From: Thermococcus sp. 21S9 | GTDB lineage: Archaea > Methanobacteriota_B > Thermococci > Thermococcales > Thermococcaceae | Direction: 5' to 3' | DNA: 64,000 bases | Assembly (NCBI RefSeq): GCF_012027635.1 | Contig: NZ_SNUS01000001.1 | Location: 682,001 to 746,000 of the forward strand | Shown here: positions 1 through 64,000 of the stretch, one piece after another | How the letters are laid out: every line of letters begins with the position of its first letter | Position numbering within the stretch: position 1 is the first letter of the stretch | Notes under the pieces: generated by a model | What the model saw: the letters and a program-made list of their open reading frames with translations, nothing else | What the model was told of the DNA's origin: nothing | The model's database searches: none | Translations under genes and position numbers: made by a program

Positions 1-3000
1 GTTTGTACAGGCTCATCTTCGGGCCGAGGCCGATGTCGTCGGTGTCATGGGTGAACTTTATGCCCTCGTACATCTCAGGTTTTCCAAGTCTATCTTCAAC
101 GCGCTCGATGAACTTGATTTCCTTCGGCGATTTCATCTCGTAGGTGGCCTTGTAGAACTCAAGGGGATAATAGCGGACGACGTCCATGTTGTGGACCTCG
201 CTGTCCACCTCACGCGGGTCGAGCCTCGTCGTAACGACCAGCGGTGCGTCCATCTTGCCACCGCGCTTCTCTGGGAGATAGTACTTGCTGAAGTTCAAGA
301 GAGCGTCGAGGAGAAGCATAACAGCGTCCTCGTCGCCGTCGCAGTTGCGTCTTTTGGCCGCGTGATAATACGGGTGCGCGTAGCCGACCAGAACGTCGGA
401 GAAGCCGATTATCCTGCCGATGATTCCGGCCGAGGTGTGGGGGGCAAGACCGATGACAAGGTGGCCTATCAAATCCTCCATCTTCTCGGCGTTGTAGAAC
501 CTCGGCAGGCCGTAGAACTTCTCAAGCAGGTCGTCAACGAAGCGCGCGACCTTGAGGAGGTATTTTCCTGCCTCGTAGGAGAGGATTATGTCTTGGACCT
601 TCAGCTCGACTATCTGGTCGTCCCGCTCAAGGGACTTGCCCTCGAAGTCGTGCGTATAGCCGAGCTCGCGAAGCTTCTCGACACTTACACCGATTTCCTT
701 CGGCTTGAAGTGGGTTATTGGAGCATCTGTCGCGTCGAAACGGATTGTACCGTCCTTGAAAACGTAGACGTCGTTCTTAACCCGCAGGAGGCCCTTTTCG
801 AGGGGTTCGGCCATTTTGTAGCCGGAGGTCATACCCTTAACGCCCTTGAGCCTGTCGATGCCGTAGACCTTGACGTTGTCCATGGCCCGCCTCAGCAGTT
901 CGGAGGGCTTTATCTCCCGCTGGGCGTATGGTTTCAGCTCTACATCACAGCGCGGACAGCGGAAGCCGAACTCCTTCGCCTCGCTCTCGGGATAGTCAAC
1001 ATTGCACTTGGGGCAGTGCCAGAGGAGTTCCTTCCTCGTCCCGCAGACAGGACAGAGGTGCTCCGGGCCGGTATGACCGCACTTCGGGCACTTGAAGAAA
1101 GCTATCTCGACTCTGGCGGTTTTTCCTTCCTCCGCGGCCTTCTTAATGTCCCTGCTCTGGCCTCCAGCCAGGCCAATCGGAAAGAGCACCTGGACAGGGG
1201 GCTTCATCTTCCTCTCCTTGGCCTTCTCGGGCCTGCCCATTCTCGCGCCAATCCAGCTTATTCCCCTGTCACGAAGCTTTATCGGGTTGTTCTCGTTGAT
1301 TATGTCGATGACCGTGAAGAAGGGCTTGGCCTTGAACTCCCACTCAAGGTTGCCGAGGGGCGTTAGCAGGGCCGAGCTCCAGGGGTAGTCCACGACGATG
1401 ACCTTTCTTCTGTCCTCAGTTCTTTCGAGCCTGTGGGGCAGGCCAAGGAGCTCAAGGTAGCGCTTAATCTTTGGGCCGTTTTCGAGGATTATCCTCCTCG
1501 CGAACTTCAGCTTCCTGAACTCGCCCCACTCGATTTGGGCGTTGAGAAGGGCCCTCTGGAGTTCTTCAACTTCCTCGGGGTTGAGAGTGTTCCAGTAGAG
1601 GGTGTAGTAGGGGTGGAAGGGTATGTCCAGAACCTTTGAAAGGTGTATCGCCAGCTCAACGCTCGGCCTAACCCTGAGCGGGTCCATCAAAAGGCCCTCA
1701 AGGAAATCGGGGTCTATCTCAAGGTATTCGGCGACCTCCTCAACGGCCTCGCGCGGGTTGTCGGAGAACGGCTTGAGCTCGACCTCGTAGAGCTCCTCGA
1801 TTGCCTTAGCAAGCTCCTGAATCCACCATTCCTCGGCGTAGTTGGCCGGCAAAAGCGTCTGGTTGTTCTCAACGAAGTCTCCGAAGTTGATGAGCGCGTC
1901 GCCAACGTAGAGAATCTCATCGAGGTCGTTTCTGACCTTTAGAGCCGTCTCGTAGTCATCAACCCGTATAACACTTCCGTCCTTGAGCTTGACTATCGGC
2001 CCCTCAACGGTGGTCGCGGGGGTAACGATACAACCCTTTCCGGGCCTCTCGGTTTTCATCTGCGTGCCGATAGCTATGAACTCGTCGAGGATTAGCATCG
2101 TCGCTGGATTGACGCTCCACGTCGCGAAGCCACTGACGCGACTCCTCCCATAGCGCAGGCGGAAGCCACCGTTCTCTGAAGGCTCGGCAAAGAGGGGCCT
2201 GCCACCTATTATCTCCTTCGTGTACTTCTTGTTCGGGGCGATGTTGGCCCTAAACCTCTCGTAGAGCTCGTAGTAGAAGCCCTTCTCGACTTTTTCTGCC
2301 ACTTCCTCCCTCGCCCCGGAATCCTCGGCCTTGGATTCGTCGGCCTTGGACTCCTCGGAGCTCTTGCCCTTCTCCTTGGCCTCAACGAACTCCTTTATCC
2401 AGTCCCAACCTTCCACGCCCATCTTGTCTATGTACTTGACGAGCTTCTTGGCCTTCTGGAGGACACCTTCAGCCAAAACGAGAATCGCTCCACCGCGCAG
2501 GTGGTTGGTCTCAACGCCGGGAACGTTCCTGTGGGAGACCTCGACTTTATCTGTCTCTTCGCCGGTTATCTCGATGGGGATGTTCCTCATCGCGAGCCTC
2601 ACCTCATCGGCTTCCGGATGATACTGCAGTCTCGTAACGGCCCTGTGGTAGAGGTCTATCTCCTCGACCATCCTCTCAATGTGCTCCTCGCTCGGCTTGA
2701 AGCGGTCGAGGCCGAGCTTTTTCCTCACGTAGTCTCCAACGAGGACGCTCAACGCCTGCGCCGTTCCGCCGGAGCTCCTTATCGGGCCGGCGTAGTAGAG
2801 GGCCAGGTATTCAGAATTGTCGGCCCAGGTGTTGCGCTTGATTTTGACGTCAGCGATTCCCTCAAGCGGGGCGGAAACGATACCCTCCGTGAGTATCGCG
2901 AGGGCGGTTCTGACGGCCTGCTCCGCGTACTTTTCTTTACTTCCCAAATCACCAAACTTGCCCTCGATGATTTCGTCAACGACCTTCAGCGCGGCGAGCT

Positions 3001-3229
3001 CCTTTCCGTATTCCTTGACGAGAACCCTAATCCTCTCGGCAACGCCCGGCGGGCCTACGAGGCTCTCAACACGGCCGGCCATGTCGGTTGCCTGGGGAAC
3101 CTCAACGTCGAGACTGGGGTCCTTCCCCTGAGAGCGGGCTTTCCTTGCTATCTCATAGGCCCTGTCAATTTCTCGCTGAAGTGATTCGAAGTAAGCCTTC
3201 ATCTCGGGTGAGTAGAGCTCCTCTCCCAT
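1..3229 (-). CDS. polC: DNA polymerase D large subunit DP2 (3' end beyond the window)
   Basis: Catalytic large subunit of the archaeal replicative polymerase PolD, which works with DP1 encoded directly upstream. About 1076 residues are visible and the frame is open to the left edge, so the C-terminus is missing. The ATG at 3229 lies directly after the DP1 stop. The start MGEELYSPEMKAYFESLQ is typical. Two zinc-binding CPxC clusters lie near residues 713 and 740. The catalytic NCDGDEDAVMLL motif is near residue 959. In some Pyrococcus DP2 proteins an intein sits before the Cys of this motif (recalled); here the site is uninterrupted. Residues about 280-313 form a short Glu/Lys/Ser-rich linker that looks variable. 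Transcribed with orc1 and polB, away from the origin. Confidence 0.97.
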   Translation of the reverse strand, partial: MGEELYSPEMKAYFESLQREIDRAYEIARKARSQGKDPSLDVEVPQATDMAGRVESLVGPPGVAERIRVLVKEYGKELAALKVVDEIIEGKFGDLGSKEKYAEQAVRTALAILTEGIVSAPLEGIADVKIKRNTWADNSEYLALYYAGPIRSSGGTAQALSVLVGDYVRKKLGLDRFKPSEEHIERMVEEIDLYHRAVTRLQYHPEADEVRLAMRNIPIEITGEETDKVEVSHRNVPGVETNHLRGGAILVLAEGVLQKAKKLVKYIDKMGVEGWDWIKEFVEAKEKGKSSEESKADESKAEDSGAREEVAEKVEKGFYYELYERFRANIAPNKKYTKEIIGGRPLFAEPSENGGFRLRYGRSRVSGFATWSVNPATMLILDEFIAIGTQMKTERPGKGCIVTPATTVEGPIVKLKDGSVIRVDDYETALKVRNDLDEILYVGDALINFGDFVENNQTLLPANYAEEWWIQELAKAIEELYEVELKPFSDNPREAVEEVAEYLEIDPDFLEGLLMDPLRVRPSVELAIHLSKVLDIPFHPYYTLYWNTLNPEEVEELQRALLNAQIEWGEFRKLKFARRIILENGPKIKRYLELLGLPHRLERTEDRRKVIVVDYPWSSALLTPLGNLEWEFKAKPFFTVIDIINENNPIKLRDRGISWIGARMGRPEKAKERKMKPPVQVLFPIGLAGGQSRDIKKAAEEGKTARVEIAFFKCPKCGHTGPEHLCPVCGTRKELLWHCPKCNVDYPESEAKEFGFRCPRCDVELKPYAQREIKPSELLRRAMDNVKVYGIDRLKGVKGMTSGYKMAEPLEKGLLRVKNDVYVFKDGTIRFDATDAPITHFKPKEIGVSVEKLRELGYTHDFEGKSLERDDQIVELKVQDIILSYEAGKYLLKVARFVDDLLEKFYGLPRFYNAEKMEDLIGHLVIGLAPHTSAGIIGRIIGFSDVLVGYAHPYYHAAKRRNCDGDEDAVMLLLDALLNFSKYYLPEKRGGKMDAPLVVTTRLDPREVDSEVHNMDVVRYYPLEFYKATYEMKSPKEIKFIERVEDRLGKPEMYEGIKFTHDTDDIGLGPKMSLYK

Positions 3230-5407
3230 TCAAACCCCCTCGCAGAACTGGTCAAAGCTCACAACGGCCCTCAAGCGGGCCGTCTCAACGTCTATTATCG
3301 GCACACGCGCTGGAGTGGGAATGATGTTCACCATCTTCTGGAACTCAGTCTGGGCCTGCCAGGTTCCGCTGTTGATGACGAAGACTCCGTTGTAAACCCT
3401 GTGCTCCATAACGTGGACGTGGCCGGCCTGGAAGAGGTCCGGAACGCTCTCGATGACGAGCGTGTCCTCAGGGTCGGGAGCTATGGGAACCTTGTTTCCA
3501 AAGGTCGGCGCGAGGTGGCGGAGCTTGAGGAGGTCAACCATCGCCTCAGCGGGTTTGTGGTGCGTTCTCCCGGGGATGAAGTCAACGACGTCCTCTATGC
3601 CCCTTCCGTGGGCGATGAGGAACTCTCTGCCGTGAAGGTTTATCACCGCGGGATTGCTGATGATGACGACGTTCTTGAGCTTGTATATCGGCTTGGCGTA
3701 CTCCTCGTAGAAGCCCGGCTGTGGCAGAGCGGTCCTCGCGGCGTCGTGGTTGCCCGGGCCGATGAACATGGTGATATGGTCAGGAACGTTGCGGAGGAGA
3801 TTGGCCAACGCCTCGTACTGGTCGAAGATGTCTGGAATGGCCAGCTCGTTGTACTGGCCTGGGTAGATACCGACGCCGTCAACGACGTCACCGCCGATTA
3901 TCATGTATTTAATCCTGCTCACGAGCTCCTCCTCGGCCCTGCTGTTGACCTCACCGTTGAGCCACTCGAGGAACTTCTCGAAGGCCTTCTCGCAGAACTT
4001 GTTCGAGCCGACGTGAATGTCGCTCAGCAGAATCGCGTAGACCTTCTCTTCCAGTGGAGGCTTCTGCTTCCTGAACTTTGGCACATCCGGGAGGAAAACG
4101 CGGTTGGCGAAGAAGATTCCCCTACCCGGCTGACCGCGGAAGGCAACGACCGAATCGGGCATTATCGCGTTGTAGGCCTGTGAAGCGTTCTCCCTGTCTC
4201 TGCCAAGGAAGACCTTAACCCGCCCGGTTGCATCTTCCACCTCGAACATGTAGCCCTTCGCCGTTTCGCGCTTGTCGTTGACGAGGCCGATTATCGTGAC
4301 CTCGTCGTCCCGGACGTAGCTCAGCTTCGCGATGTCTATGACCGTCCCGATTTCGGGGTTCTCGCGGAAGATTCTCCGCATCTTCCTGAGCCTCGACTTG
4401 AAGTAGCTCGAATAGGCCTGGATTATTATCTCGCCCTCTTTACTTGAAGCATTCTTGACCTTCGGGGCCTCGAACTTCACGTTCTTGACGTCGAAGGTAA
4501 GCTCCCACTCATCCGGAATCTCCTTCGCGCGGTAGTGGAAGCCCTCCCTGGGCTTTATCACGACGTCTTTGTAGGTGGAGTAGCTCTTCTCACCCTCAAC
4601 GTCTTCTCCGACGTACGCTATTGGAATCCCGTAGTCGCCGTAAACGATTTTGGGCTTCACCCCGTTTCCATTCTCGCCGTTCTCGTAATACTCCTCGCTA
4701 TCGGCGTAGTTTCCGTAGCCGTTGCCGTTCAGGGGCTCGGTTTCCAGTGGAAGTGAGTCCTCGACGACCCCGGTTAGCGACTCATCTGGAGAGCCGATGG
4801 CACCATCCTCGGGTTCCGCAGGTTCAGATGTTCCAGTGGAAACAAAACTCTCTTCCTCTGAAAGCTCGCCGGAAACTGATTCTTCGACAGAATTGGGGGT
4901 AGGAGATTGCTCCAATTCGAGGGCAGTTCCAGTGGAAATCGATGTCTCGCCAACAATTTCGGCAGGTTTAACACTCTCTTCCTCAGAAGGAGTCGTAGAA
5001 ACTTCGCTTTCCACAACATCTCCAGTGGAAATAGAACCCGATGCGTCCTCTGATTCAACGTCTTCAGAAGAAGGAATTTCTTCAGGCTGAGAGGCCATAA
5101 AAGTTTCAGAAACTTTGGTTTTAGCAGATTCGGCGATTTCTTCCAATATTTCCTCACGAGAAGCCTCAAGAGACTCTTCCTCAGAGACCTCAAGGGGGGT
5201 CTGCTCAGTGAGCTCTCCAGTGGAAAAGAGACCCTTCTCAGCGAGAAAGGCCTCGGCTATGGAGGAGTCTATGACGAAGGTCCCCCGAGCTTTGGCGAAC
5301 TTTATCAGCTCCGCCAGAGTGAAGTCCCTCTTGTAGTGGGGTTCGAGGAGGTAGTAGGCAGAAGGAGTTATCAGGTAGTTGTTCTTGATTAAATCCTCAA
5401 TCAGCAT
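3230..5407 (-). CDS. polB: DNA polymerase D small subunit DP1 (Mre11-like 3'-5' exonuclease)
   Basis: Proofreading and assembly subunit of PolD, 725 aa. The N-terminal helical region (about 1-60) is followed by a long acidic Ser/Glu/Pro linker (about 60-270), then an OB-like domain (about 335-445) and a calcineurin-like phosphoesterase domain. All metal motifs are present: SDIHVG (about 457), GGDVVDG (about 505), GNHD (about 550), AHGRG (about 597) and GHVHV (about 661), so the exonuclease should be active. The ATG overlaps the orc1 stop by one base (TGATG) and polC follows without a gap, so the three genes form one operon. The odd part is the linker: tracts FSTG, ISTG, ISTG, VSTG and LPLET are each encoded by an ORB core (4741-5227), so origin-type repeats lie inside the gene. 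Confidence 0.97.
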   Translation of the reverse strand: MLIEDLIKNNYLITPSAYYLLEPHYKRDFTLAELIKFAKARGTFVIDSSIAEAFLAEKGLFSTGELTEQTPLEVSEEESLEASREEILEEIAESAKTKVSETFMASQPEEIPSSEDVESEDASGSISTGDVVESEVSTTPSEEESVKPAEIVGETSISTGTALELEQSPTPNSVEESVSGELSEEESFVSTGTSEPAEPEDGAIGSPDESLTGVVEDSLPLETEPLNGNGYGNYADSEEYYENGENGNGVKPKIVYGDYGIPIAYVGEDVEGEKSYSTYKDVVIKPREGFHYRAKEIPDEWELTFDVKNVKFEAPKVKNASSKEGEIIIQAYSSYFKSRLRKMRRIFRENPEIGTVIDIAKLSYVRDDEVTIIGLVNDKRETAKGYMFEVEDATGRVKVFLGRDRENASQAYNAIMPDSVVAFRGQPGRGIFFANRVFLPDVPKFRKQKPPLEEKVYAILLSDIHVGSNKFCEKAFEKFLEWLNGEVNSRAEEELVSRIKYMIIGGDVVDGVGIYPGQYNELAIPDIFDQYEALANLLRNVPDHITMFIGPGNHDAARTALPQPGFYEEYAKPIYKLKNVVIISNPAVINLHGREFLIAHGRGIEDVVDFIPGRTHHKPAEAMVDLLKLRHLAPTFGNKVPIAPDPEDTLVIESVPDLFQAGHVHVMEHRVYNGVFVINSGTWQAQTEFQKMVNIIPTPARVPIIDVETARLRAVVSFDQFCEGV
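4741..5227 (+). repeat. five mini-ORB repeats inside the polB linker
   Basis: Cores TTCCAGTGGAA, or one base short of it, lie at 4741-4753, 4831-4851, 4927-4938, 5020-5031 and 5216-5227, all in the same plus-strand orientation at intervals of roughly 90-195 bases. The copy at 4831 keeps the adjoining AAACAAAACTCT block and matches the strong origin ORB at 8060 in 19 of 21 positions, lacking only the G-run. A weaker core (TTCCAGTGGA) lies further into the gene at 4049-4058. They are read in frame as STG or PLE inside the acidic linker of DP1. Confidence 0.85.
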
Positions 5408-6660
5408 CAGAACAACCTCCTCTGCTTGGAGAGGGTGAGGGTGAGCAGGCTCCTAACCTGCTCGTCGTGGCGGTAAATGTTCTTCACCATGTAGGGGGTG
5501 ACGTTTAGCCTTATCTCCTTGGTCCTGCCGTAGCGCCCCTTGCTCACGACCTTGGCGTTGATTATGCCGAGCATGTCGAGCTCGTTGATTAAATCGCTCA
5601 CGCGCCTCTGGGTTAACGGCTCGACGTCGAGATGGTCGCAGAGGGACTTGTAAACGGAGTAAACGTCGCCGGTGTTGGCCGGTAGCTCACCGTTCTCGTC
5701 GAGCATGACTATCGCGTAGAGGAGGACCTTCGAGTGGAGCGGGAGGGTCTTTATGACTTCCTCCATCGTGTCCTGCTCAATCTTCTCCTGTGCCTTCCAG
5801 ACGTGCCTTTCGGTTACTTTGCTCGCCCCCTCGCGCTCCGCTATTTCACCAGCGACGCGGAGCAAATCCAGGGCCCTCCTCGCGTCGCCGTGCTCGCGAG
5901 CGGCCAAAGCGGCACAGAGTGGCACTACCGCATCGTCGAGAACGCCCTCGTAGAAGGCCTCCTTTGCGCGTTGCATGAGAATGTCCCGAAGCTGGTTGGC
6001 GTCGTAGGGCGGGAAAACGACTTCCTCCTCACTCAAACTTGACAGAACGCGGGCGTCGAGATACTCTTTGAACTTGAGGTCGTTTGAGATGCCGATTATG
6101 CTGACCTTCGCTTTTGAGAGTTCCGTGTTTATCCTCGTGAGGGAGTAGAGTATGTCATCCCCGCTCTTCTTGATGAGCTTGTCTATCTCGTCCAGAACGA
6201 TGATTACAAAGCGCTCCTTCGCGTCTATAACCTCTTTCAGCTTGGCGTAGACCTCATCGGTCGGCCAGCCGACGAGGGGAACCTCCACACCACTTTCAGC
6301 CTTGAAGTGGTTGACTATCCTCGCGAGAACGCGGTAGTGGGTGTCGACTATCTCGCAGTTGATGTAGATGACCTCGACGGGAATGTTGTACTTCTCGGAT
6401 ATCTTCTTGAGTTCCTCGGTTACAAACTTCACCGTCACGGTTTTACCCGTTCCAGTCTTGCCGTAGACGAAGACGTTCGAGGGCGTTTCACCCCTTAAAA
6501 CCGGAACGAGAATATGTGCCAGCTCGTCAATCTGCTCATGCCTGTGAGGGAGTTCCTTTGGCGTGTAGCTGTGCCTCAGGACTTCCTTGTTCTTGAAAAT
6601 CTTCTTGGCGTGGAGGTACTTCTCGAATATCGACGTCAGGTAGTCGTCCTTGTCCCCCAT
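5407..6660 (-). CDS. cdc6: Orc1/Cdc6 origin-recognition AAA+ ATPase
   Basis: Origin-binding initiator and MCM loader, 417 aa from the ATG at 6660. Walker A GKTGTGKT lies near residues 64-71, Walker B IIVLDEIDKL near 148-158, sensor-1 IGISNDLKF follows, and a C-terminal winged helix (about 320-417) contains the RRVSDLINELDMLG stretch that contacts ORB DNA in homologues. Earlier starts (ATG 6669, GTG 6675) are possible; 6660 is preferred because GGTGGAG then sits about nine bases upstream. First gene of an operon with polB and polC. The upstream 250 bases carry a repeated motif (6719-6767) and mini-ORBs, which suggests autoregulation. Family members bind the ORBs found 1.1-1.5 kb away. Confidence 0.97.
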   Translation of the reverse strand: MGDKDDYLTSIFEKYLHAKKIFKNKEVLRHSYTPKELPHRHEQIDELAHILVPVLRGETPSNVFVYGKTGTGKTVTVKFVTEELKKISEKYNIPVEVIYINCEIVDTHYRVLARIVNHFKAESGVEVPLVGWPTDEVYAKLKEVIDAKERFVIIVLDEIDKLIKKSGDDILYSLTRINTELSKAKVSIIGISNDLKFKEYLDARVLSSLSEEEVVFPPYDANQLRDILMQRAKEAFYEGVLDDAVVPLCAALAAREHGDARRALDLLRVAGEIAEREGASKVTERHVWKAQEKIEQDTMEEVIKTLPLHSKVLLYAIVMLDENGELPANTGDVYSVYKSLCDHLDVEPLTQRRVSDLINELDMLGIINAKVVSKGRYGRTKEIRLNVTPYMVKNIYRHDEQVRSLLTLTLSKQRRLF

Positions 6661-6718
6661 GGCTCCCATCTCCACCGGAAATCATACTCTCACGCCGTAT
6701 TACCGCCACAAACATGCG

Positions 6719-6767
6719 GATAGGATACACCATTTTGGCAAGATGTGTGATAGGAATTCGCATTTTG
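6719..6767. promoter_or_regulatory. direct repeat GATAGGA-N5-CATTTTG upstream of orc1
   Basis: Two copies of GATAGGA, five free bases, then CATTTTG start at 6719 and 6749, exactly 30 bases apart (about three helical turns). They lie 60-110 bases upstream of the orc1 start. Possible operator or initiator site; no known motif recognised. Confidence 0.45.
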
Positions 6768-6805
6768 TTCAAACATCTCAATCAATCTTTGCACATATTC
6801 CCAAA

Positions 6806-6818
6806 TCTCCACTGGAAG
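6806..6818. promoter_or_regulatory. mini-ORB in the orc1 upstream region
   Basis: TCTCCACTGGAAG, one mismatch from the ORB core. A second half-site, CAGTGGAAA, follows about 20 bases later (6828-6836). Both lie in the non-coding 6661-6921 stretch between orc1 and the next gene, which otherwise holds only the orc1 promoter and the direct repeat. Confidence 0.6.
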
Positions 6819-6921
6819 CACCGGATACAGTGGAAAGCATAGCAAGTGTGGGGTCTGGGTTTATATGCCTTGTTGAACAGGTGGATGTAAAAGGGATACA
6901 GAATAAAGAAGGGAGTTACCC

Positions 6922-7521
6922 TTAGAGGTAACCCCTATCCGGCTCTTCGGGGAGAACCTCGGCGAGAAGGGCCAAAGCCTCGTTCTTGGGCATTCCCACC
7001 CGGGAGATGAGAAAGTTGAGAAGCTCTTCCCTGCTCGCACCCTTGCGGAGCCTCTCATAGACCATCGCGAGCACACGCTCCTTGAGCAGGGCCTCGAACT
7101 CTTCCTCAAGGTGGAGCGCCGAAACGGCTGAGAGCAGACCAACGAGAAGGGCCGAGAGCGCGTCGTTGAACTCGGCCTTGCCGAGATTTGAAGTGTCGAG
7201 GTCAACAGCCAGGTAAACGTCGTCGTTCATGCCCATAAGGATGAACTTCATAAGGTTAACATCTGCGTTCAGCTTGAGGAGTGCATGGTAGACTTTAAGT
7301 TTCTCGTCCTTGGTCATGGAAAACGTTTCAAGGCCCATCGGGGCCAACAGCCGTATGAAGCCGTCCCCGAACGAGAGAAGCAGGGTGAAGGGCATCTTGG
7401 GGTGCTCCGCAACGTAGAGGTCCGGTTCAAGTTGCTTAACTTCCCAGGGCAGGTCCACGATGTCGTTGGCATCGTCCTTGCCTGAGCGCAACCAGTCGAG
7501 AACAACATCCCTAATCTCCAC
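6922..7521 (-). CDS. conserved protein of probable YbjN/CesT-like fold
   Basis: About 199 aa with no catalytic motif. It has the alternating strand/helix pattern of YbjN/type III chaperone-like proteins: FIRLLAPMGLE, then a helix with LLKLNADVNLMKFILMG, then DDVYLAVDLDTSNL and a long helix. I recall similar small proteins beside orc1 in Thermococcales but know no function. The GTG at 7521 is chosen because GGTGG lies five bases upstream; TTG 7533 and GTG 7530 also fit the frame. The mini-ORB 7515-7526 overlaps this start, so initiator binding at the origin edge could shut the gene off. Transcribed away from the origin towards orc1. Function unknown. Confidence 0.8.
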   Translation of the reverse strand: MEIRDVVLDWLRSGKDDANDIVDLPWEVKQLEPDLYVAEHPKMPFTLLLSFGDGFIRLLAPMGLETFSMTKDEKLKVYHALLKLNADVNLMKFILMGMNDDVYLAVDLDTSNLGKAEFNDALSALLVGLLSAVSALHLEEEFEALLKERVLAMVYERLRKGASREELLNFLISRVGMPKNEALALLAEVLPEEPDRGYL

Positions 7522-7773
7522 TGGAACCACCAACTGAAATACGGCGTTGGTGAATTAATGGTTTGCCCTTCCAAAGGAAACGGGAAAGCTAAATGCACAG
7601 GAATGTACATAAAATTTTGCATTTGGAAAGACTAAATTAATTAGGTCTTACGATTTCCACTGAAAGAGAAATGACCAAAAGTGCACACCAAAACAGGGAC
7701 ATTGATGAACATAGTAGTCCACGATAGTTAAACGGACATATTTTCAAAACCCGCTAAATTAAATAGAACGTAT

Positions 7774-7801
7774 CCCCCCCAGAGTTTTGTTTCCAGTGGA
7801 G
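7774..7801 (-). promoter_or_regulatory. origin recognition box 1
   Basis: On the minus strand: TCCACTGGAAACAAAACTCT followed by seven G. It has the complete ORB layout of dyad core, A-rich spacer and G-run that Orc1/Cdc6 winged helix and AAA+ domains contact in homologues. Confidence 0.93.
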
Positions 7802-8059
7802 CGGGCTTTTGGAGCTTCCCATAGAAGACCGGTTTAGTGTTGACAAAAAGCTCCCATTTCTCTTATCGGTGCCGGTTTTTATATCTTTCTATGAACGAAT
7901 GACCAAATCAATGGGAATGAAACATGGAGATTTTAGACCATCTAATAAAAATCTTCGGCAATTCATTGAACGATTTAACAGCTACGTACTTAAACAATTT
8001 CGCTGACTCCCTTTTACCTTCAACCACACTGTCAAAACCGTCCGTTTTCCGAAAGTGGG

Positions 8060-8086
8060 TTCCAGTGGAAATGAAACTCTGGGGGG
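8060..8086 (+). promoter_or_regulatory. origin recognition box 2
   Basis: TTCCAGTGGAAATGAAACTCT followed by six G: core dyad, A-rich spacer and G-run, in the opposite orientation to box 1 about 260 bases away. The AT-rich block 7825-8010 lies between the two boxes. Confidence 0.93.
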
Positions 8087-8105
8087 TCTTTTCGATGAGC
8101 ATCGA

Positions 8106-8130
8106 AAAAGACCTTTGTTTCCACTGGAAA
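8106..8130 (-). promoter_or_regulatory. origin recognition box 3, inverted to box 2
   Basis: Minus strand reads TTTCCAGTGGAAACAAAGG then TCTTTTT. It keeps the core and A-rich spacer but has GG instead of a long G-run. Boxes 2 and 3 converge on a 30-base hairpin at about 8085-8113. Confidence 0.85.
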
Positions 8131-8217
8131 AACTGTACCTCGTGGTATCTTGATGACCATTGTTGAATTGTTCTGATTATGGGGCATGTTTTTAAGGTTC
8201 GAGTGGAAACGACGCCC

Positions 8218-9237
8218 ATGCTACCGGTAACCGTTGTGAGGCGACTGCTCCGCGTGAGGGTCAAGGTGAGCAGAAACCGGTTAGTCCAGATAGCCCTCGC
8301 GGTTCTTCTACTGGCAATCGCGTTTGCAACTGCTTTTGCTTACTTTGAGGGCGTTGACTTCTTTACAGCCTTCTACTGGGCCGTCATAACGATGGCGACC
8401 ATAGGCTACGGCGACGTTACGCCGAAGACCGAGGCGGGGAGAATCGTTGCGATGATTGCTTCTGTTGCCGGAATCTCGACTTTCACGGCCCTCGTTTCCC
8501 TTCTGGCCGAGAACTTTATCTCTTCGTCTCTGAGGAGGATGATGGGCATGCACCGGGTTAACTACTCCAACCACTACCTTGTAATCGGGCAGGGGAGTAG
8601 CGTTTCAACCTGCGTTAACGAACTTATCGGGGCAATCGAGCGCGGTGAGCTACGGCTGGCCCCGATTGTCGTGGTCTTTCCCAGCGAGGAGGAGCGCAAG
8701 AAGGTTGAGCTTCCAGAGGAAATAGAGGTCCTCATAGGTGACCCCACCAACAGGGAGACACTCGAACGGGCCCGTGTTGAAAAGGCTTCCCACGTAATCT
8801 TGGCCCTTGAGGACGACTCGAAGGCCGTTTTTGTGACCCTCATGGTGAAGAGAATGTCCAGTGCAAAGGTTCTCGTCGAGGTTCTGAGCGAGGAGAGTGT
8901 TGAGCTCCTTAGGGGTGCCGGTGCGGATAGGGTCATCGTGAGCAGAAGCCTGGCGGGAAGGCTTCTCGCGAGTTCCGTCTTCGAGCCTGAGGTGGTTGAT
9001 GTTATAGACGACATAACGAGTTCGGTCAAGGGCTACGACGTCACCGTGATGGACGGGCGGGACTTCTGGGGCAGGCCGTACATAGAAGCCCTCCGCGAGC
9101 TCAAGGAGACAAAGGACCTGTTTCTCCTGGGTTACTACAAGGATGGCCCTGTTCTCAATCCTCCGCTCGACGAGCCGATTCCTGAGGGTGCCAGACTGAT
9201 AGTTCTGAGGGGCTCCATTTCCACTGGAAAATCTTGA
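8218..9237 (+). CDS. two-TM potassium channel with cytoplasmic RCK (TrkA-N/TrkA-C) domains
   Basis: MthK-like K+ channel, about 339 aa. Two membrane helices (about 22-42 and 72-95) flank the pore loop, whose selectivity filter TIGYGD lies near residues 60-65. A Rossmann-type RCK domain starts around NHYLVIGQGSS, and a TrkA-C domain fills the C-terminus. I start at ATG 8218 because GTTTTTAAGGTTCG (8188-8201) looks like a promoter about 25 bases upstream, giving a leaderless mRNA; ATG 8179 would place that promoter inside the gene. The last codons (SISTGKS) are encoded by a mini-ORB at 9218-9230. It is the first gene right of the origin; replication of this arm is co-directional with its transcription. 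Confidence 0.93.
   Translation: MLPVTVVRRLLRVRVKVSRNRLVQIALAVLLLAIAFATAFAYFEGVDFFTAFYWAVITMATIGYGDVTPKTEAGRIVAMIASVAGISTFTALVSLLAENFISSSLRRMMGMHRVNYSNHYLVIGQGSSVSTCVNELIGAIERGELRLAPIVVVFPSEEERKKVELPEEIEVLIGDPTNRETLERARVEKASHVILALEDDSKAVFVTLMVKRMSSAKVLVEVLSEESVELLRGAGADRVIVSRSLAGRLLASSVFEPEVVDVIDDITSSVKGYDVTVMDGRDFWGRPYIEALRELKETKDLFLLGYYKDGPVLNPPLDEPIPEGARLIVLRGSISTGKS
9218..9230. promoter_or_regulatory. mini-ORB at the end of the K+ channel gene
   Basis: Perfect TTTCCACTGGAAA, followed at about the ORB distance by a GGGGG run (9240-9244), so it may be a complete ORB-like site on the right flank of the origin. It overlaps the stop end of the gene. Confidence 0.7.
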
Positions 9238-9256
9238 GCAGGGGGCCCATCTTCGG

Positions 9257-9419
9257 TAGTTCTCTTTTTTCTGGGCTTTTCAGTAAAATTTGGGCGTTTT
9301 TAAGGTTCGTTTTTCGAAACTGGCGAAAGTCTTAAAAGATTGCCCTTCCGATTTTCCCAGGAAAAGTTATTTAACCCCTGAACTTTACCTCTACTAAGGG
9401 TATTTCCCGGGTGAGTCTC
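9257..9419 (+). promoter_or_regulatory. terminator and radA promoter region
   Basis: A T-run (CTCTTTTTT, 9262-9270) after the channel gene is a likely terminator. GTTTTTAAGGTTCG at 9296-9309 repeats the 14 bases upstream of the channel gene and may be a distal promoter. The proximal radA box is GTTATTTAACC (9366-9376). The ribosome site GGGTGA lies just before ATG 9420. Confidence 0.55.
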
Positions 9420-10478
9420 ATGGCGAAGAAGAAGGTTGAAGAGGTTAAAGAGCTTGAGGAATTCGAGGAGCTTGAAATAGCCGAAAGCTCACCGTCATCG
9501 CCCTCAAAGAAGAAAAAGGAAAAAGAAATCAGAACCCTTGAGGATTTGCCGGGTGTTGGTCCGGCTACTGCTGAGAAGCTTCGCGAGGCCGGCTACGACA
9601 GTATTGAGGCCATAGCAGTTGCTTCACCGCTCGAGCTCAAAGAGATAGCGGGCATAAGCGAAGGCGCCGCGCTCAAGATAATCCAGGCCGCGAGGGAAGC
9701 GGCAAACATCGGAACCTTCATGCGCGCCGACGAGTATATGGAAAAGAGACAGACCATCGGCAAAATTTCCACTGGAAGCAAGAGCCTCGACAAGCTCCTC
9801 GGGGGCGGAATAGAGACGCAGGCCATAACCGAGGTCTTCGGTGAGTTCGGAAGCGGAAAGACCCAGCTCGCGCACACCCTCGCCGTCATGGTCCAGAAGC
9901 CACCTGAGGAAGGTGGCCTCGGCGGTTCGGTGATATGGATTGACACCGAGAACACCTTCAGGCCCGAGAGGATAAGGCAGATAGCCGAGGCTCGCGGTTT
10001 GGACCCCGACGAGACGCTCAAGAACATCTACGTTGCGCGCGCCTTCAACAGCAACCACCAGATGCTTCTCGTCGAGAAAGCCGAGGAAATAATCAAGGAG
10101 AAGGCCTCAACCGATAGGCCAGTTAAGTTGCTCGTCGTTGATTCCCTCATGGCCCACTTCAGGAGCGAGTACGTCGGCAGGGGAACTCTAGCCGAGAGAC
10201 AGCAGAAGCTGGCGAAGCACCTCTCCGACTTACACCGTCTTGCCGACCTCTACGACATAGCGGTCTTCGTGACGAACCAGGTGCAGGCGAAACCGGATGC
10301 CTTCTTCGGCGACCCCACGAGGCCCGTCGGCGGTCACATCTTGGCCCACAGCGCGACGCTCAGAATCTACCTCAGGAAGGGCAAGGCCGGAAAGCGCGTC
10401 GCAAGGCTCATAGACAGCCCGCACCTGCCCGAGGGCGAGGCCGTCTTCAGGATTACCGAGAAGGGAGTTGAGGACTGA
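9420..10478 (+). CDS. radA: RadA recombinase
   Basis: Archaeal RecA/Rad51 strand-exchange protein, 352 aa. An acidic/basic N-terminal tail (1-35) is followed by a helix-hairpin-helix domain (about 37-90, with [13 protein letters not shown]), Walker [10 protein letters not shown] (about 139-147), Walker [12 protein letters not shown] and the L2-loop region with [15 protein letters not shown]. No intein interrupts it. The GTG at 9411 is in frame, but ATG 9420 has GGGTGA at the right distance. A mini-ORB (9766-9778) encodes the ISTG of [16 protein letters not shown], a conserved part of the family, so here the match may be forced by the protein. Neighbour of the origin, as in Pyrococcus. Confidence 0.98.
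9766..9778. promoter_or_regulatory. mini-ORB core inside radA
   Basis: TTTCCACTGGAAG in frame as ISTGS, just before Walker A. It may be coincidental because the residues are conserved in RadA. Confidence 0.4.
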
Positions 10479-10511
10479 GGTTTTCTGACTTCCAATCTTT
10501 TGGGGAGTCTT

Positions 10512-11336
10512 ATGCGCCGGGGCTTTCGCTACCTGCTGAACAGTCTTTTGATTTCTCTCCTCCCCTGGCCCATCCTGTGGTTGATTTCGTTCTCTTATTT
10601 CGGTGGGGATAATACTGAGATTTCCAGAAGCTTTAACTTCACGTGGCTGTTGTCAGCTCTGGCCTCTTTCCTAATAGTCTCGGCCATTCTGGCTTTCAAC
10701 CTCGCAAGGCTCCTTGAGCGGTGGGGCTACTCGAAGAAGGACATTGTGCATCTCCCCGAAATCCTTGACGAGAACTCTGAAAATGTAAACTTCCTGAAGG
10801 CAGTTCGAGAGAGTGTCCATTACCATTTTACCTTCTGGGGTGTCTACGTTACCGTTTCGCCGGTTTACGGTCCGGTTAAATCAGCACTTTTTGTTATCTC
10901 AATTGTCGCTAAGGTTATTCTTTTATCTCCGCTCATGCTTCCTTTCTTCGTTTTAGTTGTTGGTATTCCTGCATTCCTTTATTTTGCCTCTAAGGGCGAA
11001 CTGAACAAAGTTATGGGTCTTTTCGCGTGGATATTCTGGGTTTCTCTTGCTTCTCTTGTTCTACTTGGAATCCTGCGGTTCGTTGCTCTCCACGCCTCGG
11101 TTCCTCGGGGATACTCTGATTTTGGTACTTTTCGCGGTCCGCTCCTGCTCGTAGAGGATTACCCTATTTTCAGGGGCTTGTTCCTCCTTTCCACTCTCGG
11201 TGTTCTATCCGGAATCTCGGGTTACCTCGGTACACGGTATGGTAATCTGTCGCTCCTCGCGTTGCTTGTCATTGGAATCGTGAGTGTTTTCGTTGACGTT
11301 CGTCTTCTTGGAGTCTTGGTGGTAATCGAGTGGTAA
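10512..11336 (+). CDS. multi-pass membrane protein flanking the halocin-like gene
   Basis: Unrecognised integral membrane protein of 274 aa. ATG 10512 is chosen over TTG 10500 because GGGGAG lies five bases upstream. Hydrophobic segments near residues 7-30 and 45-70 are followed by a charged loop (LARLLERWGYSKKDIVHLPEILDENSENVNF), then about five more membrane segments. The protein at 12707-13477 has the same layout and similar stretches (its loop reads VGRLLKKAGYRFEFRELPRVLNEVD), so the two are paralogues around the Cys-rich gene. Possible roles, inferred from position only: export, processing or self-protection for that product. Lower GC and more T-rich codons than radA or nucS point to transfer. 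Confidence 0.75.
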   Translation: MRRGFRYLLNSLLISLLPWPILWLISFSYFGGDNTEISRSFNFTWLLSALASFLIVSAILAFNLARLLERWGYSKKDIVHLPEILDENSENVNFLKAVRESVHYHFTFWGVYVTVSPVYGPVKSALFVISIVAKVILLSPLMLPFFVLVVGIPAFLYFASKGELNKVMGLFAWIFWVSLASLVLLGILRFVALHASVPRGYSDFGTFRGPLLLVEDYPIFRGLFLLSTLGVLSGISGYLGTRYGNLSLLALLVIGIVSVFVDVRLLGVLVVIEW

Positions 11337-11487
11337 AACTCAGAGGCGCATCTGAAGAAATGAACTTCTGTGTTCTCTTGTTCGCTCTTTTACTCTGGCT
11401 TCTTTCGTTTCATTCTCGTCGTTTTGATACTGTTAAAAATTGAAAATCCTACGAAAAAAACGTTATTGAATCTAACTTGTAAAAAGA

Positions 11488-11503
11488 AAAATTTATATAT
11501 GGC
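11488..11503 (+). promoter_or_regulatory. strong promoter of the Cys-rich secreted protein gene
   Basis: GAAAAATTTATATATG is an A-rich BRE followed by TTTATATA. Transcription should begin near 11520, about 20-25 bases before ATG 11544. The AT-rich stretch 11337-11480 upstream holds no gene I can support. Confidence 0.7.
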
Positions 11504-11543
11504 GATTGTCGGCTCTCCTTGACTAACTGGTCGGTTGGTGGCC

Positions 11544-12623
11544 ATGAACTGGAGGAAGACGACGTTTGGAGTCGTTCTGGTCTTCATGGTATTGAGCCTG
11601 CAGTTGATTGCGGCTCCGCAGGCCATGGCCATGAGCACTAACAATGCCAGCGTGACCTTCAGGAGGGCTGTGGTTGCTTGGTACGATGACAAGGGCAAGC
11701 TTCAGATGAACGTCACGTGGGTGAATGCAACATTAAACCTCACTAATTTGACTCATTCTCCCTGTGCTTGCCAGAACGCCAGTTCCTGCGGTGCTTTCAA
11801 CGTGAGCGCTCACCTCAATGTTTCAATAACTGCCCTGTACAACATGACAAGGAAGCATGAACAGTTGTTGTTCATCAAGGTTACTGTTTACAATGCCACC
11901 TTTAACTACACCATATATAACCTTGTTTATAGGGCCGAGAGGAGTCAGTATAATTTTACGTTGATAACTAAAATCCTAACTGACCCGAAAACTGGAAAGT
12001 ACACGGCTTTTGTTACTGGAATGAACATTGCTCCTGATGATAAGAACAGGGCAGTTCCTGTTGGGGATACCGTACTGGTGCTCGGTAACCTTACGCTTTC
12101 TGATTACTATTGGACTCTGAACAAAGTTCTTATGAAGCTTCGCAGGGGTGACGAGACGAGCTGGATTTGGGACAGGAGTGCTTACGAGTTAAGACACCTC
12201 TCACACTTGGTGAAGCTTAAACTACCGGAGTACAATGAAAAAGCAAACTTGGGATATGCTATGGTTATTGATGACTATTCAGCGTGTGTTCATCTCTGCG
12301 ACTTGTCATGTACTGGGCTTTTTACCCTTGCCTGTATAGCCGCGGCAGGAAGTAGTGGGGGAGTGCTCTCATGGATTTGCTTTGCAGGGGGAATTGTATG
12401 CTCGGCTTTTTGTGGCCATATGTGTGGACAAGGCATTAGTAGCATAATTGGAGGGGCATCTTGCTCTATTGCATGTTCAAAAGGACTAGTACTGGCCTGT
12501 AAGAGCCCCTGTGGAATACTGGGAAGCGTTTGTGCAGACGCTTGTGGGGCGGTTTTGGCCCCTATATTTTGTCCCCAATTCTGTGATGCTTTACCCTACA
12601 TCATTAAGGCTTTATTTTCGTGA
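11544..12623 (+). CDS. secreted precursor with halocin C8-like Cys-rich C-terminal domain
   Basis: 359 aa. A signal peptide (about 1-30, ending APQAMA) is followed by an N-terminal part (about 30-235) rich in N-glycosylation sequons, with a small CACQNASSC cluster. The last 112 residues or so hold 16 Cys in a Gly/Ala-rich hydrophobic sequence (ACVHLCDLSC, LSWICFAGGIVCSAFCGHMC, ASCSIACSKG, ADACGAV, CPQFC). Spacing such as C-x7-C-x13-C-x6-C recalls halocin C8, which is also cut from the C-terminus of a larger precursor whose N-terminal part gives immunity. This is pattern recognition, not a search result. ATG 11544 has GGTGG close upstream; GTG 11538 and TTG 11535 are alternatives. Flanked by two paralogous membrane proteins. 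It could instead be a surface adhesin. Confidence 0.7.
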   Translation: MNWRKTTFGVVLVFMVLSLQLIAAPQAMAMSTNNASVTFRRAVVAWYDDKGKLQMNVTWVNATLNLTNLTHSPCACQNASSCGAFNVSAHLNVSITALYNMTRKHEQLLFIKVTVYNATFNYTIYNLVYRAERSQYNFTLITKILTDPKTGKYTAFVTGMNIAPDDKNRAVPVGDTVLVLGNLTLSDYYWTLNKVLMKLRRGDETSWIWDRSAYELRHLSHLVKLKLPEYNEKANLGYAMVIDDYSACVHLCDLSCTGLFTLACIAAAGSSGGVLSWICFAGGIVCSAFCGHMCGQGISSIIGGASCSIACSKGLVLACKSPCGILGSVCADACGAVLAPIFCPQFCDALPYIIKALFS

Positions 12624-12673
12624 TATTTCTTAACTTTTTAAATTTCAATTTTTGAATCTATAAGTAAAGGGGG
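12624..12673 (+). terminator. T-rich end of the Cys-rich gene and promoter of the next
   Basis: TTAACTTTTTAAATTTCAATTTTT contains T-runs typical of archaeal termination. The same stretch offers a TTTTTAAAT box for the following gene. A strong ribosome site AAGGGGG (12667-12673) ends it, seven bases before an ATG at 12681. Confidence 0.4.
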
Positions 12674-12706
12674 ATTTAAAATGAAATTAAAATCGGGAAA
12701 AGACTT

Positions 12707-13477
12707 GTGCTGGAGGCTGTAACGGCTCCTTTGGTAATATGGGCCTTCATATGGGCGTGGTTTTACATTAATCCTCCTCACGATATTAGTCGGGAGAATT
12801 TCAACACCTCCTGGTTGCTGATTACTGTGGTTTCCTATTTTATAACTCTGGTTATTGTTGCTCTCTTTGTTGGAAGACTGCTGAAAAAAGCTGGATACCG
12901 GTTTGAGTTCAGAGAGCTACCAAGGGTTTTAAATGAAGTCGACCCTAAAATCATCGGTGATTCAACGAGGGACATCTTTAACATCGTTGCAATGTGGGGC
13001 GTTTTCAGCACTGCAGTCCTTGCATTCGGGGTTAAGAAAGGGACTATTTTTACCGTTGCTGTTTATCTTGTACTTTCCTCTATTGGACTTTTGCTAATGA
13101 TTTCCATGCTGATATCTGTTTTGGGGACGGCTTTGATACTCTACGAGCTCCTTACCGGAAGACGGCTTTCCCATTCCTTTGAGAAGGCCCTACTGCTCTC
13201 GCTACTCTCCGGCGCTTTTCTTGTCCTTGTTCGTTTAATGTCAGGGTATCCCTGGGCCTTTAACATCACAGTAGTACGGCCACTTTTGAAGGTTTGTACG
13301 GATAATTATCTGTGCAAGAACCTCCTGTTGCTCTCTGCTTTAAACTCTCTGTACGGCCTTGTCGGAATTCTAATCCTACCCAGGAGGAGAAAACTTGGCC
13401 TCTTACTGCTCCTGATTATTGCTCTTGCCATCGCCCCCCTGCTTGTAAAGGTTTTTATCCAACTGCACTCGCTATAG
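12707..13477 (+). CDS. multi-pass membrane protein, paralogue of the one upstream; start apparently frameshifted
   Basis: 256 aa open frame from GTG 12707, with about seven membrane segments and a charged loop after the second, as in 10512-11336. GTG 12707 has no proper ribosome site. The natural start is ATG 12681 after AAGGGGG, but that frame stops after 13 codons. One extra A in the run at 12698-12701 would join the frames and give an N-terminus MKLKSGKRLVLEAVTAP that resembles the paralogue's start. So either a base is missing (sequencing or real mutation) or translation starts late. Role unknown; its position suggests immunity or transport for the Cys-rich product. Confidence 0.7.
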   Translation: MLEAVTAPLVIWAFIWAWFYINPPHDISRENFNTSWLLITVVSYFITLVIVALFVGRLLKKAGYRFEFRELPRVLNEVDPKIIGDSTRDIFNIVAMWGVFSTAVLAFGVKKGTIFTVAVYLVLSSIGLLLMISMLISVLGTALILYELLTGRRLSHSFEKALLLSLLSGAFLVLVRLMSGYPWAFNITVVRPLLKVCTDNYLCKNLLLLSALNSLYGLVGILILPRRRKLGLLLLLIIALAIAPLLVKVFIQLHSL

Positions 13478-13611
13478 TTCTGTCGTTTCTGCACTCCGTC
13501 CGTCTTTGGTTCTCCATTTTGGGGACGTTCCTCTGCGGACTTATCTTCTGATGCTGAAAGATGGTGCTATCTCTTGTAAGCTTTATAAATAACCTCCATC
13601 CACCTTTCTCC

Positions 13612-14361
13612 ATGCCCAAGGTCGAGCTCAGGGAGAATCCGTCTCCAGAGGAAATAAAACTCCTCGTCGATTCGGCCGTTTCCTCCGAAGGAGTGCTTAC
13701 CATATTCGCCCGCTGTCGGGTCCACTACGATGGCAGGGCCAAAAGCGAACTCGGCCCCGGAGACAGGGTGATAATCGTCAAGCCCGACGGCTCTTTCCTG
13801 ATACACCAGAAGGAGAAGCGCGAACCCGTTAACTGGCAGCCGCCGGGGAGTGTGGTTAGGCTGGAGCTCCGCGAAAAGCCGGTTCTCGTCTCGGTCAGGA
13901 GGAAGCCGAGGGAAACGCTGGAGGTCGAGCTTGAGGAGGTCTACTTAATCACGGTCTTCCACGCTGAAGACTACGAGGAGCTCGCTTTGACGGGTAGCGA
14001 GGCGGAAATGGCCGAGCTCATCTTCGAGAAGCCGGAGGTCATAGAGCCCGGCTTTAGGCCCCTCTACCGCGAAAAGCCCATCAAGCACGGCATCGTTGAC
14101 GTGCTCGGCGTTGACAAAGACGGAAACCTCGTCGTTCTCGAGTTGAAGCGCAGGAGGGCGGATTTGCACGCGGTCAGCCAGCTCAAGCGCTACGTCGAAA
14201 CCCTCCGCGAGGAGCACGAGAACGTCCGGGGTATTTTAGTTGCCCCTTCGCTCACCTCCGGTGCCAAAAAACTTCTCGAAAAGGAGGGCCTTGAGTTCAG
14301 GAAGCTCGAACCGCCAAAGAGGGGCAGGAAATCGAAGGGAAGACAGCTCAAGCTGTTTTAA
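13612..14361 (+). CDS. nucS: endonuclease NucS/EndoMS (mismatch-specific)
   Basis: DNA mismatch endonuclease that makes double-strand breaks at mispaired bases, 249 aa. The N-terminal half is the beta-rich dimerisation/DNA-binding domain. The C-terminal RecB-like nuclease has GIVDVLGVDKDGNLVVLELKRRRADL with the Asp and Glu-x-Lys metal residues, followed by the QLKRY helix. The protein ends in RQLKLF, a PCNA-interaction peptide. ATG 13612 is chosen because TTTATAAAT (13582-13590) lies about 25 bases upstream (leaderless) and MPKVELRE matches the family start; an in-frame ATG 13561 would include the promoter. Convergent with, and overlapping by 4 bases, the next gene. Sits close to radA. Confidence 0.95.
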   Translation: MPKVELRENPSPEEIKLLVDSAVSSEGVLTIFARCRVHYDGRAKSELGPGDRVIIVKPDGSFLIHQKEKREPVNWQPPGSVVRLELREKPVLVSVRRKPRETLEVELEEVYLITVFHAEDYEELALTGSEAEMAELIFEKPEVIEPGFRPLYREKPIKHGIVDVLGVDKDGNLVVLELKRRRADLHAVSQLKRYVETLREEHENVRGILVAPSLTSGAKKLLEKEGLEFRKLEPPKRGRKSKGRQLKLF

Positions 14362-14741
14362 CCCATGCTCATCTCGTGCGGGAAGAGCTCCCTAACCCTC
14401 GCCACGAGGATTCCGTCCCTTCTCTCGACCTCCACAACCCGCCCGAGGCCGACCAGCTTAACCTTTGCCCTGCAGACCGTTATTTCCCTCTCGTCGCTCT
14501 CCTCCCAGGGGACCCTCGTCTCAAGCTCTTTGGCCTCTATCAGCTCCGCGAGGAGACCTTCGGTTCCAGTGGAGACGTCGTCAAAGGGGTCGTAGGTGAG
14601 GAACAGCCTGAGGGCCTCGTCTATCGCCTCCTCGATGGCCAAAACGTTCCTCGCGCTCCTGAGCTCTATCGTTCGGTATGGGTTCCTCAAGAGCTCGTCC
14701 AAAACCCGTCTCGCGATTCCGGCTAGAATTACCGCCTCCAT
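14358..14741 (-). CDS. small conserved archaeal protein, probably DUF473
   Basis: 127 aa, no membrane segment or signal. A helical N-terminal half (ILAGIARRVLDELLRNPYRTIELRSARN) is followed by beta strands (ITVCRAKVKLVGLGRVVEVERRDGILVARV). I recall this pattern from DUF473 proteins of euryarchaea, function unknown. The tract DVSTGTEG is encoded by a partial ORB core (TTCCAGTGGA, 14564-14573), as in DP1. Followed nine bases later by the proteasome-chaperone-like gene, whose product precedes it on the same strand, so they are probably cotranscribed. Confidence 0.7.
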   Translation of the reverse strand: MEAVILAGIARRVLDELLRNPYRTIELRSARNVLAIEEAIDEALRLFLTYDPFDDVSTGTEGLLAELIEAKELETRVPWEESDEREITVCRAKVKLVGLGRVVEVERRDGILVARVRELFPHEMSMG

Positions 14742-14750
14742 GCTACCACC

Positions 14751-15476
14751 TCACAGGTAAATGCTCTCGTACTGCTTCATCTCCTTCTTCCTCGCCTGCT
14801 CCATCTGCTCGTGCATCTTCCTGAGCTGTTCCTCAATCATTTCGGCCTCCTTGATGAGCGGTTCCGTCGAGACGTCAATCGGCGTGAGCTTCTTGAGGAC
14901 CTCGATGACGTTGGCAGCGGCCCTCGGGTCGGGTCTGTCTCCAAACGTCTCGCCGAGGAGCACGTAGGCGTTCAACCCTCTCTTCCCGGCCTCCCAGAGG
15001 AGCTTTCCGCTCATCCCCATAATCGAGCCGTACTGGAGTATCTTCGCCCCTGCCTCTTCGAGCTCCCTGTTGAGTTCCTCCCTAGCTCCAACGCCCCACA
15101 CTTCCATCTTCTCCTTGAAGAAGCCTATGCCGATTCCGCCGATGGAGATTACCTTCTCGGCCTTCATCTCGCTGAGGTAGCTTGCCAGTTCCCGCGCTAT
15201 CTCGTTAACGAGCGTCGGGGGGACGTAGACGTCTGCGATGGCCACTATCAGGTTGTCCTTGCCGTAGAAGCGGAGCGGTGGGTTGGGCTTCCCCTCGAGG
15301 ACTATGCTCATCGGCGGAATGAACGGACTCTCGACGTAGCCTATCATCTCCATTCCGAGTTCTTTGGCCAAAAAGTTGCCCGCTATGTGGCCTACTAATC
15401 CTATCCCGGGGTAACCCTCGATGAATATCGGGTTCTTTACCTCCGGCAGGACGAGCTTGACGGGTTTCTCCTCCAT
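14751..15476 (-). CDS. PAC2-family protein, proteasome-assembly-chaperone homologue (PbaB-like)
   Basis: 241 aa, DUF75/PAC2 family. It has the typical opening NPIFIEGYPGIGLVGHIAGNFLAKELGM, the central SIGGIGIGFFKE, then YGSIMGMSGKLLWEAGKRGLNAYVLLGETFGDRPDPRAA and a charged C-terminal helix. Homologues in eukaryotes guide proteasome ring assembly; Pyrococcus PbaB binds proteasome alpha subunits or other clients. ATG 15476 has GGTGGTGAG directly upstream; the longer frame to 15611 lacks such a site. Divergent from the MTA phosphorylase gene. As I recall, P. furiosus has the same order (PbaB homologue beside MTA phosphorylase/PNP, near cdc6). Confidence 0.9.
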   Translation of the reverse strand: MEEKPVKLVLPEVKNPIFIEGYPGIGLVGHIAGNFLAKELGMEMIGYVESPFIPPMSIVLEGKPNPPLRFYGKDNLIVAIADVYVPPTLVNEIARELASYLSEMKAEKVISIGGIGIGFFKEKMEVWGVGAREELNRELEEAGAKILQYGSIMGMSGKLLWEAGKRGLNAYVLLGETFGDRPDPRAAANVIEVLKKLTPIDVSTEPLIKEAEMIEEQLRKMHEQMEQARKKEMKQYESIYL

Positions 15477-15532
15477 CTCACCACCCCCCGGAATATTTAG
15501 TTCCCAAAGGTTATTAAAGTTTCCGCCCTTCG

Positions 15533-15545
15533 TTTCCACTGGAAA
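15533..15545. promoter_or_regulatory. mini-ORB in the pbaB-like/mtnP divergent promoter
   Basis: Perfect TTTCCACTGGAAA. On the minus strand it continues ACGAAGGGCGG, which resembles the ORB spacer and G-rich end. It lies six bases before the mtnP TATA (CTTATATG, 15553-15560) and about 57 bases upstream of the minus-strand gene. Confidence 0.6.
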
Positions 15546-15591
15546 GGCAACCCTTATATGAGTGGAGCGAGCATTTAACACGGTGATGACC

Positions 15592-16365
15592 ATGCCGAGG
15601 ATAGGCATCATAGGTGGTTCCGGGGTTTACGGCGTTTTCGAGCCGAAGGAAACTCTCAAGGTTCACACGCCCTACGGCAGGCCCTCTGCTCCGGTGGAAA
15701 TCGGCGAAATCGAGGGCGTTGAGGTGGCCTTCATACCCAGGCACGGCAAGCACCACGAGTTCCCGCCCCACGAAGTTCCCTACCGTGCGAACATCTGGGC
15801 GCTCAAGGAGCTCGGTGTCGAGCGCGTAATCGGCGTTACGGCAGTTGGCTCGCTCCGCGAGGAGTATAAGCCCGGCGACATAGTGATAACCGACCAGTTC
15901 ATTGACTTCACGAAGAAGCGCGACTACACCTTCTACAACGGCCCGCGCGTGGCCCACGTCTCGATGGCCGACCCCTTCTGCCCCGAGATGAGGAGAATCT
16001 TCTACGAGACAGCAAAAGAGCTCGGCTTTCCGGTCCACGAGAAGGGCACCTACGTCTGCATTGAAGGGCCGAGGTTCTCAACGCGCGCTGAGAGCTTCAT
16101 GTTCAGGCAGTACGCCCACATCATCGGAATGACGCTCGTTCCCGAGATAAACCTGGCCAGGGAGCTCGGAATGTGCTACGCCAACATCGCAACGGTCACC
16201 GACTACGACGTCTGGGCCGACAAGCCTGTGGATGCCCAGGAGGTCCTCAAGGTCATGGCCGAGAACAACTACAAGGTTCAGGAGCTTCTCAAGAGGGCCA
16301 TCCCGAGGATTCCGGAAGAGAGGAAGTGCGGTTGCGCCGATGTGCTGAAGACGATGTTCGTGTGA
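15592..16365 (+). CDS. mtnP: S-methyl-5'-thioadenosine phosphorylase / purine nucleoside phosphorylase
   Basis: Phosphorolysis of methylthioadenosine to adenine and methylthioribose-1-phosphate, 257 aa. Visible family motifs: [11 protein letters not shown] at the start, [33 protein letters not shown], and [13 protein letters not shown] in the substrate pocket. The C-terminal CGC motif ([10 protein letters not shown]) matches the disulfide motif of hyperthermophile MTAP/PNP enzymes. ATG 15592 is preferred: GGTGAT lies five bases before it and the TATA box about 35 bases before. The next gene encodes an MTA/SAH deaminase, so both routes of MTA breakdown sit side by side. Confidence 0.95.
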
Positions 16366-16476
16366 AGCCGGTTATCCTTTCTCTTTCCTCTCGCCTTGTC
16401 CAAGAACGGGGTTCTAATGGGTGAAACCTTTTTAACTTCCAGCGGAAACACACCCCTTTAAAAGGGGGTGGTTGGT

Positions 16477-17751
16477 GTGAGCATTCTCATCAGGAACGGT
16501 TACGTTGTTTACGGTGAAAACCCTGAAATTGTGAAGGCTGACGTTCTAATCGAGGGCAACAGAATCGTCGAGGTTAAGAAGGGAATCAACGAGAGCGCGG
16601 ATACAGTCATAGACGCGACCGGAAAGGTCGTTTCGCCCGGTTTCGTTAACCTCCACACCCACTCGCCGATGGGTCTCCTTCGCGGTCTTGCAGATGATTT
16701 ACCGCTGATGGAGTGGCTGGAGAAGCACATCTGGCCGAGGGAAGCCAAACTGACGCGCGAGCACATCAAGGTGGGAGCTTACCTTGGAGCACTCGAGATG
16801 ATTAAGACCGGCACGACAACTTTCCTTGACATGTACTTCCAGATGGACGCGGTGGCCGAGGCAACCCTTGAGGCGGGCCTTCGCGGGTATCTCTCCTATG
16901 GCATGATAGACCTCGGTGACCCCGAGAGGACAGAGAAGGAGATTAAAGAGGCCCTCCGCGAGATGAATGCCATCGAGAGCCTCAACTCGGAGAGGGTCCA
17001 CTTCGTCTTCGGGCCCCACGCGCCCTACACCTGCTCCCTGGCACTGCTGAAAGAAGTTAGGAAGCTCGCGGACGAGCACGGGAAGCTCATAACCATTCAC
17101 GTGGCAGAGACGATGGCAGAGCTCGGAAAGATTCAGGAGCGCTATGGAAAGAGCCCCGTTGTGCTCCTCGACGAAATCGGCTTCTTCGGGAGTGATGTTA
17201 TAATAGCTCACGGCGTCTGGCTCGACAGCAGGGACGTTTCAATCCTCGCGAGGAACGGCGTCACGGTTGCCCACAACCCCGGCTCCAACATGAAGCTCGC
17301 CAGCGGTGTGATGCCCCTCCAGAGACTCCTCAATGCTGGTGTCAACGTCGGCCTCGGAACCGATGGAAGTGCCAGCAACAACAACCTCGACATGGTCGAG
17401 GAGATGAAGCTTGCCGCTTTACTCCACAAGGTCCACAACCTCGACCCGACGGTTGCCGATGCAAGGACGGTTTTCAAGATGGCAACGGTGAACGGCGCAA
17501 AAGCTCTGCGCCTCAACGCCGGCGTCATAAAGCCCGGCTACTTGGCCGATGTGGTTATCTTCGACTTCAACAGGCCCCACCTGAGGCCGGTTCACGACAT
17601 AGTGAGCCACATCGTTTACTCCGCCAACGGCAACGACGTTGAGACGACGATAGTTGACGGAAAGGTTTTAATGCTCGACCGCGAAGTTCTTACGCTGGAT
17701 GAGGAGAAAATACTGAACAGGGCGGAGGAGGTGGCGCGTGAACTATCTTGA
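16477..17751 (+). CDS. mtaD: 5-methylthioadenosine/S-adenosylhomocysteine deaminase-type amidohydrolase
   Basis: Metal-dependent hydrolase, about 424 aa, TIM-barrel amidohydrolase family. The metal site is visible: PGFVNLHTHSPM (HxH), then HVAETMAE, IIAHGVWL and GTDGSASNNNLDM. The aromatic and charged residues fit MTA/SAH deaminase better than cytosine deaminase or atrazine chlorohydrolase, though substrate cannot be settled by reading. GTG 16477 is chosen because GGGGGTGG lies just upstream; GTG 16468 would overlap that site. A promoter-like CCCCTTTAAAAGGGG palindrome (16453-16467) precedes it. The end overlaps the next gene by 14 bases, so it is coupled to the DUF835 gene. Confidence 0.9.
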   Translation: MSILIRNGYVVYGENPEIVKADVLIEGNRIVEVKKGINESADTVIDATGKVVSPGFVNLHTHSPMGLLRGLADDLPLMEWLEKHIWPREAKLTREHIKVGAYLGALEMIKTGTTTFLDMYFQMDAVAEATLEAGLRGYLSYGMIDLGDPERTEKEIKEALREMNAIESLNSERVHFVFGPHAPYTCSLALLKEVRKLADEHGKLITIHVAETMAELGKIQERYGKSPVVLLDEIGFFGSDVIIAHGVWLDSRDVSILARNGVTVAHNPGSNMKLASGVMPLQRLLNAGVNVGLGTDGSASNNNLDMVEEMKLAALLHKVHNLDPTVADARTVFKMATVNGAKALRLNAGVIKPGYLADVVIFDFNRPHLRPVHDIVSHIVYSANGNDVETTIVDGKVLMLDREVLTLDEEKILNRAEEVARELS

Positions 17752-18721
17752 CCTGTTCCTCGGCATTGCACTGCTCGTCTCCTACGTTCTCCTGTTTTAC
17801 AACTACCACCTTACTGGCCGGAAGGCGCTCCTCTACTACTCTCTGGCCTGGCTGAGCCTGGCCGTTCCCGTTTTCTCCGCCGATAGGGGGGTTTACATCG
17901 TCGGCTTGGCCTTTTTCTCGGCATTCTTGTGGGCAGGTAACGTTGAGGCGATAGACGAGCTGACCCTGAACGATGAAACCGCGAGGAGCCTTCTCTACCT
18001 TTCGATACTCCCGGTGCTCATGGTTTTCCTCTTCTATCCGGAGCATGAGACGTCAACCTCTGTTCTACTCGGTCTTTGGATTGTGCTCTCGGCGGTTCTC
18101 CTGGCCATGTATGGGGGAAGGGTATTGACTCCGATGGCCGTCCTTCAGGGGTTCCTCGGTGTCGTCGTGGCTCTTTCGGGTCTGATTCCGTTCTTCCGGC
18201 TCCGCCTGGTTCCAGCTTTCATCGGTGTTGTCCTGGCCTTTGAGTCAATTAGAACCTTCCTGAGAACGTCTTTTGTGGGGGACTTCTCCATATGCTCCAT
18301 CAAGGACGTGAGCCTCGATGAAAAGCCCGGTTTGTTCATGGTTCAGTCTCTCCCCGAGGACGTGCTCTCGTCGGCCCTCGTTTTCTCGCGGGTTCCGCGG
18401 GACGTCCCCAACTGGTTCTGGATAACGACCGTTCACGATGAGCGGGCAATTTCTCCTACGAACCTTCCCAAAATCCTTGATATGGCTGTCAAGTTCATGA
18501 AGGAAGCGGAGGAAGCCGGTAAAAAGCCAATCATCGTTATTGACGGCCTTGACTATCTCGTTCTTGAGAACGGCTTTTCCAGCGTGCTAAAGTTCCTCTC
18601 CGCGCTCAGAGACTATGCCCTCATCCACGGCGCGACGGTTTTCATAGTTGGAAGCGATAACTTCCTCTCTGAAAGGGAGAGAAAGCTCCTGAGAAACATA
18701 CTGGGTGAGGGCAATGCTTGA
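17738..18721 (+). CDS. DUF835 membrane protein
   Basis: 327 aa. About six or seven membrane helices fill residues 1-170 (LFLGIALLVSYVLLFYNYHLTGR, then several more up to VPAFIGVVLAFESIRTFL). A soluble C-terminal domain (about 195-327) has the DUF835 pattern: FMVQSLPEDVLSSALVFSRVPRDVPNWFWITTV, then KPIIVIDGLDYLVLENGFSSVLKFLSALRDYA. The family is common in Thermococcales and resembles RecA/KaiC-like sensor domains without a P-loop; function unknown. GTG 17738 has GGAGGTGG four bases upstream. It overlaps the deaminase by 14 bases and the macro-domain gene by 8, which suggests translational coupling. Confidence 0.88.
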   Translation: MNYLDLFLGIALLVSYVLLFYNYHLTGRKALLYYSLAWLSLAVPVFSADRGVYIVGLAFFSAFLWAGNVEAIDELTLNDETARSLLYLSILPVLMVFLFYPEHETSTSVLLGLWIVLSAVLLAMYGGRVLTPMAVLQGFLGVVVALSGLIPFFRLRLVPAFIGVVLAFESIRTFLRTSFVGDFSICSIKDVSLDEKPGLFMVQSLPEDVLSSALVFSRVPRDVPNWFWITTVHDERAISPTNLPKILDMAVKFMKEAEEAGKKPIIVIDGLDYLVLENGFSSVLKFLSALRDYALIHGATVFIVGSDNFLSERERKLLRNILGEGNA

Positions 18722-19265
18722 GGTCGTCAAGGGCGACATTACCCGCTTTCCGGCCGAGGCCATCGTGAACGCCGCGAACCGCTACCTCGAGCACGGTGGT
18801 GGCGTTGCTTACGCCATAGCCAAAGCCGCCGCTGGAGACGTCCGCGAGTACATCAGGGTAAGCAAAGAAGCTATGCTGGAACAGCTTGGGAAGGGCTCAA
18901 TAGAGCACGGTGAGGTCGTTGTAACGCCCCCGATGAGGCTTGAGCGTCACGGGGTTAAGTACGTCATTCACACTGTTGGCCCGTACTGCGGGGGAGTGTG
19001 GGATGCGGATAAGCGGGAGAAGCTCAGGAGGGCAATCCTCGGGGCCTTAAGAAAGGCCGACGAGCTGGGCGTTAAGAGCGTGGCATTCCCCGCCATAAGC
19101 GCCGGAATCTACGGCTGTCCGCTTGAAGAAGTTGTGAGGGCCTTCAAGGAAACCGTTGAGGAGTTCTTGAGGGAAGCTAAGAGCGTGGAGAAGGTTTATC
19201 TCGTTCTGTACTCTGACGATGCCTACCGGACGGCGCTCGAGGTTCTTCACCAAAAACGTTATTAA
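18714..19265 (+). CDS. macro-domain ADP-ribose-binding protein
   Basis: 183 aa, a single macro domain. Signature KGDITRFPAEAIVNAANRYLEHGGGVAYAIAKAAG-like opening (residues about 5-40), YVIHTVGPYCGG, and VAFPAISAGIYGCPLEEV in the ribose/phosphate loop. Such proteins remove or bind ADP-ribose or O-acetyl-ADP-ribose. ATG 18714 follows GGGTGAGG; GTG 18705 is a weaker choice. Overlaps DUF835 by 8 bases, so it is in the same operon. A few genes later comes the NAD(P)HX repair enzyme, so the neighbourhood has a nucleotide and NAD-derivative theme (inference). Confidence 0.93.
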   Translation: MLEVVKGDITRFPAEAIVNAANRYLEHGGGVAYAIAKAAAGDVREYIRVSKEAMLEQLGKGSIEHGEVVVTPPMRLERHGVKYVIHTVGPYCGGVWDADKREKLRRAILGALRKADELGVKSVAFPAISAGIYGCPLEEVVRAFKETVEEFLREAKSVEKVYLVLYSDDAYRTALEVLHQKRY

Positions 19266-19299
19266 GTCCTCGGCCTTTTTCTATTCATTGGTGGTAACA

Positions 19300-19575
19300 A
19301 TGGCATCATCGTGTAGGGAAACCGTCCTTAGGGTGGGTGTTGCCCTCGTCGTTCTCTACCTGACGGGCTTTTTAATCCTCTACGATGCCATACGGAAGAT
19401 GATATGCCTCTCCGTCGATTGCAGTCAGTACTGGGGTCCCTACGCATCTGAGAGCCCGGTCTACGGTCTCGACTTTTTTGTGATGGTCTTCATCGTTGGA
19501 ACACTGTTCCTGACTGCCGTGCTCTACTACAACGCCCTTCCCACGGCGAGCGAAAAGGGGAAGGAGGAATCTTAA
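19300..19575 (+). CDS. small two-helix membrane protein
   Basis: 91 aa, unrecognised. Two membrane segments (about 12-30, VGVALVVLYLTGFLILY, and about 58-80, FFVMVFIVGTLFLTAVLYY) flank an extracellular-type loop with two Cys (MICLSVDC). ATG 19300 has GGTGGT five bases upstream. Starts 35 bases after the macro-domain gene. No function suggested. Confidence 0.65.
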   Translation: MASSCRETVLRVGVALVVLYLTGFLILYDAIRKMICLSVDCSQYWGPYASESPVYGLDFFVMVFIVGTLFLTAVLYYNALPTASEKGKEES

Positions 19576-19719
19576 ACGACTCGTTAACTCTCATAATCCC
19601 ATTTTCCCATTCTGTTGTGAGGTTACTCTTTTTCTTGGGCGTTTCCTTGGCGGTATTTTGACCTTCCCGACGACTGAAAACGATTTAATACGTTGAACCC
19701 AACAATCAACGGTGATACC

Positions 19720-21162
19720 ATGAGAATCGAGGACGTTTACGTCTGGGACATCAACGCCAAGTGGCTCGGCATAACCCCTCACCAGCTCATGGAGAACGCG
19801 GGAGCGGGAGTAGCGAGGACGATAGAGGAGCGCTTTGGAAAGGGCCTCAGGATTGCGGTCTTCTCGGGAACCGGGAATAACGGCGGGGACGGCTTCGTCG
19901 TTGCGAGGCATTTGAGCTTCGAGAACGACGTCACGGTTTTTCTGGTTGGAGACGAGGCGAAGATAAGGAGCGAGGAAGCCAGGCACAACTGGGAAATCCT
20001 GAAGGGTCTTGACTTCGTGAAAATCAAAGTTCTCAAGGATTCCACCTACATAAGGTCCCTCGACCTGAGCGGTTACGACGTCATCGTCGATGCCCTCCTC
20101 GGAGCGGGCACGAGGGGCGAGCCGAGAGAGCCGGTACGCTCGGCAATCGAGAAAATCAACGAATATAGTGGGAAGGCAAAAATCGTCAGCGTCGACCTGC
20201 CGAGCGGTTACCCGAGCGACGTCCGCGTTAAAGCTGACTTCGCAGTGACTTTCCAGTGGGACAAGGAGGAGTACGAGGGCTTTGAGAGGGTCGTAGTTAA
20301 GATAGGCTATCCCAGGGAGCTCTACCACCTCGTCGGGCCGGGGGATGCAAAGTTCGCGCTCAGGAAGAGGGGCCAGCACAAGGGGCAGAACGGCAGGCTT
20401 CTGGTCATCGGTGGCAGTTCAAGCTATTACGGCGCACCGTACCTTGCCTCCAGGGGGGCGAGCTACCTCGTCGACCTCGTTTACCTCGCGATGCCGGCCG
20501 AACCTGCGAAGAGGATAAGCGACCCGGACCTGATTCTGAGGCCCTTCCCGGGCGGGGACTTCTCGAAAGAGCGCCTTGATGACCTTCTCAAGCTGACCGA
20601 GAAAGTAGATGCGGTTGTTCTCGGTCCAGGGCTCGGTCTCGCTGACGAAACAAAGGAGTTCGTTAGAGAGTTCGTGAGGCGCTGTGAGAAGCCTATTGTA
20701 ATCGATGCTGACGGACTGAAGGCGATAGCCGAGGATTTGAGCGTTCTCAAGGGTAAGACCTTCGTCCTCACGCCCCACGCAGGTGAGTTCAAAGCCCTCT
20801 TCGGCGTCAAGCCCCCAGAGGAGCTGATTGAGCGCGCCAGGCTTGTCAAGGAGAAGGCCCGGGAAATCGGTGGAGTAATCCTCCTCAAGGGGGCATACGA
20901 TATCATAAGCGACGGAGAAACCTGGAAGTACAACAGAACAGGCAACCGGGGAATGACGACCGGTGGAACGGGTGACGTTTTGGCCGGCCTCGTCGGGGCC
21001 CTGCTCGCTCTCGGAAACTCTCCTCTGCGGTCGGCCTCGGTTGGTGCCTTCCTCAACGGCCTCGCCGGCGACGTGGTGAAAGAAGAGCTTGGAGAAAACT
21101 TCACTGCCCTTGAGCTCGCGAAACGGATTCCAAAGGCCGTAAAATGGGTGGAGGAGTTTTGA
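19720..21162 (+). CDS. nnr: bifunctional NAD(P)HX epimerase / ADP-dependent NAD(P)HX dehydratase
   Basis: Metabolite repair enzyme of 480 aa. It converts hydrated NADH/NADPH back to the normal cofactors. The N-terminal epimerase domain (about 1-210, YjeF_N) has GTGNNGGDGFVVARHL. The C-terminal ribokinase-like dehydratase domain (about 215-480) has VIGGSSSYYGAPYLAS, LGPGLGL, DADGLKAI, LTPHAGEF and the nucleotide loop GNRGMTTGGTGDVLAG. ATG 19720 follows GGTGAT, with GATTTAATA about 30 bases upstream. Its own promoter separates it from the preceding operon. Confidence 0.96.
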   Translation: MRIEDVYVWDINAKWLGITPHQLMENAGAGVARTIEERFGKGLRIAVFSGTGNNGGDGFVVARHLSFENDVTVFLVGDEAKIRSEEARHNWEILKGLDFVKIKVLKDSTYIRSLDLSGYDVIVDALLGAGTRGEPREPVRSAIEKINEYSGKAKIVSVDLPSGYPSDVRVKADFAVTFQWDKEEYEGFERVVVKIGYPRELYHLVGPGDAKFALRKRGQHKGQNGRLLVIGGSSSYYGAPYLASRGASYLVDLVYLAMPAEPAKRISDPDLILRPFPGGDFSKERLDDLLKLTEKVDAVVLGPGLGLADETKEFVREFVRRCEKPIVIDADGLKAIAEDLSVLKGKTFVLTPHAGEFKALFGVKPPEELIERARLVKEKAREIGGVILLKGAYDIISDGETWKYNRTGNRGMTTGGTGDVLAGLVGALLALGNSPLRSASVGAFLNGLAGDVVKEELGENFTALELAKRIPKAVKWVEEF

Positions 21163-21203
21163 CTTTGTCCTCCTCTGTCCTGTTTTTAGCTTTTGAGTCC
21201 GGA

Positions 21204-21761
21204 CTATATCTCTATCAGCTTCTTGACCTTCTTGGCCATTTCGCAGAGTTCGCAACTCTGGAGGAAGACGAGCATGTTGAGAAAGTGGAAGAGCTCTATC
21301 TCGCTCATCTCCACGTTGGCCTCGGATATCCTCCGGATTATATGCTGTGAGTTGAGCTCAATCTCATCCAGAATTTCCTTTACGAGCATCCTGAGCTTTT
21401 CCCTGTCCTTCACGTGAATCCCGGCTTTCTCGAGTATGTTCACGAGCCTGTCCGCCTCTACCTGAAGGTAGGCCTGACGGAAGTTCTCGATGCTCTCGTG
21501 CGGTTCGGCTTTTATGAGGAAGAGCCTCGCGGTTCTGCCGTAGAGCTTCTCGTTGCCCTCAGTCCCGAGTTCCTCAACGAAGCCGGCCTTCTCAAGGGCC
21601 TTTATGTGGCGGTAAATGGTTGTTCTGTCCCTGCCTATCGCCATGCTGAGCTCCCATATCGTCATCGGCCTCTGCCTGAGGAGCTGGAGTATCTTGAACC
21701 TAGTCTCCTCCGACAGGACCTTAACCTTCTCGGGCTGGGTTATGATTAGAACTTCCCTCAC
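21204..21761 (-). CDS. ArsR-type winged-helix regulator (second of a pair)
   Basis: 185 aa. An N-terminal winged helix (about 15-75) has ETRFKILQLLRQRPMTIWELSMAIGRDRTTIYRHIKALEKAGFVEE, then the wing EKLYGRTARLFLI. A long helical C-terminal half (about 85-185) probably dimerises and ends with a CELC pair. Paralogue of the 194-residue regulator two genes upstream. The GTG at 21761 directly follows the DUF211 stop, with GGAGGAG 9-15 bases upstream. Last gene of a three-gene operon. Ligand unknown. Confidence 0.88.
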   Translation of the reverse strand: MREVLIITQPEKVKVLSEETRFKILQLLRQRPMTIWELSMAIGRDRTTIYRHIKALEKAGFVEELGTEGNEKLYGRTARLFLIKAEPHESIENFRQAYLQVEADRLVNILEKAGIHVKDREKLRMLVKEILDEIELNSQHIIRRISEANVEMSEIELFHFLNMLVFLQSCELCEMAKKVKKLIEI

Positions 21762-22067
21762 TCAGTACTCCTCCAGCTTGTCCTGCGGGGTTTCCTCCTC
21801 CTCGACGATTCTCCTCCCCGCGGCAACCATATCGATGCTGTGCACCACACCGCCGAACTCCTCTATCGTCCTGACTATCTCGTCGTAGTCGAGGTCGTCG
21901 CCCATTATCGTTATCTTGACGTTCTCCGTCTCCTTGTCAATCTCGACGAGCGTGATGTTGACTCCCTCGACTCCCTCGAGCTCGCTCAGTCCGAGGGCCA
22001 GCTCCGTGACTATCGGCTGGTGGGGCTTGAGCACGTCCAGCACGAGAAGCCTTATTCCCCTCGCCAT
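21762..22067 (-). CDS. DUF211 protein
   Basis: 101 aa. The opening MARGIRLLVLDVLKPHQPIVTELALGLSELEGVEGVNITLVEID is the family signature, a ferredoxin-like beta-alpha-beta fold. Function is not known; a metal- or ligand-binding partner of the flanking regulators is possible. ATG 22067 is chosen over GTG 22076, which would overlap the previous stop. Sits between two paralogous winged-helix regulators. Confidence 0.9.
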   Translation of the reverse strand: MARGIRLLVLDVLKPHQPIVTELALGLSELEGVEGVNITLVEIDKETENVKITIMGDDLDYDEIVRTIEEFGGVVHSIDMVAAGRRIVEEEETPQDKLEEY

Positions 22068-22072
22068 ATCAA

Positions 22073-22648
22073 TCACTTCTTGAGCAGTTCACCGAGCTTC
22101 TTGAGGAGTTCGAGGCTCTCCTCGTCGCGTCCCATCCTGGCCATCGCGAGCCAGTCTATGGCGTGGATTATGTCCTCGTTGGAGAACTCCTTGAGCCTCT
22201 CCTCGTTGGCCTCAATCTCCTCTGAAATCTCGGTCTTGAACTCGTGCTCCTTCTTGAGGAGCTCGTCCATAACGTTGAGGAGCTCGCCCTCGTCAAACTC
22301 GTAGCCGAGGGCCCTGAAGATGTCAAGCTTCGTCTTGAGCTTCGAGCGGGCGAAGTACCTTAACTCCTCGTCGCCGAGATAGAGGTTGATGTAGAACGCG
22401 TCGGCGGTCCTTCCGTAGTACTTTTCAACCAAGTTGCCCTTCATCTCGGTCCTCTTGACCTCGACGAGGCCCGCTTCCTTGAGCTTCTCGATGTGGTGGT
22501 AAACCGTCTGTGGAGTTTTTCCGAGAATTTCGCTGAGCTGTGAAATAGTCATCTCCCTGTTCCGCAGTAGGGCTAATATTTTTCTCCTCGTGTCCTCAAG
22601 CATCAGCTTTATGACTTCTGGATCTGTTATCACCTTCACCTTAGACAT
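22073..22648 (-). CDS. ArsR-type winged-helix regulator (first of a pair)
   Basis: 191 aa. A winged helix (about 10-75) has TRRKILALLRNREMTISQLSEILGKTPQTVYHHIEKLKEAGLVEVKRTE, and the wing YYGRTADAFYINL is the same as in the downstream paralogue. The C-terminal half is highly charged and helical. It resembles the ArsR-like protein PH1932 of P. horikoshii as I recall it. ATG 22648 has GGGTGG a few bases upstream. Divergent from acdA over a 179-base spacer, so acdA or its own operon may be its target. Confidence 0.88.
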   Translation of the reverse strand: MSKVKVITDPEVIKLMLEDTRRKILALLRNREMTISQLSEILGKTPQTVYHHIEKLKEAGLVEVKRTEMKGNLVEKYYGRTADAFYINLYLGDEELRYFARSKLKTKLDIFRALGYEFDEGELLNVMDELLKKEHEFKTEISEEIEANEERLKEFSNEDIIHAIDWLAMARMGRDEESLELLKKLGELLKK

Positions 22649-22827
22649 TATGACCACCCAATCTTAACGCTCCAACGTTTCTTTAAACGCTCAGGTGTTT
22701 TAACCTTTTCCCCGCCGGTAGCTTTATATATGTAAAGGGGAACCGCCTTTAAAAAGTCTCCTGGATAAAACGTCCACCCTCGGAAGCCTTAAATAACATC
22801 GACCGAAAAAACTTCGGAGGTGGTTGC
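22649..22827. promoter_or_regulatory. divergent promoter region between regulator operon and acdA
   Basis: Boxes seen: GCTTTATATATG (22720-22731; can serve either strand) and GCCTTAAATAAC (22784-22795) for acdA, followed by GGAGGTGG before ATG 22828. Near the regulator start, AACG-containing half-sites repeat (TTAACGCTCCAACG, TTTAAACGCTCAGG) and could be operators. Confidence 0.5.
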
Positions 22828-24231
22828 ATGGGGAGCCTCGACTTCCTGTTTTACCCCAAGAGCGTCGCTGTCATAGGTGCCTCCCACGTGCCCGGGAAGG
22901 TTGGAAACGCCATAATGCGCTCGATGACACTTCGCTTCAGCGGCAAGGTTTATGCCGTCAACGTCAAGGGCGGTGAAATCGAAGTCAACGGGAAGAAGTT
23001 CAAGGTCTACAGAAGCATCAAGGAGATTCCCGATGAGATTGACGTCGCGGTCATCGCGGTTCCTGCCAAGTTTGTGCCCGACGTTATAGACGAGTGCGGT
23101 GAGAAGGGCGTCAAGGGCGCGATAGTTATCTCCGCCGGCTTCAAAGAGGCCGGAAGGGCCGACCTTGAGGAAGAACTCGTTAAGCGCGCCAGGAAGTGGG
23201 GAATAAGGCTCGTCGGTCCGAACTGTCTCGGCGTCACGAACCTCGAGAACGGCTTCGACTGTAACTTCAACCCGCCAGAGAGGCAGGCCAGACCGCCCTT
23301 CGGAAAGGTCGCCTTCATGAGTCAGAGCGGAGCCTTCGGAGCGGCAATCCTCGACTGGGCCGCGAGGGAGAAAATCGGAATGAGCAAGTTCATCAGCCTC
23401 GGCAACATGGCGGACCTCGACGAGAGCGACTTCATGGACTACCTCGGCGACGACGAGAAGACGGGCGTTATAACCGGCTACCTTGAGGGTGTTAAGGACG
23501 GAAGGAAGTTCCTCGAGACGGCAAAGCGCGTTACGCTCAAGAAGCCCGTCGTGATTCTCAAGAGCGGAAGGACCGAGGCCGGTGCCAAAGCGGCCGCAAG
23601 CCACACAGGCTCACTCGCGGGTTCCTACGCGATTTACAGGGCCGCCTTTGAGCAGAGCGGTGTTCTGGAAGCGACCACGATGAGACAGCTCTTCAACTAC
23701 GCGAAGGTCCTGGCAATGCAGAAGCCGGCCAAAGGCGACCGCGTCGCGATAGTCACCAACGGCGGTGGAGCAGGAGTTATGATGAGCGACGGCCTGCTCG
23801 AGCGCGGTTTGAAGATGGCGGAGCTTAGCGAGGAGACGCTTAAGAAGTTCGAGGAGGACGTCAAGGCCGGAAAGCTCCCGGCTCACATGTCATACAAGAA
23901 CCCGATTGACGTTATAGGCGACGCCCCGTCGAGCAGGTACGAGATAGCCATGCGCTACGCCCTCGAAGACCCGAACGTTGACGTTCTCGTCGTCATCGCG
24001 CTCTTCCAGAGCCCGGCCCTCGACGAGGGAATCATTGACGCGGTCGAGAGAATGAAGGCCTACGGCAAGCCGATTGTCTTCGTCGCCCCCGGTGGAGACT
24101 TCCCGCACAAGATGGCGAGGAACATCGAGCAGAAGGGCATTCCGGTCTACGAGACCACCGAGGACGCGGTCGATGCCGTCTATGCCCTCGTCAAGTACGG
24201 CGAGTGGCTCAGGGAGAACGGAAAGCTCTGA
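22828..24231 (+). CDS. acdA: acetyl-CoA synthetase (ADP-forming) alpha subunit
   Basis: 467 aa. It makes ATP from acyl-CoA, ADP and phosphate, the main energy-yielding step of sugar and peptide fermentation in Thermococcales. The CoA-binding domain (about 5-130) has SVAVIGASHVPGKVGNAI. Two succinyl-CoA-ligase-like domains follow, with AASHTGSLAG carrying the phosphorylated His near residue 257. The beta subunit is not in the window, as expected because the subunits are often encoded separately. ATG 22828 follows GGAGGTGG. A run CCCTTTTTC after the stop is a likely terminator. Confidence 0.96.
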   Translation: MGSLDFLFYPKSVAVIGASHVPGKVGNAIMRSMTLRFSGKVYAVNVKGGEIEVNGKKFKVYRSIKEIPDEIDVAVIAVPAKFVPDVIDECGEKGVKGAIVISAGFKEAGRADLEEELVKRARKWGIRLVGPNCLGVTNLENGFDCNFNPPERQARPPFGKVAFMSQSGAFGAAILDWAAREKIGMSKFISLGNMADLDESDFMDYLGDDEKTGVITGYLEGVKDGRKFLETAKRVTLKKPVVILKSGRTEAGAKAAASHTGSLAGSYAIYRAAFEQSGVLEATTMRQLFNYAKVLAMQKPAKGDRVAIVTNGGGAGVMMSDGLLERGLKMAELSEETLKKFEEDVKAGKLPAHMSYKNPIDVIGDAPSSRYEIAMRYALEDPNVDVLVVIALFQSPALDEGIIDAVERMKAYGKPIVFVAPGGDFPHKMARNIEQKGIPVYETTEDAVDAVYALVKYGEWLRENGKL

Positions 24232-24712
24232 GCCCTTTTTCTTTCTCTCTCACTTTCAGGTTTCTGTATTCCTTGGAAAATGGCTTTTTGTAGGGGATTT
24301 TGCTTGGAACGGCGTTCTTATGTCGTTGGAAATTGATTTTCGCTTTTTCAAAATCGTGACGTTTTGTTTTATTTTTGATAACTAATGTAACGGATTTATC
24401 TTGCGATTCTGGACAGGGACTTCCTTAATCCCGAATTTCTCTACAACCTGTTAAAAACACTTTGTTTTTTCGTTAAAGCTTTTTCAACATTAGATTTTTG
24501 AAACACTCGTCTAATTAACTCCTGGAAATCTCACGTGCATTGTTGTCTATTCTGTTCTTCGGAAGGTTTTTGATTTGTACTGCCCTGTTTGGGGTGGCTC
24601 CCTTCTCCAATTCCAAGGCATTACAGACGTTCTTTTCAGGGGATTTCCAGAAAGGCTTAAATATTGGGGGCCATTCTTCCTTTGTTGGGCGGAAGAATGA
24701 ATTTCGCGCCCT
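24232..24712 (+). promoter_or_regulatory. CRISPR leader
   Basis: About 480 AT-rich bases without a supportable gene between acdA and the first repeat. It contains the acdA terminator T-runs (24233-24250) and, near the array, GGCTTAAATATTGGGGG (24655-24671), a TATA box about 50 bases before the first repeat. Leader placement on this side agrees with the degenerate repeat at the opposite end. A small frame at 24540-24722 is not credible. Confidence 0.75.
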
Positions 24713-25954
24713 GTTGCAATAAGACTCTAGGAGAATTGAAAGGTCTCATCTGGGGTTGGCTCGTGGCATTCTTCCTCTAGTTGCAATAAGACTCTAGGAG
24801 AATTGAAAGTGTTCACGAGGGTCCTTGTTGTCGTCTCTGTGAATCTCGGTTGCAATAAGACTCTAGGAGAATTGAAAGGGAAACTACCTCGCTTTCTACA
24901 TAACTGCAGAGGACTTCAGTTGCAATAAGACTCTAGGAGAATTGAAAGCTTCTAAATCGGACGGCCTATACACGATAGTTTTCACGTTGCAATAAGACTC
25001 TAGGAGAATTGAAAGACATCTGGGGTCTCTCGGAAGAGCGCGCGACGGAAATGTTGCAATAAGACTCTAGGAGAATTGAAAGTTGAAGCCCCTCTCTACC
25101 CATCTGAGCGAGTAGCCACCGGTTGCAATAAGACTCTAGGAGAATTGAAAGAACGAAAAAAAATACAAGCTCGCAATCCGCGACCTGGGTTGCAATAAGA
25201 CTCTAGGAGAATTGAAAGTTTGAGGCCCTCGACGAACTGCTCAAGGTCTCCCGCGTTGCAATAAGACTCTAGGAGAATTGAAAGAGGTAAATCATGCCCA
25301 GGCCTCCCAGGACCAAAATGGGTTGCAATAAGACTCTAGGAGAATTGAAAGAGAAGCTTAGCGATAGCTTTTGAAGAGCGGAAACCAGTTGCAATAAGAC
25401 TCTAGGAGAATTGAAAGAGAGCTGACGCCTCTTCGACATCGCGAAAGGCTCTGGGTTGCAATAAGACTCTAGGAGAATTGAAAGCAAGAAACGCGCGAGA
25501 AAACCCGAGGAGGCGGGCTCAGGTTGCAATAAGACTCTAGGAGAATTGAAAGACCGCTACAGTGTACTGCTGTAGCTTAGTGATAAGTGTTGCAATAAGA
25601 CTCTAGGAGAATTGAAAGTCGCGTCAAACCAGCTCATCAGCCCCTTTAGATAGTGTTGCAATAAGACTCTAGGAGAATTGAAAGGTGAAGGGGGGAACAG
25701 CGATGAGAAGGGCAGGATTGGGTTGCAATAAGACTCTAGGAGAATTGAAAGTTCTATCTCCTGAGCCCAGAGACCGGCTCAAGCGAGCTGTTGCAATAAG
25801 ACTCTAGGAGAATTGAAAGTGAGGACAATCTGAAGAAGGTTTTGGAGGGATGATTTGTTGCAATAAGACTCTAGGAGAATTGAAAGTGGGGTTTTCGGGG
25901 GGGTGTGGCCTCTTTGGCTACACGGTTGCAATAAGCCTCCAGGAGAATTGAAAG
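24713..25954 (+). CRISPR. CRISPR array, 19 repeats and 18 spacers
   Basis: The 30-base repeat starts GTTGCAATAAGACTC and ends GAATTGAAAG. Repeat starts: 24713, 24780, 24849, 24919, 24986, 25053, 25122, 25189, 25255, 25322, 25388, 25455, 25523, 25589, 25655, 25722, 25790, 25857 and 25925. Spacers are 36-40 bases and all differ. The first 18 repeats look identical; the last (25925-25954) has two substitutions (GCCTCC for GACTCT), so it is the old, leader-distal end and new spacers enter at the left. The repeat resembles Thermococcus/Pyrococcus type I/III repeats whose GAATTGAAAG end forms the crRNA 5' tag. No cas gene lies within the window. Confidence 0.99.
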
Positions 25955-25993
25955 AAGAGCAGGCCACGGACAGGACAACCTGAAACCTAAAAC

Positions 25994-26761
25994 TCAAATC
26001 TCAACCCACGTGAAGTCCCTCGCGACCTCGCCCGGAATCCCTGCTTCCCTGACCTTCTTCTCCAGAACTTCATGGGGGTAGTTGCTGTGACTTATGTGCG
26101 CGAAGACGGTGTAGCCTGCCCCGACCCTCTTCGCCAGTTCTATCGCCTCCCGGACTCCAAGATGCGAGCAGGGAATGGCTTCCCTGTGGGTCATCTCGGC
26201 TATAAGCAGGTCGGCCCCTTCCATGAGCTTTATTGCTCTTTCATCCTTCAGAATCTCCGGCCCGGTGTCACCGGTTATCGCTATCCTCTTCCCCTTCACC
26301 TCGATGACGAAGCCACCGGCAGTTACCGTGTGGGTTACGGGGAAATGAACTACCCTCATCTTTCCGATTCTCGTCTCCTCCCAGAACTCAAGCTCGTCGT
26401 AGCTCCACTCGTGTCCCTCTGGACTTTCTGAGCCGAATGCAAGCTTCGCCAAGCTTTTCGCGACTTCCAGTGCTTTCCTGTGGGAGTAGAACTCAACGCG
26501 TCTGAAGACCTGAAGGTCCGGTAAGCCGAAGACGTGGTCGAAGTGGCCGTGGGTGATGAGAATCCGCTCCACCTCCCTGTTCAGCCTCTCCAGGTGGTAG
26601 TGCAGGTCTGGACTCGGGTCAACGAGCGTCTCCTCGAAATAGAGCGAAAACCGCGTTCTCCTTAAGGCCGGATTAATCCTCGCCCGCGAGCAGTTCTCGC
26701 ATGTGCAGAGGGGCTTCGGCGTCCCGCTGTATGAACCCGAGCCGAGAATCACGACCTTCAT
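25994..26761 (-). CDS. metallo-beta-lactamase-fold hydrolase, PhnP-like
   Basis: 255 aa. MBL metal motifs: ITHGHFDHVFGL (HxHxDH), VTHTV, ITGDTGPEI and the late His AHISH. The N-terminal CTCENCSRAR cluster is like the extra zinc site of PhnP-type phosphodiesterases. Likely a cyclic or organic phosphodiesterase; substrate unknown. The start overlaps the EamA transporter stop by 4 bases (ATGA), so the two are cotranscribed. It ends only 39 bases from the CRISPR array; no functional link is implied. Confidence 0.9.
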   Translation of the reverse strand: MKVVILGSGSYSGTPKPLCTCENCSRARINPALRRTRFSLYFEETLVDPSPDLHYHLERLNREVERILITHGHFDHVFGLPDLQVFRRVEFYSHRKALEVAKSLAKLAFGSESPEGHEWSYDELEFWEETRIGKMRVVHFPVTHTVTAGGFVIEVKGKRIAITGDTGPEILKDERAIKLMEGADLLIAEMTHREAIPCSHLGVREAIELAKRVGAGYTVFAHISHSNYPHEVLEKKVREAGIPGEVARDFTWVEI

Positions 26762-27603
26762 TCCCTCACCCCGCTCTCCTCTCTGCTCACCGTTAGGGTT
26801 CCGAGGGTTATTAAGGCTAAGCCCGCGAGGTGGTAGGGTGTTACACTCTCGCCGAGGAGCGCAATCGAGACGAGCACCGTCAGAGCGGGCGCGGGCGTTA
26901 AAATGGCCGTCGCCTTCGAGAGGTTAATCCGCGCTATCGCCAAATACCAGAGGCTCTGTGTGAGCGCTATTATCAGCCCCTCAGCAAGAGCCAGCTTCGT
27001 GAAGGCGAAGCCGGTAATAAAGGCAGGAACGAGGAGGAGAAGCCCGCCGAAGGTGTTCCTCAGCGTTGCTATCGTCACCGGGCTGTAATCGGTTCTCTTG
27101 GCTATTGCGTGCCCGAGCTGCCAGAAGAGGGGAGTTAGGAGTAGTAGAACGTCGCCCTTCAAAAGTTCAGGTCTCTTTCCCTGCGCGACCACGAGGAAGA
27201 CGCCCGCGATTAGAGCTAGGGCCGAAACTACCGCCCTTCCGGTTATCCTCTCCCTCAGGAGGAGCCACGAGATGAGGAAGGAGTAGAAGACTTCGAAGCG
27301 CGTGAGTATCGCCGAGTTTACAGCAGTGCTCAGCCTCGTCCCGTAGGAGAAGAGAGAATAAGCTATTGCCGTCGCGAAAAGGCCCGTTAGAAAGGCCTTC
27401 CTCAGCTCGGCCGGTCTATCCCGGATTTCTCTCGCCCGACCGCCGAGCAGTAGGAGGGACCAGAGGATTAGCGAAGCTATTAGAGCCGACAGCGAGGCGA
27501 ATGCGAAGGGATTAACTGGATTGGCCTTGATTACGGCCGGCTCGAGGCCGAGCAGGACCAGCACAACAAACGCTAACAGCGTCCCCTCGGTTTCGCGGTC
27601 CAT
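26758..27603 (-). CDS. EamA/DMT-family transporter
   Basis: 281 aa, ten predicted membrane helices in two EamA repeats (about 5-135 and 145-278). Typical segments: LGLEPAVIKANPVNPFAFASLSALIASLILW and LTQSLWYLAIARINLSKATAILTPAPALTVLVSIALLGESVTPYHLAGLALITLG. Probably exports or imports a small metabolite; substrate not predictable. ATG 27603 has CCATAAAAAC about 25 bases upstream, so it is likely leaderless. Confidence 0.93.
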   Translation of the reverse strand: MDRETEGTLLAFVVLVLLGLEPAVIKANPVNPFAFASLSALIASLILWSLLLLGGRAREIRDRPAELRKAFLTGLFATAIAYSLFSYGTRLSTAVNSAILTRFEVFYSFLISWLLLRERITGRAVVSALALIAGVFLVVAQGKRPELLKGDVLLLLTPLFWQLGHAIAKRTDYSPVTIATLRNTFGGLLLLVPAFITGFAFTKLALAEGLIIALTQSLWYLAIARINLSKATAILTPAPALTVLVSIALLGESVTPYHLAGLALITLGTLTVSREESGVRE

Positions 27604-27639
27604 GGGTGGAGTTAGAGGGTGGGGTTTTTATGGGCTTCT

Positions 27640-27828
27640 CTACCCACCGCGCTCAATCTCCTCGATTATCTCGTCGATTTCCCTCTTGCTCATCTTCGCT
27701 ATCCCAAAGGTCCTCTCGGAAACTCTTGTCGGGACTATCTTAATTCTGACCTCACTCCCCTCGGGGAGGTTGAGCTTTTTCTTGGGCTTCAGGACGCCGT
27801 TCTCATAGACGGCTTCAACAACTTCCAT
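27640..27828 (-). CDS. AF2212-type antitoxin-like protein without visible toxin partner
   Basis: 62 aa. MEVVEAVYENGVLKPKKKLNLPEGSEVRIKI is the DUF104/AF2212 signature, an AbrB-like strand pair, followed by a helical tail. Family members are usually the antitoxin of a PIN-domain VapC encoded directly downstream. Here the next gene on the strand is the EamA transporter and no PIN gene is near. ATG 27828 follows GGTGAGAG. Confidence 0.85.
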   Translation of the reverse strand: MEVVEAVYENGVLKPKKKLNLPEGSEVRIKIVPTRVSERTFGIAKMSKREIDEIIEEIERGG

Positions 27829-27884
27829 TCTCTCACCATACAGAGTTCAATCATTTTGACTTTAACCTTTTCTTTTCCAAAAAC

Positions 27885-28009
27885 TTTAAATTCTCCTCTC
27901 CCCTTTCTCTTCCCATGCTCGGTGGTCGCTTTTGGCTTTGGTGAGGTCCTTCTCTTCTGCACCGCCTTAGCCACGAGCTTCGTTTCCACTGGAAATGGAG
28001 GTGCTTTAA
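27885..28009 (+). promoter_or_regulatory. trpS leader with Trp-containing mini-ORF
   Basis: CTTTAAATT (27884-27892) is a TATA box whose predicted start point is near 27914. A leaderless nine-codon frame begins at ATG 27915 and ends at TGA 27942-27944: M-L-G-G-R-F-W-L-W, with two Trp codons right before the stop. The trpS ATG lies 65 bases further on, with its own GGAGGTG site. Confidence 0.4.
27983..27995. promoter_or_regulatory. mini-ORB upstream of trpS
   Basis: Perfect TTTCCACTGGAAA, 14 bases before the trpS start and about 20 kb from the origin. The minus strand continues ACGAAGCTCG, like the 15533 copy at its first bases. It would lie in the trpS 5' leader RNA. Confidence 0.55.
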
Positions 28010-29158
28010 ATGGACGAGTTTAAGGTTACCCCCTGGGACGTTGAAGGTCTCGTCGACTACGACAAGCTGATAGAGCAGTTCGGAACCAGCCCGCTGACGG
28101 ACGAGTTGCTTGAGAAGACGGCAAGGCTTACGAAGAGCGAACTGCCGATTTACTTCCGCAGGCGCTTCTTCTTCTCCCACAGGGACTACGACAAAATCCT
28201 TGCCGACTACGAGAGCGGAAAGGGCTTCTTCCTGTACACCGGCAGGGGCCCGAGCGGGCCGATGCACATCGGCCACATAATTCCTTTCTACGCCACCAAG
28301 TGGCTTCAGGAGAAGTTCGGCGTCAACCTCTACATACAGATAACCGACGACGAGAAGTTCCTCTTCAAGAACCTCACCTTAGAAGAAACCAAGCGCTGGG
28401 CCTACGAGAACATTTTGGATATAATCGCGGTCGGCTTCGACCCCGACAAGACCTTCATCTTCCAGGACAGCGAGTTCACGAAGATTTACGAGATGGCCCT
28501 TCCGATAGCGAAGAAGATAAACTACTCGATGGCCAAAGCGGTCTTTGGCTTCAACGAGCAGAGCAAGATTGGAATGATTTTCTACCCTGCCATACAGGCC
28601 GCACCGACCTTCTTCGAGAAGAAGCGCTGTCTAATTCCAGCGGCAATTGACCAGGACCCCTACTGGAGGCTCCAGAGGGACTTCGCCGAGAGCCTCGGCT
28701 ACTACAAGACCGCCGCTTTGCACTCGAAGTTCGTTCCACCGCTGACGGGCCTCGAAGGGAAGATGAGCGCCAGCAAGCCTGAAACCGCCGTCTATCTCAC
28801 CGATGACCCGGAGGAAGCTGGAAAGAAAATCTGGAAGTTCGCCCTGACAGGCGGTCAGCCGACGCTCAAAGAGCAGAGGGAGAAGGGCGGAAACCCTGAG
28901 AAGTGCGTCGTCTTCAAGTGGCTGGAGATTTTCTTCGAGGAGGACGACAAGAAGCTCATGGAGCGATACCACGCGTGTAAAGCCGGCGAACTGACCTGTG
29001 GAGAGTGCAAGCGCTACCTCATCAAGAAGGTTCAGGAGTTCCTGAAGGAGCACCAGAAGAAGAGGAAAGAAGCCGAGAAGAAGGTGGAGAAGTTCAAGTA
29101 CACCGGCGAGCTGGCAAGGGAGCAGTGGGAGAAGGCTATCCCTGAGCCACTCCGCTAA
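28010..29158 (+). CDS. trpS: tryptophanyl-tRNA synthetase
   Basis: 382 aa, class I synthetase. The HIGH equivalent is PMHIGHI (about 84-90) and the KMSKS loop is GKMSAS (about 252). The pocket region has ALHSKFVPPLTGLEGKMSA and AAIDQDPYWRLQRDFA, typical of archaeal/eukaryotic TrpRS rather than TyrRS. The N-terminal extension (about 1-70) is normal for the family, and a Cys-containing CKAGELTCGECKRYL segment lies near the C-terminus. ATG 28010 has GGAGGTG about six bases upstream. Overlaps the opposing gene by 4 bases. Confidence 0.97.
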   Translation: MDEFKVTPWDVEGLVDYDKLIEQFGTSPLTDELLEKTARLTKSELPIYFRRRFFFSHRDYDKILADYESGKGFFLYTGRGPSGPMHIGHIIPFYATKWLQEKFGVNLYIQITDDEKFLFKNLTLEETKRWAYENILDIIAVGFDPDKTFIFQDSEFTKIYEMALPIAKKINYSMAKAVFGFNEQSKIGMIFYPAIQAAPTFFEKKRCLIPAAIDQDPYWRLQRDFAESLGYYKTAALHSKFVPPLTGLEGKMSASKPETAVYLTDDPEEAGKKIWKFALTGGQPTLKEQREKGGNPEKCVVFKWLEIFFEEDDKKLMERYHACKAGELTCGECKRYLIKKVQEFLKEHQKKRKEAEKKVEKFKYTGELAREQWEKAIPEPLR

Positions 29159-30114
29159 TCCCAGAACCCCCACTCCTCCTCGAACTCGCTCCTTTCCCTC
29201 TTTTCCACTTTCCCCTCCTTCTTCAGTTCAACCCTAAATTCAGCCTTCTCAACGACGTCCCTCGCGAGCGGAACGTCCAGCACCGCCTTGAGCTCAAACG
29301 CTCCGTGGCCGAGCACGGTGGTGTTTTTCCAGAGGGTTTTGACGAGCGACATGGGACTTACCGTTTTATAGTTGGCGAAGACTACAGTTTTCTCCCCGGG
29401 GAGGGGCGAAAACGTGAAGTCGAAGCTCTGCCCTTCGGCTATCCTCTTCCAGACCTTTCCCGAGCCGACTTCGATTCTCACCTTCTTCGCCTTCGACAGC
29501 TCGGCCTGCACGCTCCCCCTCAGCTCCCTTCCCTCTCCCCGGAACGTCACCGTCGCGACGTCGCTCCCCTTACTCAGGGTAAGGCTTCCCGAGCCTGTAA
29601 CCTCCCCTTCGTCCGTGAAGAAAATCAAGAGGGCGTCCCTGTAGGGCCCGCTGAGGACTCTAACAGCCGGGGCCTCAACTCTACCCGTCCCGTCGCGGAG
29701 CACTTGGACTCTGAAAGGTTCGTTTAGGAACTCCACGAACATTCCAGTTTTTCTCTCCCGGGCCTCAAAGCTCCTCCTGACGTGGTAGCTCCTGCTCCGC
29801 CCGGTGCTCGTCCAGTAGCCGTCGAGGGTTACTCTACCGGTCTCGTATTCGAGCTCCTCCGGAAACGTAACTCCGCTTTCCGCTATGGAGGAACTCTCAA
29901 AGAGTGCCGAGGCCCTTTTGTTGCCGGTGAAGACGCTCGTTCCCTTCGCGAGGGCGAGGAGTATGAACAGAACAGGCATGGCCAGAAAGAGGAGGGCGAA
30001 CCACGTCGGGGCGAAGCTCAGCATTCCGATGGCAATCCAGATGAAAACGACCGCAAACACCACAACCGCGAAGACCGCGAGCGTTCCGCTCTCCTTCACG
30101 AGGACCTTTTGCAA
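29155..30114 (-). CDS. membrane-anchored protein of unknown function
   Basis: About 319 aa. Two adjacent membrane helices (about 10-30 and 35-58) are followed by a large soluble beta-rich region (about 75-319) with charged repeats and the end FEEEWGFWD. I do not recognise the family. The start is uncertain: TTG 30114 has GGTGGTGGGG upstream, while GTG 30123 also fits. No signal cleavage site; the soluble part could lie on either side. Convergent with trpS. Confidence 0.7.
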   Translation of the reverse strand: MQKVLVKESGTLAVFAVVVFAVVFIWIAIGMLSFAPTWFALLFLAMPVLFILLALAKGTSVFTGNKRASALFESSSIAESGVTFPEELEYETGRVTLDGYWTSTGRSRSYHVRRSFEARERKTGMFVEFLNEPFRVQVLRDGTGRVEAPAVRVLSGPYRDALLIFFTDEGEVTGSGSLTLSKGSDVATVTFRGEGRELRGSVQAELSKAKKVRIEVGSGKVWKRIAEGQSFDFTFSPLPGEKTVVFANYKTVSPMSLVKTLWKNTTVLGHGAFELKAVLDVPLARDVVEKAEFRVELKKEGKVEKRERSEFEEEWGFWD

Positions 30115-30212
30115 CCCCACCACCGCTCAATCCTTGGCGGTTCCCCTTATTACTTTTGTCCCTCGTATGGCAAGGTTTAATTCGCCTCCCGGGAACTCCG
30201 AACGGTGATGGT

Positions 30213-30890
30213 ATGGTTCGGTTGCCTTACATGGACGGCTTCTATGAGCTACGCCCGAGCAAAATAGTGGCCCTCGCCAAAAACTACGCCGAGCACGCGA
30301 GGGAGATGGAGAGCGACGTTCCGGAGAAGCCGGTCTTCTTCCTCAAGCCTCCGAGTGCACTCATCGGCCCCGGCGAGCCGATAATTCTGCCGAGGATGAG
30401 CAGGCGCGTTGACCACGAGGTTGAGCTGGCCGTGATAATCGGGAAGCGCGCGAAGAGAGTTCCCGCTGAGAAAGCCATGGATTATGTCCTTGGCTACACG
30501 ATATTGCTCGACATTACAGCGAGAGACCTCCAGGCCGAGGCGAGGGAAAAGGGCCTTCCCTGGACGATTGCGAAGGGCTTCGACACGTTCGCCCCCGTCG
30601 GCCCGAGGGTCGTGGATAAGCGCGAGCTGAAAATAGACGACCTCGAAATCGGCCTGAAGGTGAACGGCGAACTCAGACAGCTTGGAAGAACCAGTGAGAT
30701 GGTCTTCAAGGTTCCCGAGCTGATAGAGTACATAAGCTCCGTCATGACGCTCGAGCCCGGGGACATAATAGCGACAGGAACGCCGGCAGGAATAGGCCCG
30801 CTGAGGCACGGCGATAGGGTTGATGCCTGGATTGAGGGCATCGGAAGAGTCGAGTTCGACGTCCTGAGCGAGGACTCGATTCTGTGCTGA
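30213..30890 (+). CDS. fumarylacetoacetate hydrolase-family enzyme
   Basis: 225 aa, FAH/COG0179 family. SKIVALAKNYAEHAREM near the start, FFLKPPSALIGPGEPI, then DHEVELAVIIGKRA with the metal-binding Glu residues, YTILLDITARDLQ, KGFDTFAPVGP and IATGTPAGIGPLRHGD. Such enzymes are acylpyruvate hydrolases, oxaloacetate decarboxylases or 2-hydroxyhepta-2,4-diene-1,7-dioate isomerases; which one cannot be read from sequence. ATG 30213 follows GGTGAT, with GTTTAATT about 35 bases upstream. Confidence 0.92.
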   Translation: MVRLPYMDGFYELRPSKIVALAKNYAEHAREMESDVPEKPVFFLKPPSALIGPGEPIILPRMSRRVDHEVELAVIIGKRAKRVPAEKAMDYVLGYTILLDITARDLQAEAREKGLPWTIAKGFDTFAPVGPRVVDKRELKIDDLEIGLKVNGELRQLGRTSEMVFKVPELIEYISSVMTLEPGDIIATGTPAGIGPLRHGDRVDAWIEGIGRVEFDVLSEDSILC

Positions 30891-30908
30891 TTTCTCCGTT
30901 CATCACTT

Positions 30909-33082
<2,174 letters not shown>

Positions 33083-33460
33083 CTCTAACCACCGTTATCT
33101 CGAATATTACAGTTCCCCCGTCGGTATAAGGCGGTCCTGGGTCGAGGCACTGGACGTAGGCTTTCTCTCCCCTTCCGAGGCCTAGCTCGCTCGGTTTAAT
33201 ACCCTTTCGCAGGGCCACTATGTAGGGTAGAAGCGACGCGAAGGCGTGGGTGCATATCGCGTCGGTCTCGTCCAGTTTTACCGTTGGGCCTTCTACAACG
33301 ATTCTGTCACCTTCTTTGAATACAGGGCACCTTCCTCTCACTTCTTTGGCAACTATTTCCAACCGTTCCACGTTCTCACCGAAACTTAAATAAGGATTAA
33401 TGCTCAAAAACTATTCGAGACCTTAATGGCTTAGCGATAACTATGATGGTGGTGCTCAAA

Positions 33461-34909
33461 GTGGCAGAGGATATTGAAGCGAAAATACGTCGTCTGAGGG
33501 AGCTCGGGAAGGTAACGGCCGAGCCCGAGACTCCCCCGGTTAAACCACCGACGGCTTCGGCGAAGAAGCCACCGCGCAGACCGCGCTCCATCAGTAGCAT
33601 CCGCGAGAGGGAGAGGCGCAAGAGGATTCTTATTGGTGCGTCCATTCTAATCATTATCATCCTGATTATCTCAATCGGCGTTTACTCCTATATGCAGAGT
33701 AGAACTACTAATGAGCTCAAGAATTTACGCACACAAAAAGTAAATGAAGTCAACTATTACTTCTCCCACTACAACTTCTCCAACAAGGACTGTGCCCAAA
33801 AGGCAATTCAGATAAGGAACTCCGTCCTTGAGAAAATCCAGACGGCCAACAGCGTTGAGGAGTTAAAGGCGATAAACGTTAAGGTGTACTTTGACAAGGC
33901 CGTTCAGGCCTATCAGGAGTGTGTCAAAGAGCAGGAGCAGATAGCCTACGAAAAGCAGTTGAACCAGACAAAGCAGGAGAAGATTCAGGAAATCCAGACC
34001 GCGTTCCAGCCACTCCTCGCGATGCCCCTGCCAGACAGCCTGAGAACCAAGGTCGTCTCCGCCATGAAGACCCTTGAGAACCAGGTTATGAGTGCCAAGA
34101 CCATTGAGCAGGTTAAGGCAATAAACCCCGACTCATACCTGCTCTCGCTCTGGAGGGACTACTACTTCTGGAAGATTGACAACATACCCGGCAACGATGT
34201 TATCCTTGAGAAGGGTGGCAACAAGGAGCTCCTTTCAAAGGCGGAAGCCAAGTCCATCCTCAGCGCTATAACTGACTACCGGGAGTTGCTCCAGTACAAG
34301 GTTTACAAGGTTCAGTACGTTGAGATTGCCCTCGTCCTGCCAAGGGACAGGATTACCGGTGGCTTCCTCAAGCCGGGCGACGCCGTGATGTTCTTTGCCA
34401 AGAACGGCACCAAGGGCTCCTACCGCGAGATAGTCAACCAGGGCTACGTTGAACTCGTCCTCCTCCCGACCAACGCCGGCCAGATTTCGGTCAGTGAATC
34501 CCAGAGCCAGAGCAGTTCCACCAGCTCCTCTACCTCGACCACCTACAACGAGAACCACGCATCGACCTACAATCCGGGCGACTTCCAGTACTCCAACGGC
34601 ACCACCGTCTCAGACACCTACTCCAACTCCCAGAGCGCCAGCCAGAGCTCCTCTGCCAGCTACTCATACAACGTTAACCTCGCCGAGATACTGAAGGCAA
34701 TAGCCGCCGGAAAGATACAGGCCAGCGACCAGGCGAAGGAGGCCCTTCAGAGCTACGGATGGAAGGTCATAGACCTCGAACAGTCCTCGGACATGCTGGT
34801 GCTTCCACCCAACACCGAGTTCCTCGTAATCGTTAAGGTTCCGTCAATCTTCGTCCCGGACATACTCCAGAACCAGCAGTACCTCTACGTGGCAAAGGTT
34901 TCAACGTGA
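33461..34909 (+). CDS. DUF515 membrane protein of the pilus-like export cluster
   Basis: 482 aa. A basic, Pro-rich cytoplasmic N-terminus (1-60), one membrane helix (about 63-85, ILIGASILIIIILIISIGVYSY), then a long external region. That region has helical, coiled-coil-like stretches (about 90-260), a domain around VQYVEIALVLPRDRITGGFLKPGDAVMFFAKNG, and a Ser/Thr/Tyr-rich low-complexity loop (about 345-415). Matches DUF515 as I know it, found beside type II/IV-like secretion ATPases in Thermococcales. GTG 33461 is chosen: GGTGGTG lies six bases upstream and the product begins AEDIEAKIRRLREL. Followed after 10 bases by the exported protein. Confidence 0.85.
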   Translation: MAEDIEAKIRRLRELGKVTAEPETPPVKPPTASAKKPPRRPRSISSIRERERRKRILIGASILIIIILIISIGVYSYMQSRTTNELKNLRTQKVNEVNYYFSHYNFSNKDCAQKAIQIRNSVLEKIQTANSVEELKAINVKVYFDKAVQAYQECVKEQEQIAYEKQLNQTKQEKIQEIQTAFQPLLAMPLPDSLRTKVVSAMKTLENQVMSAKTIEQVKAINPDSYLLSLWRDYYFWKIDNIPGNDVILEKGGNKELLSKAEAKSILSAITDYRELLQYKVYKVQYVEIALVLPRDRITGGFLKPGDAVMFFAKNGTKGSYREIVNQGYVELVLLPTNAGQISVSESQSQSSSTSSSTSTTYNENHASTYNPGDFQYSNGTTVSDTYSNSQSASQSSSASYSYNVNLAEILKAIAAGKIQASDQAKEALQSYGWKVIDLEQSSDMLVLPPNTEFLVIVKVPSIFVPDILQNQQYLYVAKVST

Positions 34910-34919
34910 GGTGGTGCCC

Positions 34920-35948
34920 ATGAGGAGACTCCTTTCAATTCTTTTGCTTTTCACCCTGTTACTCTCGTTTCCAGCCTTCTCTCTGGCCCAGGATTACACC
35001 CTTCCCGGCACGCTTCCGGGTGGGATGAGTTACAATAACATAGGCCTCCTTGGTGAAATAATGGTAGATTTCAACGTCACGCTCGTTAATACTGCCCCCT
35101 ACCCCAAGTACGTTCTCGTGAACCCCAGGTATGACTTCAGGGTCCTCCGTGGGAACGGTAGTGAGTACCTCTACAACTACAGGGCCCCTGACGGAGAAAT
35201 TAGGGGTGTTGTTTCGAGGGGGCTTCTCTCCAAGTCCGTTAACTACCTCGTCGGTTTCTGGCTCGCACCCTACGAGACCGTCGTGGTCAACTTCAGGATA
35301 ACCGAAAACGCCTCCTACACTGTTCCACTCCTCGACTACAACTCGCCCTGTGGCGACGTTGGTAGGCTGACCAAGCTCACATACTCCAATGGCACGCTCG
35401 TGAGCGCTGTCCTTAACGACAACGGTGGCCTGGACAAGCTCGTCTGTGGTTCGGTGTATCCACAGCTCATAAACAAGCCCACCTTCCTGAGCGTTCGCTC
35501 AATGTTCCCGCTCCTCGACAGGAACATAAAGGTGCTTAAGTACGAGGGTTTAGTTGACTTCAGGATTACCAACGTTCCAAACTACGAGAACGATGACAAG
35601 CTGTTCCACGTCTTCTTCGCGGTTGCACAGCCCATCATATTCCTCGACGGCAGAACCTACGGTTACACGCCCAACTACACCATGACCTACCAGGAGTACC
35701 TTCATAAGTTCGTCCTGGAATATTCGGGCAATAGCGGGCCCGAGAGGAAGGCTGTTAACGTAACGATGCCCGAAAACAGCCTGTTTAAACTAACCAACAC
35801 CCTCATCTCCGGCGTTAAGGTTGGCTCCCCCGTTAAGGTTGAGAGGAAGCCTTATAACGGCCCGAACTTCCCGGTGTGGGTAGTCTTCATGGGTGACAGA
35901 ATTGATATAACCTACCGCGTGAGCTGGAATAACAACTCCGGACGGTGA
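34920..35948 (+). CDS. exported protein of the pilus-like cluster
   Basis: 342 aa. A signal peptide (about 1-23, LLSILLLFTLLLSFPAFSLA followed by Q) precedes a beta-rich extracellular domain with several N-glycosylation sequons (NVT, NAS, NGT, NYT, NNS). No C-terminal anchor, so secreted or bound to partners. I recognise no domain. ATG 34920 follows GAGGTGGTG. It lies between the DUF515 gene and the ATPase with gaps of 6-10 bases, so it is probably a structural or accessory part of the same machine. Confidence 0.82.
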   Translation: MRRLLSILLLFTLLLSFPAFSLAQDYTLPGTLPGGMSYNNIGLLGEIMVDFNVTLVNTAPYPKYVLVNPRYDFRVLRGNGSEYLYNYRAPDGEIRGVVSRGLLSKSVNYLVGFWLAPYETVVVNFRITENASYTVPLLDYNSPCGDVGRLTKLTYSNGTLVSAVLNDNGGLDKLVCGSVYPQLINKPTFLSVRSMFPLLDRNIKVLKYEGLVDFRITNVPNYENDDKLFHVFFAVAQPIIFLDGRTYGYTPNYTMTYQEYLHKFVLEYSGNSGPERKAVNVTMPENSLFKLTNTLISGVKVGSPVKVERKPYNGPNFPVWVVFMGDRIDITYRVSWNNNSGR

Positions 35949-35954
35949 GAGTTC

Positions 35955-38039
35955 GTGTTCGGCGAGAAAAAGAAGAAGGGGGAGGGGTTCTCCTGGATAG
36001 ATGAAATACTTTCCGGTAACGAGGACCCGCTTGAGAAGGTCCTCAAGAAGCAGGAGAAGGAAGAGGAACCTCCCCTCCCGTTTTCGTCTTCCGGTGGAAG
36101 CCTTGAGGAGATACTCGGTGGCGTTTCAGAGGACACCACCAAACCTCCAAAGAAAACTCCCGAGACTCCGACCGCAACCGGTGCCGACCTGCTTAGCTCA
36201 ATCCTCGGTGGTCAGTCCGCTGATTCGGCCAAGGTCAAGCCGGAACCTGTTACCGGTGCCGAGACCGGCGCTGACCTGTTGAGTTCCCTCCTTGGGGGCT
36301 CCTCGACCCCCCAGCCGAAACCAAAGCCCAAGCCGGTTGAATCAAAGGCCTCACGTTCACCTCCCGTCCCCACAACGAAGGGTAGCGAGACCGGTGCCGA
36401 TTTCCTGAGCGAGATTCTTTCAAAACCCGAGCCTGCTCCAGTTCCTGCTGAGACGCTCCCAAGGCCCAGGAGAAAACCGTCGGCCAACATACAGGACATC
36501 CTGGGCTCGTCAACGCCTGAGGAGCCATCCTTTGCCGGCAGGGGAGAGGTTCTTGACGCCTATGGAAACGTCCGTATCCTCAAGGTCAAGGGCGAGCCGG
36601 TTCCCATTTACGAGGTTCGCTTCCCCAAACTCAGCCGGGAGGAGCAACAGCTCTTCAAGCGCATTAAGGAGAGGGCCATCACCGAAATTCAGATAGACCC
36701 AACGGCGATACCAAACCCGGAGGAGCGCAGGAAGGTCTTCCTCAACGCGGTAAAGAAGATGATTAAGGAGGAGGCACCTCACTACTCCGAAGGAAGAATT
36801 GAGGTCTTGGCCGACATGATAGTCCAGCAGATGATAGGCTACGGCAAGCTCGACCCGCTCGTCAGGGACGACAACCTTGAGGAAATTATGGTCATAGGAA
36901 CCGGAAGACCGGTTTACGTCTGGCACAGGCGTTTCAACATGTGTAAGACCAACATAACGTTTCCCGAGGAGAAGGAGATACTCAACATCATCGAGAGGAT
37001 AGCGAGGGAAGTCGGCAGGAGGATTGACCAGCAGAGTCCACTCCTCGACGCCCGTCTCCCGGATGGAAGCCGTGTTAACGCGACGATTCCGCCGATAAGC
37101 CTCGACGGCCCGACGATAACCATCCGTAAGTTCAAGAAGGACCCACTCACCATAATCGACCTCATCAAGTATGGAACCATAAATTCGGAGATAGCGGCTT
37201 TGTTCTGGGTTTTCGTTGACGGTCTCGGCGTTAAACCGGCCAACGTTCTCGTCGCTGGAGGAACCGGTTCCGGAAAGACCACAATGCTGAACTCCCTTGG
37301 AATGTTCATCCCACCGAGCGAGCGTGTTATAAGTATAGAGGATACCGCCGAGCTCCAGCTCCCGGTGGAGCACTGGATAAGGCTTGAGACGAGGCCACCG
37401 AACCTCGAGGGCAAGGGAGAGGTCACTATGGACGACCTCGTCAAGAACACCCTCCGTATGCGTCCCGACAGAATCATCGTCGGTGAGGTTCGTGGTCCCG
37501 AGGCAAGGACGATGTTCACAGCTATGAACACCGGTCACGATGGCTGTATGGGAACAATCCACGCAAACAGCGCCCGTGAGACGATAGTCAGGCTTGAAAG
37601 TCCGCCGATGAACGTCCCGAGGATTATGATTCCTGCCCTTGATATAATCATCATGCAGGTTCGCTTCCACAGCAGGAAGAAGGGAACCATAAGGCGCGTT
37701 ACGGAGATAGCGGAGGTTTCGGGAATAGAGGGTGAGAGCATACAGCTCAACAAGCTCTACAAGTACGACCCGGCCAAGGATGAACTCGTTCCCACTGGAG
37801 TTCCGAGCAGAACCCTTAACACACTTGCCCACCATACCGGAATGAGTATAAAGGAGATAGAGCTTGAGATTGAAAAGCGCAAGATAGTCCTCGAATGGAT
37901 GATTGAGAACGGTATCAGGAGCATAGACAAGGTTGGATACTACATCAGGCAGTTCTACATCGACGAAGAGGGGCTCATGAAGAAAATAGAGGCCTCGAGC
38001 AGTATTGAGACCAGTAAACAGATTCAACGGATGATGTGA
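35955..38039 (+). CDS. type II/IV secretion system ATPase (TadA/PilB/GspE family) with repetitive N-terminus
   Basis: 694 aa, hexameric motor for pilus or surface-protein assembly. The core (about 200-694) has an N2-like domain, Walker A GGTGSGKTTML (about 436), the Asp box, VGEVRGPEA (Walker B region) and GTIHANSARE (His box). The first 195 residues are disordered and carry about six copies of a short motif ending ILGG or similar: DEILSGN, EEILGGV, SSILGGQ, SSLLGGS, SEILSKP and QDILGSS, spaced by Pro/Lys/Thr-rich linkers. GTG 35955 has GGTGAG six bases upstream. Two TadC-like membrane proteins follow directly. Confidence 0.95.
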   Translation: MFGEKKKKGEGFSWIDEILSGNEDPLEKVLKKQEKEEEPPLPFSSSGGSLEEILGGVSEDTTKPPKKTPETPTATGADLLSSILGGQSADSAKVKPEPVTGAETGADLLSSLLGGSSTPQPKPKPKPVESKASRSPPVPTTKGSETGADFLSEILSKPEPAPVPAETLPRPRRKPSANIQDILGSSTPEEPSFAGRGEVLDAYGNVRILKVKGEPVPIYEVRFPKLSREEQQLFKRIKERAITEIQIDPTAIPNPEERRKVFLNAVKKMIKEEAPHYSEGRIEVLADMIVQQMIGYGKLDPLVRDDNLEEIMVIGTGRPVYVWHRRFNMCKTNITFPEEKEILNIIERIAREVGRRIDQQSPLLDARLPDGSRVNATIPPISLDGPTITIRKFKKDPLTIIDLIKYGTINSEIAALFWVFVDGLGVKPANVLVAGGTGSGKTTMLNSLGMFIPPSERVISIEDTAELQLPVEHWIRLETRPPNLEGKGEVTMDDLVKNTLRMRPDRIIVGEVRGPEARTMFTAMNTGHDGCMGTIHANSARETIVRLESPPMNVPRIMIPALDIIIMQVRFHSRKKGTIRRVTEIAEVSGIEGESIQLNKLYKYDPAKDELVPTGVPSRTLNTLAHHTGMSIKEIELEIEKRKIVLEWMIENGIRSIDKVGYYIRQFYIDEEGLMKKIEASSSIETSKQIQRMM

Positions 38040-38048
38040 GGTGTTATC

Positions 38049-39101
38049 ATGGGGCTCATCGAATTCCTTGAGAAGTTGGGTGGCAAGACGATAGAGATTA
38101 CCGAAAAGCCCCTTCGTCGCGTTCCACAGGGTAAGTCTATTCAGGAAAGACTCCGCGCCCTCAAGGAACTCCAGAAGGAGGTAGAGCAGGAAAAAGTTCA
38201 AACGGAACAGGAAAAGCTCGTCGAAGAGCTGATTGAGTGGCGCAAGGAGGAGATAAGTAAGCCCTTCTCGGAGAGGCTTGCCGAGACTATACTCAAGTAC
38301 TTCAGGGGTCCAGTTGAGTCACTCACGAACTCCATCAAGGGGCTCGACCAGGACCTGTACCGGGCGAGCATTTTCATGCCCAAGGAGAAGTACGTAGCCT
38401 ACATGCTCGGCGTTGCAATGATATCCGGGTTCTTTGGCTTCGTGTTCGCGTACCTCCTCTACATGCCCATAGACACTTCAATCCTCATCGGGCTCCTTGG
38501 ATTCATAGGCGGGTTCTTTTACATGAGGCAGTATCCCAAGATGGTGTGGAAGAAGCGCGTAACCGAAGTTGAGAGGACGATGCCCTACGCTCTGAGGCAC
38601 ATGGCGTCCCTCCTCAGCGCCGGCGTTGGTATAGCCGAGGCAATACTGTCGGTCGCGAAGGCGGATTACGGAGTTCTCTCGGAGGAGTTCGAGCTAATCT
38701 TGAGGGACATGAGGACAGGTTCCTCCTTCGAAGACGCCCTCACCAAGTTCGAGGAGAAGATGGCCTCGGAGAACATAAGCAGGGTCGTTAAGCAGATTTT
38801 GAGGGCCGTTAAGTTCGGTGGAAACCTTGCGGAGATACTCTACAAGCTCGCAGAGGACTTCTCGTTCGAGTACAGGATGAAGCTCGTTGAGTACGTGCAA
38901 AAGGTCAACGGTATAGCGTTCATCTACATGTTCATGACCATAGTTATGCCGACGATGTTCGTCGTGGGTGTTCTGGCCGGTTCGGTGATGGCCCAGCAAC
39001 TGATATTTGACATCCAGACCCTCGCGATTATCCTAATCTTCGCCTTCCCGGCGATGTCCCTGATTATCATCAACATGATTAAGAAGGCTGAACCGAGGTG
39101 A
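38049..39101 (+). CDS. TadC/GspF-like pilus assembly membrane protein 1
   Basis: 350 aa inner-membrane platform protein. A charged cytoplasmic N-terminus (about 1-110) is followed by paired membrane helices (about 120-165), then the type II secretion F domain with RTMPYALRHMASLLSAGVGIAEAILSVAKADYG, and terminal helices (about 290-345). It should anchor the ATPase encoded upstream. ATG 38049 follows GAGGTG. The end abuts the second TadC-like gene. Confidence 0.92.
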   Translation: MGLIEFLEKLGGKTIEITEKPLRRVPQGKSIQERLRALKELQKEVEQEKVQTEQEKLVEELIEWRKEEISKPFSERLAETILKYFRGPVESLTNSIKGLDQDLYRASIFMPKEKYVAYMLGVAMISGFFGFVFAYLLYMPIDTSILIGLLGFIGGFFYMRQYPKMVWKKRVTEVERTMPYALRHMASLLSAGVGIAEAILSVAKADYGVLSEEFELILRDMRTGSSFEDALTKFEEKMASENISRVVKQILRAVKFGGNLAEILYKLAEDFSFEYRMKLVEYVQKVNGIAFIYMFMTIVMPTMFVVGVLAGSVMAQQLIFDIQTLAIILIFAFPAMSLIIINMIKKAEPR

Positions 39102-39103
39102 GA

Positions 39104-40018
39104 GTGTTGGCCAGAAAGGGAATATCATCGCTCCTCGTTGCACTCTTCGAGAGAATAATCCCCGAGAGGTACCTGAAGCGTTACGAACTATATATATACT
39201 CAGCCGGTATTAACTTCCTTGCCACTGAGTACCTTGTGGTGTCATTCCTCCTTGGTGTCATAGCGGGACTCGCTGTTTCTCTCCTGACCAACGGACTCTA
39301 TGGTCTCTTGGCCTTCCTTGTGGGCTTCCTGGGGATGGCCTTTGTATACCCCTACTGGAGAACCTCCAAGAGAATAGAAGACATGGAGAGGAACCTTCCG
39401 GATGCGTTCTTCTACCTTGCCAGCTCCCTTAGGGCGGGTATCTCCTTCTCCGAGGCCCTTGAAGAGCTGACGACTGCCAAGTTCGGCGCCCTCACAGAGG
39501 AGTTCAAGAAGACCGTGGCCGAGATAAAGAAGGGCCGTTCAACGGTGGACGCCCTCAGGGCCTTCGCAATAAGGAACAGGAAGTCGCAGGTTATCTACCG
39601 CTCGATGATGATTATCATTGAAGCCCTCGAAAGGGGAGCACCAATGAGCGACGTCTTGGTCTTCGTCGGAAACGACGTTCGTGAAATCCTTAGGATAAAG
39701 CAGGAGAGGAAAGCCTCAACGGGAATGCAGGCGATGTTCTTCATAGTGACGAGTGGTTTCGTGGGCCCGATGATTCTCGGTATAGTCACGAAGGTTATGG
39801 AGTCAATGAGCGGTCCGGGAACAGGTGTTAACCTGCCCGTTGCTTCGATGACGAACATACTGTTCATCTTCGTGATAATCCAGGCCCTCGTTTCGGGACT
39901 GGGAATAGGAGTAATAAGAGAAGGGAGCTACAACGCCGGACTAAAGTACGCGGCGTTGCTCGTTGCCATGAGTTCAGTTATCTTCAAGGGCGCTACCCTC
40001 ATCAACATCGGGTTCTGA
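39104..40018 (+). CDS. TadC/GspF-like pilus assembly membrane protein 2
   Basis: About 304 aa, second platform subunit. Membrane pairs near 30-85 and 215-300 surround the F domain with RNLPDAFFYLASSLRAGISFSEALEELTTAKFGALTEEF and KSQVIYRSMMIIIEALERGAPMSDVLVFVGNDV. The start is uncertain (GTG 39098, GTG 39104 or TTG 39107; GAGGTGA lies just before). The last 45 bases overlap the opposing FKBP gene. No pilin or prepilin peptidase follows, so substrates must be encoded elsewhere. Confidence 0.9.
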   Translation: MLARKGISSLLVALFERIIPERYLKRYELYIYSAGINFLATEYLVVSFLLGVIAGLAVSLLTNGLYGLLAFLVGFLGMAFVYPYWRTSKRIEDMERNLPDAFFYLASSLRAGISFSEALEELTTAKFGALTEEFKKTVAEIKKGRSTVDALRAFAIRNRKSQVIYRSMMIIIEALERGAPMSDVLVFVGNDVREILRIKQERKASTGMQAMFFIVTSGFVGPMILGIVTKVMESMSGPGTGVNLPVASMTNILFIFVIIQALVSGLGIGVIREGSYNAGLKYAALLVAMSSVIFKGATLINIGF

Positions 40019-40474
40019 CTTCTTTACCTCTATTACCTCGACCTCAAAAATCAGCGTCTTTCCTGCAAGCGGATGGTTGAAGTCGAGTGAAACCATACCA
40101 TCCTCGACCTTGAGTATCTTGGCTATCCCTGAGTCGGTCATGACGTAGAGCCCTTCCTGGGGCTCGAGGCCGGCCTTCGTGAACTCTTCAACGGGAACCT
40201 TGATGATGAGCTCCGGGTTGGGCATGCCGTACGCCTTCTCCGGCGGAATAGTGACGGTTTTCTTCTCCCCCGGCTCCATACCTATTATGGCCTCGTCAAG
40301 TCCAGGGATAATCTCGCCAACGCCAATTCTGGCCCACATGGGACCGTACTCCCTGTCCTCAACGTAAACTCCGTGCTTCTTTGCGAGTTCTTCTATGCTC
40401 GTGTCAAAAACTTCACCGTTCTCAAACCTTCCAACGTAGTTGAACAGAACGTAATCGCCAGCTTCAACCTTCAT
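39974..40474 (-). CDS. FKBP-type peptidyl-prolyl isomerase (SlyD-like)
   Basis: 166 aa. An FKBP domain (YVLFNYVGRFENGEVFDTS at the start, GMEPGEKKTVTIPPEKAYG in the middle) is interrupted by the insert-in-flap chaperone domain (about 85-130, FTKAGLEPQEGLYVMTDSGIAKILKVEDGMVSLDFNHPLAGKTL). This is the short archaeal FKBP of Thermococcus, a folding helper with isomerase and chaperone activity. ATG 40474 is chosen; a TTG at 40489 would add five residues. The promoter GTTATAAAGG lies about 50 bases upstream. The tail beyond the FKBP fold (KKSEPDVDEGSALEDN) is encoded opposite the TadC gene end. Confidence 0.95.
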   Translation of the reverse strand: MKVEAGDYVLFNYVGRFENGEVFDTSIEELAKKHGVYVEDREYGPMWARIGVGEIIPGLDEAIIGMEPGEKKTVTIPPEKAYGMPNPELIIKVPVEEFTKAGLEPQEGLYVMTDSGIAKILKVEDGMVSLDFNHPLAGKTLIFEVEVIEVKKSEPDVDEGSALEDN

Positions 40475-40601
40475 TTCCTTCAACTCCAAAAATTGCCTCA
40501 GTTGAGGACTTACTTCGTCCCTTTATAACTCTTTTGGTGAGTGTTTTTCTCGTGCGGTAGGTATATAAGCTCCTTTACCCAATGTTATACTGGTGGATGG
40601 T

Positions 40602-40898
40602 ATGGGATATCTTTCTGACATCCTTAAGGATGAATACGGTAACCTGGAGGTTCGTGAAGTATACTCCTCCAGGCTTGGGGACACCGAGGTTGAGATAGTG
40701 GAAGTGAGTTCCGGGGCCGAGAAGTTCATAGCCATGTTCCAGAGTATTCCCATGAAGGAGGGAATCTACAAGTGGTCGTTAATCATAACGAGTGCCCACA
40801 ATACGCGCACGATAAAGGGCATGGATGACCTCGACGGCATAAAACTTGCCCTGAGGTCAAGCGTTGATGCGATGATAAAGGGAATAAAAGGTGAGTGA
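40602..40898 (+). CDS. small conserved hypothetical protein
   Basis: 98 aa, soluble, mixed strand/helix (REVYSSRLGDTEVEIVEVSSGAEKFIAMFQSIP, YKWSLIITSAHNTRTIKG, LRSSVDAMIKGIKG). No motif recognised. It looks real: GGTATATAAGC (40559-40569) lies about 35 bases upstream and GGTGG about six bases before ATG 40602. Convergent with the next gene, with no spacing. Confidence 0.75.
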   Translation: MGYLSDILKDEYGNLEVREVYSSRLGDTEVEIVEVSSGAEKFIAMFQSIPMKEGIYKWSLIITSAHNTRTIKGMDDLDGIKLALRSSVDAMIKGIKGE

Positions 40899-41390
40899 CT
40901 ACTCCTCTGGGAGGATGTAGTAGATGTAGTGGGGCCTGTTCGTTATCTCGTCTATGAAAACCACCGTGCCGTTTCTCGGCGGTTTGAGGTAGTGGACTTC
41001 CCCCTTTCTCGTCGTTACCGCAGCGAAGGCGTCTCCGGTTCTAACCCTGTTTCCAACGTTCGCTATCAGGGTTTTGGTGAAGCCCTCAACGGGGAGAAGC
41101 ATTAGCTCGTCGCCTTTTTTCAGGTAAATCCTTGTCCTGCCGTCCGTGAGAACGAGGACAGCATCGGCGGTCATCCTGTTGGTCGTCCTGTCCACGTAGA
41201 GGTAAAAGCGGTCGTAGACCTCCTTGATTAAGAACTTCGCCTTTTCGCCGATGAATTCTGGAACTGGGTCTTCTTTCCTGAGCCACACCTCAATGTTGCC
41301 GTCAATTATCACGCAGTCCCTCGTAACCCGTCCGTTTTCAACGCACTCCTCCTTTCTGCCTTCCACGTAGAGTTTTGGAACCCTCTCCAT
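40899..41390 (-). CDS. DUF2118 protein (biotinyl-lipoyl-like fold)
   Basis: 163 aa. MERVPKLYVEGRKEECVENG opens as in DUF2118 proteins. The C-terminal half (VGNRVRTGDAFAAVTTRKGEVHYLKPPRNGTVVFIDEI) is a hammerhead like biotinyl/lipoyl domains but lacks the modified Lys motif, so a carrier role is unlikely. Function unknown. ATG 41390 is preceded by GGTGAGAG. Confidence 0.85.
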   Translation of the reverse strand: MERVPKLYVEGRKEECVENGRVTRDCVIIDGNIEVWLRKEDPVPEFIGEKAKFLIKEVYDRFYLYVDRTTNRMTADAVLVLTDGRTRIYLKKGDELMLLPVEGFTKTLIANVGNRVRTGDAFAAVTTRKGEVHYLKPPRNGTVVFIDEITNRPHYIYYILPEE

Positions 41391-41462
41391 ACTCTCACCT
41401 AAATTTTACTGGCCCGTAAACCTTTTAAACTTCTCCCCCGTTACCATTCCCAGTGGCTCAAA

Positions 41463-42443
41463 ATGTCCACTAAAGTCAAGTTCATTGCGTTGCTGACAAT
41501 AACGGTAATTCTAATGTCGCTGTTAATGGACAGCTATTCTTTTTCGGCACCGCACAAGAAGAACCCCGAAGCGGCCGATTTCCTGACGTTTCTCATTTTC
41601 CTTGGAGTTTTCGTCGGGCTTTTGATTCTCGTAGTGTTTGCTCTCTACATAAGGGATTTACCCGGAGCCGGGACGAGATGGACAAATGAGAAGGGAAGTT
41701 CACCAATATCGACTGCCATTGCATCCACCGTGGCGAGCATTCTCTCGATGCTGGTGTTCTGGACAATAGCCAAGTGGAGTAGTGAGTCGGGCAAGTCAAC
41801 TTGGATATGCGTTCCAAACGTTACGAACGTTACGAATGCTAACGTTACGAACGCTACTGTCAGTAATACCACGCTTTTCTTTAACGCTTCTGTCAACAAC
41901 GCTTCCACCAACGTGACCTCCAACCTCACAAACTGTACCCTCGTCCCCGATGTCAACCCACTCATCAGTGGAAACGGCAACTATACAACGAAGTTCGCCC
42001 ACAACCCCGTTGCCACACACCTCTGGTTAGTATTCCTTCTTCCGTTCCTTTTCGGGCTCATCTACCTGGCGGGTTACTACGTGGAACTGGCAAGGGAGAG
42101 AGTTGAGAAGAAAAGGAAAATCGAGAAGGCCATCGAGTTTGACAGGAACCTTGACGAGCTTGGTCTTGAGAAATTCTCCGACCCCAGGGAGGCAATCGTG
42201 GAAATTTACAAGAACGCCGTGCTGTGGCTTGAGGGCCTTGGCATACCCTACAAGGAGAGCTGGACCCACTGGGAGCACGCCGAGCACGTTAAATACATGC
42301 ACGAGGCCTTCGTCGAGCTCACAAAGCTCTTCGAGAAGGCGAAGTACGCCCCAGAAAGGCTAAGCTGGAACGACGCTGAGAGGGCTCTTGAGGTTTACAA
42401 CAAGCTAAGGGGGAAGGCCCGTGAGCTTGCGGAAATTGATTGA
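41463..42443 (+). CDS. DUF4129 membrane protein with heavily glycosylatable loop
   Basis: 326 aa. A signal/anchor helix (about 7-25), two further helices (about 40-60 and 78-100), an extracellular loop (about 112-180), a helix (about 182-205) and a cytoplasmic DUF4129 domain (about 225-326, AIVEIYKNAVLWLEGLGIPYKESWTHWEHAEHV). The loop holds eleven N-x-S/T sequons, some overlapping (NVTNVTNANVTNATVSNTT), so it should be densely glycosylated. DUF4129 proteins are often encoded with MoxR and DUF58 genes, as here. No clear ribosome site; TTTTAAAC lies about 40 bases upstream. Confidence 0.85.
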   Translation: MSTKVKFIALLTITVILMSLLMDSYSFSAPHKKNPEAADFLTFLIFLGVFVGLLILVVFALYIRDLPGAGTRWTNEKGSSPISTAIASTVASILSMLVFWTIAKWSSESGKSTWICVPNVTNVTNANVTNATVSNTTLFFNASVNNASTNVTSNLTNCTLVPDVNPLISGNGNYTTKFAHNPVATHLWLVFLLPFLFGLIYLAGYYVELARERVEKKRKIEKAIEFDRNLDELGLEKFSDPREAIVEIYKNAVLWLEGLGIPYKESWTHWEHAEHVKYMHEAFVELTKLFEKAKYAPERLSWNDAERALEVYNKLRGKARELAEID

Positions 42444-42864
42444 GAGTTTCAAGGGCAGAATCATCCTCATGGGTCTCCTCGTTTTTCTCTCGGTAGTGCC
42501 GGGGGAGTACTACGTCCGCTGGATAGCGGTGCTGGCCCTTGCAGTGCTCCTCGGGATTATTCTCCTCCAATACGACGTCAAGATTCAATATTCCTCCCGG
42601 CGGGAGGAGGATTACACCCGTCCGCTCAAGCCCGAGTTTGAGAGGGCACTCACGATTGTGGACAGGGCCAAAGCCGGTAAGGGAAAGCTTGCGGAGGAGG
42701 AGCTCCTTGAGATACTGTACATCCTCTACGATGGAAAGTTCAACTACCAGGAGCTCCGCTCCAATCCGCCCCCCGCGTTGAAGGCGTTTTACTCATCCCC
42801 TAACCCATATGAGGGCCTTAAAAAGGCCATAAAAATTCTGGAGGCTGAGCTGAATGAAGATTGA
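42421..42864 (+). CDS. small membrane protein of the MoxR/DUF58 cluster
   Basis: 147 aa. Two membrane helices close together (about 12-30 and 33-50) are followed by a cytoplasmic helical domain (about 65-147, RALTIVDRAKAGKGKLAEEELLEILYILYDGKFNYQELR). No family recognised. GTG 42421 overlaps the DUF4129 gene by 23 bases, and the end overlaps moxR by 11 bases, so translation is coupled along the cluster. Confidence 0.82.
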   Translation: MSLRKLIESFKGRIILMGLLVFLSVVPGEYYVRWIAVLALAVLLGIILLQYDVKIQYSSRREEDYTRPLKPEFERALTIVDRAKAGKGKLAEEELLEILYILYDGKFNYQELRSNPPPALKAFYSSPNPYEGLKKAIKILEAELNED

Positions 42865-43807
42865 AGAGGTTCACGAAAGGTCCAACCTCATCCTGGCTGA
42901 GGTGGGCAAGGCCATAGTCGGAAAGAAAAACGTGCTGAAGATGATACTCACGACGATTTTGGCCGATGGCCACATTCTCCTGGAGGACCTCCCGGGACTC
43001 GCGAAAACACTGATGGCTAAGAGCTTTGCAAGTGCTCTCGGCCTGCAGTTCAAGCGCGTCCAGTTCACCTCTGACCTCCTTCCGAGCGACATACTCGGAG
43101 TTTCGGTCTTCAACCAGAAGACCCTCGAGTTCGAGTTCAGGAAGGGCCCGGTATTCACCAACATTCTGCTCGCGGACGAGATAAACCGTTCCCCACCGAA
43201 GACGCAGTCGGCCCTGCTTGAGGCAATGCAGGAGAGGCAGGTGACAATAGAGGGCAACACCTACGAGCTTCCCAGGCCCTTCGTCGTCATAGCCACCCAG
43301 AACCCGATTGAACAGGAGGGAACGTATCCTCTCCCGGAAGCCCAGCTCGACCGTTTCCTCGTTCGCCTCCGCGTCGGCTATCCAACGAAGAACGAGGAGA
43401 AGGAAATCCTCAAGAGGAGAATAGAGCGCAAGAAGGAGGACGTGGACATAAAGCCGGTTGTTACACCTGAGGAAGTCATTGAAATGCAGAGGGCCATCGA
43501 GGACGTCTACGTCAGCGAGCCCATACTCGAGTACATAGTCAACATCGTTGAGATGACGAGGAGAGACAAGAGGAGCATCGAGATTGGAGCCTCCCCGAGG
43601 GGAAGCCTTGCCTTAATGAAGCTTTCCAGAGCCTACGCCGCGATTGAGGGCAGGGATTACGTGATTCCCGACGACGTGAAAGCCGTCGCCGTCCCGGCTT
43701 TGAGTCACAGGCTCATTCTCAAGCGCGAGCTCTGGTACACGAAGGTGTCGCAGGAGCAGGTAATGGAAAAGCTCCTTGAGAAGGTTCCGGTTCCCAAGTT
43801 CGAGTGA
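42854..43807 (+). CDS. MoxR-family AAA+ ATPase
   Basis: 317 aa. ILLEDLPGLAKTLMAKSFA carries the MoxR form of Walker A, NILLADEINRSPPKTQSALLEAMQERQV is Walker B and the following helix, ATQNPIEQEGTYPLPEAQLDRF is sensor 1 and the arginine region, and the C-terminal lid follows. MoxR proteins act as chaperones that mature metal enzymes or cell-surface complexes, with DUF58/VWA partners. The next gene encodes DUF58, as usual. Confidence 0.95.
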   Translation: MKIEEVHERSNLILAEVGKAIVGKKNVLKMILTTILADGHILLEDLPGLAKTLMAKSFASALGLQFKRVQFTSDLLPSDILGVSVFNQKTLEFEFRKGPVFTNILLADEINRSPPKTQSALLEAMQERQVTIEGNTYELPRPFVVIATQNPIEQEGTYPLPEAQLDRFLVRLRVGYPTKNEEKEILKRRIERKKEDVDIKPVVTPEEVIEMQRAIEDVYVSEPILEYIVNIVEMTRRDKRSIEIGASPRGSLALMKLSRAYAAIEGRDYVIPDDVKAVAVPALSHRLILKRELWYTKVSQEQVMEKLLEKVPVPKFE

Positions 43808-43816
43808 GGGGTAGGC

Positions 43817-45109
43817 ATGGTAGGCTTCGGGGGATTTCCGTATTGGCCGTCAGTGGTTCCCGTCGGGGAGGAAGATGAGAAGCCTGAGGTTTCCCCCACT
43901 CCAAAGCTCGCCTTTTACCTGATTGCCCTCTGGGTTATCCCAATCGTTTCGTTCCTTCTCCTCCGCTGGAGCCTCGTTTACCTCGTGCTCCCCTACCTCA
44001 CACTCCTGTCTGTTTCATACCTGTTCTTCAAGCCGACTGGAACCGTGGAACTGTGGCGTGTCGTCCCCCACAACCGCTTTCTTGAGGGCCAGGAAGTTGA
44101 GGTAGAGGTTCACGTGAAGACCGACTTCAAGGTGGACTACCTCTACGTTCGTGACCTCGTCCCAGACCTTGAGGTGATTGGAAAGCCAGAAAAGGTGTTC
44201 TCCCTGGAGCCGGGTGAGGAGGGGGTTCTGAAGTATCGGGTCAAGATTAAAAGGGGAATCCACAGGTTTGAGGGCTTTCACGTGTCGTACCGCGACCCCT
44301 TTGGCTTCTTCTCATCCGACAGGTTCGTTGACCACTTCACGGAGATAGTCGGAGTTCCAATCCTTTACGATGTCCAGACGCCCTACTCTACCAAGGGAAC
44401 TAAAATAACGATAGGACCGCTCCCGTCTCCCCTCATCGGGGGTGGTCTCGAGTTCCACGCGATTAGAGAATACCAGCCCGGCGACCCGCTCAAGGTCATC
44501 AACTGGAAAGCCACCGCGAGAACCGGCAAGATAATGGTGAACGAGTTTGAGAGCGAGAGAAAGGTTGATGTCGTCTTCGTCGTCGATGGCTCAAAGCTCA
44601 ACAAGCCCGTCTTTGACCATATGGTCCGGGCGGCCGCTTCGCTCATGCTCAACGCCCTGAACGACGGCACGAGTTTCGGCCTTCTCCTCGCCGAGAGGAT
44701 TCCCCTGTGGGTTCGCGTTGACTACGGCAAGAGGCACTTCTTCAAGTGCATAGATTTTCTCAGCACCGCCCAGCCGGACGAGAACAACTACATCGCCTAC
44801 CAGGTTGAGCACCTCGTGAAGACCTCCCTCCCGCCGAGGGCCCAGATAGTTTACTTCTCGCCCCTCCTGACCGAGGAGAGCAGGGAAGCCTTGAAAATCC
44901 TCGCCCGCTACGGCTACAACGTTGTCGTGATAAGCCCCAATCCCAACACCCTGTACGAGCCAAAAAGTGAAGAGGAGAAGTTTGCGATGGAACTCGTTCA
45001 GCTCAAGAGGAAGGCCATTCTCAGGAGCCTCGCGGGATACGGGATTATCATTGACTGGGACCTGAGAAAGCCACTCAAAGCTGCAATCGCGGAGGTGCTC
45101 GGCAAATGA
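43817..45109 (+). CDS. DUF58 domain protein
   Basis: 430 aa. Two membrane helices near the N-terminus (about 28-47 and 50-70), an external-type beta domain (RFLEGQEVEVEVHVKTDFKVDYLYVRDLVPDLEV), then the DUF58 motif EYQPGDPLKVINWKATARTGKIMVNEFESE and a VWA-like region with VVFVVDGSK. Works with MoxR ATPases in known clusters. ATG 43817 follows the moxR stop by 9 bases, with GGGGTAGG upstream. The stop overlaps the next start (ATGA). Confidence 0.93.
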   Translation: MVGFGGFPYWPSVVPVGEEDEKPEVSPTPKLAFYLIALWVIPIVSFLLLRWSLVYLVLPYLTLLSVSYLFFKPTGTVELWRVVPHNRFLEGQEVEVEVHVKTDFKVDYLYVRDLVPDLEVIGKPEKVFSLEPGEEGVLKYRVKIKRGIHRFEGFHVSYRDPFGFFSSDRFVDHFTEIVGVPILYDVQTPYSTKGTKITIGPLPSPLIGGGLEFHAIREYQPGDPLKVINWKATARTGKIMVNEFESERKVDVVFVVDGSKLNKPVFDHMVRAAASLMLNALNDGTSFGLLLAERIPLWVRVDYGKRHFFKCIDFLSTAQPDENNYIAYQVEHLVKTSLPPRAQIVYFSPLLTEESREALKILARYGYNVVVISPNPNTLYEPKSEEEKFAMELVQLKRKAILRSLAGYGIIIDWDLRKPLKAAIAEVLGK

Positions 45110-45534
45110 TTAGGAAACTCCTTTCAGCCGGCGTACTTTCACTGTTCGCGTTCTTCGTCTACTTGGACTTCGGTCCGGGCTTTGAGTTCCTCCTGGTACT
45201 CGGCCTTTCCCTGGTGGCACCCCTTTGGGAACCGGCCGGTTACTTTGCGCTCGCCTCTCTGGGCGTTCTCCTGGTTTATCGCTCTCTGGGTGGTTTTATC
45301 GGACTGTTGACCATAATCTTTGCCATCCAGTACGTTGAATCCCTCTACCTTGCCAGGAGGAACGCGCCCATAAGTCATTACCTGGTTCTCCTGGGGGGAA
45401 CGCTCCTCGCGGTGCCGATTTATTACTTCGCCTACCTGCTGTCCATCTACACACCGAGCTTTGTGAACACAACCCTTGCGGCAATCTTTATGGTTCTACT
45501 CTACGTTCTCTTCTACATAGTCGTCAGACGCTGA
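45106..45534 (+). CDS. small membrane protein ending the MoxR/DUF58 cluster
   Basis: 142 aa made almost entirely of four or five membrane helices (AGVLSLFAFFVYLDFGPGFEFLLVLGL, then ASLGVLLVYRSLGGFIGLLTIIFAIQYV, YLVLLGGTLLAVPIYYFAYLLSIY and AAIFMVLLYVLFYIVV). No family recognised. ATG 45106 overlaps the DUF58 stop. The end overlaps the opposing kinase gene by 11 bases. Confidence 0.8.
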   Translation: MIRKLLSAGVLSLFAFFVYLDFGPGFEFLLVLGLSLVAPLWEPAGYFALASLGVLLVYRSLGGFIGLLTIIFAIQYVESLYLARRNAPISHYLVLLGGTLLAVPIYYFAYLLSIYTPSFVNTTLAAIFMVLLYVLFYIVVRR

Positions 45535-46354
45535 TGCTCCAGCTTCCCCTCTTCTTCAAAACCTCCCGCGCCCGCTCAAGGCCCATTCGCGCACACTCGT
45601 CCAGGGCCCTCCCCTTTACGAGCCCTGCCAGAAAGCCCCCTGCGAAGGCATCGCCGGCGCCGGTGGGGTCAATTTCCCCCTCAACGGGAAGTGCCGGAAA
45701 CTCGTGGAAATCTCCGTCGTAAATCAGGACTCCTTTCTCTCCTCTCGTTATCACAACCAGCTCCGCCCCCCAGGAGTACAGCTCCTCGGCGGATTTCCTG
45801 ACGTCATCGAGTCCTGTGATTAGCTTCGCCTCCTTCTCGTTGGGCGAAACCATGTAGCTCCTCGAGACGAGCTCCCTCACGAGGCCGGGCTTTCTCCGGT
45901 AGTCCTCGTAGTAGGTCGGGTTGAAGTCAAGGCTCACCTTCTTTCCTTCCAGCCTCTCAAGGACCTTCAACTGCTCCTCGGGCGGAATCGGGGCCACGTG
46001 GAAGATTTTTGCCTTAAGGTAGTCCCCAGGAATTGGCGTCTCACCCATTCTCTCCGCAACGCCCATCTCGACCGGCGACTCGACGCTTCCGTCGGGTTTG
46101 TAGATAACCCAGATGTGAATGGTCTTTCCGGGCAGGATTTGAACTCCTCTGATGTCAACGTATTGAGCCAGTTTTTCAAGCCACTCCCGCGGAAAATCCT
46201 CGCCGACTTTCGTGACGAGGCCAACTTTAGCGCCGGCGAGAGAGGCTGAGGTAGCAACGGCCGCCGCGGCCCCGCCGGGCATCTCGATTCTCCCTCCGCC
46301 CGGGAAGACTATCGTGTCTATCGAAACGTGACCGAGGACAACGAGCTCGACCAT
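45524..46354 (-). CDS. PfkB-family sugar/nucleoside kinase
   Basis: 276 aa, ribokinase fold. MVELVVLGHVSIDTIVFPGG and MPGGAAAAVATSASLAGAKVGLVTKVGEDFP at the start; the signature GEIDPTGAGDAFAGGFLAGLVKG near the end carries the catalytic Asp. The substrate (ribose, adenosine, inositol, fructose-type) cannot be read. The sequence does not look like the T. kodakarensis myo-inositol kinase as I remember it. No operon partner on this strand. Confidence 0.92.
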   Translation of the reverse strand: MVELVVLGHVSIDTIVFPGGGRIEMPGGAAAAVATSASLAGAKVGLVTKVGEDFPREWLEKLAQYVDIRGVQILPGKTIHIWVIYKPDGSVESPVEMGVAERMGETPIPGDYLKAKIFHVAPIPPEEQLKVLERLEGKKVSLDFNPTYYEDYRRKPGLVRELVSRSYMVSPNEKEAKLITGLDDVRKSAEELYSWGAELVVITRGEKGVLIYDGDFHEFPALPVEGEIDPTGAGDAFAGGFLAGLVKGRALDECARMGLERAREVLKKRGSWSISV

Positions 46355-46584
46355 TCTACCACCACCTTCATTCGATTGAAAGGGTTATGTCGCCTTGGGT
46401 TTTAAGCCAAACGGTGGAGTTTTGGCAGTGGTAAGTGGTTACTACACAATTAAATGGACAAAATATAAAACGTATTGAGTTGTCTGTTGGGATTTAGTGT
46501 AACCAAAAGCTTTTTAGGAGCTTTGATTATCTTGTCAATGGTTCGTGTGAAACCCTGGAAGCCATGTGAGATTTGGTGGGAGGC

Positions 46585-47547
46585 ATGTCAAAAGTCATTT
46601 CCAACGTGGTCTTGGTAATCCTTGTGTTCTCACTGCTTTTTCTCCCGGCCGTCTCAGCCGATTGCTCGCCGTACAAAATTTATTCCGTGGATTCAATCAG
46701 CATTATCGACGGCTGGCTTCTCCTTGGAATCGGAGAGAACACGTACACCTGCGAGATGATAGCGGGGGAGTGGACGCCCGTGATGATAGGGGTGCCGAGT
46801 GAATATTACATCCTTACCGATGGGGACAAGGCCGTCTTTCTTGGGGGCATTGACATCGGCCGGGAAACCTTCCCTGGTTTCGTGAACGGGACACTCTACG
46901 TTCTAACCGTCAAAAGAACCCACGTCCCGTACAAAAATGTGACAATCACGATTGAAGGCGTGCCCCACAACTTTACGCTCCTCAAGAACGTGACCGTGAA
47001 GGCGCTCTACCGGTTCAATGGGGCCTGTTTTGAAAACGTTTCAACGTGTAGAATCGTTTCGTATCCCAACGGGACAAAGATAAACACCTGCAATATGTTC
47101 ATCTGGAACGTCTCCGACTACAAAATCCCCGGCGGTTCTTTAACCGGCGTTCCCGTGAGGATTGAGAACGGAACGGTTCACTTCAGGTTGGGAGGGAGTT
47201 ACTCCCTCGTGCTACCGGGTGGGGTCAATGCTTCGGTTCTGAAGCTGGAAGCGTTTAAGGCAGAACATGGACTCGTTCTGGTTAACAGGGGAGCAATCAA
47301 AGTTCCCGCGGGGGAAGGTGTTGAGGACATTCCCGTACTTTTTGTTGCAGATAACAAAACCGTCCGCTCACCTAAATTTGTGGATTTGGAAAAGTTCGTC
47401 TGCGCTAAAGGTGGTGCGAATACTACCAGCTCAACTGCTAACTCCGTGGTTGAGAATATGAGCAAAAAGAGCATCTGCGGGCCTGGATTTGTAGCCCTCT
47501 TGGCAGTTCTTGGTTTGTTAACGGTGAGGATCTTGAGGGGGTGGTAG
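46585..47547 (+). CDS. CGP-CTERM surface protein 1
   Basis: 320 aa. An N-terminal signal peptide (about 1-26, ending AVSA before DCSPY) is followed by an external beta-rich region with many N-glycosylation sequons, a Thr/Ser stretch and the C-terminal signal SICGPGFVALLAVLGLLTVRILRGW. This is CGP-CTERM, thought to be cut at the Cys and lipid-linked in Thermococcaceae. ATG 46585 follows GGTGGGAGG. The 230 bases upstream (46355-46584) are AT-rich with promoter-like stretches and no gene. The next gene encodes a protein of the same class. Confidence 0.88.
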   Translation: MSKVISNVVLVILVFSLLFLPAVSADCSPYKIYSVDSISIIDGWLLLGIGENTYTCEMIAGEWTPVMIGVPSEYYILTDGDKAVFLGGIDIGRETFPGFVNGTLYVLTVKRTHVPYKNVTITIEGVPHNFTLLKNVTVKALYRFNGACFENVSTCRIVSYPNGTKINTCNMFIWNVSDYKIPGGSLTGVPVRIENGTVHFRLGGSYSLVLPGGVNASVLKLEAFKAEHGLVLVNRGAIKVPAGEGVEDIPVLFVADNKTVRSPKFVDLEKFVCAKGGANTTSSTANSVVENMSKKSICGPGFVALLAVLGLLTVRILRGW

Positions 47548-47548
47548 A

Positions 47549-49036
47549 GTGTCCCGATGGGGAGTATATATCGCCGTCGTCACTTTGCTGTTACTCGTCG
47601 TCCCTGGACTCGTTTCGGGCCAGGAGGTTGATGAGGTTAAGTACGCCGTGATGTCCAATGGAAGTGATGCCCTCATACCCCTACTGTTTCTCTCTTACTG
47701 GCCCTACTGTCCTCCACTCTCCGGAATAGACTGTGCCAACGCAACGATGGGAGAGGTCATCGGGGGAAGCGAGTACATCCTCTACTTCGACGGCTCTAAG
47801 CTTTACCTTCTCAACTTCACGCCTGCCTTCACTAAGATTTACTGGAGGTACAGCTCACTGCTGGACCTTTCGCTTCACGATGCACGCTTCATAAACGGAA
47901 GCTGGTACCTTAACGTAACCTTCTATCCACCCATGGAGGAGGTTTCGGGCGTTTACCGCTTTGACCCCCGCAGGTTCTGCATGGAGCCCGCGAATATCAC
48001 ATGGTCCGAACTTCCTGAGGGCAAGCTCAGCGATGAGATAGACGGCTGGAGGATTGAACTTCAGTCTCCGAGCTTTGAGAAGTGGGGCCTCGCTAACGTG
48101 AGCGACGTCTGGGTAACGATGAGCAGGGACGCGCTGAAATGGTCGCCGGGTCCAACAGAGGTCGTCAATTCAAGCCTCTTCCCGATTTACTTTGCCCTTA
48201 GGAAGGGGGACGAGGTCAGGAACATCACGCTCCTCTACCTGAACTTGAACACAACTCGGGAGGATTTTACGGGCCCTGCAAAAGCCTACTGGTTCCCAAA
48301 GAACGTTGAAATTGCAAACGTGACGGTCTGCAGAAGCGCCAACGTTGAATTTCCCATCACGGCGCTTCGTGTGGACGGTGTTTACCGGGGACGGCGGGGT
48401 GTTATCCTCGTTGTTAACTACGAGGTCCTCAGTCCGAAAACGCGCCCGTGGAAGCCCCTTAACAACACCCTCGTCCCGAACTTGGTTTCCTACTACCTCT
48501 TCTACGTCTCTAAGGACGGCCCTTACTTCCTCGGTGACTATCCCGAAGAGCCAGTGGTGAAGTTCGAAGACGGCTTCTGGAGGTTTAAGCTCCACCTCTG
48601 GAACGGTAGCGTTGAGAACGCGACCTTTAACCCTGCGTCTCTTAACAGGCCGAACGTGAGTCCCGTTGAAGTGCCGAACGTATCCATTAACTGGACTTCT
48701 GTGAAAGTCGGAAACCTCACGGTGAGCTATCCAGCGGGATTCCTGGGTTACTCTTGGGGCTGTAACTGCACCCTGGAGATTCAAAATAGAAAGATTCTAA
48801 GGGTTCTCCCGTACGTCCCCTTCTCTGTAGGAGTGAACGGAAAGTTCTACCCTCTGTTCAAACCTGCTAAGGTGACTTCCCAGCCGGTTCCTCCAAAGGT
48901 TGACTTGAACTTCACCACTGCGACGAGCACAACCCCTGGAAAAACGACGGCCAAAACCATCTGCGGACCCGGGTTTATGGTTATCCTCGCCGTTACCGCG
49001 GTTGTCCTCAAACGACTGCGGAAATGGGGTGAGTAA
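47549..49036 (+). CDS. CGP-CTERM surface protein 2
   Basis: 495 aa. Signal peptide (about 1-24, LLLLVVPGLVSG), a long external region with about 20 N-glycosylation sequons, a short Thr-rich stalk (ATSTTPGKTTAKT) and the sorting tail ICGPGFMVILAVTAVVLKRLRKWGE. It shares organisation with the preceding protein but is longer. GTG 47549 lies one base after the upstream stop, with GGGGTGGTAG before it, so both are made from one mRNA. Ligand or function unknown; solute binding or cell-surface structure are possible. Confidence 0.88.
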   Translation: MSRWGVYIAVVTLLLLVVPGLVSGQEVDEVKYAVMSNGSDALIPLLFLSYWPYCPPLSGIDCANATMGEVIGGSEYILYFDGSKLYLLNFTPAFTKIYWRYSSLLDLSLHDARFINGSWYLNVTFYPPMEEVSGVYRFDPRRFCMEPANITWSELPEGKLSDEIDGWRIELQSPSFEKWGLANVSDVWVTMSRDALKWSPGPTEVVNSSLFPIYFALRKGDEVRNITLLYLNLNTTREDFTGPAKAYWFPKNVEIANVTVCRSANVEFPITALRVDGVYRGRRGVILVVNYEVLSPKTRPWKPLNNTLVPNLVSYYLFYVSKDGPYFLGDYPEEPVVKFEDGFWRFKLHLWNGSVENATFNPASLNRPNVSPVEVPNVSINWTSVKVGNLTVSYPAGFLGYSWGCNCTLEIQNRKILRVLPYVPFSVGVNGKFYPLFKPAKVTSQPVPPKVDLNFTTATSTTPGKTTAKTICGPGFMVILAVTAVVLKRLRKWGE

Positions 49037-49113
49037 GTCCCTTCCAACCTCCGTTTAGATGTCCATCGAAAAAGGTTAAAAAGTTCGGCTTCCAAAATCC
49101 TCAGGTGATGTTT

Positions 49114-50613
49114 ATGGAGAGTGTCTTCCAGAACGAGACGATTAAAGAGATTCTGGCCAAGTACAGGAGAATCTGGGCGATAGGCCACGCGCAGAGCGTG
49201 CTCGGCTGGGACATGGAGGTCAACATGCCCAGAGAGGGAATCCTTGAGAGGAGCGTTGCGCAGGGCGAGCTTTCGGTTCTCAGCCAGGAGTTCCTCCTCA
49301 AGCCGGACTTCGTCGAGCTCGTCGAGAAGGCCAAGGGCATAGAGGGCCTCAACGAGTATGAGCGCGGTGTCGTCAGGGTTCTCGACCGCTCGATAAGAAT
49401 CAGCAAGGCCTTCCCGCCAGAGTTCCTCAGGGAGATGAGCGAGGTCACGAGCCAGGCAACGAAGGCCTGGGAGGAGGCTAAGGGGACCAACGACTACTCC
49501 AAGTTCGAGCCTTGGCTCGACAGGATAATCGATTTGGCGAAGCGCGCCGCTGACTATCTCGGCTACGAGGACGAGCCCTACGACGCTCTTCTGGACATGT
49601 TCGAGGAGGGCCTCACCACCAAGGAAGTCGAGAGGATGTTCGACAAGCTCGAGAAGGAGCTAAAGCCCCTCCTTGAGAAGATAATGGAAGAAGGTAAGGT
49701 CCCGAGGGAGCACCCGCTTGAGAAGGAGAAGTATGAGAGGGAGCAGATGGAGAAGGTCAACCTCTGGATTCTCCAGAAGTTCGGCTTCCCGCTCGGCGTC
49801 CGCTCCCGCCTGGACGTCTCCGCCCACCCGTTCACGACCGAGTTCGGAATCAGAGACGTGAGGATAACCACCAGATACGAGGGCTACGACTTCAGGAGGA
49901 CGATACTTAGCACGGTCCACGAGTTCGGTCACGCCCTCTACGAGCTCCAGCAGGACGAGCGCTTCATGTTCAGCCCCATAGCCGGTGGCGTCTCCCTTGG
50001 AATCCACGAGAGCCAGAGTAGGTTCTGGGAGAACATCATCGGTAGGAGCAGAGAGTTCGCGGGGCTAATCTACCCCGTCCTGAAGGAGAACCTGCCCTTC
50101 ATGGCCAGCTACACTCCGGAGGACGTCTACCTCTACTTCAACATCGTTCGCCCGGACTTCATCAGGACTGAAGCAGATGTCGTCACCTACAACTTCCACA
50201 TACTCCTACGCTTCAAGCTTGAAAGAATGATGCTCAACGAGGGCGTTAAGGCGAAGGATTTACCGGAGCTCTGGAACGAGGAGATGGAGAAGCTCCTTGG
50301 AATAAGGCCTAAGAGCTATGCGGAGGGAATCCTCCAGGACATCCACTGGGCGCACGGAACGATAGGCTACTTCCCGACCTACAGCATCGGAACGCTCCTC
50401 GCGAGCCAGCTCTACTACCACATGAAGAAGGACATCCCGGACTTCGAAGACAAGGTGGCTAAAGCGGAGTTCGAGCCGATAAAGGCATGGCTGAGGGAGA
50501 AGATACACCGCTGGGGAAGCATTTACCCGCCGAAGGAGCTCCTCAGGAAAGCCATCGGCGAGGAGCTGAACCCGGACTACTTCATTCGCTGGGTGAAGGA
50601 GAGGTATCTTTGA
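49114..50613 (+). CDS. thermostable carboxypeptidase, M32 family
   Basis: 499 aa metallocarboxypeptidase. The metal motif HEFGH lies in STVHEFGHALYELQQ, followed by the downstream Glu in GIHESQSRFWENIIGRS. The opening MESVFQNETIKEILAKYRRIWAIGHAQSVLGWDMEVNMP is nearly that of P. furiosus carboxypeptidase as I recall. It releases C-terminal residues from peptides in the cytoplasm. ATG 49114 has GGTGAT four bases upstream; starts at 49105 and 49108 are possible but lack spacing. Confidence 0.96.
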   Translation: MESVFQNETIKEILAKYRRIWAIGHAQSVLGWDMEVNMPREGILERSVAQGELSVLSQEFLLKPDFVELVEKAKGIEGLNEYERGVVRVLDRSIRISKAFPPEFLREMSEVTSQATKAWEEAKGTNDYSKFEPWLDRIIDLAKRAADYLGYEDEPYDALLDMFEEGLTTKEVERMFDKLEKELKPLLEKIMEEGKVPREHPLEKEKYEREQMEKVNLWILQKFGFPLGVRSRLDVSAHPFTTEFGIRDVRITTRYEGYDFRRTILSTVHEFGHALYELQQDERFMFSPIAGGVSLGIHESQSRFWENIIGRSREFAGLIYPVLKENLPFMASYTPEDVYLYFNIVRPDFIRTEADVVTYNFHILLRFKLERMMLNEGVKAKDLPELWNEEMEKLLGIRPKSYAEGILQDIHWAHGTIGYFPTYSIGTLLASQLYYHMKKDIPDFEDKVAKAEFEPIKAWLREKIHRWGSIYPPKELLRKAIGEELNPDYFIRWVKERYL

Positions 50614-50668
50614 GTCTTTCCTCAACTTCCTCTTTTTGCCCGTAATTCAAAAATCAAAAACTGTGCTA

Positions 50669-51016
50669 CTATCCCAACGGCTCACCAATCCACGCTACTG
50701 GCTCGACCTCTATCGCAACCACACCGTACTTCTTCTCCTTCTCCTCGGAATAAAAGCGCCTGTAGACCTTGACGCCCTCTTCAATGCTCTTCACTCCCGG
50801 CAGGACGTTCTCCAATCCTTCTTTCTCCAGCATTTCCCTGAAGGATGAGTAGACTCTCAGGTCCTTCACGACGCAGACGAGCTTGTTCTCGAAGACTATC
50901 TCGTCGCCCGGCTTTATGGCCTGCCTCTTCTCGTCGTACAATCTGCCTTCAATCCGCTTCTTCCCCTCGGCTATCGCCTTTAAGTACTCCTCCTGAAGGC
51001 CCATCTTCCACCTCAT
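50669..51016 (-). CDS. ASCH-domain protein
   Basis: 115 aa. MGLQEEYLKAIAEGKKRIEGRLYDEKRQAIKPGDEIVFENKLVCVVKDLRVYSSFREMLEKEGL is the ASCH (PUA-like) fold, with the GKKRIEGR basic motif likely to bind RNA or a nucleoside. The family includes RNA-binding regulators and, in bacteria, an N4-acetylcytidine hydrolase. ATG 51016 follows GTGGGAG. Located nine bases after the flavoprotein gene, same strand. Confidence 0.87.
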   Translation of the reverse strand: MRWKMGLQEEYLKAIAEGKKRIEGRLYDEKRQAIKPGDEIVFENKLVCVVKDLRVYSSFREMLEKEGLENVLPGVKSIEEGVKVYRRFYSEEKEKKYGVVAIEVEPVAWIGEPLG

Positions 51017-51025
51017 GCTCCCACC

Positions 51026-52138
51026 TCACAGCAGGGCTTTAATCAGGCTCGGGCTGACCTTTATGAGCTTTGCGAGGAGCTTGGGCCTCTTGAGTATAGC
51101 CTTGGCCGTTCTCAGGTGGTCGTCGAAGTCCGCCTGGGTTTCTATTACCTCCCTCGCCTCTTCACTCCCCAGGACCTCGAAGATTCTCTCTATCGCCTCT
51201 TGGTCGAGGCCGAGGAAGAGTTTTCTGAACCTGAGGCCGAAGCTTATCTGCCTCCTCACCCACGAGCAGTGGCTCCAGTAGTTCTCGGGCCTGCCCTCGA
51301 GTAAGGCCTTCCGCAGGCTCTCGGCGCAGAGCATCCCGTAGACTATCCCTCCAGCGGTGGTCGGTTTTATCTGAAGGGCGGAATCACCGACGAGTGCCAC
51401 GTTGCCCCTCACCCAGGGCTTCCTCCAGCCGAAGCCAACGGTTCCGGCCTTAAACTCGAGAATCCTCGTGGGTTCTAACCTTCTGAGTCGTAGAAACCTG
51501 TTCAGGGCCTCTATGCTCCCGAAGGTTCCAACTCTGGCCGTTTCGCCGTCTATTGGAGCGACCCACGCGAAGAAGTCGGGCGTTATCTCCTTGTTCACCC
51601 AGACCTCGACGTTTTTCCTTTCAAACTCGCCAAGAACTTCAACCTCGTAACCGCTGAGGAACTCGGCCTTCGTCTTCGCTCTCATCGCCTTCGCCACCGT
51701 GCTGTTCACGCCGTCGGCCCCGACGTAACAGTCAGCCTTTACCTCGAGCGTCTCCCCGAGGTGCTGGAGAACAGCCTTCCCGTTTTTGAAGCCCTTAAAG
51801 GTCGTGCTCATCAGGTAATCGGCGCCCCTCTTCATAGCCCTCTTCGCGAGCTCCCGCTCAAGCGTCTTTCTGTCAACGAGATACGCTTGAGGACTCTTCC
51901 TCCCAATCGAGAAGCTCTGGATTCGCGAGTAGAAAGTTGCCCCATAGAGCTCGTTCAGGATGGCTTTTTTCGGCAGTCCGAGCTTCTCGTAGTTCTCGGC
52001 TCCGATTATGCCGGTGCAGGCCTTTCCCCCGAAGGAGTTCTTTCTCTCGACGACAGCGACGCTGTAGTCCCTCGCGAGAAGGTTAGCGAGATAATTGCCA
52101 ACGGGCCCGGCACCGATGATTAGGACGTCGTACCTCAT
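51026..52138 (-). CDS. geranylgeranyl reductase-family flavoprotein
   Basis: 370 aa. The N-terminal FAD site DVLIIGAGPVGNYLANLLARDYSVAVVERK, the middle motif CYVGADGVNSTVAKAMR, and VALVGDSALQIKPTTAGGIVYGMLCAESL are as in digeranylgeranylglycerophospholipid reductases, which saturate archaeal lipid chains. Related enzymes act on other prenyl substrates, so the exact role is open. ATG 52138 follows GGGGTGAGG; GTG 52144 is less likely. Divergent from the pyroglutamyl peptidase gene. Confidence 0.92.
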   Translation of the reverse strand: MRYDVLIIGAGPVGNYLANLLARDYSVAVVERKNSFGGKACTGIIGAENYEKLGLPKKAILNELYGATFYSRIQSFSIGRKSPQAYLVDRKTLERELAKRAMKRGADYLMSTTFKGFKNGKAVLQHLGETLEVKADCYVGADGVNSTVAKAMRAKTKAEFLSGYEVEVLGEFERKNVEVWVNKEITPDFFAWVAPIDGETARVGTFGSIEALNRFLRLRRLEPTRILEFKAGTVGFGWRKPWVRGNVALVGDSALQIKPTTAGGIVYGMLCAESLRKALLEGRPENYWSHCSWVRRQISFGLRFRKLFLGLDQEAIERIFEVLGSEEAREVIETQADFDDHLRTAKAILKRPKLLAKLIKVSPSLIKALL

Positions 52139-52198
52139 CCTCACCCCTCGTCCGGAGTAGCTTTTAAACCCTAAAAACCTACCCTTTCCGGTGGTCCC

Positions 52199-52801
52199 AT
52201 GAAGGTTCTGGTTACCGGCTTCGAGCCCTTCGGTGGTGAGGAGATAAACCCATCGTGGGAGGCCGTTAAGGCACTCCCCGAGGAACTCAACGGTGCAACG
52301 CTCCTGAAGGTTCAGCTACCGGTTTCCTTTAACCGCGTCAGGGAGATTCTGCCGAGACTAATCACTAAGGAGAGGCCTGACATTGTTCTCCTGACTGGTC
52401 AGGCCGGTGGAAGACCGAACGTAACGGTGGAGAGGGTCGCGATAAACGTGATGGACTCGACGATGCCGGACAACGACGGGTTTAAGCCGGAGGACGAGCC
52501 GGTCTTCGAGGGCGCTCCCGATGCTTACTTCGCCACTATACCGATAAAAGAGGTCGTGAAAGCCCTGAGAAAGGCCGGAATTCCAGCGGGGGTTTCTAAT
52601 ACCGCTGGCACCTACGTCTGCAACACCGCGATGTTTACCGCTCTACACACGATAGCGGTCGCTGGAATGGAAACGAAAGCAGGCTTCATCCACGTGCCCT
52701 TCAGCCACGCACAGGCCCTCGAGAAGCCGAGGCCGTCGATGGCGCAGGAGACGATAAACGAGGCGATAAGGAAAGCGCTGGAGATGCTCGTTACTCCTTG
52801 A
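52199..52801 (+). CDS. pcp: pyroglutamyl-peptidase I (pyrrolidone carboxyl peptidase)
   Basis: 200 aa cysteine peptidase removing N-terminal pyroglutamate. VLVTGFEPFGGEEINPSWEA at the start. The catalytic set is visible: Glu in NVTVERVAINV, Cys in GTYVCNTAMF, His in AGFIHVPF. Length matches the family. ATG 52199 follows GGTGG, with CTTTTAAACC about 35 bases upstream. The last 11 bases overlap the opposing gene. Confidence 0.96.
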   Translation: MKVLVTGFEPFGGEEINPSWEAVKALPEELNGATLLKVQLPVSFNRVREILPRLITKERPDIVLLTGQAGGRPNVTVERVAINVMDSTMPDNDGFKPEDEPVFEGAPDAYFATIPIKEVVKALRKAGIPAGVSNTAGTYVCNTAMFTALHTIAVAGMETKAGFIHVPFSHAQALEKPRPSMAQETINEAIRKALEMLVTP

Positions 52802-53120
52802 ACAGCTCGTTGAAGTCAATCTCGTAGACGACGGAGCCGTTGAAGCTCTGGGCCTCCTTGAACCTCGCTATGAGTGAGCTGAAGGTCTCGACGAGGGCTC
52901 CCCTTATCTCACTCATTATTTTCTCCGCGTCCTCTCTCGTGCCTGCCTTGAAGACCTTCTCGGTCAGCTCGTTGAGGCCGAGCTCCTCGCCCCTAATCCT
53001 GACCTTGGGGTCGAAGCCGTCGACTATGGCCTTTAGCTCATCGTCCAGGTCGAGTTCCCTGACCCTGACGATGTACTCCCCGCTCACGATGTCGTACTTT
53101 TTGTCAAAGACGAGGCGCAT
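52791..53120 (-). CDS. conserved hypothetical protein
   Basis: 109 aa, acidic, helical. MRLVFDKKYDIVSGEYIVRVRELDLDDELKAIVDGFDPKVRIRG suggests a small beta start and a long helix later (EDAEKIMSEIRGALVETFSSLIARFKEA). No family recognised; I think it is Thermococcales-specific. ATG 53120 follows GGGTGAAG. Convergent with pcp. Confidence 0.7.
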   Translation of the reverse strand: MRLVFDKKYDIVSGEYIVRVRELDLDDELKAIVDGFDPKVRIRGEELGLNELTEKVFKAGTREDAEKIMSEIRGALVETFSSLIARFKEAQSFNGSVVYEIDFNELFKE

Positions 53121-53241
53121 CTTCACCCTATCACCCCGGGGTTGAATATAACCCAAGGGCTAAATAACGGTTTTGGTGAAACCTCAAGCTCCGTCGGCCA
53201 AACCATTAAAAAGCCCCCCGCGTCACTTCCGGTGGAGGGTG

Positions 53242-55233
53242 GTGCTCATTCTCATCATCGGCCTTGACGTCATCGGCGAGAACCCGAAGCGCTTCGCGGT
53301 CGTGAGCTGGTACAACGGGAAACTTGAGCGAAAGGGTGAGTTCACACTCTACAGGCTAATCCGCTTCATCCAGGCGAAGAGGCCTGATATTGTTGCAATA
53401 GACAGCGTCACCGAACTCGGAGAGGACTTGAGGAAGTTTCTCCGCGCCCTCCCGCCGGGCACGAAGCTTGTCCAGGTAACGGGAAGACCCGGCGAGCAGA
53501 GGAGCTTACAGAGCCTCGCGAGGGAGCACGGGATAAGAACAACCGACAGGTTCGACCCCTACGAAGAGGCCAAGCTCTCCGCCCTGCTCGCGAGTAAAGG
53601 GGTCGGCTACGAGATTCTGGCCTTTGAGGATGAGGTCATAGTCAAGGTAACCAGGGGTAGGAGCCACGGGAAAGGTGGCTGGAGCCAGGACAGGTATAGA
53701 AAGCGCGTTCACAACCTCGTCCGCGACAAGGTGAGGGAAATCGAGGACAGGTTGAAGAGAGCGGACATTCCCTTTGACCTCGAGACCGAGGAGAAGGACT
53801 ACGGTCTGGCGAGGGGCGAGTTCAGAATCTACGCGAGCAGGGAGGAGCTGGCGGGAATCGTGAGGCCTATGCGGGGTGGCGACGTCGAGGTCAGGATTTA
53901 CCCGGTCGAGAGAGCAGAGCTTGGCTTCGCCCCGCTTAGGGGTGAGGAGGCCGTAAGGGAGAGGCGGAGCGTCATCGTTGGCATAGACCCGGGCATAACG
54001 GTTGGAATAGCGGTCATAGACCTCAACGGCAACGTGGTGGCTCTTTACAGCGAGAGGAACATGCCTGTCGGCGAGGTCTTCAGGTTCATAAGCGAGATAG
54101 GACACCCCGTCATCGTGGCGACCGACGTTTCCCCGGCCCCGGGCTTCGTCGAAAAGATAGCCCGCTCCTTCAAGGCCCAGCTCTTCGTCCCGAGGGAGAG
54201 CTTAAGGGTTGAGGAGAAGAACGAGCTGTTGAGGAGCCTCGGCATCAAGGTTGACGACGACCACCAGCGCGACGCCTTAGCAGCCGCCTACAAGGCATAC
54301 CTCCGCCTAAAGCCCAAGCTTGAGCACGTCGAGGCAAAGCTCCGCGATGCTGGTCTAAGCAAGAGGGCCGACGAGGTGAAAGCCTTAGTGATTCAGGGCT
54401 ACAACCTCGGCGAGGCCATGCAGAAGGTTGCGAGGCGCGAGAGGCCGAGGGAAGAGGAAGAACCCGAGGAGCAACCGAGCGTTGACGTCAGGCCCTACGT
54501 GAGGAAAATCCGCGAGCTTGAGGAGAGGATAGCGCTCCTTGAGAGGGAGAACGAGGAGCTCAGGGGCATTATCCGCGAGCAGAGGAGAACCATCGAGAGG
54601 CTTGAGCGCAGGATAGCGGACTACGACGAGGAGGTCAGGAGAAAAGTTCTCCGCGAAAGGGAGCTTGAGGCGAAGGTTAAGCGCATAGAGGTCCTTGAGA
54701 AACAGCTGAGGGAAGCGAAGGTCCTAATCGAGAGGCTGAGCAGGGATTTGGTCAAGGTCAAGAGGATGAACGTGGTCGAAATCCGCGGTAGCGCGGTTCC
54801 GCTGAAAGTGCTAAGGGTCCTCAGCTGGCGGGAACTTGAGAGGATTGAGCGCGAGGTCGGACTGAGGAGGGGCGACGTTCTCTTTGTAATCAATCCAGCC
54901 GGGGCCGGAAAGGCCATCGCCGAGGAGCTGGTCGAGAAGGGAATTAAAGCTTTGATAACCGAGAAGCCTCTTCCCGGGCCGGTGAGGGAGGTTCTCCGCG
55001 AGGCCCACGTGCCATTCTTCACGAGTGAAGAACTTGACGTAAAGCGCGTTGACGAGTTCGCGGTTGTTGAGCGCGAAACCCTTGAGAGGGCTATCGATGA
55101 GCTACTGGAGCGCTGGAGGAAGGAAGACGAGGAGAGAGAAACCGAGAAGTTCCTCAAGCTGGTGGAGGAGTACAGGATTGAGCGCATCAGAGAGCTCAAG
55201 AGGAAGGCCGAGGAGGAGACTAAACGGAGCTGA
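53242..55233 (+). CDS. DUF460 / RuvC-like RNase H-fold protein
   Basis: About 663 aa. The N-terminal half has two RNase H-like segments: IIGLDVIGENPKRFAVVSWYNGKLERKGEF (about 5-35) and VIVGIDPGITVGIAVIDLNGNVVALY (about 245-270). The second ends with DDDHQRDALAAAYKAY and so keeps metal Asp residues. The C-terminal half has a long coiled coil (about 415-510, repeated Glu/Arg heptads) and a final domain with VLFVINPAGAGKAIAEELVEKGIKALI. Known as COG2433, predicted nuclease of the RuvC/YqgF group; substrate unknown. Start uncertain: GTG 53239 and GTG 53242 both follow GGTGGAGG closely. Confidence 0.88.
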   Translation: MLILIIGLDVIGENPKRFAVVSWYNGKLERKGEFTLYRLIRFIQAKRPDIVAIDSVTELGEDLRKFLRALPPGTKLVQVTGRPGEQRSLQSLAREHGIRTTDRFDPYEEAKLSALLASKGVGYEILAFEDEVIVKVTRGRSHGKGGWSQDRYRKRVHNLVRDKVREIEDRLKRADIPFDLETEEKDYGLARGEFRIYASREELAGIVRPMRGGDVEVRIYPVERAELGFAPLRGEEAVRERRSVIVGIDPGITVGIAVIDLNGNVVALYSERNMPVGEVFRFISEIGHPVIVATDVSPAPGFVEKIARSFKAQLFVPRESLRVEEKNELLRSLGIKVDDDHQRDALAAAYKAYLRLKPKLEHVEAKLRDAGLSKRADEVKALVIQGYNLGEAMQKVARRERPREEEEPEEQPSVDVRPYVRKIRELEERIALLERENEELRGIIREQRRTIERLERRIADYDEEVRRKVLRERELEAKVKRIEVLEKQLREAKVLIERLSRDLVKVKRMNVVEIRGSAVPLKVLRVLSWRELERIEREVGLRRGDVLFVINPAGAGKAIAEELVEKGIKALITEKPLPGPVREVLREAHVPFFTSEELDVKRVDEFAVVERETLERAIDELLERWRKEDEERETEKFLKLVEEYRIERIRELKRKAEEETKRS

Positions 55234-55516
55234 GTACCTCCTTAAGGGCCTTTAAGTACTTTCCCGTTTCTTCGGCCCCTTTCTCCGTGAGTTTCACGGC
55301 CGTTCTCGGCCTGTCCGCGAAGACCTTGTAGAGCTCTACGTAACCGGCTTTCTCAAGCGCTCTCAGGTGGGAGTCAAGGTTCCCTGGCGTTACCTCAAGT
55401 ATTTCGAGGAGTTCCTTGAAGAGGACCCTGCGCCGGGGGAGTAGGTAAAGCATTATTCCTAACCTTATCGGATTTCCGAGAACGTGGTTCTTCGTCAGCT
55501 CCCTGGGGGATTCCAT
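55220..55516 (-). CDS. winged-helix regulator, copy B of a duplicated module
   Basis: 98 aa, a single winged helix. LGNPIRLGIMLYLLPRRRVLFKELLEILEVTPGNLDSHLRALEKAGYVELYKVFADRPRTAVKLTEKG fits the MarR/ArsR-like HTH group seen in archaea. It is clearly paralogous to 56225-56518 (shared LGNP-R, TxGNL-HL-ALE-AG, RPR--V-LTE-G). Starts 4 bases after the membrane protein gene of the same module. The end overlaps the DUF460 gene by 14 bases. Confidence 0.87.
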   Translation of the reverse strand: MESPRELTKNHVLGNPIRLGIMLYLLPRRRVLFKELLEILEVTPGNLDSHLRALEKAGYVELYKVFADRPRTAVKLTEKGAEETGKYLKALKEVLSSV

Positions 55517-55520
55517 TCTA

Positions 55521-56111
55521 TCACCGCTCGATGGCTTTGAAGGCGGAGTGGAGGTAAAGGATTATCGTGAGGCTGAACCCGAGGGCCACCACGAAACCGG
55601 CCCATAGGGGGGCCGTGTTGCCCATTTTCACCGCCGGGATTGTTCCCAGGGCCGGCACGAGAAACGCGGGTATCTCCTCCCTGTCACCCGTTGCCAGCGT
55701 CTGACCCGCGAGGGAGATGGCAAGGAAACTCAGGATTGAGATGGCAACGGTCTCGTTGGTGTTTGTGGTCAGTCCGAGGCGGGGGATTATTCCCCAGCCA
55801 ATCGTGCTCCCAACGGCCCACGAGAGCAGGATTTTAAGACCAATCCCGCTTTTTTCCCCGGTTTCTGAGACGAGAACTGCAATGTATCTCTCCCACACCC
55901 GTTTCGTGACGTAGATGGCTACAATGGCCCCGACGAGCCAGTAGAGCAGGGACTCGACGTAACCTCCCTCCATCGGGACTACGAGAACGTAGTAGCCCGT
56001 CATCACAGCGAGCCACACCGCGAAGTTCAGCGCCCCGTAGATTTTTCTGCTCGCGAGGAGCTTGCTTTCCACCCTCTCCAGAACGTTTCTGAGTTCCCTA
56101 AACTCTTCCAT
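55521..56111 (-). CDS. membrane protein, copy B of a duplicated module
   Basis: 196 aa. A charged N-terminal helix (about 1-25, MEEFRELRNVLERVESKLLASRK) is followed by about six membrane segments. Paralogue of 56520-57101 by layout (amphipathic start, paired helices, charged loop, further helices) with weak identity. ATG 56111 follows GGGTGAG. A TTATAAATAG box lies about 40 bases upstream. No known function; co-occurrence with the regulator suggests a membrane signal sensed or controlled by it. Confidence 0.8.
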   Translation of the reverse strand: MEEFRELRNVLERVESKLLASRKIYGALNFAVWLAVMTGYYVLVVPMEGGYVESLLYWLVGAIVAIYVTKRVWERYIAVLVSETGEKSGIGLKILLSWAVGSTIGWGIIPRLGLTTNTNETVAISILSFLAISLAGQTLATGDREEIPAFLVPALGTIPAVKMGNTAPLWAGFVVALGFSLTIILYLHSAFKAIER

Positions 56112-56224
56112 TTTTCTCACCCATTGTTTCTTGGCGTTCGGTCTATTTATAACGTGAAGTTTCTCTGAAGCGCAGAACAGTAAAGCCCGATAGATTGGCT
56201 GGAGCGTGAAGGATAAAGGCGGGG

Positions 56225-56518
56225 TTAGTCCCTAACTGCCTCCCTCAGGACCCTGAGGGCCTCGCCCAGCTCTTCTACCCCCTCCTCAGTCAGCTCGACG
56301 AACTTCCTCGGTCGCCTTCCAAAGCCGTAGTAGGTCCTCACGATTCCGGCCTCTTCAAGCGCCTTCAGGTGGAACTCAAGGTTTCCCGCGGTGAGGTTCA
56401 AAGCTTTTCTCAGGCTCGAGAACGTTGCCCTCTCCCTTGACAGCAGGTAGAGGGCTATCGCTAACCTCGTGGGGTTGCCGAGGGGTGACTTCGAGAGCCC
56501 CGCGAGCTTTTCGAGCAT
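56225..56518 (-). CDS. winged-helix regulator, copy A of a duplicated module
   Basis: 97 aa. LGNPTRLAIALYLLSRERATFSSLRKALNLTAGNLEFHLKALEEAGIVRTYYGFGRRPRKFVELTEEG is the same winged helix as copy B. It directly follows its membrane-protein gene (one-base gap). The 113 bases after it (56112-56224) hold the promoter of copy B. Confidence 0.87.
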   Translation of the reverse strand: MLEKLAGLSKSPLGNPTRLAIALYLLSRERATFSSLRKALNLTAGNLEFHLKALEEAGIVRTYYGFGRRPRKFVELTEEGVEELGEALRVLREAVRD

Positions 56519-56519
56519 A

Positions 56520-57101
56520 TCACTCCCTCATAGCCTTCATGAGCACCAGGTAAGCGCCGAGCGCGAAGGCCAGAGACAGTACGAGCGTTGCGTACGCGCC
56601 CTTGGCGATGGATACCCTTCCGTAAGGAACGCTGAGGAGCAGAATCGTTGCCCCGATGACGGCCTTATCCCAGCCCCTTCGGAGGAAAACGTAATCTATA
56701 ACTGCGAGGGCGAGCATTCCGGAGCCTATCGCGAGGAGTGGTGAAAGCCAGGCCTCATTAACCTTCAACCCCACGGCCACGATGACTACGGGCCAGACGA
56801 TGAGCTGGGCGAGGAGGTACCTCAGGTTGAGTGGCGTTTTTCTCCCGAGAACCTTCTCTATCTCCTGCACCTTGCCTATGGCCCGTCCCTCCTCCACGGC
56901 AAAGAGCAGTATCGCGAGGGCCGAGAGGAGAACCGTTGTGGATTCGATTGAAATCCCGGCGTACGCTGAGAGAATCACCGAGGTAATGTAGATGGCCGGG
57001 AACGCTACCGCCCAGTAGAGGTAGACTATCGAGTTGTAGGCCTTCTTCGCGAGGTTCAGCTCCCGCTCAACGGCTCTTAGCGCTTCACTTATCCCCTCCA
57101 T
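56520..57101 (-). CDS. membrane protein, copy A of a duplicated module
   Basis: 193 aa. The amphipathic start MEGISEALRAVERELNLAKKAYN is followed by about six membrane segments (IVYLYWAVAFPAIYITSVILSAYAGI, TVLLSALAILLFAV and others). ATG 57101 follows GGGTGGGAAC. TATTTAAGG (minus strand, about 57130-57138) is the promoter, and an AGTTTGGG/CCCAAACT dyad (57150-57166) lies just upstream of it as a possible operator. Confidence 0.82.
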   Translation of the reverse strand: MEGISEALRAVERELNLAKKAYNSIVYLYWAVAFPAIYITSVILSAYAGISIESTTVLLSALAILLFAVEEGRAIGKVQEIEKVLGRKTPLNLRYLLAQLIVWPVVIVAVGLKVNEAWLSPLLAIGSGMLALAVIDYVFLRRGWDKAVIGATILLLSVPYGRVSIAKGAYATLVLSLAFALGAYLVLMKAMRE

Positions 57102-57149
57102 GTTCCCACCCGAGAAAAGTTCTATGAACTCCTTAAATACCCGCCCGGA

Positions 57150-57166
57150 AGTTTGGGGCCCAAACT
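57150..57166. promoter_or_regulatory. dyad AGTTTGGG-G-CCCAAACT upstream of the duplicated module
   Basis: Perfect 8-base arms around one base, reading AGTTTGGGGCCCAAACT. It overlaps the stop end of the preceding 64-aa gene and precedes the module's TATA box, so it could be a regulator site or a terminator hairpin. Confidence 0.45.
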
Positions 57167-57359
57167 AACCGCCGGCCCTCGCCAGGCGGAGCTTCTCCAT
57201 GAAGCGCTCGATTTCCGTGGGAGGACCTTCCACGAGAACCCGGCTAAGGGTTATTCCGTTCCTCTCGATGGTTTCGAGGAGTGTCAAGCTGACACCCGCC
57301 CCGCTCTTTCCCCTTATCTCCTCAAGCTCATCAAAGGGAACGGCCGTCTCGATAATCAT
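57165..57359 (-). CDS. small conserved hypothetical protein
   Basis: 64 aa, soluble. MIIETAVPFDELEEIRGKSGAGVSLTLLETIERNGITLSRVLVEGPPTEIERFMEKLRLAR: a beta-alpha-beta pattern with a helix at the end, resembling small ACT- or ferredoxin-like folds. No family recognised. GAGGGGT lies seven bases upstream of ATG 57359. Follows the VapC-like gene by 10 bases on the same strand. Confidence 0.65.
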   Translation of the reverse strand: MIIETAVPFDELEEIRGKSGAGVSLTLLETIERNGITLSRVLVEGPPTEIERFMEKLRLARAGG

Positions 57360-57369
57360 AGTACCCCTC

Positions 57370-57810
57370 TCAACAGAATCTCTTTAGAATCTCATGGTAG
57401 AACTCTATCGGCTTGAGAACTTTTATTTTGTGGTCTTGAAGCGTTAATTCCTTGTTCTCGTCCCTCAGGGCCAGAAGGTCGTCGTCCCATGTCAAAATAT
57501 ACTCGGCCTTTCCTTCGTACGCTATCTCAAGCCACTTGTTATCGTCCGGGTCTCTGGAGAGGTTTACCCTCACCGAGGGCGCTACAATTACAGAGCCCTT
57601 CAGATACCGGGCGAGAATTCGCTTCCATTCGCTTGATAGCTTTCCCTTCTCGGCCAGAATCCCCATCTTCAGGCTGAGCTCGGTTAGGGCTTCTTCGCTC
57701 GTGTAATTCACGAGGAAACGTCCATCGAGTGCCTTTATGAGAAGCGCTGAGAGGCCATCTGACTTTATCATTGCGCCAAGGACGACGTTGGTGTCCATGA
57801 CGACTTTCAT
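57370..57810 (-). CDS. PIN-domain toxin (VapC-like)
   Basis: 146 aa. MKVVMDTNVVLGAMIKSDGLSALLIKAL opens with the first catalytic Asp, EALTELSLKM supplies a Glu, and RDPDDNKWLEIAYEGKAEYILTWDDDLL gives the later acidic residues of a PIN ribonuclease. Similar to the PIN group often labelled TIGR00305. The start overlaps the antitoxin stop by one base (TAATG), the usual order of antitoxin first. Confidence 0.93.
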   Translation of the reverse strand: MKVVMDTNVVLGAMIKSDGLSALLIKALDGRFLVNYTSEEALTELSLKMGILAEKGKLSSEWKRILARYLKGSVIVAPSVRVNLSRDPDDNKWLEIAYEGKAEYILTWDDDLLALRDENKELTLQDHKIKVLKPIEFYHEILKRFC

Positions 57811-58130
57811 TACTCGGCACCCATTAGCTTCTTGTACTCCCTCTCGACCTCCCTGAGAATCTCTTTCACTTCTTCCTCCTCATCCTTGAATTCTCCCCTT
57901 CTCAGTCTCTCCCGTGCCTCCTCACTCTCCTCCCCGATTTCTTCTTCCCTGAGACTCCTTGCCAGTTCTTTCGCTTCTTCGAGCATCATCTGGCCGAGTG
58001 TGAACGTGACGGCGAACTTTATGAAGTCAGAACGACTTCGGAATTCCCTTTTCTCGACGAGTTCGTCTATCTTCCGGACAACGTAGCCCGGTAGTCTGAC
58101 GGAAATCGGGTACTCCACCCTCTCAGCCAT
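57810..58130 (-). CDS. ribbon-helix-helix antitoxin (VapB-like)
   Basis: 106 aa. An N-terminal ribbon-helix-helix (VEYPISVRLPGYVVRKIDELVEKREFRSRSDFIKFAVTFTL, about 5-45) is followed by an acidic coiled tail (about 50-106, EEEIGEESEEARERLRRGEFKDEEEEVKEIL) that should block the toxin. ATG 58130 follows GGTGAT. It should repress its own promoter just upstream (ACAATTGTATTTAA area, 58152-58168). Confidence 0.92.
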   Translation of the reverse strand: MAERVEYPISVRLPGYVVRKIDELVEKREFRSRSDFIKFAVTFTLGQMMLEEAKELARSLREEEIGEESEEARERLRRGEFKDEEEEVKEILREVEREYKKLMGAE

Positions 58131-58173
58131 GCAATCACCAATACAAACTGACTACAATTGTATTTAACCCTTG

Positions 58174-59151
58174 CTACTCAACCCTGAACGTCAGCCCCTT
58201 TTCCCTCGCCTTCCTCTCGACCTGAAGGCGGAACTGGCAGGCCTTGCATATCTCGCCCGTCGTCGGCTGGCCACATATCTTACAGCGGTTCAGCTCGCTC
58301 GTCCTCTTTGTGTAGGTCTTCGCTATCAGCGGGAAGAGCTTGTCGTAGCTCCTGAGTATCTGGTACTTCGTTCCAGGGTGTTTCTCCTCCATCTCGTTGA
58401 GCCAGTCGCGTATTTCCGCTCTGAAAGCCTCGACCGCGTAGGGGCACTCGCTCAGGTCGACTTCTATGTTGTTCAGAACGGCGTAGAGGACAATCTCCTT
58501 CTCGGGAATCTCACGGAGAGGCTTTATCCTCGGGACGAGCTCTGGATGGATTTCCTCGTAGTAGGGGCCAGTTCTCCCCAGTCTTGCTATATCTCCCCTG
58601 AGGATGTTCATTATGAACATCTGAACCTCGTCGTCGAGGTTGTGGCCCACGGCCAGCTTGTCGGCGCCGACGTCTTTGGAAGCGTAGTTGAGGAGCCAGC
58701 GCCTCCAGACACCGCAGTAGGAGCAGGCACCTACCCTTTCCTTCTTCTCGAAGCTCCCCATTATCTCAACCGTCTCGTCAAGGGTGAATCCGATGTACTC
58801 CTTGAAGGAATAAACGCGGTGCTCTATTCCGAGCTTCTTCGCGTTCCTCTTCGCTATCTCAACGCTTGGGGGCCTGTAACCGGCTATTCCCTCGTCTATG
58901 GTTATCGCGACGAGTTCAAACGGAAACTTCTCGCGGAGTTTCGCCAGAAGGTGCATAAGAACGACGCTGTCTTTTCCCCCGCTGACTCCAACCGCTATTC
59001 TCTCGCCCTTTTCTATGAGGCGGTACTTCTTGACGGTCTCCTTGAACTTCTTCTCCACCATCTCGTTGAAGTGCTTGTGGCAGTAGTATCTACCAGTGTA
59101 GCGCGCGTGGTAGACCGCTGGACGACCGCACTTGGAGCAGACCGCTGGCAT
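58174..59151 (-). CDS. ttuA: tRNA 2-thiolation enzyme TtuA
   Basis: 325 aa. ATP-pyrophosphatase P-loop VSGGKDSVVLMHLL (about 54-67) between an N-terminal zinc finger (CSKCG and CHKH, residues 5-26) and a C-terminal one (CKICG and CKAC, about 290-305). The central Cys pair in GACSYCGVWRRWLLN should hold an Fe-S cluster. It forms 2-thioribothymidine at tRNA position 54, which stabilises tRNA in thermophiles. ATG 59151 appears leaderless, about 20-25 bases from a TTTTTAAAAG box. Confidence 0.94.
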   Translation of the reverse strand: MPAVCSKCGRPAVYHARYTGRYYCHKHFNEMVEKKFKETVKKYRLIEKGERIAVGVSGGKDSVVLMHLLAKLREKFPFELVAITIDEGIAGYRPPSVEIAKRNAKKLGIEHRVYSFKEYIGFTLDETVEIMGSFEKKERVGACSYCGVWRRWLLNYASKDVGADKLAVGHNLDDEVQMFIMNILRGDIARLGRTGPYYEEIHPELVPRIKPLREIPEKEIVLYAVLNNIEVDLSECPYAVEAFRAEIRDWLNEMEEKHPGTKYQILRSYDKLFPLIAKTYTKRTSELNRCKICGQPTTGEICKACQFRLQVERKAREKGLTFRVE

Positions 59152-59163
59152 GGGTTGCCCTAA

Positions 59164-59182
59164 GAAAAGGCTTTTAAAAAGG
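59164..59182. promoter_or_regulatory. shared divergent promoter of ttuA and the KaiC-like gene
   Basis: AAAAGGCTTTTAAAAAGG is nearly symmetric and can serve as a TATA box in both directions, about 20 bases from the ttuA start and about 35 bases from the plus-strand start. Confidence 0.6.
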
Positions 59183-59211
59183 TTGGGTGCCCCTTCAATT
59201 GGGAGAAGGTT

Positions 59212-59958
59212 ATGGGATACAAGGTTTTTAGAACGGGTTTCGGTGCCCTTGATGAGATGCTCGGTGGTGGCATAATCGAGGACGGAATCCTTCTCATCGT
59301 CTACAACACGGGTTCCTATGGATGGGCGCTCGGAGTCGAGGTGTTCAAGGCGTTTCTCGCACGGGGCTGGTATGGGGTCGTGACAAACTATTCCCTCCCA
59401 TACAGCCTTTTGAGGAAGTATGCGATGGCGGTTCGCTTCGGTTTCCAGACTCTCGGCAGGGAAGACCGCCTGGCGGTGGTTGATGTCTTCGGCTCCGTCA
59501 ACGGGATTCAGCTGAGGGAACCCTTCGTGTACTCTGTGGGACAGGTTGACGGTAGCACGTTCCTCCCCAAGATGCTGGCCCTCTACAAGACCCTAATTTC
59601 GAACCGGCCCAAGAGAATCGGTCTGACTGTGACTATGGACGGTTTCGTTGAGGTCTTTGGCGAGGACACCGGGATGAGGATTCTAAAGAAGAACATGGCA
59701 ATAAAGGAGAGCTATCCGCGTGCGGGGGGAGAGGAGGTTCTCAACATATTCCTCATAAACAGGGACCGGGTTTCGCCAAGGTTCCTCTCGTGGCTCTCCC
59801 AGTACTCCGAACACATAGTGGAACTTCGGCCAACGGAGAGGCCCGGCGTCGAGAACATCCACGTTGTCAAGTCCCTGCTCCCCGATTTCGAGCCATCAAC
59901 TGGAATCTTCAGGTTCAAAAAGGGAAGGGTGGAAATCCTGCCTACCTTGCGAGATTGA
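59212..59958 (+). CDS. KaiC/RecA-like protein lacking a P-loop
   Basis: 248 aa. The opening FRTGFGALDEMLGGGIIEDGILLIVYNTGSYGWALGVEVFKAFLARGWYGVVTNYSLP follows KaiC/GvpD-type ATPases strand by strand. Where Walker A (GxxxxGKS/T) should stand it reads NTGSYGWA, with no Lys, so ATP hydrolysis is unlikely. The later VVDVFGS occupies the Walker B place. ATG 59212 follows GAGAAGG. The last 17 bases overlap the opposing protease gene. Probably a regulatory or binding relative of KaiC-like proteins. Confidence 0.82.
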   Translation: MGYKVFRTGFGALDEMLGGGIIEDGILLIVYNTGSYGWALGVEVFKAFLARGWYGVVTNYSLPYSLLRKYAMAVRFGFQTLGREDRLAVVDVFGSVNGIQLREPFVYSVGQVDGSTFLPKMLALYKTLISNRPKRIGLTVTMDGFVEVFGEDTGMRILKKNMAIKESYPRAGGEEVLNIFLINRDRVSPRFLSWLSQYSEHIVELRPTERPGVENIHVVKSLLPDFEPSTGIFRFKKGRVEILPTLRD

Positions 59959-61102
59959 GTATCGCGGGCAGGACGTTCAGGGCCAGGAGGAACAGTCCGA
60001 TTCCTATCGTCGCGTATCTTATTGGCCTCGCGACCTTCTCGGGCAGGTACTCCTTTATCACGTCGTCGAGCATCCTTCCACCGTCGAGGGGAACCAGTGG
60101 GAAGAGGTTCATGAGGCCTATACCTATGTTGAGCATGTAAATCCAGTAGAGCGAGAAGAACAGTGGCAGGATTATGTTGTCGTGCCCGACCTTCGAGGTC
60201 ACGTACTGGGTTGGACGTATTCCTATGAATCCCTTACCGGGGTTATCAGGGTTTTCGGCGAGGGTCAGTTTAAGGTTCAACTCCTTCCCGTCTCGCAGAA
60301 CCGTGAGCGTTATCGTTTCTCCTGGCTTCGTCTTGTTCATAAGGGATATGAACTCGTCCATGGTCTTTACGCTCTGCCCGTTTATCGCGATTATTACGTC
60401 TCCCTTGTGGAGAACCCCGTCGGCGGGGGCCCCCTTTATCACATCACTTACTTGGATTCCGTTTGGCACGAGGATGGGGGTTATTGCGTAGCTCAGAATG
60501 AGTGCCGTAATGATTGCCGTCACGACGTTGGCCATTGAACCGGCACCGTAGACGCGGAGCCTAGAGCGGAGGGGTGCCTTCGATAGTTTTTCCTCGTCGG
60601 GCTCGACGAAGGCACCGGGAATCACAGCGAGGAGAACCAGACCGACGGACTTTAACGGGAGCTTCTCTGCCCTCGCGACGACGCCGTGGCTGAGCTCGTG
60701 CACGACCATAACGACCGCGAGGCCGATAAGGCCGTACCAGAGGGGAATTGTAACGCCTGGAATCACGAGCTGAACTCCGGAGGGGCTTGTTTTGGTCTTG
60801 AGGGTCTCAACCGCGGTCTTGAGAAGTGCGTAGAAGACGAAGGCCATGCCCATGTAGCCGAGGGCTACCCCTATGTCGCCGTAGACCTTCCAGAACCGGG
60901 GGTTTATTCTGGAAATCCTGTCTATGAATCCAAGGAGCCTTTTGGTCCTCCACATCGCCACGAGAAAGTCAACGCTCAGCCCTTCTTCCTTCTCTATCGG
61001 TTCCCCTGTTTCGGGGTCTATCTCCTTCTTTCCAAACAGGGAGTACAGAACCAGCCAGAATGCCGTGAGTGCGACTACTACTATGACCGCGGTGCTCACC
61101 AT
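59942..61102 (-). CDS. site-2 protease (M50) with PDZ domain
   Basis: 386 aa intramembrane metalloprotease. HELSH (about 135-139, in MVVHELSHGVVARAEKLPLKSVG) and LVPLDGGRMLDD (about 340) give the zinc ligands, and a PDZ domain (about 215-295, GAPADGVLHKGDVIIAINGQSV) separates the membrane parts. An N-terminal helix (about 3-23) is followed by a soluble loop. Expected to cut membrane-bound regulators or signal remnants. ATG 61102 has GGTGTT about five bases upstream. Confidence 0.94.
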   Translation of the reverse strand: MVSTAVIVVVALTAFWLVLYSLFGKKEIDPETGEPIEKEEGLSVDFLVAMWRTKRLLGFIDRISRINPRFWKVYGDIGVALGYMGMAFVFYALLKTAVETLKTKTSPSGVQLVIPGVTIPLWYGLIGLAVVMVVHELSHGVVARAEKLPLKSVGLVLLAVIPGAFVEPDEEKLSKAPLRSRLRVYGAGSMANVVTAIITALILSYAITPILVPNGIQVSDVIKGAPADGVLHKGDVIIAINGQSVKTMDEFISLMNKTKPGETITLTVLRDGKELNLKLTLAENPDNPGKGFIGIRPTQYVTSKVGHDNIILPLFFSLYWIYMLNIGIGLMNLFPLVPLDGGRMLDDVIKEYLPEKVARPIRYATIGIGLFLLALNVLPAILNLAR

Positions 61103-61176
61103 GGTTCAACACCCTTTTTCCGCTGGGCTAACTTCATTAGATGGTCTTATAAACGTTAGCGGACAACCATGTGGCG

Positions 61177-62295
61177 ATGGAGAGCCTCAGAATAGCCTTC
61201 GTCTATGACGTGGTCTACCCCTGGGTTAAAGGGGGTGTTGAGAAGCGGATTTATGAGCTGGCTAGGCGGTTGGCCAGTTCTCATGAGGTCCACGTCTACG
61301 GCTACAAACACTGGGATGGGGCGAATGATATCGAGCGCGAGGGGATTCACTACCACGGTACCGTTCGTGTCGACAACCTGTACTCAGGTGGAAGACGTTC
61401 AATTCTCCCTCCACTGCTCCACTCGCTCTCACTCGTCTCCCGGCTCAAGGGCGAGCGCTTTGATGTCGTTGACTGCCAGGCGAGTCCTTATCTCCCCGCG
61501 TACTCCCTCGGGCTCCTTGGCATGGAGAACGTCCTCATAACCTGGCACGAGTTCTGGGGTGATTATTGGCTCGACTACCTCGGCCGGGCCGGTCTCCTCG
61601 GGAAAACCCTCGAGAGGGGCCTTTTCTCCTTTGAAAGGCACGTTTCCGTCTCCCAGAAGACGAGGCTCGACCTCTTAAACGCCGGTCTCAGGAAGCCGGT
61701 TTACCTCGTTCCCAACGGCATAGACCTCAATCTTATTCGTTCGGTAAAGCACTCGAATCTGGAGTCGGATTTCCTCTTCGTTGGCAGATTAATACCCGAG
61801 AAGGGCGTTGACTTCCTCCTACGCTCTCTGGCTCTGCTTAAAAATGAGTTCCCAGACTTCAGGGCAATCATAGCCGGTGACGGCCCCGAACGGGGAAAGC
61901 TTGAACTCCTCGCCCGGGAACTTGGAATCGATGATAACGTCACCTTCACGGGCTTTTTGAAGGATTACGAAGACGTTATTGCCCTCATGAAGGCCTCAAA
62001 GGTCTTCGCGTTTCCCTCGCGGAGGGAGGGCTTCGGCATGGTCGTCCTCGAGGCGATGGCCTCTGGTCTCCCTGTGGTAACCGTTGAGCACCCTATGAAC
62101 GCCTCGATGCACCTTGTTGAGGACGGCAAAACGGGCTTCGTCGTTCCTCTGGAGGAGGAATCCTTCTCCCGGGCGCTGATGCTCGCTCATGAGAACTCTT
62201 CAAGGCTGGGGAGAATCGCGAAGGGGAATGCCGAACACTATGACTGGGACGAGATTGTTAGGGAGCTTCTCACGGTCTACGGGGTGGTTGAATGA
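61177..62295 (+). CDS. glycosyltransferase family 4 enzyme (first)
   Basis: 372 aa, GT-B fold. The opening RIAFVYDVVYPWVKGGVEKRIYELARRL carries the acceptor-side Gly-rich motif. The donor half starts near DFLFVGRLIPEKGVDFLLRSLALL and has FPSRREGFGMVVLEAMASGLPVV with the Glu-x7-Glu nucleotide-sugar motif. Transfers a sugar to a lipid- or glycan-linked acceptor in the cytoplasm. ATG 61177 lies about 25 bases from CTTATAAAC, so it may be leaderless; GTG 61171 is an alternative. The stop overlaps the next start (ATGA). Confidence 0.95.
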   Translation: MESLRIAFVYDVVYPWVKGGVEKRIYELARRLASSHEVHVYGYKHWDGANDIEREGIHYHGTVRVDNLYSGGRRSILPPLLHSLSLVSRLKGERFDVVDCQASPYLPAYSLGLLGMENVLITWHEFWGDYWLDYLGRAGLLGKTLERGLFSFERHVSVSQKTRLDLLNAGLRKPVYLVPNGIDLNLIRSVKHSNLESDFLFVGRLIPEKGVDFLLRSLALLKNEFPDFRAIIAGDGPERGKLELLARELGIDDNVTFTGFLKDYEDVIALMKASKVFAFPSRREGFGMVVLEAMASGLPVVTVEHPMNASMHLVEDGKTGFVVPLEEESFSRALMLAHENSSRLGRIAKGNAEHYDWDEIVRELLTVYGVVE

Positions 62296-63266
62296 AGGTC
62301 TGCCTGATAGTCCGGCGCTTGAGCACCAAAGCTGGAGGAATCGCCGTCTACACAAGGAACTTAATCAGGACCCTCGAGCGGGAGGGGCACGAGGTCGAGC
62401 TGTCGCCCGGCGAGAGGTTTTCGTACTTCCTCTGGCAGTTCTTCAGGGTTCCCCTCTGGCTCGTCCGTTCGAAATGCGATGCCTACCATGCCGTCGGCGT
62501 TATAGAGGGTATAACGCTCCCGTTCTTCAAGCCGAAGGCGGAAAAGCGGGTCACGATACACGATTTAATCCCCCTGAAGCACCCGAGGAAGGGATTCAAA
62601 GGCCTCTTCGAGCGCCTCTTCATTCGCCTCGGTCTTATCTCGGCGAGGAAATGCGACGTGGTTTACGCAGTCTCCCACCTGACGAAGGTCGATTTGGTCC
62701 GCTTCGCGGGTATTTCAGAGGATAAGATAAAGGTCGTTCACCAGCCGATAGACGAGCGCTTTCTCATTGAACCACCCCATGCCGGGAAGTTCAGGGAGAA
62801 GGGGAAGTTCATGGTGGGATACATCTCGAGGATGGACTACCACAAGAGGCACGCCCTTCTAGTTGAACTGTTCAAGCAGTGGGACAATCCGAACGCCAGA
62901 CTTCTCTTGGCCGGAACCGGGGAAGAGTTCGAGCGCGTTAAAAAGCTGGCCGAAGGCGATGAGCGGATAAAACTCCTCGGTTTCATACCCGATGAGGAGC
63001 TGGTTGAGTTCTATGACTCGCTCGATGTCTACGTTCATGCGTCAAAATACGAGGGCTGGGGCCTGCCGATTGTTGAGGCCCTCGCCAGGGAAAAGCCCGT
63101 TATCGTTTTTGAGGATGCAGAGATACCGGGGGAAGTTAAGGGGCGGTGCGTGGTAGTGTCACATGCTAATTTCGCGAATATTCTTGATAAAATGTGTCTT
63201 GATAAAAAATTCCTTAAGAAACTCTCCATTTCAAAGTTAGAAGCTTTGAAAACTCTTCTTCAGTGA
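62292..63266 (+). CDS. glycosyltransferase family 4 enzyme (second)
   Basis: 324 aa, GT-B fold. LSTKAGGIAVYTRNLIRTLEREGHEVEL at the start; VGYISRMDYHKRHALLVELFKQW and VHASKYEGWGLPIVEALAREKPVIVFEDAEIPG are the donor motifs. Overlaps the first GT4 gene by 4 bases. After about 63150 the sequence becomes AT-rich and the C-terminus (DKMCLDKKFLKKLSISKLEALKTLLQ) looks short compared with the family, so the gene may have been joined to incoming DNA here. Its last 53 bases overlap the opposing GT2 gene. Confidence 0.92.
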   Translation: MKVCLIVRRLSTKAGGIAVYTRNLIRTLEREGHEVELSPGERFSYFLWQFFRVPLWLVRSKCDAYHAVGVIEGITLPFFKPKAEKRVTIHDLIPLKHPRKGFKGLFERLFIRLGLISARKCDVVYAVSHLTKVDLVRFAGISEDKIKVVHQPIDERFLIEPPHAGKFREKGKFMVGYISRMDYHKRHALLVELFKQWDNPNARLLLAGTGEEFERVKKLAEGDERIKLLGFIPDEELVEFYDSLDVYVHASKYEGWGLPIVEALAREKPVIVFEDAEIPGEVKGRCVVVSHANFANILDKMCLDKKFLKKLSISKLEALKTLLQ

Positions 63267-64000
63267 TGCGTTTTTGTATTCGCTTTTTTTCTCGGAACAT
63301 CTCTGGAAGGATGCGGAATAGCATTGTGTATCCCTTCACTACTGCTTTAACTTTTCCTCTTAGAACTACGTTGTATACTGCATAGAGCACGTTACCGAGG
63401 ATATATAGGGGGGCATACCTCCTGGGAAGATTCAGAAATGCGCAAATAAGATGCCCCTTGAGAGAATGGGAAACGGCAAGGTCGCTTACTTCAAGTCCCC
63501 CCGTGCTTTTTCCTCCATAGTGGTAAGCTATTGCAGAGGGTTCGTAGATTAATGGGAATCCCGCCCATCTTATTCTTGATGCAAGGTCTGTGTCTTCGTA
63601 GTATAGGAAGAATAACCTATCATTGAACAGCCCTGCTTCAAGTAATGCCTTAGAAGAGTACAAGGCGCAGGCCGCACATAATGTTGGGACTTCTTCTTTT
63701 GTTGAAAATTCTGTTTTGGGTCTGAATTTTCCCCTATCAAAGCTGTATCCGTTCTTTGAATATTCTCCCCCTGCACTGTCAATCAACTCGGGATTCCTTG
63801 CCCAGAGGATTTTGGGGGCAACTGCACCTGCGTGTGTGCGTTCTGATGTTTGGACCAACTTCGTAATTGTTTCAGGTGTTATGAGTGCGTCATCATTGAG
63901 GAGAAGTATGTAGTCTGCATTCAGAACACTTAGAGCAAACTTTATTCCGACATTGTTTCCTCCGCCAAATCCATAATTTTCTCTGTTTTTTATCAGGATA
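63214..64000 (-). CDS. glycosyltransferase family 2 enzyme (5' end beyond the window)
   Basis: About 262 C-terminal residues visible; the frame is open to the right edge. ENYGFGGGNNVGI and YILLLNDDALITPETI are the GT-A nucleotide-sugar motifs of rhamnosyltransferase-like GT2 enzymes. FFLYYEDTDLASRIRWAGFPLIYEPSAIAYHYGGKST carries the ED motif with the catalytic Asp and a late His. A membrane-associated helical tail follows. Much lower GC than the genes to its left. Probably part of a surface polysaccharide or N-glycan cluster that continues to the right. Confidence 0.93.
   Translation of the reverse strand, partial: ILIKNRENYGFGGGNNVGIKFALSVLNADYILLLNDDALITPETITKLVQTSERTHAGAVAPKILWARNPELIDSAGGEYSKNGYSFDRGKFRPKTEFSTKEEVPTLCAACALYSSKALLEAGLFNDRLFFLYYEDTDLASRIRWAGFPLIYEPSAIAYHYGGKSTGGLEVSDLAVSHSLKGHLICAFLNLPRRYAPLYILGNVLYAVYNVVLRGKVKAVVKGYTMLFRILPEMFREKKRIQKRITEEEFSKLLTLKWRVS

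What the first reader, a model, noticed from the sequence alone, without database searches (positions are those of the whole stretch)
11544..12623. Candidate archaeal peptide antibiotic precursor (halocin C8-like) in a Thermococcus island
A signal peptide, a glycosylatable N-terminal domain and a C-terminal stretch of about 112 residues with 16 Cys in a Gly/Ala-rich hydrophobic context are directly visible. The stretch LACIAAAGSSGGVLSWIC with the following FAGGIVC has Cys spacing like halocin C8, which is released from the C-terminus of a precursor. If right, this would be a secreted antimicrobial of a hyperthermophile, built for disulfide stability, with its N-terminal part possibly giving immunity. 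The strong TATA box suggests high expression.
Basis: partly seen in the sequence, partly recalled or inferred. Interest (0 to 1): 0.8.

Follow-up and report, generated by a model that had tools for sequence, protein, structure and literature searches.

The report
Swappable Thermococcus peptide toxin with immunity
A heat-loving archaeon carries a gene for a secreted protein whose conserved front part delivers one of about ten interchangeable cysteine-rich peptide 'warheads', each followed by its own matching membrane protein, so it is very probably a bacteriocin-like weapon used between strains, a kind of system not experimentally known in this group.

Summary
In detail: window 11544-12623 encodes a 359-aa secreted protein with a sequon-rich N-domain and a 116-aa C-terminal core with 16 Cys. 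It belongs to an unnamed family in 29 of 115 searched genomes of its phylum, all Thermococcaceae. In that family the N-domain (residues 31-243) is conserved and the C-terminal core is exchanged: mean pairwise identity falls from 0.73 to 0.12 at an invariant Asp243. About ten core types occur. Nearly all have even Cys counts (38 of 39). One type is a true halocin C8-like domain (TIGR04449; 6 of 29 homologues over its cut-off). The window's core (type A) is not: no TIGR04449 hit, hhalign probability 8-12%. The first gene downstream of the toxin gene encodes a membrane protein whose family is predicted by core type (0 of 5000 permutations), even between subtypes A1 and A2. Cassettes sit at a few fixed sites. 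The window cassette is a 3.1-kb insertion between radA and nucS, empty in close relatives. Best reading: a modular archaeal bacteriocin precursor with cognate membrane immunity. The halocin C8-like label fits sister proteins, and this one by function only. Immunity more likely lies in the neighbouring membrane proteins than in the N-domain. Killing, cleavage and immunity are untested.

The parts
10475..13576 (.). whole inserted cassette: about 3.1 kb between radA and nucS, holding only the three genes
   Evidence: In the close relative L077 (G022) window 8401-10474 aligns to 346-2418 and window 13577-15600 to 2420-4440, with one base between; radA-nucS gap is 37 bp in G022 and G033 against 3140 bp here
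10512..11336 (+). P0002, 274-aa polytopic membrane protein of the same family (c1) as P0003; candidate orphan immunity protein of a third, divergent branch
   Evidence: 26% identity to P0003; own branch with its L036 orthologue
11492..11499 (+). TATA element of the precursor gene, conserved across core types
11521..11532 (+). GACTAACTGGTC, palindrome-like leader element (GACCAACTGGTC in many homologues)
11544..11633 (+). signal peptide region (residues 1-30)
   Evidence: hydrophobic segment ending ...QAMAM; conserved in homologues
11634..12272 (+). conserved carrier/pro N-domain (residues 31-243), beta-rich, 13 sequons
   Evidence: mean identity 0.73 over 13 core-diverse homologues; sequons; AF2 residues ~90-240 pLDDT about 61-92
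12270..12272 (+). invariant Asp243, last conserved residue before the variable core; candidate processing junction
12273..12620 (+). type A (A1) Cys-rich core, residues 244-359, 16 Cys: predicted mature toxin
12707..13477 (+). P0003, 256-aa polytopic membrane protein, predicted cognate immunity protein of the A1 core (clade that follows all A1 cores); the likely original start at 12681 is out of frame by one base

Best explanation
The locus is a modular archaeal bacteriocin (archaeocin) cassette. The precursor is exported and its N-domain is probably glycosylated outside the cell, acting as a carrier or pro-domain that keeps the hydrophobic core soluble and inactive. The 16-Cys core folds with disulfides and is released by a secreted protease near the invariant Asp243. 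It then attacks the membrane of related strains that lack the matching membrane protein. The membrane protein encoded just downstream (P0003 family) protects the producer; the upstream paralogue P0002 is a spare or orphan immunity gene. New specificities arise by recombination that swaps the core and its immunity gene behind a constant promoter, signal peptide and N-domain. Shown here: secretion signal, conserved N-domain, exchanged cores, core-immunity pairing, fixed insertion sites, and halocin C8-like cores in sister proteins. Inferred: cleavage, disulfide bonding, membrane attack, killing and immunity.
For: Sharp boundary: identity 0.73 in residues 31-243 against 0.12 in 244-359. About ten core types, with little or no profile similarity between most of them. 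Even Cys number in 38 of 39 near-intact cores. Type-B cores on the same N-domain match TIGR04449 over the full model (E 7e-13 to 5e-5, all over cut-off), while other Cys/Gly-rich cores do not, which is a built-in control. Swap in close strains: window vs L036 has 95% DNA identity in the N-part and 55% in the core, with an extra immunity-type gene inserted next to the changed core and ~94% identity on both sides. The reverse also occurs: L040 vs L042, N-part 63%, core 94%. Downstream membrane families track core type: 85 of 115 same-type pairs share a family against 27 of 626 different-type pairs, 0 of 5000 permutations; without type A 19 of 49, also 0 of 5000. Within type A, all 7 A1 cores are followed by one clade and all 5 A2 cores by another (within 52% and 59% identity, between 21%). 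The same core type keeps its partner at different chromosomal sites. Orphan immunity-type genes occur without toxins: c1 in 50 genomes, toxin family in 29. The window's genome itself holds two at the thermosome site and one beside ileS. Empty site.
Against: No activity, cleavage or immunity data exist. The type-A core has no recognisable relative outside this family. No dedicated protease or exporter lies in the cassette. AF2 gives no confident core fold (pLDDT about 35-56), and Foldseek finds no match for the precursor or P0003. The pairing is weaker for type B, where several downstream genes are singletons. P0003 seems to have lost one base near its start, so in this assembly the cognate immunity gene may be damaged or mis-sequenced.
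Confidence: 0.82

Rival explanations
1. Self/non-self recognition or adhesion surface protein: the variable C-terminus is a display domain and the membrane proteins are its receptors or anchors, with no killing, comparable to one proposal for the Thermococcales VARTIG modules.
For: Hypervariable C-terminus, secretion, sequons and paired membrane proteins would also fit; VARTIG shows comparable pairing (PMC8416519).
Against: One interchangeable core type is a recognised halocin C8-like domain; orphan membrane genes without the secreted partner are common, as expected of immunity but not of receptors.
Confidence: 0.1
2. Single-gene halocin C8 arrangement: the N-domain itself confers immunity, as HalI does in ProC8, and the flanking membrane proteins are incidental or help export.
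For: ProC8 is reported to mature into HalI and halocin C8 (PMC11509114); similar layout.
Against: The N-domain is conserved regardless of core type, so it cannot encode core-specific immunity; the downstream membrane family changes with the core.
Confidence: 0.05
3. The Cys-rich core is a metal- or cofactor-binding or structural envelope module with housekeeping function.
For: Many conserved Cys.
Against: Patchy presence (29 of 115 genomes), core swapping, pseudogenes, empty sites, halocin C8-like alternates.
Confidence: 0.03

Closest known systems
Halocin C8 (ProC8 = HalI + HalC8; NCBIfam TIGR04449)
   Same: Exported precursor with a C-terminal Cys-rich hydrophobic peptide; sister proteins with this very N-domain carry TIGR04449 domains
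   Different: The window core does not match TIGR04449; ProC8 uses Tat and its N-part HalI gives immunity (literature), whereas here immunity is predicted in separate membrane proteins and the N-domain is shared by about ten core types
Polymorphic toxin systems of bacteria and archaea (Zhang 2012, Makarova 2019; known here through citations only)
   Same: Constant N-terminal delivery part, exchangeable C-terminal toxin, adjacent specific immunity gene, orphan immunity genes
   Different: Small precursor; warheads are disulfide-rich peptides instead of nuclease domains; no dedicated secretion system in the cassette
VARTIG module of Thermococcales (PMC8416519)
   Same: Hypervariable secreted protein with paired membrane proteins in the same order of archaea
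   Different: Different proteins (Ig domains, no toxin domain found there); this family carries a recognised toxin-type domain in some members
Second Thermococcus TIGR04449 precursor family (about 261-267 aa, L093 2602-3384, L094 2635-3426)
   Same: Secreted precursor with C-terminal halocin C8-like core next to small membrane proteins
   Different: Unrelated N-domain; not at the radA-nucS site

Membership tests
Halocin C8-like domain (TIGR04449), window protein | match to the TIGR04449 profile above its cut-off (24 bits) | tested here: not met
   no hit at E<=10 for whole protein or core; hhalign core A vs type-B cores probability 8-12%
Halocin C8-like domain (TIGR04449), sister proteins with the same N-domain | match to the TIGR04449 profile above its cut-off | tested here: met
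   6 distinct type-B cores, 24.2-49.3 bits, full model length; 6 of 29 whole proteins
Halocin C8 type precursor | secreted precursor with C-terminal Cys-rich peptide | tested here: met
   (signal peptide by inspection only)
Halocin C8 type precursor | proteolytic release of the C-terminal peptide | not testable with these tools
   only a conserved junction (Asp243, Gly237) seen
Halocin C8 type precursor | N-terminal part confers immunity (HalI) | tested here: inconclusive
   not tested directly; N-domain conserved across unrelated cores argues against
Polymorphic toxin-immunity system | constant N-terminal delivery part joined to exchangeable C-terminal toxin modules | tested here: met
Polymorphic toxin-immunity system | specific immunity gene directly after the toxin gene, co-varying with the toxin module | tested here: met
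Polymorphic toxin-immunity system | orphan immunity genes | tested here: met
Bacteriocin/archaeocin | growth inhibition of related strains, producer immune | not testable with these tools
   needs experiment
VARTIG module | large Ig-domain protein | tested here: not met
   no Ig-domain Pfam hit; Foldseek on the full-length precursor model without significant match

The most novel reading that the evidence does not exclude
A hyperthermophile interference platform in which one secreted carrier domain delivers about ten disulfide-rich peptide warheads, most of them new families including the 16-Cys type A, each neutralised by its own family of small or polytopic membrane proteins, with warhead-immunity pairs swapped by recombination at a few fixed chromosomal sites under a common promoter.
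Probability: 0.65. Interest if true: 0.85.

Novelty: new variant of a known kind. Interest (0 to 1): 0.74.

Why it matters
It would be a bacteriocin-type competition system in Thermococcales, where my library searches found none described experimentally. It would supply heat-stable disulfide peptides with built-in specificity controls (A1 vs A2 core, A1 vs A2 immunity). It gives a function to many unannotated membrane proteins: one such family (c1) alone occurs in 50 of 115 genomes searched. It makes the question of how archaea of one species kill and tolerate each other directly testable in genetically tractable Thermococcus.

Tried and rejected
Direct halocin C8 membership of the window core: rejected. 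PADLOC, Pfam and PDB sequence searches: nothing convincing. AF2 with Foldseek for precursor and P0003: N-domain partly confident, core not, no significant structural neighbour. Viral contigs and plasmids: no homologue, so no sign of virus or plasmid carriage in those collections. Sigma-70 and terminator scan: at chance level and not meaningful in archaea. Makarova 2019, the paper most likely to have listed such families, is not in the library, so prior mention cannot be excluded. A BLAST-linked clustering that merged types A, B and G through Cys-rich composition was replaced by manual types checked by hhalign.

Full report
**Observation.** The ORF at 11544-12623 (+) encodes 359 aa. It has a hydrophobic N-terminal segment ending near residue 30. 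The N-domain has 13 N-glycosylation sequons against 3.0 expected from shuffles. The C-terminal 116 residues hold 16 Cys, no sequon, no Arg or Glu, and are rich in Gly, Ala, Ser, Leu and Ile. A TATA element (11492-11499) lies about 45 bases before the ATG. The genome is Thermococcus-like (radA, nucS, cdc6, DP1 neighbours); it was not named by the tools.

**Family.** No Pfam, NCBIfam or PADLOC family covers the window protein. Homologues occur in 29 of 94 genomes of the taxonomic family, up to five matches per genome including gene fragments and pseudogenes. They occur in 29 of 115 genomes of the phylum, all within that one taxonomic family, and none was found in viral contigs or plasmids. I collected 40 neighbourhoods and aligned 42 homologous ORFs.

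**A constant N-domain and exchangeable cores.** Over 13 homologues chosen for different cores, mean pairwise identity is 0.73 for residues 31-243 and 0.12 for 244-359, with the drop between the invariant Gly237 and the invariant Asp243. The cores fall into about ten types (A-J) of 59-120 residues with 6-20 Cys. The Cys number is even in 38 of 39 near-intact cores, as expected if all are paired in disulfides. Profile comparisons between types are mostly insignificant; only D-J (61%) and E-H (51%) reach middling probability.

**One core type is a halocin C8 domain, but not the window's.** Six distinct type-B cores match NCBIfam TIGR04449 over the whole model and above the curated cut-off (24.2 to 49.3 bits); six of 29 full-length homologues do. 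In 115 genomes TIGR04449 matches nine ORFs. Most have this N-domain; three (open frames of 264, 264 and 267 aa, one of them below the curated cut-off) lie outside it, and the two I read have an unrelated N-domain. The window's type-A core gives no TIGR04449 match, and neither do types C, G and H, although they are similarly rich in Cys, Gly and Ala, so composition alone does not produce the hit. Type A vs type B by hhalign is 8-12%. The type-A core is found nowhere else in the phylum: of 16 matches, all but short remnants sit on this N-domain.

**Cores are swapped.** The window and L036 (G025) share the radA-nucS site. Flanks and N-part are about 94-95% identical at DNA level, the core 55%, and L036 has one more membrane gene inserted directly behind the changed core. 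Conversely L040 and L042 share a core (94% DNA identity) on N-parts only 63% identical. Promoter and leader, including a palindrome-like GACCAACTGGTC just before the start codon, are shared across most core types, so a new core inherits the same expression and secretion signals.

**Immunity.** The first same-strand gene downstream is usually a membrane protein, and its family follows the core: A with c1 (12 of 12), C with c38 and/or c41, D with c45 (3 of 4), E with c85, F with c43, G with c2. Same-type loci share a downstream family in 85 of 115 pairs, different-type loci in 27 of 626; no permutation in 5000 reaches this, with or without type A. The pairing is not simply synteny: A, C, D, E and F each occur at more than one chromosomal position with the same partner, and each site hosts several core types. 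Inside type A the rule is finer. All seven A1 cores, including the window's, are followed by one clade of c1 proteins and all five A2 cores by another (between-clade identity 21%), while many loci carry the other clade as a second, orphan gene. c1 genes occur in 50 of 115 genomes, against 29 with the toxin family. The window's own genome has two c1 genes and no toxin at the thermosome site and one beside ileS. This is the pattern expected of immunity genes and of strains resistant without producing.

**Insertion.** In G022 (RadA 99% identical) radA and nucS are 37 bp apart; the window has 3.1 kb there, from 10475 to 13576, holding only the three genes. G057 keeps a remnant of a P0003 relative at the same place (L081). 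No integrase or transposase is in the insert, so I infer spread by homologous recombination.

**Structure.** AF2 predicts a beta-rich N-domain (residues ~90-240, block pLDDT about 61-92), a last strand at 233-242 just before the core, and a helical but low-confidence core. P0003 is predicted all-helical (pLDDT 82). Neither has a significant PDB match.

**Mechanism.** Shown: constant carrier, exchanged Cys-rich cores, type-specific membrane partner, orphan partners, fixed sites with empty alleles, a known toxin-type domain among the exchangeable cores. Inferred: export by Sec, extracellular glycosylation, disulfide formation, proteolytic release near Asp243, membrane attack and specific protection. 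Secreted proteases activating archaeal antimicrobial precursors have a precedent (HalH4, HapP; PMC12893001).

**Membership.** The protein works like a halocin C8 precursor and like a polymorphic toxin. It fails the TIGR04449 test, so I do not file it as a halocin C8 member; its sisters do pass. It meets the sequence criteria of a polymorphic toxin-immunity system, with a peptide warhead.

**Caveat.** P0003's likely start (ATG at 12681 behind a GGGGG motif) is out of frame with the rest by one base relative to L036, L033, L041 and L037. This may be an error in a draft assembly or a recent frameshift; GTG 12707 is then the fallback start. Prior mention of the family in Makarova et al. 2019 could not be checked.

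Noticed in passing
window 12681-12710: Apparent one-base loss in an A-run near the start of P0003 relative to relatives; either a sequencing error or a recent frameshift in the predicted cognate immunity gene.
   Followed up: partly
window 4741-15545 and 27983-27995: TTTCCASTGGAA occurs 13 times (both strands counted) against 0.05 expected, clustered around cdc6/orc1, DP1 and radA; from memory it resembles the origin recognition box of Thermococcales, so this is probably the replication origin region.
   Followed up: partly
L093:2602-4369 and L094:2635-4748: A second secreted precursor family with a TIGR04449 core and a different N-domain, followed by small membrane proteins and a conserved lipoprotein-like gene.
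   Followed up: no
L040:7073-7894, L042:6296-6999, L044:6381-6665, L058:6242-6448: Broken copies and fragments of the precursor family, suggesting rapid gene decay.
   Followed up: no
L091:6547-7142, L099:4906-5474: Small gene pairs that look like VapB/VapC toxin-antitoxin genes (clusters c30/c29) recur beside the ileS cassette site.
   Followed up: no
L057:10486-11205: The only near-intact core with an odd number of Cys (7, type C; its relatives have 8).
   Followed up: no
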